From contig CAIZFE010000065.1 of assembly GCA_903932145.1 (NCBI GenBank), positions 62,001 to 126,000 of the forward strand: 64,000 bases of DNA. Reading direction: 5' to 3'. Source of the stretch: an uncultured Rhodopila sp. (GTDB lineage: Bacteria; Pseudomonadota; Alphaproteobacteria; Acetobacterales; Acetobacteraceae). The stretch's first letter is position 1. Each line of letters begins with the position of its first letter. The translations under genes and the position numbers were made by a program. The notes under the pieces are model-generated. The model saw nothing but the letters and a program-made list of their open reading frames with translations. It did not search any database and was not told the origin of the DNA. This document shows, piece after piece, positions 1-64,000 of the stretch.

Positions 1-1383
1 GCCGTCCGTATAGACGTGAACCAGCGCGCCGGCCTGGTTCATCTGCACGAGGTTGAACGAGATGCCGAATTTCACGGGTGTCAGCGCCAGGCCGCGCTTG
101 ATCCAGGGATTCGCCGCGTTGAAATTTTCGACGCCCGCCCGCCGTTCGGCGTACTGCGACTGTTCGGCGAGGACGTTGACCAAATCGGGGATGACGTTGT
201 CCTCGATCACCGCATGATACGGCGTCACGTTGCGGTCTGTGGTGCCGTAGAAGTTGCGTTGCCTTACCGTCAGCGGATCAAGTCCCAGAGTGCGGGCAAT
301 TTCGTCGACAACCTGTTCGATGCCCATCATGCCCTGCGGACCGCCGAAACCACGGAAGGCTGTGTTCGAGACTGTATTGGTCTTCAGGCGATGGGAGACG
401 ATCCGCACATTCTCCAGATAGTAACAATTGTCGCAATGCAGCATGGCTCGGTCGTTGATCGCGTTGGACAGGTCGGGCGACATGCCGCAGCGGCTGGCGA
501 GTTCGAACTCGATGCCCTGTATGCGGCCTTCGGCGTCGAAACCGACGTCGTAGTCGATACGGAAATCGTGCCGTTTGCCGGTCAGAACCATGTCGTCGTC
601 GCGGTCGAGCCGTAACTTGACCGGCCGTTTGGTGCGCTGCGCCAACAAGGCCGCGACGGCGGCGATCAGCGAGGCCTGGGATTCCTTGCCGCCGAACGCA
701 CCGCCCATGCGGCGGGTTTCTGTCACGACGGAATGGTCGGATAGCTTCAAAGCTTTAGCGACGAGGTGCTGCACCTCGGTCGGGTGCTGGGTGGAGGAAT
801 AGACCAGCATATCGCCGTCCTCCCCGGGGATCGCCATGGCGACCTGGCCTTCGAGGTAGAAATGTTCCTGGCCGCCGACGTCGATCCGGCCGGAGAGACG
901 ATGCGGTGAACGGGCCAAAGCGGCGGCGGCATCGCCCCGTGCCATGGTTTGTGTCGGCAGCAGGATGTTGTGCGCGGCCAGCGCCTCGTCGATGGTGATG
1001 ATCGCGGGCAGAACGTCGTATTCAATGGTCGCGGCCATGGCGGCTCTACGGGCGCCCGCCATGCTGTTGGCGGCGACGGCGAAGATGGATTGACCGCAAT
1101 ACTCCACCAGCCCGTCGGCGAAGATCGGGTCGCCCGGCAAAGCGGGGCCGACGTCGTTGACACCGGGTACGTCGGCGGCGGTCATGACGGCGGCCACGCC
1201 CGGCATCGCCGCGGCGGCGGTCACGTCCAGTTTGGTGATGCGGGCGTGCGCGTGTTCGGATAACCGGATGTAGGCATGCAGGAGGTTCGCCGGTTCAGGC
1301 AGGTCGTCGATGTAAAGCGCCTCGCCGCTGACATGCTTGGTGGCGCTGTCGTGCGCTACGTTTTGGCCGACCGGGGCGTTCAT
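1..1383 (-). CDS. xdhB: Xanthine dehydrogenase, molybdopterin-binding subunit (partial, C-terminus off the window)
   Basis: Large subunit of xanthine dehydrogenase, which oxidises hypoxanthine and xanthine to urate at the molybdenum cofactor. I translated the reverse strand directly: the frame is open from the ATG at 1383 to the window edge, about 461 residues. It shows the molybdopterin-contact motifs GGAFGGKE and FRGFGGPQG and an N-terminal a/b hammerhead region (SGEALYIDDLPEP). The start overlaps the xdhA stop by 4 bases (ATGA), so the two subunits are translationally coupled. The rest of the gene, and probably xdhC, lies to the left of the window. Family assignment is secure; substrate (xanthine) is supported by the neighbouring urate genes. 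Confidence 0.95.
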   Translation of the reverse strand, partial: MNAPVGQNVAHDSATKHVSGEALYIDDLPEPANLLHAYIRLSEHAHARITKLDVTAAAAMPGVAAVMTAADVPGVNDVGPALPGDPIFADGLVEYCGQSIFAVAANSMAGARRAAMAATIEYDVLPAIITIDEALAAHNILLPTQTMARGDAAAALARSPHRLSGRIDVGGQEHFYLEGQVAMAIPGEDGDMLVYSSTQHPTEVQHLVAKALKLSDHSVVTETRRMGGAFGGKESQASLIAAVAALLAQRTKRPVKLRLDRDDDMVLTGKRHDFRIDYDVGFDAEGRIQGIEFELASRCGMSPDLSNAINDRAMLHCDNCYYLENVRIVSHRLKTNTVSNTAFRGFGGPQGMMGIEQVVDEIARTLGLDPLTVRQRNFYGTTDRNVTPYHAVIEDNVIPDLVNVLAEQSQYAERRAGVENFNAANPWIKRGLALTPVKFGISFNLVQMNQAGALVHVYTDG

Positions 1384-2795
1384 ACCGGAGCCTCCAGTCT
1401 TGTCCGGGGTGCGTCGGCGCTGGCTTCCAGGAAGACCTTAAACAACAGATTGGCCGCGATGGTTCGGCGATACCCCGCGCTCGCCCGCATGTCGGAAATT
1501 GGGGTGAAATCGGCTTCCAGGGCCGCCATCGCGGATCGCACGGTGGCCTCGGTCCAGGGCTTGCCCAGCAAGGCGGCTTCGGCGTTGCGGGCGCGCGCCG
1601 GGGTGGCGGCTACGCCGCCAAAACCCATGCGAATGTCTCGCACGGTGCCGTCCAGGATGGTGGTTCGAAAGGCGGCACAGACGGCCGAGATGTCCTGGTC
1701 GAACCGTTTTGCCGTTTTGTAGCAGTGGAAACTTTGGCCGGGCGCGGCGACTGGGATGTCGATGCGCTCGATGAACTCGCCGGCGGCCAGGACGGTGCGG
1801 CGGTAGCCGGTAAAGAAGTCCTCGATCGGAACATTGCGCCGGCCGGTGCCTCGGCGCAGCACCAGCGTCGCGCCAACGGCGATCAGGGCCGGTGGCATAT
1901 CGCCAATGGGGGAGGCATTGCCGATGTTGCCGCCGATGGTGCCACGATTGCGGATTTGCCGCGATCCGATCCGCCGGATGAGCAGACCGAGGTCCGGGTA
2001 GTGCGCCTGCAGCACGTCCAGTGCGTCCTCATAGGTCGCGCCGGCACCAATGCGGATGATGCCGCCGGATTCATCGATGCCTGCCATATCCGTGACCGCA
2101 TCGAGCGCCACGATGTACTTCAGGTCGCGGTGCTGCTTGGTAACCCACAGACCGACATCGGTGCCGCCGGCCAGCAGCACCGCATCAGGATGCGCCAGCA
2201 ACGTCTCCGCCAGTTCGTCGGTAGAGCGCGGTGCGATATAGGTCTGGCCCGCATGGTTTAGCGTCAGGGTTTTCGACGTATCCAGTGCCAGGTTCGCGGC
2301 GGGGCGGTTATCGGGTGGCGCGGCGCATGCGTCCAAGGCGGCATCGACGATCGGCCGGTATCCCGTGCAACGACAGAGATTGCCAGCCAGGGCCTCGTTG
2401 ACAGCCGTGCGATCCGGGGTCCCGTCGCTCTGTCGCAGCGCATACAACGACATGACAAAACCCGGCGTACAGAAACCGCATTGTGAGGCGTGGCGGTCCA
2501 CCATCGCCTGCTGCACCGGATGCAGCGCTGTGTCCGGTTGGCGCAGGTGTTCCACGGTCAGCAGTTGCTTGCCGTCCAGCGCCGGGACGAAGACGATGCA
2601 GGCGTTGACCGCACGCTGTTGCTTGCCGTCATTCAGGACGACCGTGCAGGCGCCGCAATCGCCCTCGGCGCAGCCTTCCTTGGTGCCGGTCAACCCCGCG
2701 GTTCCGCGCAGGTATTCCAGCACCGTCAGGGTCGGGCTGACCTGCCGAAGTTCTTGCTTCTGGTCGCCCAGGAGGAAATGGACGGAGTCACGCAC
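1380..2795 (-). CDS. xdhA: Xanthine dehydrogenase small subunit (2Fe-2S and FAD domains)
   Basis: Electron-transfer subunit of xanthine dehydrogenase, 471 residues. The N-terminal ferredoxin-like domain carries GCAEGDCGAC; the second [2Fe-2S] domain has QCGFCTPG and NLCRCTGYRPI; the remainder (about 190-470) is the FAD-binding domain with LLAGGTDVGLW and a TIGGNIGNASPIGD motif. I choose the GTG at 2795 because a GAGGG ribosome-binding site lies 9 bases upstream; an in-frame GTG at 2816 has no such site. It is first in a two-gene operon with xdhB and is divergent from the cysteine hydrolase/permease operon. The start is inferred, the function is firm. Confidence 0.95.
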   Translation of the reverse strand: MRDSVHFLLGDQKQELRQVSPTLTVLEYLRGTAGLTGTKEGCAEGDCGACTVVLNDGKQQRAVNACIVFVPALDGKQLLTVEHLRQPDTALHPVQQAMVDRHASQCGFCTPGFVMSLYALRQSDGTPDRTAVNEALAGNLCRCTGYRPIVDAALDACAAPPDNRPAANLALDTSKTLTLNHAGQTYIAPRSTDELAETLLAHPDAVLLAGGTDVGLWVTKQHRDLKYIVALDAVTDMAGIDESGGIIRIGAGATYEDALDVLQAHYPDLGLLIRRIGSRQIRNRGTIGGNIGNASPIGDMPPALIAVGATLVLRRGTGRRNVPIEDFFTGYRRTVLAAGEFIERIDIPVAAPGQSFHCYKTAKRFDQDISAVCAAFRTTILDGTVRDIRMGFGGVAATPARARNAEAALLGKPWTEATVRSAMAALEADFTPISDMRASAGYRRTIAANLLFKVFLEASADAPRTRLEAPV

Positions 2796-3322
2796 TGGCC
2801 AAAGCCCTCGACACACCGATCCACCGCTGCTGACTGGTCACGATGCCTGCCTCCGTTTTATTCAACGCTCACCAATTGGAAGCTAACGGCAATCGGCGGG
2901 CAAGGGTCAATCGCCGAATGTGACACGAACCGCGAAAAGCCCGCAAAACGGGCATAAATATCGATTTGGGCAATTTATGGACACATCGTGATACAATATT
3001 GGTGTATTGATGTAATAACAGTCAAATCTGTCGCAGACACCTCTTCCCGCGGCAGCGAATAGCGCACCGCTTGCATCCGACCGCTCACAATCCGAGCGTT
3101 CTTAAGTTGGAAACACGGCGGTGGGACGGGTGCCCGCAGCCACGAACGGCCTGTCGCCTCATAATCGACCAGGATGGCATGTGGGTTGCACGTCTTTGAC
3201 GCGAGTTTGCGCATGGGGGTCGATGCGATGCCGGAACTGCGGGACGCGGATACACTTCTTGCCGGTGCAGGCGCGGTTCGGCCGCGAACAGCCCGGGGGT
3301 CGCTGCTGATCCTGGTATCGCC
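2796..3322. other. Divergent intergenic region between xdhAB and the hydrolase/permease operon
   Basis: About 530 bases without a credible gene; the short open frames here lack ribosome-binding sites and homology I recognise. It holds a clearly AT-rich patch near 2955-3020 that includes an imperfect inverted repeat ATACA-N7-TGTAT at 2991-3007, a possible operator for a regulator encoded elsewhere. It also holds the sigma-54-type promoter listed separately at 3175-3190. I did not identify a promoter for xdhA. Confidence 0.5.
3175..3190 (+). promoter_or_regulatory. Sigma-54 (-24/-12) promoter before the cysteine hydrolase/permease operon
   Basis: TGGCATGTGGGTTGCA matches the RpoN consensus TGGCACG-N4-TTGCW at all but one position and keeps the invariant GG-N10-GC spacing. 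It lies about 130 bases before the start at 3323. Two more such sites occur at this locus in the right orientation for their genes, which makes chance matching less likely. Confidence 0.7.
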
Positions 3323-3988
3323 ATGATCGACATCGCCGCGGAACCATATGCTTTTTCATTCGATCCGCCTCGGGCGGCGCTGTTGATCATCGACATGCAG
3401 CGCGACTTCCTGGAACCCGGCGGCTTCGGCGAAATGCTGGGCAATGACGTGTCGCAGTTACGCCGGACCATCGAACCGAACCGGCGCCTGTTGGCCGCAT
3501 GGCGAGCCGCCGGACTGATGGTGCTTCACACCCGTGAAGGCCACCGACCGGATCTGGCGGATCTGCCGCCGGCCAAGAAGATCCGCGGCCGTAGTGCCAC
3601 CTGTATCGGCGATCCCGGCCCCATGGGCCGCATCCTGGTGCGCGGCGAGGCCGGTCACGACATCATTCCCGAACTTTATCCCGTGGCCGGCGAGCCTGTG
3701 ATCGACAAGCCCGGCAAGGGCGCCTTCTTCGCCACCGATCTGCACGCCATCCTGCAAAACCGCGGCATCTCGCAGCTTGTCGTGACAGGCGTCACGACGG
3801 AAGTCTGCGTCAACACCACGGTTCGCGAGGCCAACGACCGCGGCTACAACTGCCTCGTGCCCGAGGACTGCGTCGGCTCCTATTTCCCCGAATTTCAGGC
3901 GATGGGCCTGAACATGATCAAGGCGCAGGGCGGCATCTTCGGATGGGTCGGTACCTCGAAGGACGTGATAGCGGCACTGAAACAATAG
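3323..3988 (+). CDS. Cysteine hydrolase of the isochorismatase superfamily, biuret/triuret hydrolase-like (copy 1)
   Basis: 221-residue soluble amidohydrolase. The Asp-Lys-Cys triad of the family is visible as D24 ([10 protein letters not shown]), K129 (VIDKPGKG) and C162 (TTEVCVNTT), with spacings of 105 and 33 residues. The conserved [10 protein letters not shown] and IGDPGP.GRIL blocks match biuret hydrolase-type enzymes, which cut C-N bonds of biuret or triuret. It is a clear paralogue of the gene at 12208, but the loop after the catalytic Asp differs (RDFLEPGGF against [10 protein letters not shown]), so the substrate may differ. It precedes the purine permease by 16 bases and follows a sigma-54 promoter. 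Triuret, a urate oxidation product, is a reasonable guess; other ureides are possible. Confidence 0.8.
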
Positions 3989-4004
3989 TCACAGGAGCGA
4001 CGCG

Positions 4005-5585
4005 ATGAGTGGAGCGGCGACGGCTTTCAAACCCAAATTCTGGGTTCCCGGCGACTGGAACGCGTTGTTCGGCTTCGGCACGAATATTCTGGTCAACGTG
4101 CTGGTGTTGACCGGACTTCTGCGTTTTGTCCTGAAAATGCCCGACGACCTGGTGTTTGGCCGCATCTTGCCCGCGCTCGGATTAATGCTGTGCCTGAGCA
4201 CCTGTTACTACGCGTTCCTGGCCTGGAGGCTTGCGAAACAAACCGGCCGGACCGACGTGTGCGCGCTGCCATCGGGTATCAGTGTACCGCACATGTTCGT
4301 CGTGACCTTCGTGGTGATGTTGCCGATCCTGATCGCAACGAAAGATCCGGTGCAGGCATGGGAAGCCGGCCTGACCTGGGTGTTCGTTCAGAGTTTCGTG
4401 CTGATGGCGGGCGGCTTTGTCGGTCCTTACATTCGCAAGATAACGCCGCGCGCCGCCCTGCTCGGTTCGTTGGCGGGTATCTCGATCACCTTCATCTCCA
4501 TGAGCCCGGCGGCGCAGGTGTTTTCTACTCCGGTGATCGGCGTCGTCTGCTTCGCGGTAATTTTGGCGAACTGGTTTGGCGGCGTAAAATATTTCGGCGG
4601 CGTCCCCGGCGGTCTGGTGGCGATCGCGGCCGGCACGTTGATCGCCTGGTTGTCCAATCTGTTCGGTCTGGGATACGGCGAACTGACCGGGGCGAAATTG
4701 GCCGCCTCTGTGTCCAACTTCGGATTTTCGTTTCCGATCCCGGCGATCGGGCATGTGTTCGGCGGCTTCAAATATCTCGGCGTGATCCTGGTGACCGCGA
4801 TCCCGTTCGGCATCTACGATCTGATCGAGGCTTTGGATAACGTCGAAAGCGCCGCCGCCGCCGGGGATTCTTTTCCGACCACACGGGTGCTGACCGCCGA
4901 CGGCGTGATCAGCCTGATCGGGTGTTTGTTGGGCAATCCGTTCATCAACGCGGTCTATATCGGCCATCCCGGCTGGAAGGCGATGGGCGGCCGGATGGGA
5001 TACTCCGCCGTAACCGGGATATCGGTGCTGGTCCTGACATGGTTCGGCATCATCGCGGTGATGATGGCGCTGATCCCGGTGGTCGCCATCCTGCCCATCC
5101 TGCTGTATATCGGGATGCTGATCGGTTCGCAGGCGTTCCAGGAATCGCCGCACCGGCACGCGCCGGCGATCGTGTTGGCGCTGCTGCCGCAACTCGCGGC
5201 CTGGGGCAAGACACAGATCGACAACGCGCTGGGCGCCGCTGGCACCAGTGCGCATGAGATCGGCATGGCCAAACTGGCGCAGGTCGGCGTGCTGTATCAC
5301 GGGCTGGAAGTGTTGGGGGGCGGGGCGACGCTGGCCGGGATCATCCTGGGTGCGATCACCGTATTCATCATCGACCGGGAATTCGAGAAAGCGGCCGCCT
5401 TCGCACTCGCGGGGATGGTTTTCACCTTCTTCGGCTTCATCCATGGCGAGGCGATCATGTTCGCCAGTTCTCCGGCCGTGGCCGTGTCGTATCTGGGGGT
5501 CGCGGTGGTGCTGTTCGTGTGTTCGAAATACGCCGAGTTTTCGCCATTGCCTGTGGAAATGCATCTCGGGCAGGAAGCGGATTGA
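4005..5585 (+). CDS. NCS2-family purine/uracil-xanthine permease
   Basis: 526-residue polytopic inner-membrane protein with about 12-14 hydrophobic segments and the family-typical early Pro/Gly-rich helices (ALPSGISVPHMF, KITPRAALLGSLAGI). NCS2 carriers import purines, xanthine or urate by proton symport. The start has an AGGAG site (positions 3992-3996) 8 bases upstream. It lies in one operon with the cysteine hydrolase and faces the urate-degradation genes, which supports a purine or ureide substrate. The exact substrate cannot be read from sequence. A perfect hairpin follows its stop. Confidence 0.88.
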   Translation: MSGAATAFKPKFWVPGDWNALFGFGTNILVNVLVLTGLLRFVLKMPDDLVFGRILPALGLMLCLSTCYYAFLAWRLAKQTGRTDVCALPSGISVPHMFVVTFVVMLPILIATKDPVQAWEAGLTWVFVQSFVLMAGGFVGPYIRKITPRAALLGSLAGISITFISMSPAAQVFSTPVIGVVCFAVILANWFGGVKYFGGVPGGLVAIAAGTLIAWLSNLFGLGYGELTGAKLAASVSNFGFSFPIPAIGHVFGGFKYLGVILVTAIPFGIYDLIEALDNVESAAAAGDSFPTTRVLTADGVISLIGCLLGNPFINAVYIGHPGWKAMGGRMGYSAVTGISVLVLTWFGIIAVMMALIPVVAILPILLYIGMLIGSQAFQESPHRHAPAIVLALLPQLAAWGKTQIDNALGAAGTSAHEIGMAKLAQVGVLYHGLEVLGGGATLAGIILGAITVFIIDREFEKAAAFALAGMVFTFFGFIHGEAIMFASSPAVAVSYLGVAVVLFVCSKYAEFSPLPVEMHLGQEAD

Positions 5586-5600
5586 CACTTGTTCGATATT

Positions 5601-5631
5601 CGGTGTGGCCGCACTCAGTTCGGCCACACCG
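5601..5631. terminator. Bidirectional hairpin between convergent permease and uraD-uraH genes
   Basis: Perfect 11-base-pair stem, CGGTGTGGCCG pairing with CGGCCACACCG around a 9-base loop, in the 47-base gap between two convergent stop codons. There is no long T-tract on either side, so it may be an atypical or bidirectional terminator. Confidence 0.7.
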
Positions 5632-5632
5632 A

Positions 5633-6484
5633 TCAGCTTCCACGATACGTGGTATAACCGTAGGGCGAGAGAAGCAGCGGAATGTGGTAGTGGCTGGCCG
5701 GATCGGTGATACGAAACCGAATCGGGATCAGATCGTAGAAACCCGGGTCCCCTGCCCCGCCGCGCCATCCCTCGACATCGAAGATGATTTCATACGTGCC
5801 TATTTGCAGGGCACCTGCCGACAGAAGCGGCGAATCGCAACGGCCGTCGGCGTTCGTCTGCCACATGCCGATCTTGCTGCGTTGGTCATCGCTGATCCGA
5901 TACAGCGTCAGGGGCAGGCCGGCGGCCGGCAAACCGGTGGCCGTATCGAGCGCATGAACGGTCAGATAACCATCAGGTTTGATCATATCCTCCAGGCGGA
6001 AGCGGGCGATTTTAGCCACCTCGGCCAAGGCCGTTGCCCGTTCCTGATCGTTCGAATGCGCCACGCGCCGGGACAGCGCCGCCAGAATCGCGGCCCGATC
6101 GCGCTGCCCGCGCACGGCGATGATGAACGGAAAGCCGAAGCGGCTTCGGTACGCCGTGTTCAGCGCATCGAATTGCGCGGCTTCGTCGGCATCCAGCCGA
6201 TCCAGTCCCTTACTGCCTTGTTCCGCTGCCGACGCAGCCGTCAGCGTGGCGCGCCGAGCCAGCTCGGGATGCGCACAGAGAAGGGCCAGTTTTTGTTCCG
6301 GTTCGGCATGATCGACAATCTCGACCATCGTTGCGTGCAAGCTGTCCAGCGATGCGAACGGACGCGCCGCACAGGCGGCGCGCGGGACCCATGGCGAATG
6401 CTCGAAGATGCCGCCGAGGATTTCCGTGAAACGGTCCGCATCGAGGGCGTTCAACGCGGCCATGGTTAGTTTCGTTTGGGACAT
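5633..6484 (-). CDS. Bifunctional OHCU decarboxylase / 5-hydroxyisourate hydrolase
   Basis: Fusion of UraD (about residues 1-165) and UraH (about 170-283), the two enzymes that turn 5-hydroxyisourate into (S)-allantoin after urate oxidation. UraD features include FEHSPWVP, HPELA and RFGFPFIIAV. UraH features include LTVHALDTATG, TNADGR, and the diagnostic C-terminal YRGS preceded by YHIPLLLSPYGY. The ATG at 6484 lies 2 bases after the puuD stop, so it is co-transcribed with puuD. A longer reading from 6517 would overlap puuD without a better ribosome site. The single polypeptide performs both post-PuuD steps; free UraD and UraH also exist in bacteria. Confidence 0.92.
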   Translation of the reverse strand: MSQTKLTMAALNALDADRFTEILGGIFEHSPWVPRAACAARPFASLDSLHATMVEIVDHAEPEQKLALLCAHPELARRATLTAASAAEQGSKGLDRLDADEAAQFDALNTAYRSRFGFPFIIAVRGQRDRAAILAALSRRVAHSNDQERATALAEVAKIARFRLEDMIKPDGYLTVHALDTATGLPAAGLPLTLYRISDDQRSKIGMWQTNADGRCDSPLLSAGALQIGTYEIIFDVEGWRGGAGDPGFYDLIPIRFRITDPASHYHIPLLLSPYGYTTYRGS

Positions 6485-6486
6485 GG

Positions 6487-7689
6487 TCAATCCAGCTTCG
6501 AACCGGCAACGATCCAACTACCAAGCTGAGCACGTTCCGCGTCGGTGATTTCGGTCACGTTGCCCAGGGGCATCGTGTGGGTCTTGACCGCCTGCGCCAT
6601 GATTTGGGGCGCCTGGCGTTTGATTTGCGCAGGGGTATCGAACATGACGCCTTTTGGCGCCTCCGCGAAACCGGGGAATTGCGGTTTCGCCGCGTGACAG
6701 ACATGGCAGCGTTGATCGACGATCTGTTTGGCGTCGGCAAACGTCACCGGAGCGGCTCCCGCATCAGCGACCGACACCCGCGGTTGGCTTAAAACGCCAA
6801 GGCCGATGGCACAGATCACCGGCACGGCGGCGGCTGGCCACAGGCGCCAGTCGGGTTTGGCGCCGGCATGCATGGTATTGAACCAATGCCGCACCAGGAA
6901 GCTGGCGATGAAAATGCACGCCAGGATCAGCCAACTCCAGCGCGGCGATGAGTAGGTGAAGGAATAATGGTTGCTCAGCATCGTGAACACGACAGGCAAC
7001 GTCAGGTAGTTGTTGTGGATCGAGCGCTGCTTGGCGACCTGTCCGTGGATGGGGTCGGGTTGCTGACCGGCGAGAAGGGCGGCGACGACTTTACGTTGTC
7101 CGGGAATGATGACGATCAGCACGTTGGCGGCCATAATCGTGCCGACCAGGGCGCCCACCTGAATGAAGGCGCCGCGTCCGCTAAAGACGTGCGTATAGCC
7201 ATACGTAGCGACGAGAAACAGCATGAAACCGGAGATCGCGAGGCGCGCGGTCGTGCGCCCGAACCAGGACCGGCACATCAGGTCATAGAGAAACCAACCG
7301 ATAACCAGCGATGCCACTGAGGCCGGTATCGCGTCGGCGGCGTCGATATTCATCACCGCCGGATCGATCAGATACACGGATGGATTGAGGTAGTACGTCA
7401 GTACCAGCAGCACAAAACCAAAGATCCAGGTGCCGTAGGCCTCCCATTTGAACCAGGTCAGGTGCTCCGGCATGAATTCCGGCGCGACGGAGAATTTTTG
7501 GATGTTGTAGAAGCCGCCGCCGTGGACCTGCCAAGCCTCGCCTTTGACGCGCGGATCGAGGCGCGCGTTGCGCTGCAGGCCGGCATCGAGGGCGATGAAA
7601 TAGAATGAGGAGCCGATCCAGGCGATCCCCGCGATCACGTGCGTCCAACGGACCAGCAGGCTGATCCAGTCAAGCAGCGTATCGATCAT
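6487..7689 (-). CDS. puuD: Membrane urate hydroxylase (urate oxidase) with cytochrome c domain
   Basis: 400-residue PuuD-type enzyme that converts urate to 5-hydroxyisourate in the inner membrane and passes electrons to cytochrome c rather than O2. The N-terminal DUF989-type part has several membrane helices (VRWTHVIAGIAWIGSSFYF, the CRSWFG region, a helix near 270). The C-terminal domain carries one heme-c site, CHVCH, near residue 330. Neighbours fit: the next gene, 2 bases on, handles the product. It explains why no soluble uricase is needed. Transcription may start in the 60 bases after the terminator at 7715-7742. Confidence 0.94.
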   Translation of the reverse strand: MIDTLLDWISLLVRWTHVIAGIAWIGSSFYFIALDAGLQRNARLDPRVKGEAWQVHGGGFYNIQKFSVAPEFMPEHLTWFKWEAYGTWIFGFVLLVLTYYLNPSVYLIDPAVMNIDAADAIPASVASLVIGWFLYDLMCRSWFGRTTARLAISGFMLFLVATYGYTHVFSGRGAFIQVGALVGTIMAANVLIVIIPGQRKVVAALLAGQQPDPIHGQVAKQRSIHNNYLTLPVVFTMLSNHYSFTYSSPRWSWLILACIFIASFLVRHWFNTMHAGAKPDWRLWPAAAVPVICAIGLGVLSQPRVSVADAGAAPVTFADAKQIVDQRCHVCHAAKPQFPGFAEAPKGVMFDTPAQIKRQAPQIMAQAVKTHTMPLGNVTEITDAERAQLGSWIVAGSKLD

Positions 7690-7714
7690 CGTTGGTTTCC
7701 TGATTCGTAAAACG

Positions 7715-7742
7715 TGCGCGGCGATCCGGAGACCGCCGCGCA
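7715..7742 (-). terminator. Intrinsic terminator after the Tsx-like gene
   Basis: On the reverse strand TGCGCGGCG pairs with CGCCGCGCA (9 base pairs, 10-base loop), followed two bases later by TTTT. It lies in the 60-base gap between the Tsx-like stop and puuD, so puuD probably has its own promoter or depends on read-through. Confidence 0.7.
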
Positions 7743-7749
7743 GACGCTA

Positions 7750-8592
7750 TCAGAAGTGGTATTCGATACCAAGCACCGGAGAGATTTCCTCGGAACCGGA
7801 AACCTTCGTATGGTCGTTGCCGAATTTGTTTTCCCACAGTTCGACCTGGAAATACGCATACAGGGTATGCGGCTTTTTGAACATCAGATCGCCGATATCC
7901 AAATCGATTTGCGGGCGGGCCAGAACTTCGGTCTTGGTCTGGACGCCAAATCCGTCCTTGCCTTTCGGCAGCACGACATTGGTGAAGCCTTTAAAGTCCA
8001 GCGGCAGGTTGGTGAACGTCAGTGGGAAGAACCAAACGATTTCGAATTCCGCGGTGGTGTCGAAGCTGACATCCTTGCCGACGATGCCGTTGTGGTTCCA
8101 CTCATGGTAAGCATGGACACCGACATTGACGAAGCCGACCGGCACATCCAGGTGGAAGTTCGGACCGACGACGATTGCCTTCTTGTCCGCCCCGAACGCG
8201 TTATTTTCGCCTTCCAGGTCGCCACCAATTTCGAAGTTGATCGCCTTGAACGGCCCGATAGCGGTGTTCACGCCGAGAAATTTGTCCGGGCTGAACTGGC
8301 CGCGGTAAAGCGCATAGAACTCGGTTGAACCACCGGGCGAATTCGCCGCCGGTTCGTTGGGGTTGGACAGAAGGATGTCGAGGTTGACGAAGTTTGAACC
8401 GTACGCGCCGGCGTCGAAATGGCCGAAGTTCGTGATAACCTTGTTGACGTCCCGGCCGCCCTTTTCGGCACCCGGATTGGAGATGGTGGTGCCGTCACGG
8501 ACACCAATCCAGGTATCGGTGAATCCGTCTGCGTGAGCCTGGGTGGCAGTCGCTGCCAGGGCCGCCGCGAATATCAAATGTCTCAGTTGCAT
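7750..8592 (-). CDS. Tsx-like outer-membrane channel (nucleoside-type porin)
   Basis: 280-residue exported protein with a signal peptide (LRHLIFAAALAATATQAHA) and the pattern of a small beta barrel: alternating strands, a final GIEYHF ending in Phe, and Tsx-family-like segments (FTDTWIGVRDG, PHTLYAYFQVELWENKFG). Tsx proteins admit nucleosides and related compounds through the outer membrane. The ATG at 8592 has AAGGA 7 bases upstream; an ATG at 8619 would place that site inside the gene. It is divergent from the BMP ABC operon, with its own sigma-54 promoter at 8682-8697. Position suggests it is the outer-membrane entry for the same substrates. Confidence 0.8.
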   Translation of the reverse strand: MQLRHLIFAAALAATATQAHADGFTDTWIGVRDGTTISNPGAEKGGRDVNKVITNFGHFDAGAYGSNFVNLDILLSNPNEPAANSPGGSTEFYALYRGQFSPDKFLGVNTAIGPFKAINFEIGGDLEGENNAFGADKKAIVVGPNFHLDVPVGFVNVGVHAYHEWNHNGIVGKDVSFDTTAEFEIVWFFPLTFTNLPLDFKGFTNVVLPKGKDGFGVQTKTEVLARPQIDLDIGDLMFKKPHTLYAYFQVELWENKFGNDHTKVSGSEEISPVLGIEYHF

Positions 8593-8681
8593 AGCGTAAT
8601 CCTTTTCCTTCAGCCCCATGGGTCCGTCTGCCGCGAGCGGATGACCACGCGAGCATCGTTGCGTCGCGCAACCTTATAGTC

Positions 8682-8697
8682 AGCAATCGATGTGCCA
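8682..8697 (-). promoter_or_regulatory. Sigma-54 (-24/-12) promoter for the Tsx-like gene
   Basis: Read on the reverse strand as TGGCACATCGATTGCT, an almost perfect RpoN site (TGGCAC, N5, TTGC plus T) with GG-N10-GC spacing. It lies 90 bases before the ATG at 8592. Confidence 0.78.
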
Positions 8698-8978
8698 CGG
8701 GAGCGGGTCGGAGCACCGAAACGTCCATTGGATGACGGTTGCGAGACAGTGATGGAAATGCGCAACAGTTTCGTGGCGATCGGGCTGATACGACGGCCAT
8801 CCAACGAAGATTGATCGGAGGCGGCCGGCGACCCATCCGCGTTTATTTCTCGCACAAGGTAACCTCTTGGACATAATGCGACAACATTCACGCCTATATT
8901 TTAACGTTATGGTGTTTTTATGAGCATTTCACTCATCCACGGCAGTTGCTTATGCCCTGCATGGGCTACATTTAGAAA

Positions 8979-8994
8979 TGGCATGCCCTTTGCG
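8979..8994 (+). promoter_or_regulatory. Sigma-54 (-24/-12) promoter for the BMP ABC operon
   Basis: TGGCATGCCCTTTGCG keeps GG-N10-GC and the TGGCA.G...TTGC core, about 100 bases before the start at 9091. An inverted repeat (8954-8966) lies just upstream and could be a regulator or IHF-proximal site. Confidence 0.7.
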
Positions 8995-9090
8995 TAACCA
9001 TTTCCAGGTTCGGGCTATCGCCAACCCGAATCCGATGCGCCGTGCCGGTTGATGCGCAACGGACATCATCTCGCGAATTGGGGGAAAAGC

Positions 9091-10215
9091 ATGCCTGTTT
9101 CCACAGCCCTGTCACGACGCCACCTATTGCAAAGTACCGCCGGGGCCGCCGGCCTCGCCGCGGTCGGCCTGTCCGCACGCGAAGCGCAGGCGGCGAAAGA
9201 TCTTGTCGTGGGCTTTATCTATGTCGGCCCGAAAGACGATTACGGCTACAATCAGGCGCATGCCGAAGCAGCAGCGATGCTGAAGAAGATGCCCGGCGTG
9301 AAGATCGTCGAGGAAGAAAAAGTTCCCGAAACCGATGACGTCTCCAAAACCATGGAGAGCATGATCAAGCTGGATGGCGCAACACTGCTATTCCCCACCA
9401 GCTTCGGCTACTTCGACCCGTACATGCTGAAAATGGCGGCTAAGTATAAGAGTGTCGAGTTCCGCCACTGCGGCGGCTTGTGGCAAGCAGACAAGCACCC
9501 GATGAATACGGGTTCGTATTTCGGCTATATCGGCATGTGCCAGTATCTGAACGGGATCGCCGCGGCGCACGCGACGAAAACCAAGAAGATCGGTTTCATC
9601 GCGGCCAAGCCAATCCCTCAGGTCCTGATCAACGTCAACAGTTTTGCGCTTGGGGCGCGGTCGGTTGACCCGACCATTACGACGTCGGTGATTTTCACCG
9701 GTGAATGGTCGATGCCGGTGAAAGAGGCGGAAGCCACCAACAGCCTGATCGGCCAGGGTATCGATGTCGTCACCTGCCATGTCGATGGTCCGAAGGTCAT
9801 TATGGAAACGGCGGAGCGCCGTGGCATCTACACCTGTGGATACCACGCCGATCAGTCCAAGCTGGCACCGAAGGGCTATCTGACCGGCGCCGAATGGAAT
9901 TGGATCACCGTCTATAAGCAGTTCATCGCCGATGCCCAGGCTGGCAAGCCCATTCCGAACTTCACCCGTGGCGGCCTGGCGGAAGGCTTCGTGAAGATGT
10001 CCCCTTTTGGACCGGCTCTACCCGAAGCCGGCCGCAAGAACGTCACGGCCGTCAAGGCGGAGATCATGAAAGGCGGTTACTCGGTATTCAAAGGGCCGTT
10101 GAAGGACAACAAGGGCAACGTCGTCGTTGCGGCCGGCAAGTCTCTGCCGGAAACCGCGATCGAGCTGGAATCATGTAATTATCTCGTGGAAGGGGTCGTT
10201 GGCTCAATCGGATGA
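9091..10215 (+). CDS. BMP-family ABC transporter substrate-binding protein, Tat-exported
   Basis: 374-residue periplasmic binding protein of the Bmp/PnrA (Med) family, which binds nucleosides and similar small molecules. The N-terminus has a twin-arginine signal (SRRHLLQ followed by a hydrophobic stretch to AQAA). Mature motifs include VVGFIYVGPKDDYGYNQAH and GFIAAKPIPQVLINVNSF, typical of the family. The ATG at 9091 is preceded by GGGGGA at good spacing; upstream in-frame starts lack a site. It leads a five-gene operon with overlapping stops and starts. Tat export suggests folding before export; the ligand is unknown but the locus points to a purine-derived or ureide compound. Confidence 0.9.
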   Translation: MPVSTALSRRHLLQSTAGAAGLAAVGLSAREAQAAKDLVVGFIYVGPKDDYGYNQAHAEAAAMLKKMPGVKIVEEEKVPETDDVSKTMESMIKLDGATLLFPTSFGYFDPYMLKMAAKYKSVEFRHCGGLWQADKHPMNTGSYFGYIGMCQYLNGIAAAHATKTKKIGFIAAKPIPQVLINVNSFALGARSVDPTITTSVIFTGEWSMPVKEAEATNSLIGQGIDVVTCHVDGPKVIMETAERRGIYTCGYHADQSKLAPKGYLTGAEWNWITVYKQFIADAQAGKPIPNFTRGGLAEGFVKMSPFGPALPEAGRKNVTAVKAEIMKGGYSVFKGPLKDNKGNVVVAAGKSLPETAIELESCNYLVEGVVGSIG

Positions 10216-11291
10216 ACACCCTGATCGCGGCGACCGATCGCTGGTATCCCCTCCGCCGTTCGGCGGAGGCGGTGCTGGCACCTCTGGTGGCTCTGATCGG
10301 CGCGGCGGTGCTGTTTTCGATCTTCCTATTGTTTCTGGATGCGTCGCCGCTGGATTTTCTTGATCTGGTCTGGCGTGGCGCCTTTGGAAGCTCGTTTTCA
10401 TTACAGAATACTGTGCAGCGGGCAGCACCTTTGCTGTTGACCGCGTTGTGCGTCGCTATTCCGGGTCAGCTCGGTTTGGTGATCATCGGTGGCGAGGCGG
10501 CGGTCGTGCTGGGCGGTCTTGCCGCCACTGTCGCGGCGCTGCCGTTGATCAATACCAGCCCGATCGTGGTCTGGGCGGCGATGGCGGTCGCCGGGTCGGC
10601 AATGGGGGCGTTCTGGATTGGCATCAGCGGTTGGCTAAAGGCGAAGCTGAACGTTAATGAAACCATCGCGAGCCTGGTCCTGGCCTACGTGGGACTGGCT
10701 CTGTTCAATCATTTCGTCGAGGGTTTGCTGCGCGATCCGGCCAGCCTGAACAAGCCGTCCACCTACGGCATCGGCGACGACAACATGCTGGGCACCGTGC
10801 CCTGGTTCGATGTGCATCCGGGATTGCCGGTCGGTATCGTTGCCTGTGTGTTGTGCTGGGTGCTGATTTATCGCACCAGCGTTGGATTTGCCTGCCGCGT
10901 GACTGGCGGCAATATCCGAGCGGCCCAGTTGCAGGGACTGCCGGTGACGAAGCTGATTTTGCTGGCGTGTGCGATCGGCGGCGGCTGCGCGGGACTTGCC
11001 GGCGCGATTCAGGTCGCGGCGGAGTATGGCCGGGCGAATGCGTCCTTGAATGCCGGGTTTGGCTATACGGGTATTTTGATTGCGTTTTTGGCGCGGTTCA
11101 ATCCCCTGGCGATCATACCGATGGCGATCCTGTTGGGCGGGCTTGGTGCAGCCGGAGGGCTTTTGCAGCGGCGCATGGGCTTGCCGGATGCGACGATCCA
11201 GGTGTTGCAAGGGCTGATCTTCGTTTCGATCCTGGCCAGCGATACGTTGTATGGACGGTTCCGCTGGTTCCAGCCGGGAGCAACGACATGA
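10212..11291 (+). CDS. ABC transporter permease, BMP/nucleoside-type (first)
   Basis: 359-residue inner-membrane permease of the BPD_transp_2 family (ribose/nucleoside type), with around 8-10 hydrophobic segments and the signature NVNETIASLVLAYVGLAL that marks the first permease of BMP systems. The start overlaps the binding-protein stop (ATGA at 10212-10215), indicating translational coupling. It pairs with the next permease to form the membrane channel. Confidence 0.92.
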   Translation: MNTLIAATDRWYPLRRSAEAVLAPLVALIGAAVLFSIFLLFLDASPLDFLDLVWRGAFGSSFSLQNTVQRAAPLLLTALCVAIPGQLGLVIIGGEAAVVLGGLAATVAALPLINTSPIVVWAAMAVAGSAMGAFWIGISGWLKAKLNVNETIASLVLAYVGLALFNHFVEGLLRDPASLNKPSTYGIGDDNMLGTVPWFDVHPGLPVGIVACVLCWVLIYRTSVGFACRVTGGNIRAAQLQGLPVTKLILLACAIGGGCAGLAGAIQVAAEYGRANASLNAGFGYTGILIAFLARFNPLAIIPMAILLGGLGAAGGLLQRRMGLPDATIQVLQGLIFVSILASDTLYGRFRWFQPGATT

Positions 11292-12205
11292 TGGACTCGG
11301 TCGGCACGGTTCTGTTGGCGATGTTGGCTGGCAGTTTGCGGGTTAGCACGCCGTTCTTGTTCGTCAGCCTGGGCGAGTGCCTGACCGAAAAATCGGGACG
11401 CATCAATTTGGGGAATGAGGGCGTTCTCGTCCTCGGGGCGATGGTTGCGTACGCAACGTCCTACGAAACAGGCAGTCCGTGGGCCGGGGTACTGGCGGCA
11501 GCGGTGGCGGGATTGCTGCTGGGCGCGCTGCACGGCGGCGTTTGTTCGCTGGCCAGGGTAAACGATGTCGCGATGGGCATTGCCATTATGCTGGCCGGGA
11601 CCGGGATCGCGTTCTTTTTCGGCAAACCATACGTGCAACCGAGTGCAACGTTATTGCCGGGTATTCCGGTCGGATTTTGGTCGGACAATGCCCAGGTGCG
11701 TAATGCGTTGCTGGTGTGTCCGTTGTTCCTGTTGGGGATCGCCGCGGCGGTGGCACTGCATTGGTGCTTCAACGCAACCCGGGTCGGGCTTCGCATCCGC
11801 ATCGTCGGCGACAGTCAGGACGCTGCCCTGGCGCTGGGTTTGCCGATCGACCGCACCCGGTTGCTCGCCACGGCTTTTGGCAGTGCGCTGGCCGGTATCG
11901 GCGGCGCGTTTTTGTCTTTGTATTACCCCGGAAGCTGGAATGAAGGACTGTCGTCCGGCCAGGGATTGATGGCGGTGGCGCTGGTGGTGTTCTCGCGGTG
12001 GAACCCGATCAACTGCATTTATGCCTCGTTGCTGTTCGGCGCCGCCGGAGCATTGGGACCGTCGTTGCAAACCGTGGGCATCACCTGGGGGTATTACCTG
12101 TTCTACGCGGCGCCTTATATTGTCACATTGGTTGTGTTGATCCTCACCGCTCGGGGTGGCCGGTCCTTGCGCGGCATGCCCGGGCAATTATCGATTGGAC
12201 GGTGA
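11288..12205 (+). CDS. ABC transporter permease, BMP/nucleoside-type (second)
   Basis: 305-residue BPD_transp_2 permease. The family-typical opening is present: [20 protein letters not shown] followed by [16 protein letters not shown]. The ATG at 11288 overlaps the first permease stop by 4 bases; the frame is open further upstream but that is read-through of another frame inside the first permease. It is followed 2 bases later by the biuret hydrolase-like gene. Role: second half of the import channel. Confidence 0.92.
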
Positions 12206-12207
12206 AC

Positions 12208-12885
12208 ATGGCAACAATCGCATCCGATCCGTATCCCTGGCCCTTTGATGGGTCGCTGTCGCCCGGTAATACGGCATTGATCGTCATCGACATGCAGACC
12301 GATTTTTGCGGCGTTGGTGGGTATGTCGATACGATGGGCTACGATCTGTCGCTGACTCGCGCCCCGATCGGGCCGATCAGTGCGGTTTTGGCGGCGCTGC
12401 GACCGAAGGGCTTCACGATCATCCATACACGGGAGGGTCACCGGCCAGACCTGTCCGACCTTCCCGCCAACAAACGCTGGCGCTCCCAACGGATCGGCGC
12501 CGGCATCGGCGATCCCGGCCCGTGCGGCCGCATTCTGACGCGCGGCGAACCGGGGTGGGAGATCATTGCCGAACTTTCCCCCCTGCCCGGTGAAATCATC
12601 ATCGACAAACCGGGCAAAGGCAGCTTCTACGCGACCGATCTGGAACTGATCCTGCGCACCAAGGGCATCACGAACATTATCCTGACCGGGATCACAACCG
12701 ACGTCTGTGTCCACACCACGATGCGTGACGCTAACGACCGTGGGTTTGAGTGCCTGCTGCTGGCGGATTGTTGCGGTGCCACCGATCCGGGGAACCATAC
12801 CGCCGCGTTGCACATGATCAAGATGCAGGGTGGTGTGTTCGGCGCCGTCAGCGATAGCGCGACGTTCCTGGCGGGATTGGCATGA
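12208..12885 (+). CDS. Biuret hydrolase-like cysteine hydrolase (copy 2) inside the ABC operon
   Basis: 225-residue isochorismatase-superfamily hydrolase, very like biuret amidohydrolase (biuret to allophanate plus ammonia). Triad: D28 (VIDMQTDF), K134 (IIDKPGKG), C167 (TTDVCVHTT), separated by 106 and 33 residues. The blocks [36 protein letters not shown] and ADCCGATD match what I know of the biuret hydrolase family. It starts 2 bases after the permease stop and its TGA overlaps the ATG of the ATPase gene, so it is embedded in the transporter operon: the compound imported is probably its substrate or precursor. Biuret is the best guess; carboxybiuret or another ureide remains possible. Confidence 0.85.
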
Positions 12886-14396
12886 CTCACGCGATTGGCG
12901 TCGAGGCGATCGGCATCGGCAAGCATTTTGGCAGTTTTCACGCGTTGTCGGATGTTTCGCTGAAAGTCCGGCCGGGCAGTGTGCACGGACTGTTGGGCGA
13001 AAACGGCGCCGGCAAATCGACACTGGTGAAATGTCTGTTGGGCTACTATCAGGCCGACGCGGGCAGCTTCGTCGTCGACGGCCGTGAAGCCACGATCGCG
13101 CGCCCCGCCGACGCGGATGCGTTGGGCCTCGGCATGGTCTATCAGCATTTCACCTTGGTGCCGTCGATGACGGTGGCCGAAAACCTGGTTATGTCTCGCC
13201 GGAATGTTCCGGGTGTTATCAACTGGCGCACCGAAATCGACGGACTGACGCAGTTCATGCAGCGTATGCCGTTCAAAGTGCCGCTGAATGCTGTCGTCGG
13301 AAACCTCGCCGCCGGAGAGCGGCAGAAGACTGAGATCATTAAACAGCTTTATCTGGAACGTAAATTTCTGGTTCTGGACGAGCCGACATCCGTTCTGACT
13401 CCACAGGAAGCGACCGAGATGCTCGGTCTGGTACGTGGGCTGGCGCATTCCGGCGCACTGACGATCGTGATCATTACGCATAAGCTGAAAGAAGTCGCGG
13501 CGTTCGTCGATGACGTCACGGTTCTGCGCCGAGGCCGCATGGCGGGCACCGGTGCGGTAAAGGATCTCGGCCCCACCGACCTGACGGCCATGATGATCGG
13601 GGAGCCGCACGCCCCCAAGGACCCGGAACGAAAAGGCACGCCAACCAGCGAGGCTCGGCTAGCAGTGACCGCGTTGCGCACGGCCGACGATGGCGGACGC
13701 AAGGGATTGTCGATCGATTCGCTGACGGTGCGAGCCCACGAGATCGTCGGTATCGCCGGTGTGTCAGGGAATGGGCAGAAAGAACTGGTGGAGGTCCTGG
13801 GCGGACAACGACCATACGCATCGGGCAGCGTCATGGTCGATAACGAACCTTATTTCGCGACCCGCGAGCAGTCGCAGGCACACGACGTCCGGGTATTGCC
13901 GGAGGAACCGTTACGCAACGGCTGCGTGCCGCCGATGACCGTGGTGGACAATCTCAATCTTCGTAGTTTCGACACCGGTGCGAAGAAATCCTGGCGATGG
14001 TGGCTGGACCGCGCCGGCATGGCGGCTCGCGGACAGTCGATGATCGCGGCCTATGGTATTCGGACGCCGTCTCCTCAGGCACCAATCGGCGTTTTGTCGG
14101 GCGGAAACGTGCAACGATGCGTGCTGGCACGCGAACTGGACGGTGATGTCCGGTTGTTGATCGTGGCAAATCCTTGTTTTGGGCTGGATGTGAAGGCTGT
14201 GGCGGAAACACGGGCGCGGATCATGGCCGCCCGCAACAGCGGGACGGCGGTTCTGCTGATCTCGGAGGATTTAGACGAGATCCTGGAACTCGCGGACCGG
14301 ATCGTTGTAATGCACGATTCCGCTGTCGTGCATGAAATGCCAGCCGCGGGGGCCGATCCGCAAGAAATCGGTCGCCATATGCTTGGACATCATTAG
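12882..14396 (+). CDS. ABC transporter ATP-binding protein with two nucleotide-binding domains (BMP/nucleoside type)
   Basis: 504-residue duplicated ATPase that powers the BMP importer. Domain 1 has Walker [10 protein letters not shown], a divergent signature ([11 protein letters not shown]) and Walker [12 protein letters not shown]. Domain 2 has a degenerate P-loop ([10 protein letters not shown]), a full LSGGNVQR signature and [12 protein letters not shown] as Walker B, the usual asymmetry of ribose- and nucleoside-type ATPases. It is last in the operon and overlaps the hydrolase gene by 4 bases; more often the ATPase follows the binding-protein gene. A strong hairpin lies downstream. Confidence 0.93.
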
Positions 14397-14453
14397 AGCA
14401 GGCGACGAAACCGGACGAACTGCCCGGGTCCTCAACTCATCACCAACGCCGAC

Positions 14454-14481
14454 GTCCGCGCCTCTAACGTCAGGCGCGGAC
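14454..14481. terminator. Hairpin between the ABC operon and glnS
   Basis: Perfect 10-base-pair stem GTCCGCGCCT / AGGCGCGGAC with an 8-base loop in the 127-base gap between convergent genes. No U-tract follows, so termination may be bidirectional and imperfect. Confidence 0.6.
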
Positions 14482-14523
14482 GACAACGGAATCAAATCGT
14501 CCGGCGTTGAAAAAAGGCGTTAA

Positions 14524-16215
14524 CTACGCCTTCGCCTGAACCTTGGCCCAGGTGTCACGCAGCCCAACCGTGCGGTTGAATACCGGCTGTCCCGGTTTTG
14601 AATCCAGGTCCAGAGCGAAGTAGCCGGAGCGTTCGAACTGCACCGCTTCGCCGATCGGTGCGTCGAGCAAGGCGGGTTCCACCAAACAGCCGGACAGAAC
14701 CTCCACCGAGTCTGTGCTCAGGTCCGCCAGCGGGTCACCATAGGCGCCGGGATCGGGACGATTGAACAAGTGCGAATACAGCCGCACCTCGGCCGGCACC
14801 GCGTCGGCCGCGGCCACCCAGTGCAGCGTCGCCTGCACCTTGCGGCCATCCGGAGAATTGCCGCCCTTCGACGCCGGATCGTAGGTGCAGCGCAGGGCGA
14901 TGACGGTTCCAGTCTCGTCCTTCACGACTTCGCGGCAGGTGACGAAGTAGGCGTAGCGTAGGCGGACTTCCTTGCCGGGCGACAGCCGGTAGAACTTCTT
15001 CGGCGGGTTCTCCATGAAGTCTTCCTGCTCGACATAGATCTCCCGCCCGAACGTAATCGGGCGCAGACCGGCGTCGGGGTTGTCCGGATGGTTGCGCGCT
15101 TCCAGCGTTTCTGTCTGGCCTTCCGGGTAGTTCTCGATGATCAGCTTCAGCGGCCGCAGCACGGCCATGCGGCGCGGGGCGACCGGGTTCAGCGTGTCGC
15201 GGATCGCGGAGTCCAGCATGGCGACATCCACGGTGCTGTAGGCTCGGGCGACGCCGACACGACCGATGAATTCCCGTAACGCCACCGCCGGGACACCGCG
15301 ACGCCGGATCCCGGCGATGGTCGGCATACGCGGATCATCCCAACCCGAGACGTGCTTTTCCGTCACCAGACGCGTCAGATGACGCTTCGATAGCACTGTA
15401 TAGCTGACGTTCAGACGCGCGAATTCATACTGCCGGGGGCGGGATGGAACCGGCAGATGATCCAGCAGCCAGTCGTACAGCGGCCGGTGGTCCTCAAACT
15501 CCAGGGTGCAGACGCTGTGCGTGATGTGCTCGATCGCGTCCGACTGACCATGAGCGTAGTCGTAGGTCGGGTAGATGCACCAGGCGTCGCCAGTGCGCGG
15601 GTGGTGCGCGTGCAGAATGCGGTACAGCACCGGATCGCGCAGATTCATGTTCCCCGAGGCCATGTCGATCCTGGCGCGCAGCACCCGGGTGCCGTTGGGG
15701 TATTCGCCGGCCCGCATGCGGCGGAACAGGTCGAGGTTTTCCTCCACCGACCGGTAGCGGAACGGGCTGTTCTGGCCGGGTTCGGTCAGGGTGCCACGCT
15801 GGGCCCGCATCGCTTCCGGCGCCGTGTCATCGACATAAGCATCACCGGTTTGGATCAGGTGTTCCGCCCAGGCGTAGAGCTGCTCGAAATAATCCGAGGC
15901 GTAGTACAGGTGCTCGCCCCAGTCAAAACCAAGCCATTTGACGTCGTTCTGAATGGAGTCGGCGAAGAGCTGCTCTTCCTTCACCGGATTGGTGTCGTCG
16001 AACCGCAGATGACACGCGCCACCAAGCTCGCGGGCGATGCCGAAATTCAGGCAGATCGACTTGGCATGGCCGAGATGCAGGAAGCCGTTCGGCTCCGGCG
16101 GGAAGCGCGTGACCACGGATTGGGTGCGGCCCGAGTCAAGGTCGCCCTGGACGATGTCGCGAATGAAATCGCGTCCCGCTTCGGCTGTCGTTGAGGTCGT
16201 CTCGGTATCCACCAT
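14524..16215 (-). CDS. glnS: Glutaminyl-tRNA synthetase
   Basis: 563-residue class I aminoacyl-tRNA synthetase charging tRNA-Gln with glutamine in the cytoplasm. The HIGH-type motif is PPEPNGFLHLGHAKS near residue 45, and the KMSKS loop appears as VLSKRHL, as usual for GlnRS. The ATG at 16215 (MVDTETTS) starts the conserved protein; the frame runs a further 80 codons upstream with no family similarity. It stands alone on the reverse strand, separated from the binding-protein gene by about 150 bases. Many alphaproteobacteria lack GlnRS and use the amidation route, so its presence is a useful taxonomic hint. Confidence 0.96.
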   Translation of the reverse strand: MVDTETTSTTAEAGRDFIRDIVQGDLDSGRTQSVVTRFPPEPNGFLHLGHAKSICLNFGIARELGGACHLRFDDTNPVKEEQLFADSIQNDVKWLGFDWGEHLYYASDYFEQLYAWAEHLIQTGDAYVDDTAPEAMRAQRGTLTEPGQNSPFRYRSVEENLDLFRRMRAGEYPNGTRVLRARIDMASGNMNLRDPVLYRILHAHHPRTGDAWCIYPTYDYAHGQSDAIEHITHSVCTLEFEDHRPLYDWLLDHLPVPSRPRQYEFARLNVSYTVLSKRHLTRLVTEKHVSGWDDPRMPTIAGIRRRGVPAVALREFIGRVGVARAYSTVDVAMLDSAIRDTLNPVAPRRMAVLRPLKLIIENYPEGQTETLEARNHPDNPDAGLRPITFGREIYVEQEDFMENPPKKFYRLSPGKEVRLRYAYFVTCREVVKDETGTVIALRCTYDPASKGGNSPDGRKVQATLHWVAAADAVPAEVRLYSHLFNRPDPGAYGDPLADLSTDSVEVLSGCLVEPALLDAPIGEAVQFERSGYFALDLDSKPGQPVFNRTVGLRDTWAKVQAKA

Positions 16216-16367
16216 GTATCCGGCTCCAGCTATGCGTCCCGATATAGGTGTCCAGCCTGGCGTATTCAGGGGCCGGATCTTGATCGGGGGGCACCTGATA
16301 CACAACTGGCGGGGGTTTGGCGACTGTCGCGGAAGAAGGTCGCTGACCTTCCCCCGCGATCGGTGGC

Positions 16368-17573
16368 CTATTTCCCAATCGGGCAGGCATCCTCGGATTC
16401 CGGACGCGCGGCATCTTCGGCAGGGATCGTGCGAATCAGATTGTAGTAATCCCACGGCCCCTTCGATTCCGACGGAGTTTTCACCTGGAACAGGTAGAAG
16501 TCGCGCATCACCCGGCCGTTGCGGCGGATGTGGACGTTCTTGCTCATGAAATCGTTGATCGGAATTTCCCGGATCTTCGCGGCCACGGCGGGACCATCCG
16601 TTGTGCCGGCAGCCGCGACCGCCTTCAGATAATGTGCCGTGGCGCTGTAAACCCCCGCCTGCACCATCGATGGCTTCTGCCCATGCATCCGTTCGGCGTA
16701 GCGCTTCGAAAAGGCCCGGGTCTCATCGTTCAGATCCCAGTAGAAACTTTCCGTCAGTTGCAGGCCCTGCGCGGTTTGCAGACCCAGGCTGTTGACGTCC
16801 GTGATGAACACCAGCAATCCCGCGAGCTGCTGCCCGCTTTTACCCAGGCCGAATTCATAAGCCTGCTTGATGGAGTTGGTCGTATCGGTCGCCCCGTTCG
16901 CCAGCCCGATGACCTTCGCGCCGGACGCCTGCGCCTGCACCAGATACGACGAGAAATCCGAGTTGTTGACCGGGTGAATCGCCTGGCCCAGCACTTTGCC
17001 GCCGTTCGCCTTCACGACCTCCATCGTGTCGTTGGCCAATGCGTGACCGAACGCGTAGTCGGCGGTCAGAAAGAACCAGGTATCGCCGCCACTCTTCACC
17101 ACCGCCGATCCCGTACCGCGCGCCAGCGCCACCGTGTCATACGTCCAGTGGAAACCGAACGGCGAGCACGCCTTGCCGGTCAGATCCGACGAACCCGGCC
17201 CGGAATACATCGCGATTTTCTGACGCTGCTTTGTGATCTCCTGCACCGCCAGCGCGACAGATGAGAACGGCATATCGACGATCATATCGACACCCTCGGC
17301 GTCGTACCAGCGTGTCGCAATGGAGGAGCCAATGTCGGCCTTGTTCTGGTGGTCGGCGAAGACGATTTCGATCTTCTTGCCGTTGATCGAACCACCGGCA
17401 TCCTCGGCCGCCATGCGCGCGGCGATGACCGAACCCTGGCCTGACAGGTCGGCATTCATGCCGGTTTGGTCATTCAGGACACCGATTTTGACCGTATCGC
17501 CACCCGCTTTGGATTCAGTGGCACTGGACAGGCAAAGCATGGCCGACAGCGCGGCCCCCAGGATCATGCGCAC
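16368..17573 (-). CDS. ABC transporter substrate-binding protein, branched-chain amino-acid (LivJ) type
   Basis: 401-residue periplasmic binding protein of the Peripla_BP_6 family. It has a Sec signal (ILGAALSAMLCLSSATESKA) and the family opening VKIGVLNDQTGMNADLSGQG, followed by the GSSIATRWYDAEGVDMIVD and FFLTADYAFGHALANDT blocks. The GTG at 17573 is preceded by AAAGGA 9 bases upstream; an ATG two codons later is the alternative. No permease or ATPase genes lie beside it, so it is an orphan binding protein here. Family members bind amino acids, amides or aromatic acids; the ligand cannot be told. Confidence 0.88.
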   Translation of the reverse strand: MRMILGAALSAMLCLSSATESKAGGDTVKIGVLNDQTGMNADLSGQGSVIAARMAAEDAGGSINGKKIEIVFADHQNKADIGSSIATRWYDAEGVDMIVDMPFSSVALAVQEITKQRQKIAMYSGPGSSDLTGKACSPFGFHWTYDTVALARGTGSAVVKSGGDTWFFLTADYAFGHALANDTMEVVKANGGKVLGQAIHPVNNSDFSSYLVQAQASGAKVIGLANGATDTTNSIKQAYEFGLGKSGQQLAGLLVFITDVNSLGLQTAQGLQLTESFYWDLNDETRAFSKRYAERMHGQKPSMVQAGVYSATAHYLKAVAAAGTTDGPAVAAKIREIPINDFMSKNVHIRRNGRVMRDFYLFQVKTPSESKGPWDYYNLIRTIPAEDAARPESEDACPIGK

Positions 17574-17625
17574 GAAAGACGTTCCTTTAGTTGATTGGAC
17601 GGCCCTATGGGCGCGTCGATGCCTA

Positions 17626-18513
17626 TTAAGCGGCGATGAGGGCGGCCTTGGCAAGCTTGGAACGGGCGCGCTCCCGATGCGCGGTATACAGGCCGCTGGC
17701 GATGATAATGCCAGCTCCGGTCAGCGTCCACGAGTCCGGTAGGTTGCCGAACACCGCGAAGCCGAGGCCCGTGACCCACAGCAACTGGCCGTAAAAGAAG
17801 GGTGCCAGCAGCGACGCGGGCGCCAGGCGGTGTGCCAAAATAATCAGCCATTGGCCGCCGGACGCCAAGACGCCCAGGATCAGCGACAGCAACAGTTGTT
17901 TCGGTGTCGGCCAGACCGCCACGAACGGCAGCCACGCGCTCAGGACGGCGGTACCGATGGCGGCGGACCACAGCACCGTGGTTTGCGGCGCGTCGGAGAT
18001 GGCGATCTTGCGGGTGATGATCAACGCCAACGCCCAGCAGAAGGCTCCCGCCACCCCGAACAGCGCGGCCGGTTGGAAGCCGCCCATACCCGGCCGCACA
18101 ACGATCAGCATCCCCAGCATGCCAACCCCGACGGCGGCCCAGCGGCGTGCGCCAACGATTTCGCCGAGCAACGGAATCGACAAAATGGTGACCAACAGCG
18201 GCGACAGAAAGCTGATCGTCGTCGCCTGGGGCATGGTCATCTGACGGACCCCATAGACGAAAAACAACGAAGACAGAACGACGCAAACGCCGCGCGTGAC
18301 CTGTAGGCCGGGATTGCGTGCCCTGACCGAGCGGCGCGGCAGGCGGCCGACCAGGATCATCGCCATGACCAGGAACAGGGCATAACGGATCCAGATGAAC
18401 TCAACGATCGGCAGACTGCCGCTGAGATATTTGGAGATTGTGTCGGAGGAGGCGAACAGCACGGTCGCGCAGACCGCCAGCACGATGGCCTTGAGTGGAT
18501 TGTCGGTGGGCAT
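17626..18513 (-). CDS. EamA-family (DMT superfamily) transporter
   Basis: 295-residue membrane protein with ten predicted helices arranged as two EamA repeats (about residues 5-140 and 150-280); TISKYLSGSLPIVEFIWIRY and FLSPLLVTILSIPLLGE are typical. Such carriers usually export metabolites or amino acids. It is upstream of the binding-protein gene on the same strand, with a 52-base gap, but no functional link is evident. The stop at 17626 leaves a basic C-terminal tail (RERARSKLAKA). Confidence 0.85.
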   Translation of the reverse strand: MPTDNPLKAIVLAVCATVLFASSDTISKYLSGSLPIVEFIWIRYALFLVMAMILVGRLPRRSVRARNPGLQVTRGVCVVLSSLFFVYGVRQMTMPQATTISFLSPLLVTILSIPLLGEIVGARRWAAVGVGMLGMLIVVRPGMGGFQPAALFGVAGAFCWALALIITRKIAISDAPQTTVLWSAAIGTAVLSAWLPFVAVWPTPKQLLLSLILGVLASGGQWLIILAHRLAPASLLAPFFYGQLLWVTGLGFAVFGNLPDSWTLTGAGIIIASGLYTAHRERARSKLAKAALIAA

Positions 18514-18855
18514 GCGGGTTTCTAGCGAAACGGATCCGCGGGGGCGAGATTATACCACCCGGTAGATTTGGCCGGCTGCCATGTCCCGCCGTTGTTGCCG
18601 TCCCAATGATCATCGAGATGGCGTCGCGGGGGGGGGCAGCGACGGGCGATCCGGCCAACCTCATCCCGCACATCGGGGATTGAGGCTGCGGACGATTCGT
18701 CTCCCCGCCGCACCCGGTTTGCGCCATGGCCAGACGCCGCCGCAATCTCGGATATAGTAACAGTCGGTGACAGGGCCGTCACGGCTGCCGAACGGTTATT
18801 GTCGGCCGAACCCGCATCGGCTAACATGATTCTACAACACAACGAGGCTCCCGAT
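18514..18855. other. Intergenic region between the EamA gene and the beta-helix gene
   Basis: About 340 bases with no gene I can support. It contains a run of nine G residues (18628-18636), a potential slippage site, and presumably promoters for the two divergent genes, though I see no strong -35/-10 pair. Confidence 0.4.
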
Positions 18856-19839
18856 ATGTCTGATGCGAAACGCCAGCCGTCAACCGCTAACGTCCGCGGT
18901 TGGACGTTCGCCGCGGCTGTGGCGATGGTCTGCCTGACCGCCTCGTGGCTGTCAGGACAGGCAAAGGCGGACACGCTGTACGTCGGCGAAGGTAAGACCT
19001 ACGCGATGCCGTCCGCCGCCGCCGCCGCCGCGCATGATGGCGATCATATTGTTATCGCCGCCGGGTCCTATTTCGATTGTGCGGTCTGGCGGGCCAACGA
19101 CCTGACGATCGAAGGTGCCGGCCAGGAAGCCACCTTAATCACGGACAAGGTGTGTAACGGCAAGGCGTTGTTCATCACCACTGGCAGCAATATCACGATC
19201 CGGAACCTGATGCTGACCCGCGCCCGAGTACCCGACTCCAACGGCGCCGGTATTCGGGCCGAGGGCAATGGCAATCTGACCATCGAGCACGTGCAGTTCG
19301 TCAACAACCAGAACGGCATACTCACCGGCGCTTACCCGGGCAAAAAAATCGTCATCCGCGACAGCGTCTTCCTTCGGAACGGAACCTGTGAAGGTGGTGG
19401 CGGATGCGCACACGGCATCTATATCGGCAACATCGCCGAGTTGCGCGTCGAAAACAGCAAATTTTTCGGGACGAAGCAGGGTCACCAAATCAAATCCCGC
19501 GCATTACGCACGGTGATTATCAATTGCGACATCGCCGATGGTCCGGACGGCACCTCGAGCTATTCGGTCGATGTTCCGAACGGCGGTGCCGTGGTCATGA
19601 GCGGCAACCACATCCAGAAAGGCCCGAAATCCGAAAATCACACCGCCGCGCTGGTGGTCGGTGCGGAAGGCGTCACCCAGCAGACAACGGAAATTACCGT
19701 GGAGAAAAACACCTTCCTGGTCGAAGGCGATTACAACTCCTACCTGGTCAACAACCTGACGGCGACCGAGGCGAACCTGAAGGGCAATATCCTGCAGGGC
19801 AACGCGAAGGCGCTGCACGGCGATGGTTCGGTGAAATAA
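18856..19839 (+). CDS. Secreted right-handed beta-helix (pectate-lyase-like fold) protein
   Basis: 327-residue protein with an N-terminal hydrophobic segment (about residues 14-36, ending AKAD) followed by a parallel beta-helix. The repeating pattern of short strands with N, G and V/I residues (NDLTIEGAGQEATLI, SNITIRNLMLTRA, GNLTIEHVQFVNNQNGI, KKIVIRDSVFLRNG) is characteristic. Two cysteine-containing spots (CAVW, CEGGGGCAHG) may form disulfides. The ATG at 18856 has GAGG 8 bases upstream. Function unknown: such folds occur in polysaccharide lyases, but I see no clear catalytic signature. It faces the oxoprolinase gene across a hairpin. Confidence 0.75.
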   Translation: MSDAKRQPSTANVRGWTFAAAVAMVCLTASWLSGQAKADTLYVGEGKTYAMPSAAAAAAHDGDHIVIAAGSYFDCAVWRANDLTIEGAGQEATLITDKVCNGKALFITTGSNITIRNLMLTRARVPDSNGAGIRAEGNGNLTIEHVQFVNNQNGILTGAYPGKKIVIRDSVFLRNGTCEGGGGCAHGIYIGNIAELRVENSKFFGTKQGHQIKSRALRTVIINCDIADGPDGTSSYSVDVPNGGAVVMSGNHIQKGPKSENHTAALVVGAEGVTQQTTEITVEKNTFLVEGDYNSYLVNNLTATEANLKGNILQGNAKALHGDGSVK

Positions 19840-19856
19840 TCCAGCACGCGCTCACC

Positions 19857-19884
19857 CCGCGGGCGACTTGGATGTCGTCCGCGG
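19857..19884. terminator. Hairpin between convergent beta-helix and oxoprolinase genes
   Basis: CCGCGGGCGAC pairs with GTCGTCCGCGG (11 base pairs with one G-U pair, 6-base loop) in the 82-base gap between two convergent stop codons. Confidence 0.6.
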
Positions 19885-19921
19885 GTTCGATCTTGTCCAG
19901 GCTACTGCGGCCTTTCCGACG

Positions 19922-22900
19922 TCACGCCCGCCCATAACCGCCCCCTCCGGGCGTCTCGATAACGAACACATCGCCCGGCAGAAGGTCAGCCCGATCTGTT
20001 CCGGTCAGCGTTTCCCGCGAGCCATCCGCCCGTTCCACCCATTGCAGACCCGGCGCGCCATCTGAACCGCCATCCAGCCCGAACGGGGCGACCTCTCGGC
20101 GAGACGAAACGATCACCGCCGTCATCGGTTCCAGAAAGCGAATGCGGCGCATCGCGCCATCGCCACCCTGCCATTGGCCGGCGCCGCCCGATCCGCGCCG
20201 AATGGCGAATAGGTCCTGACGCACGGGGTAGCGCAGTTCCAGGACCTCGGGGTCGGTCATGCGGGTGTTGGTCATATGCGTCTGGATCGCCGACGTCCCG
20301 TCAAACCCGGGTCCCGCGCCAGTACCGCCACAAATCGTTTCGTAGTACTGCCTTGTCGCATCGCCGAACAGGAAGTTGTTCATCGTCGCCTGAGAGCACG
20401 CAATGACACCCAACGCTCCGAAGATGGCATTACAGGTAGCCTGCGAGACCTCGGTATTGCCCGCAACCACAGCGGCGCCCGGATGCGGGGACAGGAATGT
20501 TCCGGGCGGGATAATCAGCGTCAGCGGTTTCAGGCACCCATCGTTCAGCGGAATATCGTCCCCCACCAAACATCTGAACACGTATAGCACCGCCGCTCGG
20601 GTTACCGCCGGAGGCGAATTGAAATTGCCTTCGTGCTGCAGTCCGGTACCGGTAAAATCCACAACGGCACTCCGGGATGCCTTGTCCACACTGATCGCCA
20701 CGCAAAGGTGACGACCATTGTCCATTTTGTAATCGAAACGTCCGGAGCCGATCCGTTCGATCACCCGTCGAACCGATTCCTCGGCGTTGTCCATGACGTG
20801 GCGCATATACGCGCTGACCACCGGCCAACCGTATTGCGAAACAACCCGCCGCAACTCCTGCACGCCTTTTTCGTTGGCGGCGACCTGTGCCTTGATATCG
20901 GCGACATTCACATCCGGGCTGCGCGCCGGATACCGCGCTCCGCTCAGCAATGCCCGGAATTCGGCCTCCCGAAAATGCCCGCCATCGACCAGCAGGAAAT
21001 CGTCGATCACGACGCCTTCTTCTTCCAGCGTGCGCGACATCGGTGGCGTCGAACCGGGGGTTATGCCGCCGATGTCGGCATGATGGCCCCGGCTGCCGAC
21101 GAAAAACAGTATCTCATGCCCGGCAACGTCGAAAACCGGCGTGATAACCGTGATATCCGGCAGGTGAGTCCCGCCGTTAAACGGGTTGTTCAGCGCAACG
21201 ACATCGCCGGGCTTTAACGTATGCCGACGATGCTCCAGAACCGTGCGAACGCTCTCCCCCATCGCCCCGAGATGCACCGGCACGTGCGGCGCATTCGCCA
21301 CCAGGCCGCCCTCGGCGTCAAAGATCGCACAGGAGAAATCGAGGCGTTCCTTGATATTCACACTCATCGAGGTGTTTTGCAGCACCGCGCCAGTCTGCTC
21401 CGCGACGTTCATAAATAGATTATTGAACAGTTCCAGCAGCACCGGATCGGGGCGATCACTGCCAGCCGGGACGCGGGTGGGCAGAATTTCGGTACGTCGA
21501 AGGATCATGTGATCCAGGCTGGTGATTTCGGCGGTCCAACCGGGTTCGATAACGGTCGTGGCGTTGGCCTCGCGCACCAGCGCCGGCCCGGCGATACGGT
21601 CGCCCGCCAGCAACGACGTTCGCTCCAGCACCGGTGCCTCAACCGCGACGCCCCCGGTGAAGATGCTGACCCGGTCGACGGCCTCGGGCGCCCCGGCCAA
21701 ACGCGACGACAGTGTTGCCTCGGCGGCGACGGTTCCGGCCAAAGTGGCTTCCGCGGCGACCGTTTCCACAACGATCGGACGGTCCGGCGTCGCGAAGCCG
21801 AAGCGCGTCCGATGGGCCGCGGTGAAATCGGCCACAATCGTTTCAAGGTCTCGCAGTGAAACGATCAACGCGGCCTCGGTGCCCGCATAGCGCAGATGCA
21901 ACGTGCGCGCCGTCGTTACGTCCGCAGCCGATGCGCCCTGTGCCTCCAACGCGGCCACGGCTTCCCCGGCCAGTCTGTCGGCCAACGCGCAAAGTTCCGG
22001 CAGCGTATCCGCGCCAAGAGGCGTTTCGACCGCCTGCTCTTTCATCGTCGTTTGGTCGGCCAGCCCCATCCCATAGGCGGACAAAACGCCAGCGTAAGGG
22101 TGAATAAACACCGTCTCCATCCCCAGCGCGTCGGCAACCAGACACGCGTGCTGCCCACCGGCACCACCAAAACATTGCAGCGCGAAGTTACTGACATCGT
22201 GACCTTTCTGCACCGACACCTGCTTGATCGCATTGGCCATGTTGGCGACTGCGATTTGCAGGAATCCCTCGGCCGTTTCCTGTGGCGTGCGGCCAATCTC
22301 CCTGGCCAGTTCGGCAAACTTCGCCGTTACGATATCCGCATCCAGCGGTTGATCGGCGCGCGGCCCGAAAATCGGAGGGAAATGCGCCGGTTGGATCTTG
22401 CCGACGCAGACATTAGCATCCGTCACCGTCAGCGGCCCGCCGCGCCGGTAACAGGCCGGTCCCGGATTGGCGCCCGCCGAATCCGGCCCGACCCGCATGC
22501 GCGCGCCGTCAAAATGCAGGATCGATCCACCGCCCGCCGCAACCGTATTGATCGCCATCATCGGCGCCCGCATCCGCACCCCGGCAACAGCGGTTTCGAA
22601 CGCCCGCTCGAACGCCCCGGCATACAGCGCCACGTCGGTCGAGGTGCCGCCCATGTCGAAGCCGATGATCCTGTCGAATCCGGCCATGCCGGCCGTTCGC
22701 GCCGCACCCACGATGCCACCGGCCGGGCCGGACAGGATCGCGTCCTTGCCCTGAAAACTATGCGCCTCGGTCAAACCACCATTCGACTGCATGAAATACA
22801 GCCGCGTGCCCGTCAGTTCGGATGCCACCTGATCCACGTAGCGGCGGAGAATCGGCGACAGGTAGGCATCCACCACCGTGGTGTCACCGCGCGGCACCAG

Positions 22901-23494
22901 CCGCAGCAACGGACTGACCGCGTGACTGGCGGACACCTGCGTAAACCCCGCCTCCCGAGCCAGTTCCGCCAACCGCTGTTCGTGCGCGGGATATTTCCAG
23001 GCGTGCATCAAGACAATCGCGCACGCCTCGATCCCATCGGCCCGGGCGTCGGCCAGTAATGAACGGGCGCCCGCCTCATCGAACAGTTCGATCTCAACCC
23101 CGTCCACGCCGACGCGGCCCGCCACTTCCTCGACGCGCTCATACAACATCGTCGGTAGCGTGATGGCGAGGTCGAACAGCCTCGGCCGCGCCTGATTGCC
23201 GATACGCAATGCGTCGCGAAATCCGGTGTTCACCAGCAACAGGACGCGGTCACCCTTGCGCTCCAACAGGGCGTTGGTTGCCACGGTGGTGCCCATTTTA
23301 ACCGCCTCGATGACCCCTTGCGGGATCGGCGCATCCGGCGCCAGCCCAAGAATCGATTTGATCCCGGCGATCGCCGCATCCTTGTACCGTTCCGGATTTT
23401 CCGACAGCAGCTTGTGGGTGGACAGGTGTCCGTCAGGATCGCGAGCGACGATGTCGGTAAAAGTGCCGCCGCGGTCGATCCAGAATTGCCACAT
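19922..23494 (-). CDS. 5-oxoprolinase / hydantoinase, fused HyuA-HyuB type
   Basis: 1190-residue ATP-dependent enzyme of the OplAH family that opens 5-oxoproline or hydantoin-like rings. The HyuA half opens with [11 protein letters not shown] and has the second nucleotide motif [14 protein letters not shown] near residue 280. The HyuB half begins near residue 690 ([20 protein letters not shown]) and includes [25 protein letters not shown] and a glycine-rich C-terminus. The ATG at 23494 has GAGGG 8 bases upstream; earlier in-frame ATGs do not begin the conserved domain. Length fits single-chain oxoprolinases. No hydantoin-specific neighbours are present, so 5-oxoproline salvage is the simplest role. 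Confidence 0.92.
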
Positions 23495-23737
23495 CGGAGT
23501 TTCCCTCATTGCCACCGCATCAGGGCAGACTTGCGGTATCCGAGGCAAGCCCCGTCAGCCGGCTGGCTGCGAGTGGTTAGCACCGGCCGGTCCCGCGCCA
23601 CGGGATGATTTTATCGCGACACCAGCGATTTTCTCGTTCCTGTTAACCGATTGTTTACCTCTTGGTGGTCTTATGGGCCGCGCACGGGCAACGATGCGCG
23701 TTTCTAACAGTCAGTCGTATAAGCGGAGAAGCCATTC

Positions 23738-24061
23738 ATGCGAGGATCGATAATTCTTTTTACCGCCGCGGTGATCATAGCCTCCGGTGCCGGCGTCCGC
23801 GCCGCCAGCCTGACAATCGAACAATCGGGCCAGCGGTTCAGCGAAAAATCGGCGGTCCTGAAGTCTGGTGAATCACTCTCGTTTGCCAACAAGGACGATG
23901 TCAGCCACAATATAACGGTCGTCGATGACGATGACGAGGCCGCCGATCTGGGCCTGCAAAAGCCGGGGGAAATACTTGACTATCGATTCGATAAGACCGG
24001 GCGATTTAAAATCCGCTGCAGTATCCATCCGGGCATGAAGATGACCGTTACGGTAAAGTAG
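23738..24061 (+). CDS. Periplasmic cupredoxin (amicyanin-like type I copper protein)
   Basis: 107-residue exported protein with a signal peptide (about residues 1-22, ending GVRA). The predicted copper ligands are H57 (VSHNIT), C94, H97 and M100 in RCSIHPGM. The short C-X2-H-X2-M loop is the amicyanin spacing. It should carry single electrons in the periplasm. The chemoreceptor gene follows 40 bases later on the same strand, suggesting co-expression; an electron-transfer or redox/copper sensing link is possible but unproven. No methylamine dehydrogenase genes are in view. Confidence 0.82.
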
Positions 24062-24101
24062 ATTCTATCTCCAAAGATCGCTCTGCTTCCAGGATATCCC
24101 A

Positions 24102-25979
24102 ATGACGGTTCAATCAAAAATTCTCGCCGCCTGCCTTCTGTTTGTCGCGATCATCGCCGGGGTCGGTGGACTGGCGCAGCAACAGTCGAACAGGATGGGG
24201 CGCCTGGCCGTCGGCATTTACGACCACGCCTTCATGGGCATGTCATATGTCGATCAAGCACAGGAGGAGTTTCTCCGGCTGGAAGCCGCGCATCAAGAGA
24301 CGGGGGAGACCGTCGTCGGCAGCGCCACCTTGGACAAAGTCATGGAACTGCTCTCGGTCGCGGTGGATCGCGCGACTTCCGATCGGACCCGAGCCGTCGG
24401 CCGGCAGACAGCTTCATTGTTGACCGCGCTGGCGAATGCACCTGCATCCGAACGATCGGAGCGCATGATTCAAGCCGATCGATCACTGACGAAGCTGGTG
24501 AAACGGTTCGCGTCCGATGGGCTGGAAACCCGTGACAATGCGGAAGACCTCGCGGCCCGCAGCACGCGTCTGGTTCTGATCCAGGTCGCCATCGCCGTCT
24601 GCCTGGCGCTCGGCGTCGGATGGCTGGTCGGGCGCAATCTATCGTGCCCGCTGGTGCAACTGGTGCGGACCATCGACGCCCTGGCGGCCGGCGCGTTGGA
24701 GCGTGCGGTGCCGGCCAGGCTCACCGGCCGGCGCGACGAAATCGGTGCCCTCTCGCGGGCCGCCAACGTGTTCCGCGACGCCATGCGGCAGAATGCCAGG
24801 GCCGCTGAAGACAGGGAACGACTGCGCGAACAGAACGAAGTGGTGAAACTGGAGATGCTGCGCGGCGCGGCTGACCGGATCGAAACAGAAACGACAAAGG
24901 TCGCGGCACAATCGGCGCAAAGCGGCGACTTGCTGGCGACCCGAGCAAAGGCGTTGGCCGCCTCCGCCGCGCGCATGTTGATCAGCGTCGATGGAGCGAC
25001 CGGCGCCAGCCAGGAAGCCTTGAACAGTTGCGAGATCGTCGCCGCGGCGGGAGAGGAACTGTCCGCCTCCGCCCGCGAGATCGCCGGCCGGATCGATGCC
25101 TCAACCACCGAAATCGCCGACACGGTGCGGGCGGGACAGCAAGCGCACCAGATCATCGGGCAACTGTCCGCGTCGATGGGTCAGATCGGGTCTGTGGCCC
25201 GGCTCATCGGCGATATCGCCGGACGCACCAACCTGCTTGCCCTCAATGCCACGATCGAAGCCGCCCGAGCGGGCGACGCGGGCCGCGGTTTCGCGGTGGT
25301 GGCCAGCGAGGTCAAAGCCCTGGCGACACAGACCGCGCATTCGACCGAGGACATTGCCCGCAATATCCGAAACATCGAGACCGCGACGCAAGATGCGGTG
25401 AAGGTGGTGAGCGAGATGGTGGCACGCGTTGCCTCCATCGAGCGCATCACGCAGGCGGTTGCCGCGGCCGCCGAACAACAGACAGAGGCCACCGGGGAAA
25501 TCGCTCGCAGCGTTCTGGGAACCGTCGCGTCAATGCGGATGGTTTCGGAACAAATCGGGTCGGTGACGCAGGAAGCCCACAAGACCGAATCGGCGGTCAC
25601 CGAGATGCAGTCGGCCGCGGGAACGGTCGCCGAACAAATCGCGGAACTGCGGAGCGTTATGGTCCGGATCGTACGCACGTCGTCGGATGCCGCCAACCGG
25701 CGGGACGGCACGCGTTTTCCCTTCGACGTGCCGGCGACGCTGCGTCTGAACGGCGGCGATCTGCCGGTCACCTGCCTGAATCTCAGCCTGGGCGGTGCGC
25801 GGTTACGCGCAGGCCAAACGCTGTTGGCGGGCACGCAGGTGACCTTGAGCTTATCGGGCCTTCCCGACCTGCCCGGCAGCATTCTACAGGACGGCAAGGA
25901 GACGAGTCTGCGCTTCGCCTGGGAACCGGATGCGGCCCCCGCTCCGCTGCGCGATTTACTGGACCGGAAGGCCGCGTGA
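24102..25979 (+). CDS. Methyl-accepting chemotaxis protein with C-terminal PilZ domain
   Basis: 625-residue chemoreceptor. TM1 spans about 6-24, a helical periplasmic domain about 27-150, TM2 about 153-174, a HAMP domain follows to about 226, then the signalling hairpin whose tip reads [18 protein letters not shown] and [14 protein letters not shown] PilZ domain occupies about 532-620 with both c-di-GMP motifs intact: RDGTR (RxxxR) and NLSLGG (NxSxxG). The receptor therefore probably couples chemotaxis to cyclic di-GMP directly. It follows the cupredoxin gene. No che genes are in the window, though motB-motA lie 5 kb away. Confidence 0.92.
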
Positions 25980-26090
25980 TCCGGTTGCACCGCAAATCGT
26001 CTCGTCCGTGAGGTTCACGGAATATGGACGCTCGGGCCAAGCAACAAACAAGGAAATATCCGTCGGAATTGATCTCCGCCAGCCCTCCCT

Positions 26091-26172
26091 CGTCATGCCG
26101 ACGAAGGTCGGCATCCACGTCTTTCACTCGTTAAATCACAGACGTGGATGGTGCACCTTCGCGCACCATCAC
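26091..26172. repeat. Family A palindromic repeat, copy 1
   Basis: About 80 bases composed of three hairpins: GCCGAC-gaa-GGTCGGC, a central ATCCACGTCT / AGACGTGGAT stem with a 17-base loop, and GGTGC / GCACC. Related copies lie at 34073-34157 (inverted) and 38433-38523 (diverged). It occupies the gap between the convergent chemoreceptor and DUF255 genes. Confidence 0.75.
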
Positions 26173-26216
26173 AATGCGGGGCGGTCGGCGTGTGTCAACA
26201 TCAACGGCGGCTGGTA

Positions 26217-28265
<2,049 letters not shown>

Positions 28266-28370
28266 TGGGGCACCTTTTTAACGTATCCGCGGAACATAGG
28301 ACGTTCGGTGGCCGTTGACAGACCCGGCGGCGTTTACCGGATGTTAAGAAATACCTGTCATCCTGCCGCC

Positions 28371-28760
28371 ATGAACCCCCGCATCCAAAGAGGCCGCACC
28401 GCACACGCCAGCGGCATCGCCGCCGAGGACGCCGCGTGCGCGGCCCTGATAGCCGATGGCTGGACCATCCTCGTCCGCCGCCTGCGCACCAAAGCCGGTG
28501 AGGTGGACGCGGTGGCGGAAAAAGCCGGCATCCTGGCGATTATCGAGGTCAAATCCCGCCCAACCCTCGCCGAGGCCGCCCTTGCCCTGACGGTTCGGCA
28601 ACAGGTCCGACTGGCGGCGGCGTGCGACCTTATCCTGGGCCAGCATCCGGATTGGGGTGTGAACGGTGTGCGCTTCGATTTGCTGGTGGTGAATCCCGCC
28701 GGGCAGGTGCGCCGTATTGCCGATGCTTTCCGGTCGGGGGACATCTCGGGTAGTTACTGA
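28371..28760 (+). CDS. yraN: YraN-family (UPF0102) nuclease-fold protein
   Basis: 129-residue protein of the YraN family, often found with rRNA methyltransferase RsmI in other genomes. The PD-(D/E)XK-like core is visible as AGEVDAVAEKAG and IIEVKSR, with a conserved RRLRTKAGE lead. The start at 28371 (MNPRIQRG) is preferred; an in-frame ATG lies 30 bases upstream. Its stop overlaps the 3' end of the convergent DUF3108 gene by 7 bases. Function is uncertain, possibly endonuclease or DNA-processing. Confidence 0.88.
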   Translation: MNPRIQRGRTAHASGIAAEDAACAALIADGWTILVRRLRTKAGEVDAVAEKAGILAIIEVKSRPTLAEAALALTVRQQVRLAAACDLILGQHPDWGVNGVRFDLLVVNPAGQVRRIADAFRSGDISGSY

Positions 28761-29584
28761 CGTTGCGCCACTGTCAGTTCCGCGCCCGGCCCGGTCTCGG
28801 TCAGATACATCACAGCATCCCCGAACCACCGCGTTTCAAACGACATCCGCACCGGCAACAGCGGTCCGCCCGGGGAAACAGGGGCCAGCCAGGCAGAACC
28901 GTGCAGCGGCTTGCTGTCATGCTCGCGTTCCGAACCGAATTTGAACCCGGCGAGCAGCCGGCCCGAAAAGTCGCAGCGGATGGCCTTGCCGGCAAAACTG
29001 GAGCGGCCGGTCGGTTCCAGGATTTCCTCTCCGGCCGTCCGTGCCTGGATCTCGACCGCGCGCCTGCCGTCATAGGTATGCACGGTGGTCTCACAGCGGC
29101 CGGTGTCCGCCACCGCATGGATCAATTCCGCCAACGCGCTCAACGTGTCGATCGTGTTGACCTGCAAGGACTCGGGCACCGGCTCGCGTTCCGACTCATC
29201 GGGAGGAATGAGCACTCGTACGACCGGTAAACCGTGCTGGTAGTCGATCGCGGCATGCCGATTGACGCCGCGCCAGGAACCGCCCGCTTCATATTGAGTC
29301 GGCACCGCCTGCTCGCCGTGCCAGGAGCCGTTGACGTGATCGAATTCGTGCCCGCGGAAGAGAATCCCGACCACACCGGTGGTGTGGTAGCCAAGGTTCA
29401 TCTGATATGTCCACGGCCCGAAACTGAATCCCGCCTCGGCCTCTGCCACATGGACCCCCGCGGCAAAGGTTTCGTATATGGCGTGCAGCGACATGGCCGA
29501 CGGCGGCGGAGCGCCCTGCGCGAAAGCGGCGCGCGGCATCAAAAGCCCGATCAATCCCATGCTGCATCGCATCATATTGTCCAT
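28754..29584 (-). CDS. DUF3108 domain-containing exported protein
   Basis: 276-residue protein with an N-terminal signal peptide (MRCSMGLIGLLMPRAAFAQ). The body matches the DUF3108 pattern: a start like IYETFAAGVHVAEAEAGFSF, then YDGRRAVEI and GKAIRCDFSGRLLAGFKF. Such proteins are periplasmic or outer-membrane associated; the role is unknown. The gene follows motA by 31 bases on the same strand, so it may be read with motB-motA. I prefer the ATG at 29584; an ATG at 29608 is possible. Confidence 0.8.
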   Translation of the reverse strand: MDNMMRCSMGLIGLLMPRAAFAQGAPPPSAMSLHAIYETFAAGVHVAEAEAGFSFGPWTYQMNLGYHTTGVVGILFRGHEFDHVNGSWHGEQAVPTQYEAGGSWRGVNRHAAIDYQHGLPVVRVLIPPDESEREPVPESLQVNTIDTLSALAELIHAVADTGRCETTVHTYDGRRAVEIQARTAGEEILEPTGRSSFAGKAIRCDFSGRLLAGFKFGSEREHDSKPLHGSAWLAPVSPGGPLLPVRMSFETRWFGDAVMYLTETGPGAELTVAQRQ

Positions 29585-29615
29585 CTTATGGCCGGGAGGC
29601 GCAAACACAAGGGCC

Positions 29616-30479
29616 TCACATCTGAACGCCTTGCACCGCTTCCTCCAGTTCCAGGAAGGTCGGCATGTGTTCGGTCGGCACCATCTTCCGCCCCGCCTCG
29701 ACGCTCACCTGCGGTGCATTCCCATGCAGATGCGCCACCAGCACCGCTCGGATCACCTCCAGGTATTTGGCCTCCTCCTCGACGATGCCCTTCATCCGGA
29801 TGGAGAACGGCCCGGCGATACCGTAAGCCAGCAGAATTCCAAGGAACGTGCCGACCAACGCGCCGCCGATCATCGCACCCAGCACCGCGGGAGGCTGATC
29901 GATGTGCGACATCGTCTTGATAACGCCCAAGACCGCGGCGACGATCCCCAAAGCCGGCAAGGCATCCGCCATGGTCTGCATGATGTGAGAGGGATGCAGT
30001 TCCTCGACCAGCACTTTCTTCAGCTCGCGGGCCATCACATCCTCGATCTGGTTCGGGTCGTCCGCGTTCATTCCGACGATGCGCAGGTAATCGCACACAA
30101 TGGTCGTGGCGTGGTGATTGGCCAGGATTTTGGGGAATTTCTGAAACGCCGAGCTTTCGCCGGGTTTCTCGATATGCGACTCCAGCGCCATCGCCCCTTT
30201 TGTGCTGGCAAGCCGCACCAGGAAATACAGCAGGCTGAGCAGCTCGATGTAGTCCACCTTATGGAACGCGGCGCCTTTGATCATCTTGCCGAACGCGCCC
30301 AGCAGATGTTTGACGTCGTGCATGCTGTTGGCCATCAGCATCGTGCCGATGGCCGCGCCGCCGATGGTCCACATCTCGAACGGTACCGCCTCCATCAGCG
30401 GCTCCATGCTGCCGCCGGAGGTGATGTAGCTGCCCAGAACGCAGCCGAACAACAGGACCAGGCCGCCAATCGTCAGCAT
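29616..30479 (-). CDS. motA: Flagellar motor stator protein MotA
   Basis: 287-residue inner-membrane proton-channel subunit of the flagellar stator. Four hydrophobic segments are visible (LTIGGLVLLFGCVLGSYI, MWTIGGAAIGTML, a pair after residue 170: ALPALGIVAAVLGVIK and AMIGGALVGTFLGILLAYGI). The conserved proline before the third helix is present and the cytoplasmic loop is long and charged. It follows motB by 8 bases, which is the reverse of the usual motA-motB order. Other flagellar genes are not in view. Confidence 0.94.
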   Translation of the reverse strand: MLTIGGLVLLFGCVLGSYITSGGSMEPLMEAVPFEMWTIGGAAIGTMLMANSMHDVKHLLGAFGKMIKGAAFHKVDYIELLSLLYFLVRLASTKGAMALESHIEKPGESSAFQKFPKILANHHATTIVCDYLRIVGMNADDPNQIEDVMARELKKVLVEELHPSHIMQTMADALPALGIVAAVLGVIKTMSHIDQPPAVLGAMIGGALVGTFLGILLAYGIAGPFSIRMKGIVEEEAKYLEVIRAVLVAHLHGNAPQVSVEAGRKMVPTEHMPTFLELEEAVQGVQM

Positions 30480-30487
30480 CGCCGGCC

Positions 30488-31564
30488 TCAGGGTTTGGCG
30501 TCGGGGGCGGGCGCCTCCCGCAGCACGACAATGGCGATCCGCCGATTCGCCGCAGCCAACGGATCGGCCGGCAGCAGCGGATCGCGGTCGGCGTTGCCGA
30601 TCACCGACTTCATCCGGGCTTCCGGAAACCCGCCATCGACCAGCACGCGGCGGGTCGCGTTCGCCCGTTCGGACGACAACTCCCAGTTCGTCCGCTCGGG
30701 GCCAGGAAAGGGCGCGGAATCGGTGTGTCCGGCGATCGAGATCGGCTGTTGGAGCTTCAACAGCACCGGCACGACCTTTTGCAGCAGCAGTCTCGCCCGT
30801 TCGTTCGGAGTCGCCGATCCGGTGGGAAACATTGGCAGTTTGATCTCATCGATGATCTGGATCCGCAGCCCTTCGGGCGTCATGTCGATGGTGAGCTGCC
30901 TGGCCAGTTCCGCCAGCGCCGGGTCCGAACGAACCGCTTCCTGGATTTGTTGAGTCGCCTGTTCGAACGCCGCTTTTTCGGCGGCCGCCCTGGCCGCGGC
31001 CAGATCGGCAGCGGTTACCTTGTGCACATCGGGTTGGCCTTCACGCTGGACGTCGGAACCTCCACCCGGCCCCGGCGCCGGCCGCGTTCCTTTTTGCCCG
31101 AGCGGCTTTTCGTCGGTGGCGTCGTCGGCGTCCTGGTCGTCGTCCATCGGGCCTTTGCCAACGCCCTCACCGGACTTCGCGCGATGGAATTCGGTGTAAA
31201 CCGGATCATCGCCGTCCTCGGTGCGTTCGATCACCGGGCGCTTGCCGCTGGTAATCTGGACGCTGCCGCGATCGGACACCAAGGCGCCTTCGTCGAACGC
31301 GGTGTGGCCACCGAACGGCTGGCCGGTGCCGGAAGACGCGTGGGACATGATATTGTTAGGACTGAAATAGTCCGCGAGGCCCTTGCGCTGATCCTCGGTC
31401 GTGGCGTTCAGCAGCCACATCAACAGGAAGAAGGCCATCATGGCGGTTACGAAATCGGCGTACGCAACCTTCCAGGCGCCCCCGTGATGGCCGCCCTCCA
31501 CGATCTCATACCGTTTAATGATGACTCCGCCCCTGGAGCCCTTCCTGTCGCTTTTGCCCGCCAT
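30488..31564 (-). CDS. motB: Flagellar motor stator protein MotB (OmpA-like)
   Basis: 358-residue stator subunit. The plug and single transmembrane helix hold the proton-binding aspartate in WKVAYADFVTAMMAFFLLMW. The linker is charged and Gly/Pro-rich (about 120-185), and the C-terminal OmpA-like peptidoglycan-binding domain shows ISIAGHTDSAPF and NWELSSERANATR. The ATG at 31564 has GAGGGG upstream; an earlier in-frame ATG at 31591 is less likely. It precedes motA on the same strand, probably as one transcript with DUF3108 behind. Confidence 0.94.
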   Translation of the reverse strand: MAGKSDRKGSRGGVIIKRYEIVEGGHHGGAWKVAYADFVTAMMAFFLLMWLLNATTEDQRKGLADYFSPNNIMSHASSGTGQPFGGHTAFDEGALVSDRGSVQITSGKRPVIERTEDGDDPVYTEFHRAKSGEGVGKGPMDDDQDADDATDEKPLGQKGTRPAPGPGGGSDVQREGQPDVHKVTAADLAAARAAAEKAAFEQATQQIQEAVRSDPALAELARQLTIDMTPEGLRIQIIDEIKLPMFPTGSATPNERARLLLQKVVPVLLKLQQPISIAGHTDSAPFPGPERTNWELSSERANATRRVLVDGGFPEARMKSVIGNADRDPLLPADPLAAANRRIAIVVLREAPAPDAKP

Positions 31565-31637
31565 GCTCGCCCCTCTGAGGAGACGCAGCATGACGGAAAA
31601 AGGTTAACGCTTTCCTAACAATATCAAAAAATCAGGA

Positions 31638-32945
31638 TTACGACTGTACTGCCACCGTTCGAGGTTGATCCCGCCCCACCACCAGAACCGCGATCGTCCC
31701 GGCCACCGCCAACGCCGCGATGGGCATGATCGCCAGCGGGAAACTGCCGGTTTCGTCCTTAATCCATCCGATCAGGTAGTTGCAGAAGAACCCGGACAAA
31801 TTGCTTAGCGCGTTGATTTGCGCCAACCCGGCAGCCGCCACCGGAGCGGCCAGCCACTCCGACGACAACGCCCAAAACGGCCCCTTGCTGGCGTAGGTGC
31901 CGCACAGGACCAAAGTCAGCAGCGGCAACAGCGTCCATAAGTTGTGCGCAAAGAATGTCGCGATCATCGCCAGCCCCATCCAGCCCAATGGCAGGGCGTT
32001 GTGCCACACCCGTTCTCCGCTGCGATCCGACGACCGGCCCCAGAAAATCATCAGAACCGCCGAAACTGCGTATGGAACGGCGTTCAGGAAGCCGGTTTCC
32101 AGGTTGTTGAGGCCGAACGACTTGATCACCTGCGGCTGCCACAGCGCCATCGCCGAGCTGGCACCCGCCGCACCGGAATAGACCAGCGCCATGATCAGCA
32201 CATGCTTATTGACCATGACTTTCCAGACCGACAGTTGCTTGACCTTGGCCACCCGCTGCTTTTCCATCAACAGCTTGTTCGCCAGCCACGTGCGTTCGCT
32301 GGCCGAGAGCCATGTGGCGTGCTCGGGCCGATCCGTCAGCCAGAAGATGCTGAGCACGCCCAGCAGAACCGCCGGTATCGCCTCGATGATGAATACCCAT
32401 TGCCAGCCGCCTAATCCCAGGACGCCGTCCATACCCAGAACGGCTCCGGAGATCGGCGACCCGGTCAGCCCGGCCACGGGAATCGCCACCATGAAGATAC
32501 CGACGATTTTGGCGCGATATTCGGATGGGAACCAGTAGGTCAAATACAGAATGACACCGGGAAAGAATCCCGCCTCGGCCGCGCCCAACAGAAAACGTAA
32601 TATTAAAAAACTGTTGGGTCCGCCAATCAGCGCACAGGCACCAGAGATAATACCCCATGAAATCATTATCCGAGCGATCCATTTACTGGCGCCGAATTTT
32701 TCAAGGCCGAGGTTGCTGGGTACTTCCAGCAGAAAATAGCCGATGAAGAAAATGCCGGCGCCGAGACCATAGGTCTTCGGGTCGATGCCGACCGCCTTGT
32801 TCATCTGTAGCGACGCAAAGCCGACATTCACGCGATCGATGTAGGCAACCAGATAGGCCGCTAGCAGGAACGGCATCAGCCGCCAGAACACCCGTCGCAT
32901 CACGTCGGCTTCAACCACCTTGTCGTCCGTCCCAGCCATGGACAT
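31638..32945 (-). CDS. MFS transporter of the anion:cation symporter (ACS) family
   Basis: 435-residue 12-helix carrier. The ACS-type N-terminus is clear (RVFWRLMPFLLAAYLVAYIDRVNVGFA), with the loop-2 motif region around LEKFGASKWIARIMISWGI. ACS members import organic acids such as tartrate, phthalate or sugar acids. The ATG at 32945 is preceded by AAAGGAG 8 bases away. No catabolic genes sit beside it, so the substrate stays open. It is divergent from the unknown gene at 33022. Confidence 0.9.
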   Translation of the reverse strand: MSMAGTDDKVVEADVMRRVFWRLMPFLLAAYLVAYIDRVNVGFASLQMNKAVGIDPKTYGLGAGIFFIGYFLLEVPSNLGLEKFGASKWIARIMISWGIISGACALIGGPNSFLILRFLLGAAEAGFFPGVILYLTYWFPSEYRAKIVGIFMVAIPVAGLTGSPISGAVLGMDGVLGLGGWQWVFIIEAIPAVLLGVLSIFWLTDRPEHATWLSASERTWLANKLLMEKQRVAKVKQLSVWKVMVNKHVLIMALVYSGAAGASSAMALWQPQVIKSFGLNNLETGFLNAVPYAVSAVLMIFWGRSSDRSGERVWHNALPLGWMGLAMIATFFAHNLWTLLPLLTLVLCGTYASKGPFWALSSEWLAAPVAAAGLAQINALSNLSGFFCNYLIGWIKDETGSFPLAIMPIAALAVAGTIAVLVVGRDQPRTVAVQS

Positions 32946-33021
32946 GTCTGTCTCTCCTTTGAATGGGAAAACGCTAACCCGGCAGGGTGAGAAGAGCCAG
33001 AGCGGCAAGCCAGGTTGGAGC

Positions 33022-34023
33022 ATGACAACCGAAACGAATATCATATCCGTTCCGGAATCGGATCGGACGCTGGTGGAACAAATCGTCGATGACGGCGTCC
33101 GGCGTTATTTCCGGGACCGGCAGGAACGTGTCGGGGCCTTCGTTGACCATAACTTCTCGTTACGAGGCTCCATCAACCTGCATCGCGCCGCCGTCGGCTG
33201 GGACATCGCCCGCGCGCCGCTGAACCTCGCCATGGCCGCGCCACAGGTCGGACTTCTGGTCGCGGCGGGCGCGGCCCGCAAGCTGGGCGCCCCTCGCATT
33301 GCGGCACAGCTCGGCAGCAAGCGGCTGGTCGTGCATACCGCCGTCGGGCAGGAACTCGCCTGGAGGCTACATCGCGATCTCTTGGAGCTCCCCTACCGGC
33401 AAGGCGAGCGTATCACCGCACGGGACGCCCTGGCTGAAACGATCCTGGCGGACGACCGGGTCGTCGCGGCCCTGGCTCCGGCCCTGGAAGCCATTGGCAG
33501 AAACGGTGACGATCCGGCGCTGCGGCAACGCCTGGAAGCAGCCATGACCGAATATGCGAGAACCCGGGCAGCGGCGACGGAAATCGCCACGGCACTCATG
33601 AGCTTGGGTGCCGGTGCGCTTGTGCTGAAAAAGCTTACACCCGGCGCCCTGACGCTCGGCCCTGGCCTGGCGGCGGTCATCGCGCAACGGGCAGCGGTCA
33701 TGTCGTTTCCATTGGGCGGCGCGCTGGGGTCCGTGTGGTATGCCCTGTTTCCCGTGGCCCCGTCAGCGGTTTTGATCGCCGGGCTTACCGGGGGATTGCT
33801 CGCGGCATCGACCGTTGCCTCAGCGTTCGCCGGTATCGTTGCAGATCCAGTGCAACGGGTACTCGGGCTGCATCAGGCCAGATTGCGACGGATGCTGAAT
33901 GCTCTGGAACGCCAGATGGACGATCCCGCCGCGCCGGGATTCATCGTCCATGATCATTACGTGGCTCGGCTACTGGATCTTTTCGATATCGCGGGGGCGG
34001 TCGCAAGGGGCATTGCCCGGTAA
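33022..34023 (+). CDS. Protein of unknown function with hydrophobic glycine-rich core
   Basis: 333-residue protein. The N-terminal part (about 12-65) has DDGVRRYFRDRQERVGAFVD and the SLRGSINLHRAAVGWD block; I recall similar openings in uncharacterised alphaproteobacterial proteins. The middle (about 190-285) holds three or four hydrophobic stretches (ATALMSLGAGALVLKKLTPG, LIAGLTGGLLAASTVASAFA), so it may be membrane-associated. The C-terminus is soluble-looking and basic. No signal peptide is seen. The start at 33022 has a modest ribosome site (AGG, spacing 7). It is monocistronic; I do not assign a function. Confidence 0.7.
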   Translation: MTTETNIISVPESDRTLVEQIVDDGVRRYFRDRQERVGAFVDHNFSLRGSINLHRAAVGWDIARAPLNLAMAAPQVGLLVAAGAARKLGAPRIAAQLGSKRLVVHTAVGQELAWRLHRDLLELPYRQGERITARDALAETILADDRVVAALAPALEAIGRNGDDPALRQRLEAAMTEYARTRAAATEIATALMSLGAGALVLKKLTPGALTLGPGLAAVIAQRAAVMSFPLGGALGSVWYALFPVAPSAVLIAGLTGGLLAASTVASAFAGIVADPVQRVLGLHQARLRRMLNALERQMDDPAAPGFIVHDHYVARLLDLFDIAGAVARGIAR

Positions 34024-34072
34024 AGCGTTTACCAATCGGTTTTGATACTGACACACGCGGATCGTCCTCATA

Positions 34073-34157
34073 TCGTCATGGTGCGCGCAGCCGCACCATC
34101 CACGTCTTTGTTTTCAAGCATGAAAGACGTGGATGCCGACCTTCGTCGGCATGACGG
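34073..34157. repeat. Family A palindromic repeat, copy 2 (inverted relative to copy 1)
   Basis: Same three-hairpin layout as 26091-26172 but on the opposite strand: GGTGCG / CGCACC end first, central ATCCACGTCTTT / AAAGACGTGGAT stem, then GCCGAC / GTCGGC. It lies between the convergent unknown gene and the DUF1345 gene, where it may act as a terminator-like structure. Confidence 0.75.
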
Positions 34158-34197
34158 GGTCCGCTACCGGTGAACCGGCCTCAAAGGCCCGTTGCTA

Positions 34198-34860
34198 TTA
34201 CCCCATCAGCCCTGCTGCAATATTCACCGTGAATGCAACGATCACGGTATTGAACAGGAATCCCAATAATCCATGCAACGTCGCCACACGGCGGAATTTG
34301 CGGCTTGTGATCTGCACATCCGACACCTGGAACGTCATACCCAGGACCAGCGAAAAGTATAGAAAATCCAGATAATCCGGCTCCAACTCCCCTGGAAAAT
34401 CCAATCCGCGATCGACATCCGGGCCGCCCAGATCCCGAGCATAGAACTCATGCGCGTAACGGAACGCGAAAGTCACGTGCGTAACGAGCCAGGACAAAAA
34501 CAAGGTGGCCGCGACCAAGGTAATCTCTAACCCGCGCCGCTCGGGCGGGCCGGTCTTGATGGCGGCGAACTCTCCACTAACGGCGACAAAGCTGACGATA
34601 ACAACACCGAGCGTGATCCAGAAAATGGTCCACTCGCCTTCCTGCTGCGCCTCCGCGGCACCCGGCATGACGTCGGGCGACGATGTGGCGAACAGGTGGG
34701 CGGCCAGCGCCAGGAACACCAGAACACCGATATCCCAGGCAAGAATGCCACGCGTTGTCTGCGGCAAAAAAGCCGGCAGAAGCGGAAACACCAGTATCAT
34801 AACCAGGAAACCGGCGAACAAACGGGGCCGTCCGCGAACGACCCGCCAAATCGAAACCAT
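34198..34860 (-). CDS. DUF1345 membrane protein
   Basis: 220-residue inner-membrane protein with about five or six helices, including FAGFLVMILVFPLLPAFL, ILAWDIGVLVFLALAAHLF and WITLGVVIVSFVAV. The conserved THVTFAFRYAHEFY and FPGELEPDYLDFLYFSLVLG stretches identify DUF1345, a family of unknown role. Its ATG overlaps the stop of the M20 peptidase gene (TGATG), so the two are coupled in one operon. Confidence 0.88.
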   Translation of the reverse strand: MVSIWRVVRGRPRLFAGFLVMILVFPLLPAFLPQTTRGILAWDIGVLVFLALAAHLFATSSPDVMPGAAEAQQEGEWTIFWITLGVVIVSFVAVSGEFAAIKTGPPERRGLEITLVAATLFLSWLVTHVTFAFRYAHEFYARDLGGPDVDRGLDFPGELEPDYLDFLYFSLVLGMTFQVSDVQITSRKFRRVATLHGLLGFLFNTVIVAFTVNIAAGLMG

Positions 34861-35984
34861 CAGGTCAATCCCATCAGAAGCCCGGCCATCAGTTTCCCTC
34901 GATACGCTAAACTATCAATTTGAATGTGTTCGTCAAGCGTGTGCGCCCCTGCCCCGGCCACGCCCAACCCGTCCAGCGTCGGAATGCCCATCGCCCCGGT
35001 GAAATTCCCATCCGATCCGCCACCGGAACTTTGCGAATTGATCGCGTAACCCAAACGCTGAGCGATCTTGCGCGCGACTTCGTACAACGTCATCCCGCGC
35101 GGGTTCGGCTCCCACACCGGCCGGGTCACGCCTTGGGTCACCTGAAACTGAACTTCATTGGACGATCCGCGCAACGCCAGCATGGCGGCGACGCCGCGAT
35201 CCAGATCCTCTTGTCGTTTCGCCATCGACAGAGCCTCGCCCGTGCAACTGGTCGTTACGCAGTTGACCCATTGGCCACCGTGGATGACCCCGACGCTGAA
35301 GGTGCAGTCCTCGGTGGTCATGTCCTCGATTTCGATCAGTTTGCGCGCCATTTCCCGGATCGCCGAGCGCCCTGCCCCGAGGCTCGCCCCCGCGTGGCTC
35401 GGGCGCCCGGTTGCTTCCAGGTTGAAGCGAGCGATGGCGTAACGGCCGGTGACGACGCCACCGTCGGGACGGGCGGGTTCCGGCACCAGAACGTATTTGT
35501 GCCGGGATGCCTCGGCTTCGATCAGGTCGCGCGTGGACGGACTGCCGACTTCCTCGTCGCTGGTGTACAGCACGGTGACCGGCAAGGACGTCCGCAGGCC
35601 GGCGCGTTGCAGTTGGCGGATTGCCTCCAGCGACAGGTAGTTACCGCCTTTCATGTCCAGGATGCCAGGACCCCAGGCACGATCGCCCTCCCGCCGGAAC
35701 GGTAGTTTCGTTCCGATGGGATGCACGGTGTCGAGGTGGCCCATCAGCAGAATACCCGGTTCATTGGGTGTCGCGTGCGGGAACGTCGCGCGGACGCAGT
35801 CGCCATAGCCCATCCGGCCGGCGATCCGCTCGATCCGCGCGCCGGCCAGAATCAGCGCACGGGAGGCGATGTCCATCATGCGGTTGACGGCCGCTGCGTC
35901 GTAGGTCGGGCTTTCGCATTCCACCCAGTCACGCAAGCCGGCCAGCATGGCGTCGGAATCGAAGGGCAGTGCGTTGGGGTCCAT
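34860..35984 (-). CDS. M20-family metallopeptidase (glutamate carboxypeptidase-like)
   Basis: 374-residue zinc-dependent exopeptidase or deacylase. Metal-binding motifs are visible: GHLDTVHP, GPGILDMKGG, YTSDEEVGSPS and VPEPARPDG, with the dimerisation domain in the middle (LEATGRPSHAGASLGAGRSA). Members include carboxypeptidase G2-like enzymes and N-acyl amino-acid amidohydrolases. It lacks a signal peptide, so it acts in the cytoplasm on imported peptides or conjugates. It heads an operon with DUF1345. Confidence 0.9.
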   Translation of the reverse strand: MDPNALPFDSDAMLAGLRDWVECESPTYDAAAVNRMMDIASRALILAGARIERIAGRMGYGDCVRATFPHATPNEPGILLMGHLDTVHPIGTKLPFRREGDRAWGPGILDMKGGNYLSLEAIRQLQRAGLRTSLPVTVLYTSDEEVGSPSTRDLIEAEASRHKYVLVPEPARPDGGVVTGRYAIARFNLEATGRPSHAGASLGAGRSAIREMARKLIEIEDMTTEDCTFSVGVIHGGQWVNCVTTSCTGEALSMAKRQEDLDRGVAAMLALRGSSNEVQFQVTQGVTRPVWEPNPRGMTLYEVARKIAQRLGYAINSQSSGGGSDGNFTGAMGIPTLDGLGVAGAGAHTLDEHIQIDSLAYRGKLMAGLLMGLT

Positions 35985-36023
35985 CGTCGTTGCCTCGGTC
36001 TGGTTGCCCGAAGCGTGCCACGA

Positions 36024-36947
36024 TTACGGTAATACCGCGAGCCTCTCGCCGAGCAGATCGAAAAAGCCGGTTGCGTCCAGGGTTTCCAGAACCACCGCGT
36101 TATGCGGGTCGCCCGTTCGGTCCCAGCGATCGATCAATGTCCGGCCCCGGCCCGGTCCTGGCCCGAGATCCATGCGAACCGAGCAGGATCGGGCGGTAAA
36201 AAGCTCCGGACGGATCAGCCAGGCGACGGCGCAGGGGTCGTGCAGCGGAGCGCCACGTCCAACCAAACGCCGCGATGGCGGAACCGTGGCCTGGATATCG
36301 CAGGCGGCTTGCAGGCACTGCCCGTTCCCCAAACCTTGCCACGTTGCGATCACGGCCGGTGTCACCAACGCCTGCGCGGTGAGTTCCAGTGTCGCGAACA
36401 CCACCTTCCGGCCGCAGGCGAGTAGAATCGCCAGCGCCTCGGGGTCGCTAATCGCATTGAATTCCGCGGCGGGGGTCATGTTGCCCTCGGCCCAGGCGCC
36501 GCTCATGAGCACGATTTGCGCGACCTTCGCGGTCAGGGCCGGTTCGGTGGCCAAGGCCAACGCGAGATTGGTGGCGGGTCCGATGCCAATCAGGGTGACA
36601 GGTTCCGCTGACTCGCGCAGGATTTGCCGGATGACGTCGGCGGCAACACCGGGCGTGGCGTAACCACCGCGAGACAGCACAACGCCGCCGAGACCGGTTT
36701 CGCCGTGAACGCGCGGCTCACTGGTAAACCGCCCCAGCAAGGGCCGGTCGGCCCCGGCATGAACCGGCACCGTCGATTCGGCCAGCGCGGTCAGGGCCAG
36801 GGCGTTGGCGAGGGTATGCTCCAATCCGACATTGCCCCCGGCCACGGTTATGGCGAGGACGGACAACTCCGGCGATGCCAGCGCCAGAAAAATCGCCAGC
36901 GCATCGTCGGTGCCGGGGTCGCAATCGAGAATGACAGGGATTGGCAC
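36024..36947 (-). CDS. Inosine-uridine-type nucleoside hydrolase
   Basis: 307-residue enzyme that splits ribonucleosides into base and ribose. The calcium-binding aspartate cluster DCDPGTDDALA stands at the N-terminus, followed by AITVAGGNVGLE and the C-terminal HDPCAVAWLI with the catalytic-region His. The GTG at 36947 has GGAG upstream at 9 bases; no good ATG lies nearby. It is last in a three-gene operon with a TetR regulator and an IMPase, and supplies purine bases that the xanthine-urate locus could use, although that locus is 20 kb away. Confidence 0.93.
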   Translation of the reverse strand: MPIPVILDCDPGTDDALAIFLALASPELSVLAITVAGGNVGLEHTLANALALTALAESTVPVHAGADRPLLGRFTSEPRVHGETGLGGVVLSRGGYATPGVAADVIRQILRESAEPVTLIGIGPATNLALALATEPALTAKVAQIVLMSGAWAEGNMTPAAEFNAISDPEALAILLACGRKVVFATLELTAQALVTPAVIATWQGLGNGQCLQAACDIQATVPPSRRLVGRGAPLHDPCAVAWLIRPELFTARSCSVRMDLGPGPGRGRTLIDRWDRTGDPHNAVVLETLDATGFFDLLGERLAVLP

Positions 36948-36960
36948 TGGCAAGGACTCC

Positions 36961-37752
36961 TTAAACCGGCTTCGGCAGGCCCGGTAAGTCCGACCACGCC
37001 GCGAGCAGACCGGGAGCGCAGGCGAAGATGCCGTTGCCTTCAACAGCGCCATTGCCGGCGCAGAAATCACTGACCTTCGCACCGGCTTCGTGCAGGATCG
37101 CGAGGGCTGCCGCCACGTCCCATAGATTGATGTGCAGTTCGGCGTATCCGTCCTGCCGGCCGATGGCGACGTCGACCAGACCGAGCGCTCCGGACCCGCC
37201 ACGTCGCAGGCTGGTGCCGCCGGCCATGATCCGTTGGCACAGGTTCAGGTAATCGGCGTCCGGACGCCGCCGGGACCAGCCCACCTCCATAATCGCCTGC
37301 GCCGGATCAGTTGTCTCGGCCGCTCGGATCGCCTGCCCGTTCAGCCAGGCCCCGGCCCCGCGCCTGGCCCAGATCGATTCGCGCAACGCCGGTGCGACGA
37401 TGATGCCGATCAGTGGCGTGTCGCCCTCCATGCACGCCAGCGACACGCAAAACCGGGCGGCTCCGCGGGCGTAGTTGGAGGTGCCGTCGATCGGATCGAC
37501 CACCCAGCGCAGGGCGCCGCCGCGTGAGACGCCACCTTCCTCGCCCTGAAACCCATCGGCTGGAAAGGCCGCTGCAAGTTCGTCGGACAGGAAGCGCTCG
37601 ACCGCACCGTCGGCTTCGGTCAGCCAATCCTGCGGGCCTTTCAGGATGCCATGCGCGGCGCCCGGGGGCGGCCGCATCGCCATCGCCATTTCACCCGCCC
37701 TTTCGGCGAGCCGCATCGCGAGGTCAAATCGCGTTTGAAGAGGATCGCTCAT
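36961..37752 (-). CDS. Inositol monophosphatase family protein
   Basis: 263-residue Mg-dependent phosphatase. The family motifs are GEEGG (metal ligands), WVVDPIDGTSNYARG and LWDVAAALAILHEAGAKV, all intact. Possible substrates include inositol-1-phosphate, histidinol phosphate or other sugar phosphates. The ATG at 37752 overlaps the TetR stop by 4 bases; the nucleoside hydrolase follows after 13 bases. The context suggests a nucleoside or ribose-phosphate salvage unit. Confidence 0.9.
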   Translation of the reverse strand: MSDPLQTRFDLAMRLAERAGEMAMAMRPPPGAAHGILKGPQDWLTEADGAVERFLSDELAAAFPADGFQGEEGGVSRGGALRWVVDPIDGTSNYARGAARFCVSLACMEGDTPLIGIIVAPALRESIWARRGAGAWLNGQAIRAAETTDPAQAIMEVGWSRRRPDADYLNLCQRIMAGGTSLRRGGSGALGLVDVAIGRQDGYAELHINLWDVAAALAILHEAGAKVSDFCAGNGAVEGNGIFACAPGLLAAWSDLPGLPKPV

Positions 37753-38405
37753 GCTTCGGGTTCGGGCATGGGCGGATTTAGTGGTGGGGCCGGTTCGGAT
37801 GGGGGTGGTTCTTCGTGTGCAACGGACGGGGTAGCGAGGCTGTGTCCGTGCAGCCACGACGCGGCCTGTTCGGCTCGCTGCAGCGCGGTATCGACGGCTG
37901 CCATAGTTCCGGACAAGTCTTCCGATTCGTCCTTGTCCCAGGCACGCACGCCCCAAAGCCAAACCGCGAACAACCCGCGCACCTGCAATTCCCCGCGCGG
38001 CCCGGTCGCGGAGACTCCGGCGGCCTGGAGCATCCATCGCATGCTGCGTTTGCTGGCACAGGCCAGCAGCAGCGCGGCGGCCGGGTCGGTTGGAAGGGCA
38101 CGCAACAAGGCCTTGATGCCGGACCGATGCGCTTGCAACGCGTCAAATCGCCGCATCAGCAGGTCGAACAACCGGTCCCGCACTGGCCCCTCGGAGGGTG
38201 CGTCCAATAGCGCGGCCTGATCGGCGAGCACGCCAAACCGCAGTAAGATCGAGCCGCGTGATGGAAACCGGCCCCGAGCCTCGGCCAGCGACAGGCCAGC
38301 CGCGCGCGCGGCGTCCGGGACGTTCAACTTGCGCCAGCCTGACTCGCCGGCGAGGCGAAAGGCCGCGGTTATCAGGGCCGTGTCGAATGCGGTATCGGTC
38401 ATCAT
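37749..38405 (-). CDS. TetR/AcrR-like regulator (COQ9-like length)
   Basis: 218-residue protein. The N-terminal helix-turn-helix reads AAFRLAGESGWRKLNVPDAA followed by AARAAGLSLAEARGRFPSRG, typical of TetR-type regulators. The C-terminus resembles ligand-binding helices but also the COQ9 layout (RFDALQAHRSGIKALLRA); the final 25 residues are Pro/Glu-rich. It leads the operon with the IMPase and nucleoside hydrolase, which it may control. COQ9, a ubiquinone-biosynthesis factor, is the alternative. Confidence 0.75.
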   Translation of the reverse strand: MMTDTAFDTALITAAFRLAGESGWRKLNVPDAARAAGLSLAEARGRFPSRGSILLRFGVLADQAALLDAPSEGPVRDRLFDLLMRRFDALQAHRSGIKALLRALPTDPAAALLLACASKRSMRWMLQAAGVSATGPRGELQVRGLFAVWLWGVRAWDKDESEDLSGTMAAVDTALQRAEQAASWLHGHSLATPSVAHEEPPPSEPAPPLNPPMPEPEA

Positions 38406-38432
38406 TGCGCGCTGCCTCGGCGGCGACCCAAC

Positions 38433-38523
38433 CCCGTCATGGCAGGCGAAGGCCTGCCATCCACGTTTTTCCCTGGCTGGGACGGCAGGACGTGGACGGC
38501 AGGCCTGCGCCCGCCATGACGAC
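38433..38523. repeat. Family A palindromic repeat, copy 3 (diverged)
   Basis: About 90 bases with the same layout as the copies at 26091 and 34073: an outer GGCAGG / CCTGCC hairpin, a central ATCCACGT / ACGTGGA stem and a second GGCAGGCC hairpin, bounded by CGTCATGG and CCATGACG. The outer hairpin bases differ from copies 1 and 2 but pair with each other. Confidence 0.65.
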
Positions 38524-38675
38524 GATGAGCCGCCGGAGACAACGCTGGCCCCCTCCAAACGAGGTTCGGAGTTCTCGCACGGCTCGCTTCGTTTGCCATG
38601 ACAAGGACGGCGTCCGAGCCCCAGCATGCCAGGTCGAGAATGGCTGAGGATGAGAAGAGATGCGCCCTCACCGGA

Positions 38676-39482
38676 TCAACCGGCCAGTTCGCGGGACCGC
38701 CGCGTCGCGGCCGCGATCGCCTGAGACATCGCGACCGGCCATGCGTCCGGATTCATCAGGACCGACAGCGCCTCCGCCGTCGTGCCGCCCGGGCTGGTGA
38801 CCGCCACGCGCAGCGCGGCCGCATCCTCGGAACTCGCCGCCAGCAGCGCGCCGGAACCGGACACCGTTTGGCGCGCCAGCAGGCGGGCGAGATCAGGGGG
38901 AATGCCCTGCTCGATCGCCGCCTGTTCCATCAGTTCGGCCAGCAGGAACACATAGGCAGGGCCGCTACCCGAGACTGCCGTGACAGGATCGAGCAACGCC
39001 TCGTCGTCCACCCGGGCCACCTTTCCGATGGCCTGGAGCAGACGGTCGCACAAAGCCAATTGCGGCACGCTGACCAACGGCCCCGGGCACAATACGGTCA
39101 CCCCCTGGCGCACCGCTGCCGGCGTGTTTGGCATCGCCCGGACGATCGCCGCCGACGGGCCGAGCAGCGCGCCAATTCCGGCCATCGTGCGCCCGGCCAT
39201 GATCGAGAGGAATACCGTGTTGGGTGCGAACCGCGCATAGGCCGGCAGGGTCGCCGCCGCATTTTGCGGCTTAACCGCCAAAACGACCGCCGCCGGGGCA
39301 AAGCCTTCTGGAATTTCGCTGGCATCGGCGACAACGGTCATGTCGGGACCCGCGAACGCAGCCGCCGCCGGCGAAGGATCGACCGCGACTGACGGCGCCA
39401 GTCCCTGTTCGCGCCAGCCCGCCAACATCGCGCTGCCCATCCGGCCGCAACCGACAAGAAGAATCGGGGGAATATTACTCAT
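38676..39482 (-). CDS. proC: Pyrroline-5-carboxylate reductase
   Basis: 268-residue enzyme for the last step of proline synthesis, reducing pyrroline-5-carboxylate with NAD(P)H. The N-terminal Rossmann motif is ILLVGCGRMGSAML; the C-terminal dimerisation segment has TAVSGSGPAYVFLL and VTSPGGTTAEAL. The ATG at 39482 is preceded by GAGGA; an upstream ATG at 39503 is weaker. It follows ybjN on the same strand across about 140 bases. Confidence 0.95.
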   Translation of the reverse strand: MSNIPPILLVGCGRMGSAMLAGWREQGLAPSVAVDPSPAAAAFAGPDMTVVADASEIPEGFAPAAVVLAVKPQNAAATLPAYARFAPNTVFLSIMAGRTMAGIGALLGPSAAIVRAMPNTPAAVRQGVTVLCPGPLVSVPQLALCDRLLQAIGKVARVDDEALLDPVTAVSGSGPAYVFLLAELMEQAAIEQGIPPDLARLLARQTVSGSGALLAASSEDAAALRVAVTSPGGTTAEALSVLMNPDAWPVAMSQAIAAATRRSRELAG

Positions 39483-39623
39483 ATTGTCCTCATGGGGCCG
39501 CACTGCCTTTTCACACGCTATCGATGGAACCCACCGTTTCCGTCCCGCACACCGCTACCCCGGATCAGGACCCGGGCTAACGGCGGACGAACGATCGCAT
39601 GTTACGGCGAGAGGACGCTGGCG

Positions 39624-40127
39624 TCACGCCTCCCCGACGCAATCCAACATCGCGGCGGCCAGTGCGTCGGCCGGAGACTTGCCGCCCCACAGCACGAACT
39701 GGAACGCCGGGTAGAATCGCTCGCACTCGGTCAGCGCGATATCAACCAGATCTTCCAGGCTTTCCGGTGATGCGCCCTGCGTTCCGCGCAACAGAACGGC
39801 ATGGCGGAAGACCGGCATGCCGCCGTCGCCTTCAAGGCCGAAATGCCCCAACCAGAGCTTTTCGTTGGCCAGGGTCAGCAGTTCGTACAGCGCGGTGCGC
39901 TGCTTTTCCGGCACCTTCAGGTCGAACGCGCAGGTGAAGTGCATGACGCTGATTTCGTGCGACCAGTTGAAAAACAGGCCGTAGTCGCACCAGTGACCGG
40001 GGGCCTCGGCGGCCATTTCCGAATCGCTGCGACGGTCGAATTCCCATTCGTTCTCGGTGACGATTTGCTCCATCATGTCGAGGGGATTGGCGGCGTTGTC
40101 CAAGGACGTGGTCAGCGAGGCTGACAT
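39624..40127 (-). CDS. YbjN domain-containing protein
   Basis: 167-residue cytoplasmic protein of the YbjN / bacterial sensory-transduction-regulator family. Typical stretches are NPLDMMEQIVTENEWEF, FFNWSHEISVMHFTCAFDLK and KLWLGHFGLEGDGG. Its partner is proC downstream, and in many alphaproteobacteria ybjN-proC-ubiK stand together, as here. The molecular role is not known. Confidence 0.9.
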   Translation of the reverse strand: MSASLTTSLDNAANPLDMMEQIVTENEWEFDRRSDSEMAAEAPGHWCDYGLFFNWSHEISVMHFTCAFDLKVPEKQRTALYELLTLANEKLWLGHFGLEGDGGMPVFRHAVLLRGTQGASPESLEDLVDIALTECERFYPAFQFVLWGGKSPADALAAAMLDCVGEA

Positions 40128-40371
40128 GCGGGGTCTCCCGTCAAAAAGGAAGGCCGGGCGTGGCCTTCACCCCCGGAACTGTGTCGCACCGGAACGCATA
40201 CGAAGCGCAGCGGAGTCGTCCGGAGTTGGCCACGAACAAACCCTATCCAAGTGTGAACGCCGCCCGCAAGGGCCAAGAGATCATATATGCAGAAACATCA
40301 CGTGTCTTTTTTTCCATGAATCGAGGCCGCCGGAGAAAGTGATGGTTTGGTGTCAGTTGGATACGATGCCA

Positions 40372-40683
40372 TCACACCGCGTCAGATGAACGAATATCCG
40401 CGTCCGGCGACTCCAGCACAGAGACCCGTGCTTCCAGGGCGGCCAACCGCGTTTCCAGATCCGCCGCCTTCGTCTCGGCTGCCTCCTGGCCTGCCCGTGC
40501 ATTGGCGGCGAGTTCCTGAATCGCCTCCAGTTCCTCCCGCCGCACGAGGTCGAGCCGCTGGATCATATCATCCATCCTGGCCCGCATCATCGCCTCGGCT
40601 TCCTCTCGCAGGCCGGCCAGGGCGGAAATGGCTCCGCCGGCCATTCCGGCAAGATCGTCAAAGAATCGTGGCCGATCGCTCAT
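40372..40683 (-). CDS. ubiK: Accessory factor UbiK family protein (BMFP)
   Basis: 103-residue protein with a short amphipathic N-terminus and a long coiled coil (about 60-95, TKAADLETRLAALEARVSVL), as in UbiK, which assists the ubiquinone-biosynthesis complex. The ATG at 40683 (MSDRPRFF) is preferred over a TTG seven codons upstream. It is followed on the same strand by ybjN after about 240 bases and is divergent from hldD. Confidence 0.85.
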   Translation of the reverse strand: MSDRPRFFDDLAGMAGGAISALAGLREEAEAMMRARMDDMIQRLDLVRREELEAIQELAANARAGQEAAETKAADLETRLAALEARVSVLESPDADIRSSDAV

Positions 40684-40751
40684 GGTCAGGTCGCTCCTAT
40701 TCAAATGAGGCGGCTTTCGCAGCCGCCGTACCTTCCGTATAGAGCGCCCCC

Positions 40752-41732
40752 ATGATCCTGATAACTGGTGGCGCCGGCTTCATCGGCTCTTATTTGCAAG
40801 CGGCCCTGGTGCGGCGCGGGCATGAAACCGTCGTGGTCGATACGTTGGGGAGCGACGGCAAGTGGCGCAACCTGGCCAAGCACCCACCCGCGCGCATCGT
40901 CCATCCCGACGACCTGGACGATTTCCTGGCCGGCCACCCGCCATTGGAGATGGTATTTCACCTGGGCGCGGTCAGCGAGACGACCGCGGTTGATGGCGAT
41001 CACACCTGGGCCACCAACGTCGAACTCAGCCGGCGCCTGTGGGAATGGTGTGCCGATCGTGGAGTCCGCATGGTTTACGCATCATCGGCCGCGACCTACG
41101 GCAATGGCGCCCAGGGGTTCGAGGATGACTTTTCCCTGCCAGCCCTGGACCAGCTCCGCCCACTGAACTTGTATGGTTGGACCAAGCACGCCTTCGACCT
41201 GCTGGTTGCCAAGACCTTGCTGACAAGGCGCGAGCAGCCGCAGCAATGGGCCGGGCTGAAATTCTTCAACGTTTACGGCCCGAATGAGTACCACAAGGGC
41301 AAGATGATCTCGGTCGTGAAGGTCAAATACGACGAGGTCGCCTGCGGCGCCCCGGCACGTTTGTTCAAATCCGACCAGCCGGGTCTGGCCGACGGCGCCC
41401 AGGCGCGCGACTTCATCTGGGTCGGCGACGTGGTGGATGTGATGCTGTGGCTGATGGAGACTCCGTCGGTCAGCGGCCTGTTCAACCTAGGCACCGGACG
41501 GGCGCGGACCTATCTGGATCTGGCGCATGCCATCTCGGATGCGGCCGGGCAGCCTCGCAAAGTCGAATTTATCGACATGCCGGCCAGCCTGCGCGGGCAG
41601 TATCAGTCCTTCACGCAGGCGCCGATGGGGCGTCTACGGGCGGCCGGTTACGCCGGCCAGTTCACACCATTGGAGGAAGGGATCCGCCGTTATGTGCAGG
41701 ACCACCTCGCAACCGAGGACCCGTTTGTATGA
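40752..41732 (+). CDS. hldD: ADP-L-glycero-D-manno-heptose 6-epimerase
   Basis: 326-residue short-chain dehydrogenase-fold epimerase that supplies the heptose of lipopolysaccharide core. The NADP-binding motif is LITGGAGFIGS, the catalytic pair YGWTK (YxxxK), and the diagnostic GLKFFNVYGPNEYHKG block identifies HldD/RfaD. The stop overlaps the lgt start by 4 bases (ATGA), coupling two envelope genes. Confidence 0.94.
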   Translation: MILITGGAGFIGSYLQAALVRRGHETVVVDTLGSDGKWRNLAKHPPARIVHPDDLDDFLAGHPPLEMVFHLGAVSETTAVDGDHTWATNVELSRRLWEWCADRGVRMVYASSAATYGNGAQGFEDDFSLPALDQLRPLNLYGWTKHAFDLLVAKTLLTRREQPQQWAGLKFFNVYGPNEYHKGKMISVVKVKYDEVACGAPARLFKSDQPGLADGAQARDFIWVGDVVDVMLWLMETPSVSGLFNLGTGRARTYLDLAHAISDAAGQPRKVEFIDMPASLRGQYQSFTQAPMGRLRAAGYAGQFTPLEEGIRRYVQDHLATEDPFV

Positions 41733-42574
41733 TTCCGGTTCTGCTGTTTCCGCAATTCGATCCGGTCATCGTCCAGTTCGGTCCGCTGGCGATCCGCTGG
41801 TACGCGCTGGCCTACATCACCGGGTTGGTTGCCGGTTGGCGGATCGTCCGGCGGCTGGTGCTGAAGACCCCGGTCGTCGCCACCGAATTACAGGTCGATG
41901 ACTTCCTGACCTGGGCGACGCTGGGCGTCGTGCTGGGTGGCCGGCTTGGCTATGTGCTATTCTATCAACCGCAGGTTTATCTCGCGCATCCGGGCATGAT
42001 CCTGGCCGTCTGGGAAGGCGGGATGAGCTTCCACGGCGGTATGCTGGGCGTCGCTATCGCGCTGATCGTGTTCTGCCGCCGCAATGCGATCCCGATCTTC
42101 GGTTTCGCCGACCGGATCGCGGTGGTCGCGCCGATCGGGTTGGGATTGGGACGCTGCGCGAACTTCATCAACGGGGAACTGTGGGGCCGGCCGGCTCCGG
42201 CGTGGTTGCCCTGGGCGATGGAATTTCCCCGGACGCCGGACTGCCCCAGTTTTCCCGATTTCTGCGTGCCGCGTCACCCAAGCCAGTTGTACGAGGCTCT
42301 GCTGGAGGGGTTGCTGCTGTTCACGGTGATGTTCGTGCTGTCCCGACGCGAGGCGGTGCGCGAGCGGTTCGGCATGCTGGCCGGAGTGTTCCTGACGGGT
42401 TATGCCATCGCCCGGATTATCGGCGAACATTACCGGGAGCCGGATGCGTTCCTGGGGTTCCTGGCGGCGGGCACCACGATGGGACAAATCCTGTCGCTTC
42501 CCATGCTGCTCGCCGGGATTTGGCTGATTGTTCGCGCCAAGCCGGCCGAAGGTGTTTCGAGGCGGTTGGGATAA
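41729..42574 (+). CDS. lgt: Prolipoprotein diacylglyceryl transferase
   Basis: 281-residue inner-membrane enzyme that adds diacylglycerol to the lipobox cysteine of prolipoproteins. It has about seven helices and the signatures SFHGGMLG (with the essential His), and the Lgt signature GRCANFINGELWGR. RHPSQLYEA follows near residue 185. It starts inside the hldD stop codon. A repeat-rich element begins about 75 bases downstream. Confidence 0.96.
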   Translation: MIPVLLFPQFDPVIVQFGPLAIRWYALAYITGLVAGWRIVRRLVLKTPVVATELQVDDFLTWATLGVVLGGRLGYVLFYQPQVYLAHPGMILAVWEGGMSFHGGMLGVAIALIVFCRRNAIPIFGFADRIAVVAPIGLGLGRCANFINGELWGRPAPAWLPWAMEFPRTPDCPSFPDFCVPRHPSQLYEALLEGLLLFTVMFVLSRREAVRERFGMLAGVFLTGYAIARIIGEHYREPDAFLGFLAAGTTMGQILSLPMLLAGIWLIVRAKPAEGVSRRLG

Positions 42575-42650
42575 TGGTGTCCGCGGCGGGTTCTGCGCGG
42601 GTTTGTTGCAGCCGGACCCGGGTCTTCGTGGGGCGGCAGGCAAGCAAGGC

Positions 42651-43063
42651 TTTACCACGGAGACATCGGAGAACCACGGAGGGCCACGAAGAAGCAAGGA
42701 CAGGCGCTCCAGAGGTCCCGGCACGGCGGATTTTGAGCGCGGGTCGTCGCCCTTTTGTACTTCGGTGTCAACACAAGCCGCCTGCGGAGAATATTTTTCT
42801 CCGAATGAGGTTTTTTTCTCTCCGTCATGACCGGGCTTGGCCCGGTCACCCACGACTTCCTACGCCGCTGCCAGCAAAGTCCCGGGTGATCGGGCCAAGC
42901 CATATCATTACGAAAAAGCAAATACTCCACATCAGACGCCTCATCCTGATGCCTATAGTGCCAAGCCCGGTCATGACGAACGGGGTGATCCTCTCCACCA
43001 GCCACAGTCTGCCACGACACTATTCCGTGGCCCTTCGTGATTCGTCGTGCCCTCCGTGGTAAA
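42651..43063. mobile_element. MITE-like composite element with 12-bp terminal inverted repeats
   Basis: 413 bases bounded by TTTACCACGGAG (42651-42662) and its exact complement CTCCGTGGTAAA (43052-43063). Further imperfect CCACGGAGGGCCACGAA-like repeats lie inside each end. A family B palindromic repeat occupies the centre (42825-42986). No open frame in it resembles a transposase, so it would be non-autonomous. The right end overlaps the start region of the methyltransferase gene. Confidence 0.55.
42825..42986. repeat. Family B palindromic repeat, copy 1
   Basis: Contains CGTCATGACCGGGCTTGG and, inverted at the far side, CCAAGCCCGGTCATGACG, with an internal GGGCTTGGCCCGG / CGGGCCAAGCC fold. 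Copies lie at 47214-47282 and, in multiple, at 60855-61093. Confidence 0.7.
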
Positions 43064-44084
43064 TTCTGGCTTTTCTGCCTCGCCTGGATCGGTCGCAGGC
43101 GCCCCCGAACGCCTCGACCAGTTTATGGCGCGGGCCAACGCGATCTACTACGCGACCCGCGACCCGTTCGCCGACTTCACGACCTCTCCCGAAATCAGCC
43201 AGGTTTTCGGCGAGATCATTGGCCTGTGGGCCGCCGTCACCTGGTCGTTGCTGGGCAGCCCCAATCCGGTATCGCTGGTCGAGGCCGGCCCCGGGCGCGG
43301 CACGCTGATGGCCGACGCGCTGCGGGCGATCCGCCGGGCAGCCCCCGATTTCGCCGCTGCCCTGTCAGTGCATCTGATCGAAACCTCGCCGCGCCTGCGC
43401 GTCACCCAGGCGAGAGTCGTGCCGGACGCCACTTGGCACTCGGACCTGGCGACGGTGCCCGCTCAGCCGATGATCCTGCTGGCCAACGAATTCCTCGACG
43501 CCCTGCCGATCCGTCAGTTTGTCCGCCGCGGCACCGGCTGGACCGAGCGATTCGTCGATGCGGGTTCGTGGACCGAACAACCCGCCGACCCGGCCGATGT
43601 GCCCGCCGGACGCAACGCGACCGAGGGTGGCGTGGTCGAGGTCAACGAACCGGCGCGGGGCTTCGTCTCCGCCGTCGCCGCGCGGTTCCGCCGCCACGTT
43701 GGCGCGGCGCTGTTCCTGGACTACGGGCCGGAACGCAGCGCCGCCGGTGACAGCCTGCAGGCTCTGGCGGACAAACGCCCGATCGATCCGTTGTCGCCAC
43801 CCGGTTCCGCCGATCTGACCGCGCATGTGGATTTCGCCGATCTTGCCGTCATCGCTCGGTCCGAGAGCGCCAGCGTGCAAGGGCCGGTGCCGCAAGGTCC
43901 GTTCCTTGCGGCGCTGGGATTGTTTCAGCGCACTGAACGGCTGGCGCGGAACCGCTCGCCGGAGCAGGCGGTTGCACTGGTTGAAGCCGCGCGCCGGCTG
44001 GCCGAGCCGGCGGCGATGGGACAGATTTTCAAGGTAATGGCGGTCTGTTCGGCGGCGTGTCCGCCGTTGCCAGGGTTGGCCTGA
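43047..44084 (+). CDS. Class I SAM-dependent methyltransferase, NDUFAF7 (MidA) type
   Basis: 345-residue methyltransferase of the DUF185/NDUFAF7 family; the mitochondrial member methylates an arginine of complex I. Motifs: DFTTSPEISQVFGEIIGLW, the SAM loop VEAGPGRGTLMADALR, and ANEFLDALPIRQF. The N-terminus looks shortened or altered: the usual lead (I...GPI.F..FM) is reduced to ERLDQFMARANAIYYATRDPF, and the available GTG starts (43047, 43056) lie within the terminal repeat of the upstream element. An internal ATG stands at 43125. It probably was once directly behind lgt. Confidence 0.85.
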   Translation: MPSVVNSGFSASPGSVAGAPERLDQFMARANAIYYATRDPFADFTTSPEISQVFGEIIGLWAAVTWSLLGSPNPVSLVEAGPGRGTLMADALRAIRRAAPDFAAALSVHLIETSPRLRVTQARVVPDATWHSDLATVPAQPMILLANEFLDALPIRQFVRRGTGWTERFVDAGSWTEQPADPADVPAGRNATEGGVVEVNEPARGFVSAVAARFRRHVGAALFLDYGPERSAAGDSLQALADKRPIDPLSPPGSADLTAHVDFADLAVIARSESASVQGPVPQGPFLAALGLFQRTERLARNRSPEQAVALVEAARRLAEPAAMGQIFKVMAVCSAACPPLPGLA

Positions 44085-44101
44085 TCACGGCGCCCTCCTG
44101 A

Positions 44102-45001
44102 TCACGGGGGCGGACGCAGCCGTCCCGCCGCGCGCTTCAAGCCGTCCTGCAGCGCATCGACGAAAATCCGGATACGCGGCATGTGGCGCATGTCGGCGTG
44201 CAGACCCAGCCAAAGATCCCTGACCGGCTCCATCTTGCCGGCAACCTGAAGCCGGACAAGGCCCCGGTCACCGTCGCCGAGGTAGCGCGCCAGACACGCC
44301 AGCCCCATCCCCTCGCGCGCCGCCGCCCGCTGGATCAGACGAGAGTTGCTGACCACCGAGACCGAGGCATCGGGAGCCAAAGTTTGCAGCCACCGCATCT
44401 CCGGAGTCTCCAGCAGGTCCGGTTCGGTCAGGATGACACTATGACCCTTGGCACCCCTATCCCAATCGGGCGCATCGTGCCGCGCGAGGTAGTCCGCCGA
44501 GGCGTACAGGCCGTAGGCCATCTCCCCGACTTTTCGCGCGACGAGGTCGGGTTGGGAAAACGGCGCGATCCGCAGCGCCACGTCGGCCTCCCGCTTGGTC
44601 AGGCTCAAGGACCGCGTCGCGGCCACGATTTCTACCTGGACCGCCGGATGATCCAGGCGAAACGCCGCGAGGATCGGCGACAGGACTTCGGCCGCCAGGG
44701 TTTCCACAGTGGTCAGGCGCACCGTGCCCTCCAGCCGCAGATCCTTGCCGGCGATCAGGCGTTCGACCGTTTGGGTTTCGGCCTCGATCCGCTCGACCGT
44801 CGAAAACACGGCTTCCCCTGCCGGGGTCAGCACGTAGCCTGTTGGAGTCTTTTGCAGCAGCGTCGCGCCTGCCCGCTGTTCCAGCGCCTCCAACCGGCGC
44901 CCCATGGTGGGTTGCTGCACCTGCATCGCCCGCGCCGCCGCGGACAGCGTGCGATGCCGCGCGATCATCAGAAACGTCCGCAGATCATCCCAGTCCAGCA
45001 T
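44102..45001 (-). CDS. LysR-family transcriptional regulator
   Basis: 299-residue regulator with an N-terminal winged helix-turn-helix (LRTFLMIARHRTLSAAARAM, then QPTMGRRLEALE) and a LysR effector domain from about residue 90. The ATG at 45001 opens MLDWDDLRTFL, the conserved start; the frame extends 43 codons upstream without similarity. It is divergent from the DoxX gene 118 bases away, the usual arrangement for a LysR regulator and its target. Confidence 0.93.
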   Translation of the reverse strand: MLDWDDLRTFLMIARHRTLSAAARAMQVQQPTMGRRLEALEQRAGATLLQKTPTGYVLTPAGEAVFSTVERIEAETQTVERLIAGKDLRLEGTVRLTTVETLAAEVLSPILAAFRLDHPAVQVEIVAATRSLSLTKREADVALRIAPFSQPDLVARKVGEMAYGLYASADYLARHDAPDWDRGAKGHSVILTEPDLLETPEMRWLQTLAPDASVSVVSNSRLIQRAAAREGMGLACLARYLGDGDRGLVRLQVAGKMEPVRDLWLGLHADMRHMPRIRIFVDALQDGLKRAAGRLRPPP

Positions 45002-45119
45002 GGCCCATTCGCTCCGGTCGCCGCATCCATACGCTTTCGCATAGGGCTTCTGCATCTTTCGGGAAGTGCGGTGCGGTCCACCCGGCACCATGTTGAGGTC
45101 CATCATCAAGGATGTAACC

Positions 45120-45554
45120 ATGACCGACACACGTATGACACCCTATGCCGCGACTTTACTGCGCCTGACCCTGGGCGGATTGTTTCTCGCCCATGCCGGC
45201 CTGAAAGTCTTCGTCTTTACCCCTGCCGGCACCGCCCATTTCTTTGAGAGCGTTGGCGTCCCCGGCTTCGTCGCGTACCTCACCATCGCCGGGGAGGTCG
45301 CTGGTGGGCTGGCCCTGATCGCCGGCCTCTACACCCGGTTCGCCGCCCTCGCCGTCATCCCCATTCTGCTCGGTGCCATCGTCACCGTGCATGGGCACAA
45401 CGGGTTTTTCTTCAACGACGCCAACGGCGGTTGGGAGTATCCGGCGTTCTGGATCGTCGCCCTGATCGTGCAGGCGATGCTGGGTGATGGCGCGTTTGCC
45501 GCTGGCGCCGTGATGTCCGGCACCACCCGCCGGCCGGCGATGGTTGCGGGTTAA
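45120..45554 (+). CDS. DoxX-family membrane protein
   Basis: 144-residue protein with four hydrophobic helices, typical DoxX pattern (TLLRLTLGGLFLAHAGLKVF, TIAGEVAGGLALIAGLYTRF, IPILLGAIVTVHG). DoxX proteins are linked to redox and sulfur stress. The ATG at 45120 has AAGGA 7 bases upstream. It is probably regulated by the divergent LysR protein. Confidence 0.9.
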   Translation: MTDTRMTPYAATLLRLTLGGLFLAHAGLKVFVFTPAGTAHFFESVGVPGFVAYLTIAGEVAGGLALIAGLYTRFAALAVIPILLGAIVTVHGHNGFFFNDANGGWEYPAFWIVALIVQAMLGDGAFAAGAVMSGTTRRPAMVAG

Positions 45555-45665
45555 TCGCGCTTCAACCGGGCGATCCGCTTTCGAGCGGCGCCCAAGCCCG
45601 CCAGCCGCCTGTTGTCCGAAGCCGGCAACCCCCGTAACATCGCGCCGGGGAGAGCACGAGCCGAT

Positions 45666-46532
45666 ATGGAACACCGCCCGATGACGATCGAGAAACGGCA
45701 CCGCGGATTGGCCGTCACGGTCCGCTGGCTGGCGCTTGGGGTAGCGCTTGCACTGCCCGGGCTGCCCCTGGCCGCCCGCGCCGATGACGACGAGGTCTCC
45801 CAGAAAGTCGATCCGGTTGAACAGGCGGAGCGTTGGGATCTGGTGCGCAGCGCCGTTTTCGACAACCGCCCGGTGCAGGACGCCGGCGATACGGTGCGGA
45901 TCGAGGCCCCCGATTTCTGGCGCGAATCCGCGATGGTGCCCATCACCATCCGCCTTGACCCGTCGAAGCACATCGTGTCGCTGTCGTTATTCGTGGACAA
46001 TAATCCCGCACCGCAGGTCGGCGTGTTCCATTTCGGTCCGGCGATGTCCGTCGGCGAAATCAAGCTGTTCGTGCGGGTCAACACCTTGAGCCTGGTACAC
46101 GCCGTCGTCGAAACCGCCGACGGTTCGTTGCTGAGCACCGCCCGTTATGTGAAAGCCCAAGGCGGCTGCGCCACCCCGAGTACCGGCCAACTCAAGGAAA
46201 TCATCGCAAGGCTCGGGCAAATTCAATTGCGCCGGGAGCGTCCGGATGACGGATCTAACGTCGTTTCACGGCTGACGATCAACCACCCGAACTATAACGG
46301 TATGCAAATGTCCGGCGGCAGCACCACGCTGATCCCGCCGCGCTACCTGGAAAAGATATCGGTCAGGTCCGGCGGCGTCACGGTGTTCGACCTGGACAGC
46401 AGTATTTCGCTCAGCGAAGACCCTTCGATCAGTTTCACTTACACGCCAGCGGGCAATGGCGCGATGGAGATCGTTGCGACGGACAGCATCGGCACGGTGT
46501 TCACCCGCCGGTTCGCGGCGCTGGCGCAATAA
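45666..46532 (+). CDS. SoxYZ-like carrier associated with quinoprotein dehydrogenases
   Basis: 288-residue periplasmic protein with a signal peptide (VTVRWLALGVALALPGLPLAARA). The N-terminal part is SoxY-like (residues about 60-175, ending in AQGGCATP, with the carrier cysteine near the GGC motif), the C-terminal part SoxZ-like (RLTINHPNYNGMQMSG, SFTYTPAGNGAMEI). Fused SoxYZ carriers of this type accompany PQQ-dependent alcohol or methanol dehydrogenases. The start could be 45666 or 45681. Its stop is adjacent to the next gene's start (A of TAA overlaps ATG). No quinoprotein dehydrogenase is in view. Confidence 0.82.
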   Translation: MEHRPMTIEKRHRGLAVTVRWLALGVALALPGLPLAARADDDEVSQKVDPVEQAERWDLVRSAVFDNRPVQDAGDTVRIEAPDFWRESAMVPITIRLDPSKHIVSLSLFVDNNPAPQVGVFHFGPAMSVGEIKLFVRVNTLSLVHAVVETADGSLLSTARYVKAQGGCATPSTGQLKEIIARLGQIQLRRERPDDGSNVVSRLTINHPNYNGMQMSGGSTTLIPPRYLEKISVRSGGVTVFDLDSSISLSEDPSISFTYTPAGNGAMEIVATDSIGTVFTRRFAALAQ

Positions 46533-47092
46533 TGCGCCTGCTTCGGCTCGCGCTCTTACTGTCGTTGCCCGTTCTGCTCGGTGCCGGCATCCCGGATGCC
46601 TCGTTCGCTCCGGAACCGGGTGGGTTTCGCATGGACGACTACAACGCGCCGGTGCCGGAGACATTGGCCGGCGCGCGGGTGTTGGACGCGGCCGGTGTAG
46701 CGGAGGCGATGACGGCGGGTGCGATCGTCATCGACGTCCTGCCGGCGCAGCGCCGCCCGGCGGCTCAACCGGCCGGCCAGCCGTGGTTGCCGCTGCCGCG
46801 CATGGAGATTCCCGGCAGCCTGTGGTGGCCTGAAGTCGGACGCGGCGGGATCGGTGCGGCGCTGGATGCGTGGTTCCAGGCGAGGTTGGCCACGGTGACG
46901 GGCGGCGATCGCGACCGGGCTGTGGTGTTCTATTGCAAGGCCGCGTGCTGGATGAGCTGGAATGCCGCCAAGCGGGCCGTGGGCTACGGATATCGGCGGG
47001 TTCTCTGGTTCCCGGGTGGGACGGAGGCGTGGGCCGAGGCGGGATTGAAGATGCAAAAAGGCACGCCAGAGGCAGTGCCGGTTGGGGAATGA
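46532..47092 (+). CDS. PQQ-dependent catabolism-associated CXXCW-motif, rhodanese-like protein
   Basis: 186-residue exported protein with a signal peptide (LLRLALLLSLPVLLGAG). The rhodanese-like domain has the hallmark FYCKAACWMSWNAAKRA, where I read C-x3-C-W, and the GYRRVLWFPGGTEAW end. Proteins of this family occur beside PQQ-dehydrogenase genes. It is coupled to the SoxYZ-like gene by a one-base overlap. The role is thought to be sulfur or redox handling in periplasmic alcohol oxidation; direct evidence is lacking. Confidence 0.83.
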   Translation: MRLLRLALLLSLPVLLGAGIPDASFAPEPGGFRMDDYNAPVPETLAGARVLDAAGVAEAMTAGAIVIDVLPAQRRPAAQPAGQPWLPLPRMEIPGSLWWPEVGRGGIGAALDAWFQARLATVTGGDRDRAVVFYCKAACWMSWNAAKRAVGYGYRRVLWFPGGTEAWAEAGLKMQKGTPEAVPVGE

Positions 47093-47396
47093 TACTGGTC
47101 CGCATTGAGACTACTACCAGCCTCCGTTGGCGTACGGCCATTCCACTTCCATCATGGCCCCGACAAGCCGCATAGACATCAAGTCAAGCGGTGCGCGGGA
47201 AGGATTTGCCCATTCGTCATGGCCGGGCTTGGCGCGGCGCAGGAAGTCGTGGGTGACCGGGCCAAGCCCGGTCATGACGGAGAGGAAAAACCCGTGCCCG
47301 GGGAAAGAATTTTCTCCGTCCACCGCTTAAGTGCATGTCTATGTAGACAAGCGGGTGATGACGGATGTGATATGGCAATATCGGCGTCAACCACGG
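47093..47396. other. Intergenic region downstream of the CXXCW gene and rarA, with family B repeat
   Basis: About 300 bases between convergent genes. Apart from the family B repeat at 47214-47282 I see no gene or RNA. A short AAAGAATTTTCTCCGTCCACCGCTT stretch (47303 onwards) resembles sequence beside the repeats at 42.8 and 61.0 kb, so the shared unit is somewhat larger than the palindrome. Confidence 0.5.
47214..47282. repeat. Family B palindromic repeat, copy 2
   Basis: Starts with CGTCATGGCCGGGCTTGG and ends with GGGCCAAGCCCGGTCATG, an extended hairpin with AGGAAGTCGTGGGTGACC in the middle. It matches copies at 42825 and 60855-61093. Confidence 0.75.
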
Positions 47397-48719
47397 TTAT
47401 CGCTTCGCCCGCAACTCCGCCCAATACGCCAATCGCTTGCCGATTTCCCGTTCGAACCCGCGGTCTTTCGGCTGGTAAAGATCGATCCGGTCCATCCCAT
47501 CCGGGAAGTAGTTCTGCCCGGAGAATGCATCTTCCGTCCCGTGGTCGTATTGATATCCTGCGCCATACCCGAGTTGCTTCATCAGCTTCGTCGGCGCATT
47601 CAGGATATGGGCCGGCGGCATCAGACTTCCCGTATTCTTGGCCGCCGCCTTTGCCTGGCCAAACGCAGTATAAACCGCGTTCGACTTCGGCGCCGTCCCC
47701 AGGTAAACGACAACCTGCGCAATCGCCAGTTCGCCCTCGGGGGAACCGAGCCGCTCGTAGGTTTCCCAGCCAGCCAGCGCCTGCGTCAGGGCGGCGGGAT
47801 CGGCCATGCCGATATCCTCGGCCGCGAAACGAACCAGACGGCGGGCGATGTAACGAGGGTCCTCGCCGCCGTTCAGCATCCGGGCGAACCAATACAGGGC
47901 CGCATCGGGGTCCGATCCGCGCAACGACTTATGCAGCGCGGAGATCAGGTTGTAGTGCTCCTCCCGATCCTTATCGTACAGCGCAGCCCGACGAGCCAGC
48001 AGTTCGGACAGATCGGCGGTGTCCATTGGGGGTGTATTGGGCGGCAAGGCGGCGATTTGCTCGACCATGTTCAGCAAGTAACGGCCATCGCCGTCGGCCA
48101 TGGCGCGCAGGGTGCCGCGGGCTTCGTCCGTTACCGGCAACGGCCGCCCGATTTCCTCTTCTGACCGAGCCAGCAGACGTTCCAGCGCCGGATCGTCGAG
48201 ACGGCGCAGCACCATGACCTGACAGCGCGACAGTAACGCACCATTCAGCGCGAAAGATGGATTTTCCGTGGTGGCGCCGATCAGCGTGACGGTGCCGTTC
48301 TCCACCACCGGCAGAAAACCGTCCTGCTGCGCCCGGTTGAACCGGTGAATCTCGTCCACGAACAGCAGTGTTCCCAGCCCGGCTCGGCGGCGCTTGGTCG
48401 CATCGTCGAACGCGCGCTTCAGGTCGGCGACGCCGGAAAACACCGCGGACAACTGCACGAACGCCAGCTTCGCCTGACTGGCCAGCAGCCGGGCGATCGT
48501 GGTCTTGCCCACCCCCGGCGGTCCCCACAGGATCAGCGACGCCAGTGAGCCTCGCGCCAACATGCGGGTCAGCGTGCCCTCGGGACCCAGCAGGTGGTCC
48601 TGGCCGACGACCTCGGCAAGCGTGGCCGGCCGCAGGCGATCCGCCAACGGGCGGTTGGCGGCGGATTCAGGGGGCGCCGCGGGATCGGGCGGGCCAAACA
48701 GGTCGTCGGGTTCTGACAC
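47397..48719 (-). CDS. rarA: Replication-associated recombination protein A (MgsA/RarA AAA+ ATPase)
   Basis: 440-residue AAA+ clamp-loader-like ATPase acting at stalled replication forks. Walker A is [12 protein letters not shown], Walker [12 protein letters not shown], sensor region [14 protein letters not shown], followed by the MgsA C-terminal domain ([19 protein letters not shown]). The likely start is the GTG at 48719 (VSEPDDLFG); the frame runs 18 codons further upstream. It is followed by repeats and has no obvious operon partner. Confidence 0.94.
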
Positions 48720-48832
48720 GAGGGCATCATAGCCGGGATTAGGCAGGCACGCGACTGGCGTGATACAACACATACGCTGAAAAATGTCATACGACTATTG
48801 ACAGCGCATCCCGGACCATGTCATCTGGAAAC

Positions 48833-49135
48833 ATGCCAAAGGCGGTTCTCCTGCTGCACCGCCGACGTCATTACGATGATGGCGGGATTTCCGAAGTGAA
48901 GCTTTGGCGTTTGCCCGGGCCGGTTCCGGGTTCGGCGCACCATTTTAAATACAGCCTGTTCTACGGATATCCCGGCCGCCGCGCGATTGCTTACGACAAC
49001 GAGCGAGGCAAAGGGGACCACCGGCATCGAGACGGTGTGGAAACACCTTATCACTTCACGTCACTGGACCAGCTTCTGACAGACTTTGAGGCAGACGTGG
49101 AGGCGCTGCGAAGCGAGGAAGGCAAACATGATTGA
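48833..49135 (+). CDS. TumE-family toxin of a toxin-antitoxin pair (DUF6516)
   Basis: 100-residue protein. The family block YDNERGKGDHRHRDG, preceded by HHFKYSLFYGYPGRR, identifies TumE/DUF6516. The end (TSLDQLLTDFEADVEAL) is acidic. The ATG at 48833 (MPKAVLLL) starts at the usual family position, although an in-frame ATG at 48818 exists and neither has a strong ribosome site. Its stop overlaps the antitoxin start by 8 bases. The mode of action is not established to my knowledge. Confidence 0.8.
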   Translation: MPKAVLLLHRRRHYDDGGISEVKLWRLPGPVPGSAHHFKYSLFYGYPGRRAIAYDNERGKGDHRHRDGVETPYHFTSLDQLLTDFEADVEALRSEEGKHD

Positions 49136-49481
49136 CGACCTGAAAGTGACGGTAGGCGGCAGCCTCAAGGACGACCTGATGGCGTTTCGGTCTGCCTGGG
49201 AACGGGCCGAGCGTGGGGAACCCGTCCAGCCTGAACGGGTGTTGGCGTTCGAATCCTGGGAGGGTCTTGCCTCTGTGATGACCGGGGAGCGGCATCGGCT
49301 GCTACGCCATCTACATGCTCAGCCGGAGCCTTCGGTGTCCGCGCTTGCGCGTCATCTCGGGCGACACCTTCGGCGAGTGCAGGAGGACATTCGCGTGCTG
49401 GAGAACGCCGGCCTGGTGGATCGTTCGCAGGGGATGGTTCGGGCGGCGGCGGATCGGATTTCGGTGGGAATCGAACTGTAA
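49128..49481 (+). CDS. TumA-type antitoxin / HVO_A0114-like winged-helix DNA-binding protein
   Basis: 117-residue protein with a winged helix near residues 55-100 (TGERHRLLRHLHAQPEPSVS, then RHLGRHLRRVQEDIRVLENA). Such proteins accompany TumE. The start overlaps the TumE stop by 8 bases and has GAGGAAGG upstream, so the pair is coupled. It likely binds its own promoter and counteracts the toxin. Confidence 0.8.
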   Translation: MIDDLKVTVGGSLKDDLMAFRSAWERAERGEPVQPERVLAFESWEGLASVMTGERHRLLRHLHAQPEPSVSALARHLGRHLRRVQEDIRVLENAGLVDRSQGMVRAAADRISVGIEL

Positions 49482-49521
49482 ACGCAATATTCCGACCAGA
49501 CGTCCACAACAGGTAAATTTA

Positions 49522-50004
49522 TTGACCGACTTCATCCTCGCCCGCGTGCTGCATGTCCTCGCCGTCATCCTTTGGATCGGCGGCGTCGCCATGGTCACGA
49601 CAGTTCTCCTGCCTGCCATCAGGCGAGGCACTCCGGCCGAACACCGACTCCAGGCGTTCCATGTGCTGGAATCGAGCTTCGCCCGACAGTCCCGCATCAC
49701 CACGGCCCTGACCGGATCGACCGGGCTCTACATGGTTTGGCGGTTGGATGCCTGGGACCGCTTTCGGTCGGCGGGCTTCTGGTGGATGCACGCGATGGTG
49801 CTGACCTGGCTGATCTTCACCCTGATGCTGTTCGTCATTGAGCCGCTGTTCCTGGAACGATTGCTCGGCCGCCGCGCCGCGGTCGCGCCGGAAGCAACCT
49901 ACCGCCTCATCGAATGGCTGCACCGCGCCCTGCTCGGTTTAAGCCTGCTGGCCGTCGCCGGGGCCGTGGCCGGCAGCCTTGGGGCAAACTTGTTCGACTG
50001 GTGA
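49522..50004 (+). CDS. Small integral membrane protein, CopD/DUF2269-like
   Basis: 160-residue protein with four hydrophobic helices: ARVLHVLAVILWIGGVAMVT, TGSTGLYMVW, WWMHAMVLTWLIFTLMLFV, LGLSLLAVAGAVAG. The histidines in the first and third helices recall heme-binding CopD-type proteins. The only suitable start I see is TTG at 49522. Its stop and the metB stop are convergent and 1 base apart. Function is unknown. Confidence 0.65.
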   Translation: MTDFILARVLHVLAVILWIGGVAMVTTVLLPAIRRGTPAEHRLQAFHVLESSFARQSRITTALTGSTGLYMVWRLDAWDRFRSAGFWWMHAMVLTWLIFTLMLFVIEPLFLERLLGRRAAVAPEATYRLIEWLHRALLGLSLLAVAGAVAGSLGANLFDW

Positions 50005-50005
50005 C

Positions 50006-51160
50006 CTATACTGCCTCCAGCGCGCGGGCGAGATCGCCCAGCAAATCCGCCTCATTCTCCAACCCGACCGACAACCGCAGCAAACTGTCGCTGATCCCGG
50101 CTGCGTGCCTTGCCTCCGGGCTCATGCTCGCATGCGTCATCGTGCATGGATGAGCAACCAGGCTTTCGATGCCGCCGAGGGATTCGGCCAGGGTGAAGAT
50201 CTCCACCGCCTCGACGAACCGGCGGACGGCGTCGAGGCCCCCGGCGATCTCGAAGCTCAGCATCGCCCCGAAACCGTTCTGTTGCGCCTTGGCGATCGCG
50301 TGGCCGGGGTGCGAGGGCAAGCCCGGATAATACACGGCCAACACCGCCGGATGGGCCGAGAGAAACGCCGCGACCGCCGCCGCTGTCCGCTCCTGCCGCT
50401 CCACCCGGGCGAACAGGGTGCGTATACCGCGCAGCGTCATATACGAATCGAACGGTGCGCCGGTGACGCCCGTGGTGTTCGCCCAGTCCGTCAATTCCTT
50501 AACGTCTGTGGGGTCTGCCGCGACCACCACACCGCCGATCACATCGGAATGGCCGTTGAGGAACTTCGTCGTCGAATGAATAACGAAGTCCGCGCCGAGC
50601 TTGATCGGCTGCTGGAGGGCCGGCGACAGGAAGGTGTTATCGACAATCACCTTCGCCCCGGCCGCCTTCGCCTGTTCCGATACCAAACGGATATCGACGA
50701 TCCGCATCAGCGGATTACTCGGTGTCTCGATCAGAACGAGTTTCGGAGACCGCGCCAGCGCGAGTTCCAAAGCGGCGGCATCGGCAAAGTCGATGAACAC
50801 GACATCGAACTGCCGCCTGGCCTGCCGAGCGGTCAGCAACCGCCATGTTCCGGCATAGCAATCATGCGGGGCGACGATCAGGTCACCGGGTTCCAGGCAC
50901 ACGAGTGTCAGATCGATGGCTGCCGTGCCGGAGGCCACGATGACCGCGCCGGCACCGGCTTCCAACTGGGCGATCGTGTCTGCCAACAGGTCACGCGTCG
51001 GGTTGCCCGCTCTGGTGTAATCGTAGGCGCGCGGCCGGTTGAAGCCATCGAACGTGAAGGTGGTGGAGAGATAAAGCGGTGGCGCAACGGCCCCGAAGGC
51101 GCTGTCTTTACCAATACCGTTCGCGGCCGCGATGGTTTGCGGCGCCCTGTTTCGTAACAT
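50006..51160 (-). CDS. metB: Cystathionine gamma-synthase (Cys/Met metabolism PLP enzyme)
   Basis: 384-residue PLP-dependent enzyme of transsulfuration. The PLP lysine is in VIHSTTKFLNGHSDV, with AYDYTRAGNPTRDLL and the C-terminal SLGGIESLVAHPCTMTHA block. These support gamma-synthase (O-acyl-homoserine plus cysteine to cystathionine), though gamma-lyase or O-acetylhomoserine sulfhydrylase cannot be excluded. The ATG at 51160 follows a TTG; upstream AGGGA serves either. It is divergent from the PhyH gene. Confidence 0.9.
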   Translation of the reverse strand: MLRNRAPQTIAAANGIGKDSAFGAVAPPLYLSTTFTFDGFNRPRAYDYTRAGNPTRDLLADTIAQLEAGAGAVIVASGTAAIDLTLVCLEPGDLIVAPHDCYAGTWRLLTARQARRQFDVVFIDFADAAALELALARSPKLVLIETPSNPLMRIVDIRLVSEQAKAAGAKVIVDNTFLSPALQQPIKLGADFVIHSTTKFLNGHSDVIGGVVVAADPTDVKELTDWANTTGVTGAPFDSYMTLRGIRTLFARVERQERTAAAVAAFLSAHPAVLAVYYPGLPSHPGHAIAKAQQNGFGAMLSFEIAGGLDAVRRFVEAVEIFTLAESLGGIESLVAHPCTMTHASMSPEARHAAGISDSLLRLSVGLENEADLLGDLARALEAV

Positions 51161-51296
51161 CAACCCATGTCCCTGCTGGCGAGGGCGGCGTTATAGCCTG
51201 CCGCACACCGGCTGTCCCGGTTCGATTGTTCGACGGCCCGCTGTTGGACATGGCGCTGTTTTCAACCAGACTGCGCCGGCATCAACGAGACACGTC

Positions 51297-52193
51297 ATGA
51301 CCCCAAGCGACATTCTGTCCCACCCCGCCCGCGTTCTGACCGAAGAACAGCGCCGCCGGTATTTCGAAACCGGCTACCTCGCAGCCGACGGCCTGATTCC
51401 CGAGGCCTGGCTAAACCGCCTGCGGGAATTATCCGCCGCGTTCCTGGAAGAAAGCCGTTCCGTCACGAAATCGAACGAGGCGTTCGACATCGGTCCGCGC
51501 CACACCGCAACCCAACCGCATGTCCGCCGCCTGCGCGCCCTGGTGGACCGTCACCCGGATTTTTGGCGCTTCGCCAGCGAGTCCGTCCTGGCCGACATTG
51601 CAGCCGACCTCGTCGGACCGGACGTCAAATTCCACAGCAGTAAACTGAACTACAAATGGCCGGGTTCCGGCGAAATCGTGCAATGGCACCAGGACATTCC
51701 CGCTTGGCCGCACACCAACTACAGCCCCGTTACCCTCGGTGTTTACCTCGACGACGTGCCGGCCGAACAAGGCCCGCTGACCTGTGTGCCTGGCTCGCAA
51801 AACGGCCCGATCTTCGTGCATCGCGATGAGGCCGGAGCCTGGACCGGTTCCGTCCGCGAAAACGACCTCGCAACGGCTGGTTTGGACCGGGCCGAGGACC
51901 TGACCGGGCGCGCCGGCGCCGTGGTGGCGATCAACTGCCGCACCCTGCATGCCTCCCGCGCCAACGCGACCGATCGGGTGCGTCCGGTCGCGCTGTTTGT
52001 TTACAGTTCAGCCGACGCGTTCGCGTGGATGACTCCGCCGACCCCGACCTCTCACACCGGAGACATCGTGCGCGGTCAGCCCGCCGCGTTCGCGCATCTG
52101 GATCCCACCCCCTGCCCCGTGCCGCCTGATTGGGCGCGGCAGGGTTACGGTTCGATCTTCACGTCGCAAAAGGCGGCCGATTACGACCTGTGA
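51297..52193 (+). CDS. Phytanoyl-CoA dioxygenase (PhyH) family protein
   Basis: 298-residue Fe(II)/2-oxoglutarate-dependent oxygenase. The iron ligands are visible as H-x-D in QWHQDIPAW and a distal His in CRTLHASRANATD, with the 2-oxoglutarate arginine in DRVRPVALFVY. Substrates of this family range from phytanoyl-CoA to small amino-acid derivatives. The start at 51297 lies 136 bases from divergent metB. The convergent amidohydrolase ends 2 bases after it, without a known link. Confidence 0.87.
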   Translation: MTPSDILSHPARVLTEEQRRRYFETGYLAADGLIPEAWLNRLRELSAAFLEESRSVTKSNEAFDIGPRHTATQPHVRRLRALVDRHPDFWRFASESVLADIAADLVGPDVKFHSSKLNYKWPGSGEIVQWHQDIPAWPHTNYSPVTLGVYLDDVPAEQGPLTCVPGSQNGPIFVHRDEAGAWTGSVRENDLATAGLDRAEDLTGRAGAVVAINCRTLHASRANATDRVRPVALFVYSSADAFAWMTPPTPTSHTGDIVRGQPAAFAHLDPTPCPVPPDWARQGYGSIFTSQKAADYDL

Positions 52194-52195
52194 CG

Positions 52196-53269
52196 TCAGG
52201 CGATCGTCGGCATCAGCGCGACCGCGTTATCCCGTCCGATCGCCTGTTGCTGCTGGGCCGTCAGACCGAAATCCGCCAGCCCCTTGGACGTGGCATCCGG
52301 CTGAGCGGCCGGAAAATCCGATCCGTATAAGATATGTTCGGTCGGCATCAGACGGGTCAGCGACGCCATGGTGAACTCGTTGAACGCCTGAGCGGTATCG
52401 AAATACAGTTTCCGTAGCGACGCGACGCAGCCATCCTGCGACATCGCCTGGATATCGGGACGGCTGTTGAACAGGCGTTCAAACCGAGCGACCAGATACG
52501 GCACCGTGCCGCCGCCGTGCGAGAAAATGAAGCGGATATCCGGGTATCGCCCCAGCGTCCCGCTGAACATCAAACTGGCGATGGTGCGAGACGTTTCGCT
52601 GTTATACTCGACCACCTGATCCGGTACGCCGGGCAACAGATTGCTGCAACAGGCCGATCCGAGGGGATGCACGAACACCACGGCGCGGCGGCGATTGAGG
52701 TCCGCCATCAACGGGGTAAACGCCGGGTCTCCCAGGTACTTCCCGGCATAGCTTGTCATCACGCCGACGCCATGGGCTTTCAACACGTCCAATCCGTAGG
52801 CGACTTCCTTCAACGCCATATCGACATCGGGCAACGGCACCGTCGTGAACATGCCGAAACGGCCGGGATGATCGGCCATCAACCGCGCCTGGTATTCGTT
52901 ACACTCGCGGGCGAGGCCGGCGGCGGCGTCGAAGTCGCCGAACCAGACGCCGGGATCGCTGGTGGACACGACCGCCCTGGCGACTCCGCCCTTGTCCATC
53001 GCATCGAGCGATTTCTCGACGGTCCATTCCTCGTTGAACGTCTGGTGCGTGCGGCGCCCCTTCATCATCGCGAGCAGCGCGGGCGAGGTGTAGTGATGAT
53101 GCACGTCAATCCGGAACGGCGCGACCTGCGCCCGGGCGGGCGCGATCCGCGCGGCGGCGCCCAACGCGACCGCGCCCGCCAGCAATCCGCGCCGGCTGAG
53201 GCGCACGGACGATCCGCATTCGCACGGGCCCGGAGCATGGCCGGACGTGAGCGCATCGCATTGGAACAT
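52196..53269 (-). CDS. Tat-exported amidohydrolase (ACMSD-like metal-dependent hydrolase)
   Basis: 357-residue protein of the amidohydrolase_2 family that includes aminocarboxymuconate-semialdehyde decarboxylase. A twin-arginine signal (SRRGLLAGAVALGAAARI) lies at residues 24-45. The metal site shows IDVHHHYTSP (HxH), VFVHPLG, FIFSHGGG and YGSDFPAAQP. The ATG at 53269 has GGGGGAA upstream. Twin-arginine export of an ACMSD-like enzyme suggests an extracytoplasmic hydrolase or decarboxylase. It is divergent from an MFS gene, which may carry its substrate or product. Confidence 0.87.
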   Translation of the reverse strand: MFQCDALTSGHAPGPCECGSSVRLSRRGLLAGAVALGAAARIAPARAQVAPFRIDVHHHYTSPALLAMMKGRRTHQTFNEEWTVEKSLDAMDKGGVARAVVSTSDPGVWFGDFDAAAGLARECNEYQARLMADHPGRFGMFTTVPLPDVDMALKEVAYGLDVLKAHGVGVMTSYAGKYLGDPAFTPLMADLNRRRAVVFVHPLGSACCSNLLPGVPDQVVEYNSETSRTIASLMFSGTLGRYPDIRFIFSHGGGTVPYLVARFERLFNSRPDIQAMSQDGCVASLRKLYFDTAQAFNEFTMASLTRLMPTEHILYGSDFPAAQPDATSKGLADFGLTAQQQQAIGRDNAVALMPTIA

Positions 53270-53426
53270 GGCAGATTCCCCCGGTCTGAATGGTAGCGCA
53301 ACGTGCCCATAGAAGCGGCGGATCGTCAACGATAGCGGCCGAAATATCGGCTGAATGGCACGATCCAACACGGACGGCGTCGCCGAACCCGTGACAGGCG
53401 GCGCGGCGCTTGGTAAAGCCTGCTCC

Positions 53427-54668
53427 ATGGAAACGAGCACACAGATAAAACCGCGCCTTGAACGCGCGATGAAGAGAAATCTCTTTCTGCTGACCTGTTG
53501 TCAGGCGATCGGACAGTCGGCGAATACGATGATGTTCACCGCGACCGCGCTGTCGGTGGTGACCTTCTTCCCGGACCATGATCTGGCAACATTGCCGGTG
53601 ACGATGCAGCATCTTGGCGTCATGCTGTGGGTGTTCCCGGCCGCGATGCTGATGCAGCGTCAGGGCCGGCGGTTCGGTTTCCGCGTCGGTTCGGTGTTCG
53701 GCATGGTGGGCGGCGCGACCTGCGGCACCGGCTTGTATCTGGCGAACTTCCCGCTGATGTGCCTCGGCGGCGTGATCCTGGGCTATGCCGTGGCGAGCCT
53801 GCAGATGTATCGATTCGCGGCGGTGGAGTTGGTGCCGGCCGGCTATCGGGCCAGGGCGATCTCTTGGGTGACGGCGGGCGGCGTGGTGGCGGGCATCATC
53901 GGGCCGGCGATCGTGCATTGGTCTTACGACAAGATGCTGCCGATCTATGTCGCCACCTATGCCTGCATGATCGGCGTCCACATCGTCGTCTTTACGATCA
54001 TGTCGTTCATCCACTTCCCGCCGATGCAGGAACCGGCCGCAACGGCGACGACCGCGATCGTCGTGCCGCCGCGCCCGCTGTGGGAAATCGCCTCGCAGCC
54101 GCGTTACGCCGCCGCCGTCATCGCCGCGATGATCGCGTTCGGCACGATGTCGTTCCTGATGAGCGCGTCCCCGCTGGCGATCGTCGGCTGTGGCTTGCCG
54201 CATACCGAGGCGCATTGGGTCATCTTCATGCATGTCATGGGCATGTTCGTGCCGTCGTTCTTCACCGGCAATCTGATCACCCGGTTCGGCGTGCTGAACG
54301 TGATGTTCTGCGGCGCGGCGGTCTTGCTGGCGGGCGTCACGGTCGCCCTGATGGGCATTGACCCGTGGAATTTCCGTATTGCCCTGAGCCTGAACGGGCT
54401 CGGCTGGAACTTCCTGTTCGTGGGCGCGACGACGCTGGTGACAACCTGCTACCGGCCGTCCGAACGCGGCAAGGCGCAGGCGCTGAACGACTTCCTGGTG
54501 TTTGGCACCACCGCGACCGCCAGCTTCCTGGCGGGGTTCCTACAGGAACGCATGGGCTGGTTCCCGCTGAACCGAGCCTCGATCGGGCTGATATTGGTGG
54601 CGGTGCTGGCGGTGGTGTGGCTGCGGTTGCAGCAACGGCAAGAGGCTCGGGCGGTGCAACCGGCGTAG
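53427..54668 (+). CDS. MFS transporter
   Basis: 413-residue membrane protein with 12 predicted helices. The first helix (NLFLLTCCQAIGQSANTMMF) and loop-2 motif (MQRQGRRFGFRVGS, like motif A) are typical, with a related motif before helix 8 (TGNLITRFG). The substrate is unknown. The ATG at 53427 is chosen; the frame is open 24 codons further upstream. Divergent from the Tat-exported amidohydrolase (158-base gap). Confidence 0.88.
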   Translation: METSTQIKPRLERAMKRNLFLLTCCQAIGQSANTMMFTATALSVVTFFPDHDLATLPVTMQHLGVMLWVFPAAMLMQRQGRRFGFRVGSVFGMVGGATCGTGLYLANFPLMCLGGVILGYAVASLQMYRFAAVELVPAGYRARAISWVTAGGVVAGIIGPAIVHWSYDKMLPIYVATYACMIGVHIVVFTIMSFIHFPPMQEPAATATTAIVVPPRPLWEIASQPRYAAAVIAAMIAFGTMSFLMSASPLAIVGCGLPHTEAHWVIFMHVMGMFVPSFFTGNLITRFGVLNVMFCGAAVLLAGVTVALMGIDPWNFRIALSLNGLGWNFLFVGATTLVTTCYRPSERGKAQALNDFLVFGTTATASFLAGFLQERMGWFPLNRASIGLILVAVLAVVWLRLQQRQEARAVQPA

Positions 54669-54811
54669 GAACGCAGTGGGTTAAGCGGTTACCGCCGTTA
54701 AGCCGGGATAACGACGTATGAGATTGCTCGGACGGTGAGCTGGGCGTTTCGGTAGTGGGACGATCCTTCTTGTGATATAAGCAGCCTGACAAATTCCGAA
54801 AAGACCCAGGC

Positions 54812-57496
54812 ATGGCTGAAGAAATATTAATCGAATGGGCTAACAAGCAACCGGACTGGGCGCGCGATGCGCTTCGACGGCACACAAGCCCCGAGGTTTT
54901 GTCGCTATCCGAGACCGACAAGGTCGAAATCCGTGAACGTGTCCGACACTATTCTGGTCTTTCTACTGAACCTGCACCCGTTTGCGCGCCCCTTTCGGCG
55001 GGCCACCTTGCCGACGCGGTTGGCGACCCCAATCGCCACGCAATTCTGTGTTCCCTTGGACCCGTCGAAAACCTCAACCGCCTCGCGCCCAATCAGCAAC
55101 TCAGATTTGCCTTGCATGGCCTGACCCTCGTCTATGGCGATAATGGCAGCGGCAAGAGCGGTTATGTCCGCATCGCCACCAAATTATGTCGCAGCCTCAC
55201 TTCTGCCGACTTGCTAGGCAACGTATTCGAGGCGGGAGCGAAACCCCCGGCCTCGGTGAAGGTTCGTTATCGCCTCGCCGGCGACGAGCAGGTCACAGAA
55301 GCGACCTGGACAAATGGAACCCAGGCTCCGACAGACCTTTCCAACATTTCGGTCTTCGATTCCCACAACGCTCGCCTTTACGTGGACCAGGAGAACCGCA
55401 TTAGCTACCTGCCGAAAGACATCGCGCTATTGCAACGCCACGGCGAGTTTTGCGGTGAGATGGAAACGGCATTTCGAGCGGAAATGGCGACTATTGAAAA
55501 ACGAATTAAGGTCCCGCTTCCAACCGGTTATGGGCAAGGAGGCAACATTGCCAAACTGCTTGCTCGCCTTGACTCCAAATCAAAGCAAACGCTTCCCGGC
55601 ACCGCCGAAATTAAGGAAGCGGCTGCGTGGACGGATACGGACACCGCCGAATTTCATCAGTTTGAAAACCTGCTCGCCCACGACCCCGCCGTGCTCGCAG
55701 CCCGGTGCCGACGAACCAAGGCGGTACTTGAGGCCGCAGCGCGGTCGATCATTGCTGTCGAAGCAGGCTTATCCGCCGAAACGGGCTCGAGGCTTGAAGC
55801 CTTGCGAACACAAGAAAAGGTCAGGCTGGAAGCGGCGTCGCTCCTTGCTTCGGACCAATTTTCAGGAGAACCGCTTGCGGATGTCGGTCTTTCCGCGTGG
55901 CGTCAAATGTACGACTATGCCAGGGCATACGCGACGAGCATCCATGTGGGCTCAGATCGATTGCCCGAAAGCGAAGGGGATCGCTGCGTCCTCTGCCAGG
56001 AGCTCTTGCACGAGGAAGGCGCTGCGCGTGTCCGTTCCTTCAACGACTTTGTCACCAGCGAAGCGACCAAAGCCGCCGACGCCGCGCGGCTATCGCGCGA
56101 GGAAGCAACCAACGCTGTCCGCGCGCTGACGCTGCTGCCACGAATCCAAGCCACCCAGGGACTGGCGGAATATGCCGGAATGGACGACGCACGAAAAGTC
56201 TGGTCTCAGAACATCGTCGATTACTACGCGACGGCAATGGCCCGCCGCGACGCTTTGGTGGCGGCGGTCACGCTCGAGGAATTCGCCGCGGTTCCACAGC
56301 TGGTCTTGAACCCGCTTGCGAACATTACTGCTGACATCGCTGCACTCAATGCCGAGGCGAAAGCTTTCGAGCTCGCGGCCAAAGGGGACACCAACCGAGC
56401 CGTCGAACGCGCCAAACTCGCGGCACTGCGGGATCGAAAGAAACTTTCCGACGATCTGTCTACAGTATTAGCCCGACGCGATGACCTCGAACTTGTCGCC
56501 AAGCTAAAGACTTGCTGCACAACGGTTGAGCGGGGGCACATTTCGCGACAGATTACGACCCTTCGCCGGAGTCTCGTGATGCAAGACCTCGAACGGCGCG
56601 TCCTCGACGAAATCAAGGCATTCGATCTTACCCACATTCCCTTTCAGGTCAGCGACCGCAGCAAGGATGGTCAGAGTTACTTCGGAGTGGCGCTGCAAGC
56701 TCCTGCGGCCGTCGCGAACAACAAGGTATTGAGCGAGGGCGAACAACGTGCGCTCGCGCTTGCGTGTTTCCTTGGCGAGATTGCGAGCGACACCGCGAGA
56801 CATGGGCTGATTATCGATGATCCCGTATCGTCGCTCGACCATATGCGAATTCGCCGCGTCGCGATCAGGCTAGCCGCGGAAGCCAAGGCCGGACGACAGG
56901 TCATAATTTTCACACATAATATCCTATTCTTTAACGAGGTTATGGACGCAGCGAGCCGGGCTACGCCGCCGATCCCTGTCCATCAGAATTTCATCCATTC
57001 ATCGAGGGCAGAGGGCTTCGGGATGATCTCGGAGAGTGAACCGTGGGTCATGCTTCCCGTCACCCAGCGGATTGAACGACTGCGCGAGCGGCTCAAGGAA
57101 TTCGCGGTTGTTGCCGACTTTAACACAGAGGAATGGCGTGCGAAGGCAAAGGATTTCTACTCTGATCTGCGCGAAACCTGGGAGCGCCTTGTCGAAGAGG
57201 TGCTTTTGGGTAAGGTTGTCGAACGTTTCAATACGGATGTCCGCACCCAAAGCCTCAAAGGCGTCGTGGTCGAAGACCCAGATTATAAGACTGTCTTTTG
57301 GGCCATGAAGAAGGCTTCGGAGCGGTCGGGCCACGACATGGCAATGGGCAAGGCCGCACCAGTATCCACACCGGCCGACATAAAAGTCGATCTGGACGAG
57401 ATCGATGCCTTTCGGACGGCTGTCGTCAAACGTAAGAAAGGAACAGCAGTTCGGCGCGGGCTTTTGGAGCAGCCACCATCTGCGGAGGTGGCGTAG
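54812..57496 (+). CDS. RloC-like AAA_13 zinc-hook ABC ATPase, candidate anticodon nuclease
   Basis: 894-residue SMC/Rad50-like ATPase. Walker A is YGDNGSGKSG (109-117). A long helical middle contains the zinc-hook-like CVLC near residue 393. The ABC signature LSEGEQRALAL stands near 640, Walker B LIIDDPVSSLD near 665, and a H-loop THN near 700. The C-terminal domain has R787-x3-E791 (LRETWERLVEE) and H841 (SGHDMA), a layout matching the Arg-Glu-His triad of RloC/PrrC anticodon nucleases. RloC acts on tRNA when phage attacks or DNA is damaged. It precedes an Mrr gene by 106 bases. AT-rich runs near 56900-56940 are visible. Confidence 0.78.
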   Translation: MAEEILIEWANKQPDWARDALRRHTSPEVLSLSETDKVEIRERVRHYSGLSTEPAPVCAPLSAGHLADAVGDPNRHAILCSLGPVENLNRLAPNQQLRFALHGLTLVYGDNGSGKSGYVRIATKLCRSLTSADLLGNVFEAGAKPPASVKVRYRLAGDEQVTEATWTNGTQAPTDLSNISVFDSHNARLYVDQENRISYLPKDIALLQRHGEFCGEMETAFRAEMATIEKRIKVPLPTGYGQGGNIAKLLARLDSKSKQTLPGTAEIKEAAAWTDTDTAEFHQFENLLAHDPAVLAARCRRTKAVLEAAARSIIAVEAGLSAETGSRLEALRTQEKVRLEAASLLASDQFSGEPLADVGLSAWRQMYDYARAYATSIHVGSDRLPESEGDRCVLCQELLHEEGAARVRSFNDFVTSEATKAADAARLSREEATNAVRALTLLPRIQATQGLAEYAGMDDARKVWSQNIVDYYATAMARRDALVAAVTLEEFAAVPQLVLNPLANITADIAALNAEAKAFELAAKGDTNRAVERAKLAALRDRKKLSDDLSTVLARRDDLELVAKLKTCCTTVERGHISRQITTLRRSLVMQDLERRVLDEIKAFDLTHIPFQVSDRSKDGQSYFGVALQAPAAVANNKVLSEGEQRALALACFLGEIASDTARHGLIIDDPVSSLDHMRIRRVAIRLAAEAKAGRQVIIFTHNILFFNEVMDAASRATPPIPVHQNFIHSSRAEGFGMISESEPWVMLPVTQRIERLRERLKEFAVVADFNTEEWRAKAKDFYSDLRETWERLVEEVLLGKVVERFNTDVRTQSLKGVVVEDPDYKTVFWAMKKASERSGHDMAMGKAAPVSTPADIKVDLDEIDAFRTAVVKRKKGTAVRRGLLEQPPSAEVA

Positions 57497-57602
57497 GAAA
57501 TCGTCTTTCAATACGATATCGTTCGGAATAAGTCACAACCAATTCGACCCGATACCGCAAAGACTGCTTTGCCCAACGACTGGCACCATGTAGCTTTGAT
57601 GT

Positions 57603-58520
57603 ATGGCAGTTCCCGATTATCAATCCCTCATGCTTCCCGTCCTCCTGGCGTCCACCATCGGGGAGGTCCGCATCGGCGATGCCGTCGATCGTCTGGCCGA
57701 TCAGCTCAATCTTACTCCGGCGGATCGAGCCCAACTCTTGCCCTCCGGAAAACAGACCCTGCTCGGAAACCGGATTCATTGGGCCAAGACGTATCTGACC
57801 AAGGCCGGTCTGCTGGAAAGCACGCGGCGGGGGCATTTCAGGATCACCGAGCGGGGGCAGCAGGTGGTTGCCTCGCATCCCTCACACATCGACAATGAAT
57901 TTCTCAATCAGTTCGCCGAATTCCGGCAGTTCACCAAGAAGTCGGCCAATGACGCCTCACAGGACGCCCCTCTGATTGAGCCGCCGCTGGTCAGCCGCGC
58001 GGAGACGCCCGACGAAGTCATGCGGGCGGCTCACAAGCAGGTCGAGATAGCGCTTGGGCAGGATTTGCTCGATCGCATTCGCTCGGCGCCGCCCGCGTTC
58101 TTCGAGCGTCTCATCGTCAATTTGCTCCTCGGAATGGGCTATGGCGGCTCCGCCGCCGACGCGGGCCGAGCGATTGGTCGCAGCGGCGACGACGGTGTGG
58201 ACGGGGTGATCGATCAGGACGCACTCGGGCTCGATCGCGTTTATATTCAAGCGAAACGGTATGCGGCGGGCAACAGCATCGGCGCCGGGGCGATCCGGGA
58301 TTTCTTTGGCAGCCTCGACCGTCACAAAGCAACGAAGGGGCTGTTTGTGACGACCTCAACCTTCTCACCCTCGGCGAAGGAGACCACGGCATTCCTCAGC
58401 AAGAGGATTGTCCTGATCGACGGGGAAAACCTCGCCAAGCTGATGATCCGGTATAATGTCGGCTGCCGGATTGAGGAGGTGCTTCACATCAAGAAGGTCG
58501 ATGAGGACTTCTTCGAGTAG
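57603..58520 (+). CDS. Mrr-type restriction endonuclease
   Basis: 305-residue type IV-like restriction enzyme. The N-terminal Mrr_N winged-helix part (about 1-95) has the family features (LASTIGEVRIGDAVDRLADQ, RIHWAKTYLTKAGLLES, FRITERG). The catalytic Mrr_cat domain (about 160-285) starts with FFERLIVNLLLGMGYGG and has DDGVDGVI and the QAKRY signature, which supply the PD-(D/E)XK residues. Mrr cuts modified DNA. The next gene is a small antitoxin-like protein. It lies on the same strand as the RloC-like gene, and together they look like a defence unit. Confidence 0.9.
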   Translation: MAVPDYQSLMLPVLLASTIGEVRIGDAVDRLADQLNLTPADRAQLLPSGKQTLLGNRIHWAKTYLTKAGLLESTRRGHFRITERGQQVVASHPSHIDNEFLNQFAEFRQFTKKSANDASQDAPLIEPPLVSRAETPDEVMRAAHKQVEIALGQDLLDRIRSAPPAFFERLIVNLLLGMGYGGSAADAGRAIGRSGDDGVDGVIDQDALGLDRVYIQAKRYAAGNSIGAGAIRDFFGSLDRHKATKGLFVTTSTFSPSAKETTAFLSKRIVLIDGENLAKLMIRYNVGCRIEEVLHIKKVDEDFFE

Positions 58521-58730
58521 GGGTCTTTGCCCGGGTCTTGGTCGTCACGGTATCGGCGGGCGTGGCGCGAGGCTGACGCCGGCAACGGCTCAAAATTCAT
58601 GCCGAGGCACCGGCGTCGGATCAAGCGGTTCTTTTTTCGCCGCCTGTTAACCCTTTATCAACTTTTGCTCGGCATACTCCACGGCATCGAGGTAAAACTG
58701 GCACGGACCGCCGCAGGGAAAGGACCGGAG

Positions 58731-58922
58731 ATGGCAGCAGGTAAGATGATCCAGGTCGCCGTGGATTGTGAGACGCTCAAACTTGCCATGGCGCTAACCG
58801 GACTCTCGGACCCGACCGAACTGGTCGAATTCGCTTTGGGTCTCCTGACGGCGCCGGATCCTTCCGCGGATTTTGCCAGACAATCGCGCGGTAGCCTGCC
58901 TGGCTTCGATCTCGACGTCTGA
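58731..58922 (+). CDS. VapB-like antitoxin, no adjacent PIN toxin
   Basis: 63-residue protein. The pattern IQVAVDCETLKLAMALTGLS followed by DPTELVEFALGLL is the VapB-like DNA-binding domain (beta strand, helix, tlt-v-AL). The C-terminus (RQSRGSLPGFDLDV) recalls VapB toxin-binding tails. The ATG at 58731 has AGGA 6 bases upstream. A VapC (PIN) toxin does not follow; the next gene is an unknown 84-residue protein. Orphan antitoxin or regulatory remnant is possible. Confidence 0.65.
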   Translation: MAAGKMIQVAVDCETLKLAMALTGLSDPTELVEFALGLLTAPDPSADFARQSRGSLPGFDLDV

Positions 58923-58995
58923 TCTGCAAGAGGGTGCCTAGCATACCCATGCGGTGCCGGTGCGACGATAGTGGACCCCGAAAGGACAGATTGGC

Positions 58996-59250
58996 ATGAC
59001 CCCTGACCGATTCACGATTGCATATCAGGCCAGTGTCCAGGCCTCGTTTTTGACGGAAGCGGACAAAGCCGCCCTGTCCGAGCTGTTCGCGGGTGATCCG
59101 GTCAATCGACCGGATGTGACCAAAGCCACGGACGATGGACGCTTTGTCTCGCGGATTGGCAACAAGCTTGTGCTTTGGCACAAGGCTGGCGATGAGCGGC
59201 CGGAGATCCTGTCTATCATCGATCGCTCCTTCTGGCCGGCGGCTGAATGA
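58996..59250 (+). CDS. Unknown 84-residue protein coupled to the Shedu gene
   Basis: 84 residues with an AAAGGA site 9 bases upstream. The end LVLWHKAGDERPEILSIIDRSFW faintly recalls RelE/ParE-type folds, but I cannot place it. Its TGA overlaps the ATG of the Shedu-like gene (ATGA), so the two are translated together. It is therefore a plausible partner of the Shedu protein or a regulator for it. Confidence 0.6.
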   Translation: MTPDRFTIAYQASVQASFLTEADKAALSELFAGDPVNRPDVTKATDDGRFVSRIGNKLVLWHKAGDERPEILSIIDRSFWPAAE

Positions 59251-59867
59251 GCGCACTGCATGCGATCTCGGTCGATCTGAAAACAGCAACATCGGAATTG
59301 GCATCGTTCAAGGCATGGCTCGGCACGGCAGGATTTGTTGGCGAAACACCTATCGTCGCGGAGATCAGGTCGCGGCCGCACATGGTCTGTCTGCTGGCAG
59401 GCGCCCTTGGATTCAGTGCGCCAAACCTGATCCGGTTTGAGTTGCAGATGAAAGGCATGTTCCGCACCGACCTTGTTCTCGGCAACGACGGGCTTCGCCA
59501 GTTTGGTCTGATCGAATTCGAAGATGCGATGCCGGACAGTATCTTCAGGAAAGGGACGAAACAGTACCGCTATTGGTCGCCCCGTATCGAGCACGGGTTC
59601 AGCCAGATCGTCGACTGGGCATGGGTGCGCAGTGATCATCCCAATGACAGTGTGCTGGTTGCGGGGTTCGGCGGCAGGATCGGGACCAGTACCTATGCGG
59701 TGATCTGCGGACGCACGATGAGCCTCCGTGACGATACGGAGGAGAAGCGGTTCGCCCATCGGCGTGCTTCGCTCCGGGTGGAGGGCCAGCGTGCTCTGGT
59801 GTTCACGTATGACGAGATGGTCCGCTACATGGAGGACAATCTGAGGGTGCTAAGGAGTTGGAGTTGA
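59247..59867 (+). CDS. Shedu-type (SduA-domain, DUF4263) nuclease-fold protein
   Basis: 206-residue protein. The catalytic core of the Shedu domain is visible: RTDLVLGNDGLRQFGLIEFE followed by EDAMPDSIFRKG, then WSPRIEHGFSQIVDWAW. In this subfamily the PD-(D/E)XK residues appear as D...E-F-E. Shedu proteins protect against phage as nucleases. The N-terminal region (about 1-70) is short, unlike longer Shedu proteins with added sensor domains, so the 84-residue partner could supply that role. A short hairpin (59890-59907) follows the stop. Confidence 0.8.
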   Translation: MSALHAISVDLKTATSELASFKAWLGTAGFVGETPIVAEIRSRPHMVCLLAGALGFSAPNLIRFELQMKGMFRTDLVLGNDGLRQFGLIEFEDAMPDSIFRKGTKQYRYWSPRIEHGFSQIVDWAWVRSDHPNDSVLVAGFGGRIGTSTYAVICGRTMSLRDDTEEKRFAHRRASLRVEGQRALVFTYDEMVRYMEDNLRVLRSWS

Positions 59868-59940
59868 CGCTAAAATCAGGCGCCGAGCCGACGGTCTTCG
59901 GTCGGTGAGGCCAGATGATCGACAAGAGTGCCCCATATAA

Positions 59941-59983
59941 CGAGATAGATTCTCATATCGCGGCTTTTGAGACGCCGTTGAGC
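59941..59983. repeat. Direct repeat, left copy
   Basis: 43 bases repeated at 61202-61244 with a few mismatches; the last 23 bases (59961-59983) are identical in both. The two copies are about 1.26 kb apart, bounding the decayed stretch. Confidence 0.7.
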
Positions 59984-60389
59984 ACGCAGCCATGGACCCG
60001 GGAGACCACACGGAAGGGATGCGGAATGAATGGCAGCGGGGCGGCTGGCATCACTAAAGCAATCGCGCTGAAGTGGTTGGCCCATCGCGAGATCAGTAAA
60101 CCGCGCTGATGCAAGACCTATCCATGCCGGAACTATTTGTCGCCGTACGTGTCGCGATGATAACGGTCGCGCTGGCGTTTTCCCGGCACACCACGCTTTG
60201 GGCACACCGGCTGGAAAAGCTTGTGGCAGACAGGCGACGGCCCCGCCCGCGGGTTTATGGCGGTGGCACCATCACATCCATCCACGCCACGTTTCCCTGC
60301 GTTCGCAGCAGACTCGTTCACCCGATTTCCCTGCGTTGGCATGCACGCCAGGGTTGACGCATACTAACTTTAGTGTCAGTAAAACAGCC

Positions 60390-60788
60390 ATGGAGCATAC
60401 GGCGCCAACCCCGTCCCGGCCTGCCCCGCCCGATCCCGCACAGGACCGGCCGGCTCGCACTATGCCAGGACGCCTCGCAGCCCTGCTGCATGTCGTCCGC
60501 GTGCTGCTTGCTCATGGCCGCCGCCTCGTTGAGACCGTCCCGGAGCGGGCCGCCAGCGTGGAATTCGCCACGCCGGCCGCGGTTTGCGCGGACCTACAAC
60601 CTGCCGACCATCCTCGCCCAGCTGCAGCGCGGTATTCTGCGTGCCATGGCGTTGGAGCGTTATCTGCTTGCACGCGGCGCAAAAGGCCGCGAGATCGCCT
60701 TCGTGGAACCGCGCACGCGCACACCGGCCAAGCCGGCGGCCAGCTCGCCAGGGGCGCCTGCTTCTGATGAGGCGGCAAGCGAAGTCCC
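60390..60788 (+). pseudogene. Frameshifted small protein gene
   Basis: The first part reads from ATG 60390 (MEHTAPTPSRP, then MPGRLAALLHVVRVLLAHGR and ERAASVEFATPAA). Near 60590 the reading frame must shift by one to recover TYNLPTILAQLQRGILRAMA, then LERYLLARGAKGREIAFVEP. I associate this pattern with a small uncharacterised protein family abundant in Acetobacteraceae, so I regard it as one gene with a frameshift. The distal end runs into a family B repeat. A sequencing error or programmed slip is not excluded. Confidence 0.65.
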
Positions 60789-60854
60789 GGGTGGCCGGGC
60801 CAAGCCCCATGTGCATCAGGATAAGGCGTTTGGTGGGAAGGATTTGCCCACTCG

Positions 60855-61093
60855 TCATGGCCGGGCTTGGCCCCATAGGCATCAGGATAAGCTGTCGGGT
60901 GGGGAGGTCTTCACCATTCGTCATGGCCGGGCTTGGCCCGGCCACCCACGACTTCCTGTGCCGCGCCAAGCAAAGTCGTGGGTGACCGGGCCAAGCCCGG
61001 TCATGACGGAGAGAATAAAGCCTCGCCCGCGGCAGAATTTTCTCCGTCCGCTGCTTATCCTGATGCCTATGGGGCCAAGCCCGGCCATGACAA
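60855..61093. repeat. Family B palindromic repeats, cluster of copies
   Basis: At least two forward CGTCATGGCCGGGCTTGG units (60856, 60919) and two inverted CCAAGCCCGG.CATGA units (60990, 61074) combine into nested hairpins, with spacer pieces shared with 42.8 and 47.2 kb. Confidence 0.72.
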
Positions 61094-61201
61094 AATAGCG
61101 GCCGGCCGGGCCATGACGATGGGACGTGAGAGGCGGCGGGGTGGCCCGGCCCGCTCTCGTTGCGGGTGGGACCAGAGACTTGAGAACAATGCCTCATGCC
61201 A

Positions 61202-61244
61202 CGAGACAAATTCTCATGGTACGGCTTTTGAGACGCCGTTGAGC
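61202..61244. repeat. Direct repeat, right copy
   Basis: Second copy of the 43-base repeat at 59941-59983, same orientation, with the final 23 bases (61222-61244) identical. Confidence 0.7.
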
Positions 61245-61302
61245 GCGCGCCCCCGGAACCGGCGGTCCAGAGGATCGGGTGAAACGGGTCCGCGGGCAGG
61301 CG

Positions 61303-62067
61303 TCAGACCTCGGGCGGCTCTCCCGGAACCGGCACTTTGCCGAAACCGATGATCAGTTCCGTCACCTCGGCGATGGCCTTCTCCGCCTGCTCGCCATCCG
61401 GCCCCTTCGCCACCAGCGCCACGCCATTGCCGCTGGCGCGATAGAACGGGTAGCTGCCCAGATCGAGCTCGGGATACCGCTTCTGCACCTCACCCAACCC
61501 TTCGGCGATGATGCCTTCCGGCAACCCCAGGACATGCACCGCGCGCATTTCGATCTTCGCACCGCCCTCCAACCGGGGCGCCAGCCATTCGAACATTGAC
61601 TGCATGATCCGCGGCACGCCGGCCATCACATAGACGTTCTCCATCTGGAACCCGGGCGCGACGCTGATGGAGTTCTCGATCAGCGCCGCGCCGCGCGGCA
61701 TCGTGGCCATGCGCTGGCGGGCGGCGTTGAACTCGCCGGGTTTATAGCTCGCCTGCATGCGCGGCCATGCGACGGGATGATGTTCCCACGGCACGCCGAA
61801 CGCGGCGGCGATGCATTCGCTGGTGATGTCGTCGTGAGTCGGCCCGATGCCGCCCGTAGTGAACACGTAGGTGAATTTGGGCCGGACCTCATTCACCGTG
61901 GCGATGATGGTTTCGGGCACATCGGGGATCACCCGCACTTCCCGCAGCGGGATCCCCAGGTTGCCCAAACCTGTCGCCAGGAACTGGATGTTCGCGTCGC
62001 GGGTTCGCCCGGACAGCACTTCGTTGCCGATGACCAGCAGGCAGGCGGTGGGATTGGCTTTGGGCAT
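61303..62067 (-). CDS. CinA-like molybdopterin-binding domain protein
   Basis: 254-residue protein of the competence/damage-inducible CinA N-terminal (MoCF_biosynth) family. Motifs: LLVIGNEVLSGRTRDANIQF, the TTGGIGPTHDDITSE glycine-rich loop, and VYVMAGVPRIMQSMF. Members act as NMN deamidase-related or ADP-ribose pyrophosphatase-like enzymes when fused to other domains; this short form lacks the C-terminal amidase. It lies 11 bases downstream of the GNAT-Nudix gene, so it is probably co-transcribed. Confidence 0.88.
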   Translation of the reverse strand: MPKANPTACLLVIGNEVLSGRTRDANIQFLATGLGNLGIPLREVRVIPDVPETIIATVNEVRPKFTYVFTTGGIGPTHDDITSECIAAAFGVPWEHHPVAWPRMQASYKPGEFNAARQRMATMPRGAALIENSISVAPGFQMENVYVMAGVPRIMQSMFEWLAPRLEGGAKIEMRAVHVLGLPEGIIAEGLGEVQKRYPELDLGSYPFYRASGNGVALVAKGPDGEQAEKAIAEVTELIIGFGKVPVPGEPPEV

Positions 62068-62078
62068 CGATCGGTTCC

Positions 62079-63227
62079 CTAGAGGAAGTCGCGCAGCAGC
62101 GGGATCAAAGGCTTGTCGGCGGGTGGCATCTCATACTCGGTCAGCTTCGACGCCCTTACCCAGGCCAGGGTCTGGTTTTCCCGGGGCGTCGGGGTGCCCT
62201 TCCAGCGCCGGCAGATGAACAGCGGCATCAGCAGATGAAACCCCTCATAGGCGTGCGAGGCAAACGCGAAGGGTGCCAGACATGCGGCGGCCACGTCGAT
62301 ACCGATCTCTTCCTTCAACTCCCGGATCAACGCCGCCTCGGGCGTTTCGCCGGGATTGAGCTTGCCGCCGGGAAACTCCCACAGACCGGCCATCTTCTTG
62401 CCCTCCGGCCGCCGAGCCAGCAGGACGCGGCCATCGACATCGACCAGGGCGCAGGCGACGACCAGCAGCAGCGGCTTGGCATCCGGGCTTTCCGCGTGGG
62501 CCGGTGGTGCCTCCGGGTGACCGAAAATGTCGCCACGCGTGGCCTCGAACACCCGCACGTTGTGTTCGTCGCCGGTGGTCAGTGACGACCGGACGCCTGA
62601 ACCGGTTTCCCGAAACCCGACACGGCGCAACACTTTGCAGGACGCATCGTTGGCTTCCGTGACCTCGGCGACGATCAGGTCCAACGGCAGATTGGCAAAA
62701 CCCCAGCTCGTCAGGCGCCGCGCCGCTTCGGTCGCGACGCCGTGCTTCCAATAGGCGCGGCCGACCCAGTAACCGAGTTGCCCGGTTCGGCGGGTTGCGT
62801 CGATGCGCAGCCCGACGACCCCGACCAGGGTTTCCTTGCGGCCTTCTTTTCCCGTGATGGCCAGATGATAGGCGGCACCATCCGCCAGTTCGGCGGCGGT
62901 TGAGGCGATCCACTCGTCGGCCAGCGATCGTGGATACGGGTACGGTATTTCCGCCAGAGTGCGGGTCACCTCCCAATCGTTGACCAGACGATGCAGCGCC
63001 TCGGCATCCTGCGGCAGCAATGGACGCAAGGTCAGACGCTCGGTTTTCAGCGGCTCGAACGACGCGACCTTGGGTTTGCCGCTGGCCTTCCGGGGACGCT
63101 TCGTGGGCGCGTTGGGCGGTTGTGCGTTGGTGGGAATCGGACGGACCCTGTCATTCTGGCGTTGCCCCAAAGTGGCGCAGGCGGTGCGGGGGGCGCAAGG
63201 GTGGACGCGCGGGTTCCGGCGCGGCAC
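62079..63227 (-). CDS. Bifunctional GNAT acetyltransferase / Nudix (MutT-like) hydrolase
   Basis: Fusion protein of up to 382 residues. A GNAT domain (about 57-235) shows LKTERLTLRPL, GQLGYWVGRAYWKHGVATEAA and NDASCKVLRRVGFRETG, as in RimJ/RimL enzymes. A Nudix domain (about 255-380) carries the box GGKLNPGETPEAALIRELKEE plus IG, as in 8-oxo-dGTP hydrolases. The start is uncertain: GTG at 63227 and TTG at 63170 are possible, and the first 55 residues are Pro/Arg-rich and unconserved. Combining nucleotide sanitation with an acetyltransferase is known in some alphaproteobacteria. Confidence 0.87.
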   Translation of the reverse strand: MPRRNPRVHPCAPRTACATLGQRQNDRVRPIPTNAQPPNAPTKRPRKASGKPKVASFEPLKTERLTLRPLLPQDAEALHRLVNDWEVTRTLAEIPYPYPRSLADEWIASTAAELADGAAYHLAITGKEGRKETLVGVVGLRIDATRRTGQLGYWVGRAYWKHGVATEAARRLTSWGFANLPLDLIVAEVTEANDASCKVLRRVGFRETGSGVRSSLTTGDEHNVRVFEATRGDIFGHPEAPPAHAESPDAKPLLLVVACALVDVDGRVLLARRPEGKKMAGLWEFPGGKLNPGETPEAALIRELKEEIGIDVAAACLAPFAFASHAYEGFHLLMPLFICRRWKGTPTPRENQTLAWVRASKLTEYEMPPADKPLIPLLRDFL

Positions 63228-63258
63228 GCTGTTTCTTAATCAGCCGGAGGACACGAAC

Positions 63259-64000
63259 ATGAAACTTGGCATCCACCTGCCGCATATCGGCCGCAAGGCC
63301 GGACCCGACAGCATCCGCCGCGCCGCGATCCAGGCCGAGGAGCTCGGCTTCGACGACGTCTGGGTCAGTGAGCACATCATCGTCCCGAAAGACGGCGGCT
63401 ATCCGCCGTCCCCCAACTTTTGGGACCCGGTGCTGACCCTGACCTGGGCGGCGGCGGTGACTTCGCGCGTCCGGTTGGGCACGTCGGTGCTGGTGCTGCC
63501 GCTGCGCCATCCGCTGCCGTTGGCCAAGGAACTGGCGACGTTGCAAAATCTGTCCGGCGGCCGCCTGATCCTCGGCGCCGGCGTCGGCTGGCTGGAATCC
63601 GAATTCGACGCGCTCGGTGTTCCGTTCAAGGAACGCGGGCGCCGGATGGATGAGGGCATCGCCATGATGCGCGCCGTCTGGTCACAGGATCCGGTGACGT
63701 TCGAGGCGAAATGGATCCCGGCGAAGATCGAATCGATGCGGTCTCAACCGCAACCCGTGGTGCCGATCCCGATCTGGATCGGCGGATCGTCGGACGCGGC
63801 GGTGAAGCGGGCGTTGCGGCAGGACGGGTGGCACGGCAGCCGGGTCACTCCCGACAAGGCGGCGGAGGTGGTGAAGCGGTTTCGCGCCGAACGGCCGAGC
63901 GAGGATTTTACCATCTCGATCCGGGTGAACATCAACGCCGGTACTGTCGGCGGGATGCGTGATGCGCTGAGCGCTTATGCCGATGCCGGCATCCAACATG
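63259..64000 (+). CDS. LLM-class flavin/F420-type oxidoreductase (partial, right edge)
   Basis: Luciferase-like monooxygenase cut by the window edge after about 247 residues. It has the family opening MKLGIHLPHIGRKAG, EELGFDDVWVSEHI, a TSRVRLGTSVLVLPLRHP block and GGRLILGAGVGWLESEFDALGV, which resemble the TIGR03619-type group. Flavin- or F420-dependent oxidation of an unknown substrate is likely. The ATG at 63259 has GGAGGA 7 bases upstream. It is divergent from the GNAT-Nudix gene, with a short shared promoter region. Confidence 0.9.
   Translation, partial: MKLGIHLPHIGRKAGPDSIRRAAIQAEELGFDDVWVSEHIIVPKDGGYPPSPNFWDPVLTLTWAAAVTSRVRLGTSVLVLPLRHPLPLAKELATLQNLSGGRLILGAGVGWLESEFDALGVPFKERGRRMDEGIAMMRAVWSQDPVTFEAKWIPAKIESMRSQPQPVVPIPIWIGGSSDAAVKRALRQDGWHGSRVTPDKAAEVVKRFRAERPSEDFTISIRVNINAGTVGGMRDALSAYADAGIQH

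What the first reader, a model, noticed from the sequence alone, without database searches (positions are those of the whole stretch)
1..14396. Purine/ureide nitrogen locus combining urate oxidation with a biuret-type hydrolase-loaded ABC importer
xdhAB, NCS2 permease, PuuD, UraD-UraH, a Tsx-like channel, a BMP ABC importer and two biuret/triuret hydrolase-like enzymes stand side by side. Known enzymology: urate yields allantoin by PuuD/UraH/UraD, while non-enzymatic urate oxidation can give triuret, which related cysteine hydrolases degrade to biuret and allophanate. I infer a dual scavenging unit that handles both enzymatic and oxidative products of urate. No allantoinase is visible, which leaves the end of the main route outside the window or absent.
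Basis: partly seen in the sequence, partly recalled or inferred. Interest (0 to 1): 0.8.

Follow-up and report, generated by a model that had tools for sequence, protein, structure and literature searches.

The report
Urate and triuret nitrogen-recycling gene cluster
A bacterial gene cluster that breaks down purines through urate also carries a near-complete kit for triuret, a compound that forms when urate is damaged by oxidants, together with an undescribed transporter family that travels almost only with the triuret enzyme.

Summary
Hydrolase 1 (3323-3988) is a triuret hydrolase by sequence (6 of 6 TrtA-specific residues; same clade as Herbaspirillum TrtA). Hydrolase 2 (12208-12885) passes NCBI's biuret-hydrolase cut-off. 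Upstream on the contig lie xdhC, two deaminases, a second BMP importer, 8-oxoguanine deaminase and atzF-atzG-atzE-atzH: about 27.5 kb from purine to urate and from triuret to ammonia. Allantoinase PuuE is on another contig. Among 35 related genomes puuD lies about 5 kb from biuH in 7 of 11 with biuH, and trtA abuts xdhA in 5 of 22 with trtA. Elsewhere urate linkage is rare: 0 of 80 named trtA loci carry puuD. The shared cluster is real in this lineage but no general rule. That the cell makes its own triuret from urate is untested; the urate-to-triuret idea is in print. New: trtA's downstream neighbour, an SLC23/26-fold permease without Pfam or NCBIfam match, lies directly downstream of trtA in 30 of the 31 genomes that hold it (299 searched), so it is a candidate triuret transporter. 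biuH and atzE alternate beside trtA (32, 15, both 0 of 80).

The parts
1..1383 (-). xdhB, molybdenum subunit of xanthine dehydrogenase, N-terminal 461 of 772 aa (gene runs off the window to C65:61065)
   Evidence: TIGR02965 725.4 bits on the partial protein; the cut-off 849.5 is for the whole; full frame
1380..2816 (-). xdhA, small subunit of xanthine dehydrogenase (GTG start as listed; a later start is possible)
   Evidence: TIGR02963 620.3 over 467 bits
3323..3988 (+). trtA, triuret hydrolase of the isochorismatase-like family
   Evidence: best PDB match Herbaspirillum TrtA 6xix, E 3.1e-80, 60% identity; 6 of 6 TrtA-discriminating residues and the triad
4005..5585 (+). trtA-partner permease, SLC23/SLC26 fold, no Pfam or NCBIfam family; candidate triuret transporter
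   Evidence: AF2 pLDDT 90.5; Foldseek to SVCT1, SLC26Dg, UraA, UapA; directly downstream of trtA in 30 of the 31 genomes that hold it among 299
5633..6484 (-). uraD-uraH fusion, OHCU decarboxylase plus hydroxyisourate hydrolase
   Evidence: TIGR03164 186.8 over 96.25 and TIGR02962 120.9 over 87.45
6487..7689 (-). puuD, membrane urate oxidase with a C-terminal CxxCH motif
   Evidence: PF06181 419.8 bits; motif read in the translation; cytochrome c Pfam matches below cut-off
7750..8592 (-). Tsx-like outer-membrane beta-barrel channel
   Evidence: no Pfam match; AF2 pLDDT 75.2, best PDB match Tsx 1tlw E 1.1e-8
9091..10215 (+). BMP-type (PnrA-like) substrate-binding protein
   Evidence: PF02608 122.4 bits; nearest solved sequence is the atrazine periplasmic binding protein 6pi5, E 2.4e-63
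10212..11291 (+). ABC importer permease 1
   Evidence: open frame in the operon; not scanned itself; its counterpart in the upstream importer is PF02653
11288..12205 (+). ABC importer permease 2
   Evidence: PF02653 129.2 bits
12208..12885 (+). biuH, biuret hydrolase, inside the ABC operon
   Evidence: NF050097 420 over 370 bits; best PDB match Rhizobium BiuH 6azo E 7.4e-121; BiuH-type residues YYSDTV
12882..14396 (+). ABC importer ATPase
   Evidence: PF00005, 2 stretches, 139.5 bits

Best explanation
The locus is a purine-nitrogen supercluster of about 27.5 kb (C65:48912-76396; window -13.1 to 14.4 kb) that joins a urate pathway to a triuret/biuret pathway. Shown by sequence: 8-oxoguanine deaminase, two small deaminases and XdhABC (to urate), PuuD and UraD-UraH (urate to allantoin), PuuE elsewhere (allantoin to allantoate); TrtA, AtzG-AtzE-AtzH, BiuH and AtzF; a Tsx-like channel, two BMP-type ABC importers and an SLC23/26-fold permease. 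Inferred: triuret, from urate or purine oxidised in the habitat or in the cell, enters by the permease beside trtA; TrtA turns it into carboxybiuret; this is either deaminated by AtzGE and decarboxylated by AtzH to allophanate, or loses CO2 to give biuret, which BiuH turns into allophanate; AtzF releases the last ammonia. Grouping the two pathways would let one unit harvest nitrogen from intact and oxidised purines. I put the enzyme assignments at about 0.85, the shared-function reading at about 0.55, and own-cell urate as the main triuret source at about 0.25.
For: TrtA/BiuH identity. Upstream enzymes. PuuE. Recurrence among 35 genomes of the family's nearest members (33 of the genus): puuD 4.5-4.8 kb from biuH in 7 of 11 biuH genomes; trtA abuts xdhA in 5 of 22 trtA genomes; a PF06181 match in 15 of 22 trtA genomes (14 over cut-off) and 0 of 13 without trtA. 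One other genus: G175 has biuH, xdhABC, a deaminase, trtA and a BMP importer in about 15 kb. G007 has puuE-uraD, uraH and puuD beside atzHEGF. G005 and G017 put puuD, xdhABC and atzFGE on one contig. In 299 genomes of the order, puuD is in 26 of 41 with trtA and 41 of 258 without. Triuret arises from urate with peroxynitrite or peroxide (PMC7948467, parts and passages; PMC5703782, passages).
Against: Most trtA loci elsewhere hold no urate gene: 0 of 80 with puuD; of the 57 with at least 6 kb on both sides, 1 holds any of PuuD, UraD, UraH or XdhA-C at 35% identity or more. None of the 42 family genomes of other genera shows puuD within 20 kb of trtA or biuH on one contig, although 23 of them have a long PF06181 match (broken assemblies may hide cases). 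Of 15 genomes with a PF06181 match in the near set, trtA lies within 5 kb of puuD in 3 (G000, G004, G010); in G015 and G026 a contig end falls between. In G010, where trtA sits among the urate genes, the permease is not found. Co-occurrence counts are not corrected for kinship or genome size. No activity, expression or transport was tested, and I made no systematic search for a regulator.
Confidence: 0.6

Rival explanations
1. The two arms are independent nitrogen-scavenging sets that sit together because both are turned on by nitrogen shortage; triuret and biuret come from outside (fertiliser impurity, amoebae, plants) and have no metabolic tie to this cell's urate.
For: trtA loci in the named set lack urate genes (0 of 80 with puuD); trtA travels with its own permease instead; the biuH importer recurs without urate genes in other classes and phyla (L030, L038, L040, L045, L082) and in nitrifiers, where upstream purine genes were absent (PMC12625717 passages).
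Against: In the genus trtA or biuH stays beside xdh or puuD in several genomes although gene order changes, and another genus shows biuH-xdhABC-trtA (G175).
Confidence: 0.35
2. The atzG-atzE-atzH set acts on oxalurate, the role implied by the names hpxX/hpxZ in Klebsiella, and not on carboxybiuret; it would finish the allantoin side or take oxalurate made when singlet oxygen attacks urate.
For: The AtzH-like protein passes the HpxZ cut-off (195.5 over 135) and its best PDB match is 2rcd, ahead of AtzH; the AtzG-like protein matches pADP-1 AtzG only at E 0.059; Klebsiella carries the same trio; parabanate from urate hydrolyses to oxalurate (PMC5703782, passages).
Against: The window genome's AtzE is 78-79% identical to AtzEs next to trtA (L021, L037, L039) and 52% to the Klebsiella one; all 15 atzE-bearing loci among the 80 named trtA loci lack biuH and 12 of the 15 carry atzF; Terrarubrum has trtA-permease-atzF-DUF4089-atzE-hpxZ in one run; pADP-1's own AtzH is also named HpxZ.
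Confidence: 0.15
3. The neighbourhood is a by-product of descent: one accidental juxtaposition kept by a young genus without selection for joint function.
For: In these samples puuD linkage to trtA or biuH was seen in one genus only.
Against: Gene order differs between genus members while membership is kept; trtA occurs both with its permease away from the urate genes (G005, G012) and beside xdhA (G010, G015, G026).
Confidence: 0.08

Closest known systems
Herbaspirillum / Rhizobium triuret pathway (trtA, biuH, atzF)
   Same: TrtA and BiuH by residues and clade, AtzF by curated cut-off
   Different: here joined to xdhABC, puuD and uraD-uraH, and an atzGEH route is present too; PMC7948467 shows no urate-gene linkage in the parts and passages I saw (supplements not seen)
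Nitrifier biuH-trtA-atzF-bmpA-nupABC clusters (PMC12625717)
   Same: biuH with a BMP-type importer and trtA
   Different: those genomes lacked known upstream purine genes according to the passages seen
Pseudomonas sp. ADP cyanuric acid operon atzDGEHF
   Same: AtzG, AtzE, AtzH and AtzF families
   Different: 54% AtzE identity; no atzD match in the genome, though no control rang in that search; trtA would supply the carboxybiuret instead
Klebsiella hpx genes (hpxX, AtzE family protein, hpxZ)
   Same: same three-gene set in a purine-related context
   Different: 52% AtzE identity; atzF and trtA accompany it here
NCS2 / SLC23 nucleobase transporters (UraA, UapA, SVCT1)
   Same: predicted fold over most of the length
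   Different: no sequence match to Pfam, NCBIfam or, by profile, the PDB

Membership tests
TrtA triuret hydrolase | isochorismatase-like domain with D24, K129, C162 and substrate residues F29, E72, K132, Q202 | tested here: met
   PF00857 157.1 bits; all residues present in an ungapped alignment to Herbaspirillum TrtA
TrtA triuret hydrolase | F35, N41, A134, E160, Y187, I205, which differ from BiuH (positions from PMC7948467) | tested here: met
   6 of 6; the same 12-residue pattern in 119 of 188 aligned proteins
TrtA triuret hydrolase | groups with Herbaspirillum TrtA apart from BiuH | tested here: met
   clade of 127 with both and without BiuH references, local support 0.826
TrtA triuret hydrolase | hydrolyses triuret, barely biuret | not testable with these tools
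   needs purified enzyme
BiuH biuret hydrolase | curated NCBIfam cut-off | tested here: met
   hydrolase 2 420 over 370; hydrolase 1 fails with 281.2
BiuH biuret hydrolase | Y, Y, S, D, T, V at the six discriminating positions | tested here: met
   hydrolase 2 carries YYSDTV like Rhizobium BiuH
PuuD urate oxidase | Urate_ox_N domain | tested here: met
   419.8 over 26.9 bits
PuuD urate oxidase | C-terminal cytochrome c domain | tested here: inconclusive
   CxxCH motif in the translation; Pfam matches E 0.048 and 0.082, below cut-off
1-carboxybiuret hydrolase AtzGE with AtzH | AtzG-like, AtzE and AtzH-like families in one run | tested here: met
   PF13318 62.2 over 24; TIGR02715 685 over 425.75; PF11533 194.5 over 27
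1-carboxybiuret hydrolase AtzGE with AtzH | Tyr22 and Arg46 of AtzH (PMC6219798) | tested here: met
   Y19 and R43 of the window genome's protein fall under them if numbering is shifted by 3, an offset I inferred from the R73K chain in the same alignment
1-carboxybiuret hydrolase AtzGE with AtzH | AtzE rather than the oxalurate-type relative | tested here: inconclusive
   closest to trtA-linked AtzEs (78-79%), about equally far from pADP-1 AtzE (54%) and Klebsiella (52%); HpxZ cut-off also met
NCS2 permease | family profile match | tested here: not met
   no Pfam family at E up to 1, none in NCBIfam at E 0.001
SLC23/SLC26 fold transporter | fold | tested here: met
   Foldseek E 1.4e-7 to SVCT1, 1.5e-7 to SLC26Dg, 2.9e-6 to UraA; TM-scores about 0.5-0.7
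Tsx nucleoside channel | family profile match | tested here: not met
   no Pfam family at E up to 1
Tsx nucleoside channel | beta-barrel fold like Tsx | tested here: met
   1tlw E 1.1e-8, TM 0.63-0.73, rmsd 5.9-6.1; model pLDDT 75.2, so moderate
8-oxoguanine deaminase | curated NCBIfam cut-off | tested here: met
   NF006055 671.1 over 532, gene upstream of the window

The most novel reading that the evidence does not exclude
The permease directly downstream of trtA founds an undescribed SLC23/26-fold family that imports triuret, and this lineage has brought it, trtA, biuH and atzGEHF together with its urate and 8-oxoguanine genes as a unit for oxidatively damaged purines, which would point to the missing biological source of triuret: oxidation of urate by or near the cell itself.
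Probability: 0.3. Interest if true: 0.75.

Novelty: new variant of a known kind. Interest (0 to 1): 0.55.

Why it matters
The natural source of triuret is unsettled; PMC7948467 names urate oxidation as the hypothesis. A genome that keeps urate oxidation and triuret breakdown in one place is a ready test case for it. The permease that accompanies trtA almost without exception where it occurs is an easily tested candidate for a triuret transporter, and public annotation names one copy 'regulator'. The alternation of biuH and atzE beside trtA suggests that carboxybiuret has two fates in nature: loss of CO2 to biuret, or direct deamination.

Tried and rejected
Rejected: that both hydrolases are biuret hydrolases (hydrolase 1 fails the BiuH cut-off, and carries the TrtA residues). 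Rejected: that either is a RutB-type ureidoacrylate hydrolase (112.3 and 125.2 bits against 377.95). Rejected: that the genome lacks an allantoinase; cyclic allantoinase TIGR03178 gave nothing over cut-off (best 239.7 of 357.85), but PuuE is there. Rejected as general: urate linkage of trtA. Led nowhere: AtzD in the own genome (no match, but no control rang); promoter and terminator scans (6 and 16 found against 4.9 and 13.8 in shuffles); L037's uraD, 79.5 bits under the 96.25 cut-off; profile search of the permease in the PDB (no match); a clustering of recurrent neighbours in the 80 loci, which besides the known partners showed mostly mirror frames and regulator-like genes I did not identify further. 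GuuH (guanylurea hydrolase) was considered; I had no GuuH sequence, so that rival for hydrolase 1 is answered only by the TrtA residues and clade. The biuH/atzE alternation is not absolute: G144 has both within 10 kb (L142), and the window genome has both on one contig.


Full report
WHAT IS THERE. The window is G000:C65:62001-126000 of a 6.66-Mb genome in 115 contigs. Its first 14.4 kb hold, in order: xdhB (cut) and xdhA on the minus strand; hydrolase 1 and a permease on plus; uraD-uraH, puuD and a Tsx-like channel on minus; and a plus-strand operon bmp, permease, permease, hydrolase 2, ATPase. Next comes a 643-aa frame that I recognise from memory as glutaminyl-tRNA synthetase. I fetched the 60 kb to the left. 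The cluster continues there: xdhC (TIGR02964, 288.6 over 161.6), two tandem cytidine-deaminase-type proteins (PF00383), a second BMP-type importer, 8-oxoguanine deaminase (NF006055, 671.1 over 532), and on the plus strand atzF (TIGR02713, 656.1 over 511.05), atzG (PF13318), atzE (TIGR02715, 685 over 425.75) and an atzH/hpxZ-type gene (PF11533 and NF033625). The whole run is C65:48912-76396.

THE TWO HYDROLASES. Hydrolase 1's best solved relative is Herbaspirillum triuret hydrolase TrtA (6xix, E 3.1e-80), at 60% identity. PMC7948467 (parts 1-3 of 6 of its text read; passages) lists six positions at which TrtA and BiuH differ. Hydrolase 1 has the TrtA residue at 6 of 6, plus the triad and substrate residues. 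Hydrolase 2 has the BiuH residues and passes the curated BiuH model (420 over 370), which hydrolase 1 fails (281.2). In a FastTree tree of 188 sequences, mostly from the fetched loci, hydrolase 1 and Herbaspirillum TrtA share a clade of 127 that excludes hydrolase 2 and Rhizobium BiuH, with local support 0.826.

URATE ARM. XdhABC makes urate, PuuD oxidises it, and UraH and UraD carry the product to allantoin (established knowledge of these families). Cyclic allantoinase is absent over cut-off, but PuuE is present at C109:183192-184076 (495 over 424.6), on another contig.

THE PERMEASE. The protein encoded 16 nt after trtA matches no Pfam family even at E 1, no NCBIfam family, and no PDB sequence by profile. 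AlphaFold2 with 51 aligned sequences gives pLDDT 90.5, and Foldseek finds SVCT1, SLC26Dg, BicA, UraA and UapA (E 1e-7 to 4e-6, TM-scores about 0.5-0.7). In 80 named trtA loci it is present in 64 and directly downstream of trtA in 61. In a 299-genome sample of the order, 31 genomes have it (E 1e-30 or better), and in 30 of the 31 it lies 12-206 nt downstream of trtA on the same strand; the remaining one is a partial match in a genome without a trtA match. Of 41 trtA genomes there, 30 have it; of the 11 without it, 9 have biuH, against 7 of the 30 with it. In G010, one of the genomes with trtA among the urate genes, it is not found. So it belongs to triuret use and is a candidate triuret importer; no transport was tested.

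RECURRENCE NEARBY. Of 59 relatives searched, 35 belong to the same family, counting the window's own (33 of the same genus); these 35 were searched for PF06181. trtA (69% identity or more) is in 22 of 35, PF06181 in 15 of 35 (14 over the cut-off), all 15 among the 22. The 11 biuH genes all lie in the BMP importer operon as far as their contigs reach. puuD is 4.5-4.8 kb from biuH in G000, G005, G010, G012, G015, G020 and G026; in G017 and G019 a contig end splits the pair; in G007 they are on different contigs; G029 has no PF06181 match. trtA abuts xdhA in G000, G004, G010, G015 and G026, and lies within 5 kb of puuD in G000, G004 and G010. G005 has importer, biuH, tsx, puuD, xdhABC, a deaminase, atzFGEH and 8-oxoguanine deaminase on one contig, with trtA elsewhere; G017 has puuD, xdhABC, a deaminase and atzFGE; G007 has a puuE-uraD fusion, uraH and a 43%-identical puuD beside atzHEGF. 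In another genus, G175 has biuH, xdhABC, a deaminase, trtA and a BMP importer within about 15 kb, and no PF06181 match.

RECURRENCE FURTHER OFF. Urate genes are rare near trtA. Of these 80, at 35% identity or more, 0 have puuD, 0 xdhA or xdhB, 0 uraH, 1 a uraD (below its curated cut-off) and 1 an xdhC (over its cut-off); 57 have 6 kb or more on both sides, and 1 of the 57 holds such a gene. The test for urate oxidase used the PuuD type only. Of 42 family genomes of other genera with a trtA or biuH match at E 1e-60, 27 match PF06181, 23 of them with long matches; none is within 20 kb of trtA or biuH on one contig, the nearest being about 62 kb, but broken assemblies may hide cases. Genome-wide, puuD is in 26 of 41 trtA genomes and 41 of 258 others, uncorrected for kinship and genome size.

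TWO FATES OF CARBOXYBIURET. In the 80 named loci biuH is beside trtA in 32 and atzE in 15, never both (hypergeometric chance 1.6e-4, ignoring kinship). An atzH-type gene is with 17 of the 32 and 15 of the 15. A cultured example, Terrarubrum flagellatum plasmid NZ_CP091852, reads trtA, permease (annotated 'regulator'), atzF, DUF4089, atzE, hpxZ. The window genome's AtzE is 78-79% identical to trtA-linked AtzEs and 52-54% to the Klebsiella and pADP-1 proteins. I read this as TrtA feeding AtzGE directly in one group and BiuH in the other. Against it: the HpxZ model is also met, and the AtzG-like protein matches pADP-1 AtzG only at E 0.059. The window genome and G144 carry both routes.

WHAT IS KNOWN. 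trtA-biuH clustering, the TrtA product carboxybiuret, and urate oxidation as a suspected source are in PMC7948467. biuH-trtA-atzF with bmpA-nupABC is in PMC12625717 (passages), which says upstream purine genes were absent there. atzGEH clusters in other nitrogen contexts, including with allophanate hydrolase and ABC transporters, are in PMC6219798 (passages; section 14). I found no paper in the held library on trtA or biuH beside urate-oxidation genes, nor on the permease (search listings); most subscription papers are not held, and supplements were not seen.

HOW IT LIKELY WORKS. Bases and oxidised bases enter through the Tsx-like channel and the importers; the nearest solved sequences are an atrazine periplasmic binding protein for BMP 1 and the basic membrane lipoprotein 3s99 for BMP 2, so I judge purine-like or triazine-like ligands more likely than biuret. 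Deamination and XdhABC give urate; PuuD, UraH, UraD and PuuE carry it on. Triuret enters by the permease and is mineralised by TrtA, AtzGE/AtzH or BiuH, and AtzF. Shown: gene identities by sequence, and linkage. Inferred: substrates, uptake, regulation and the source of triuret.

VERDICT. A real, lineage-specific union of two known pathways plus a new candidate transporter family; a new variant of a known kind, interest 0.55.

Noticed in passing
L005:10812-12152 (C65:52812-54152): 8-oxoguanine deaminase in the same cluster; relatives (74-86% identity) sit by the second BMP importer's permeases in G010 and G015 and beside atzFGEH in G005, which fits an oxidised-purine theme.
   Followed up: partly
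plasmid listing: 288 plasmid records match TrtA, 92 of them at 60-80% identity, including many Escherichia coli plasmids at about 71%. Why such plasmids would carry a triuret-hydrolase-like gene is unexplained.
   Followed up: no
L177:12703-14304: The trtA-partner permease is annotated 'regulator' in a public plasmid record, probably a misnomer.
   Followed up: partly
L005:17213-18181: Two tandem cytidine-deaminase-type proteins beside xdhC; at least one is beside xdhC in 10 of 10 genus stretches that hold xdhC. Possibly guanine deaminases, not tested.
   Followed up: partly
window 19922-23548: A 1208-aa frame that looks like a 5-oxoprolinase/hydantoinase (recognised from memory by its start, not scanned), about 5.5 kb from the cluster.
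   Followed up: no
L147:9677 (G205): A hydrolase 55% like BiuH with Tyr where TrtA and BiuH have Lys132 and Glu where they have Gln202 (TrtA numbering); possibly another ureide specificity.
   Followed up: no
L012, L016, L018, L026 and loci such as L047-L049: biuH-type trtA loci carry an atzH-type gene without atzE, which suggests AtzH relatives that decarboxylate carboxybiuret, the role named TrtB in print.
   Followed up: partly
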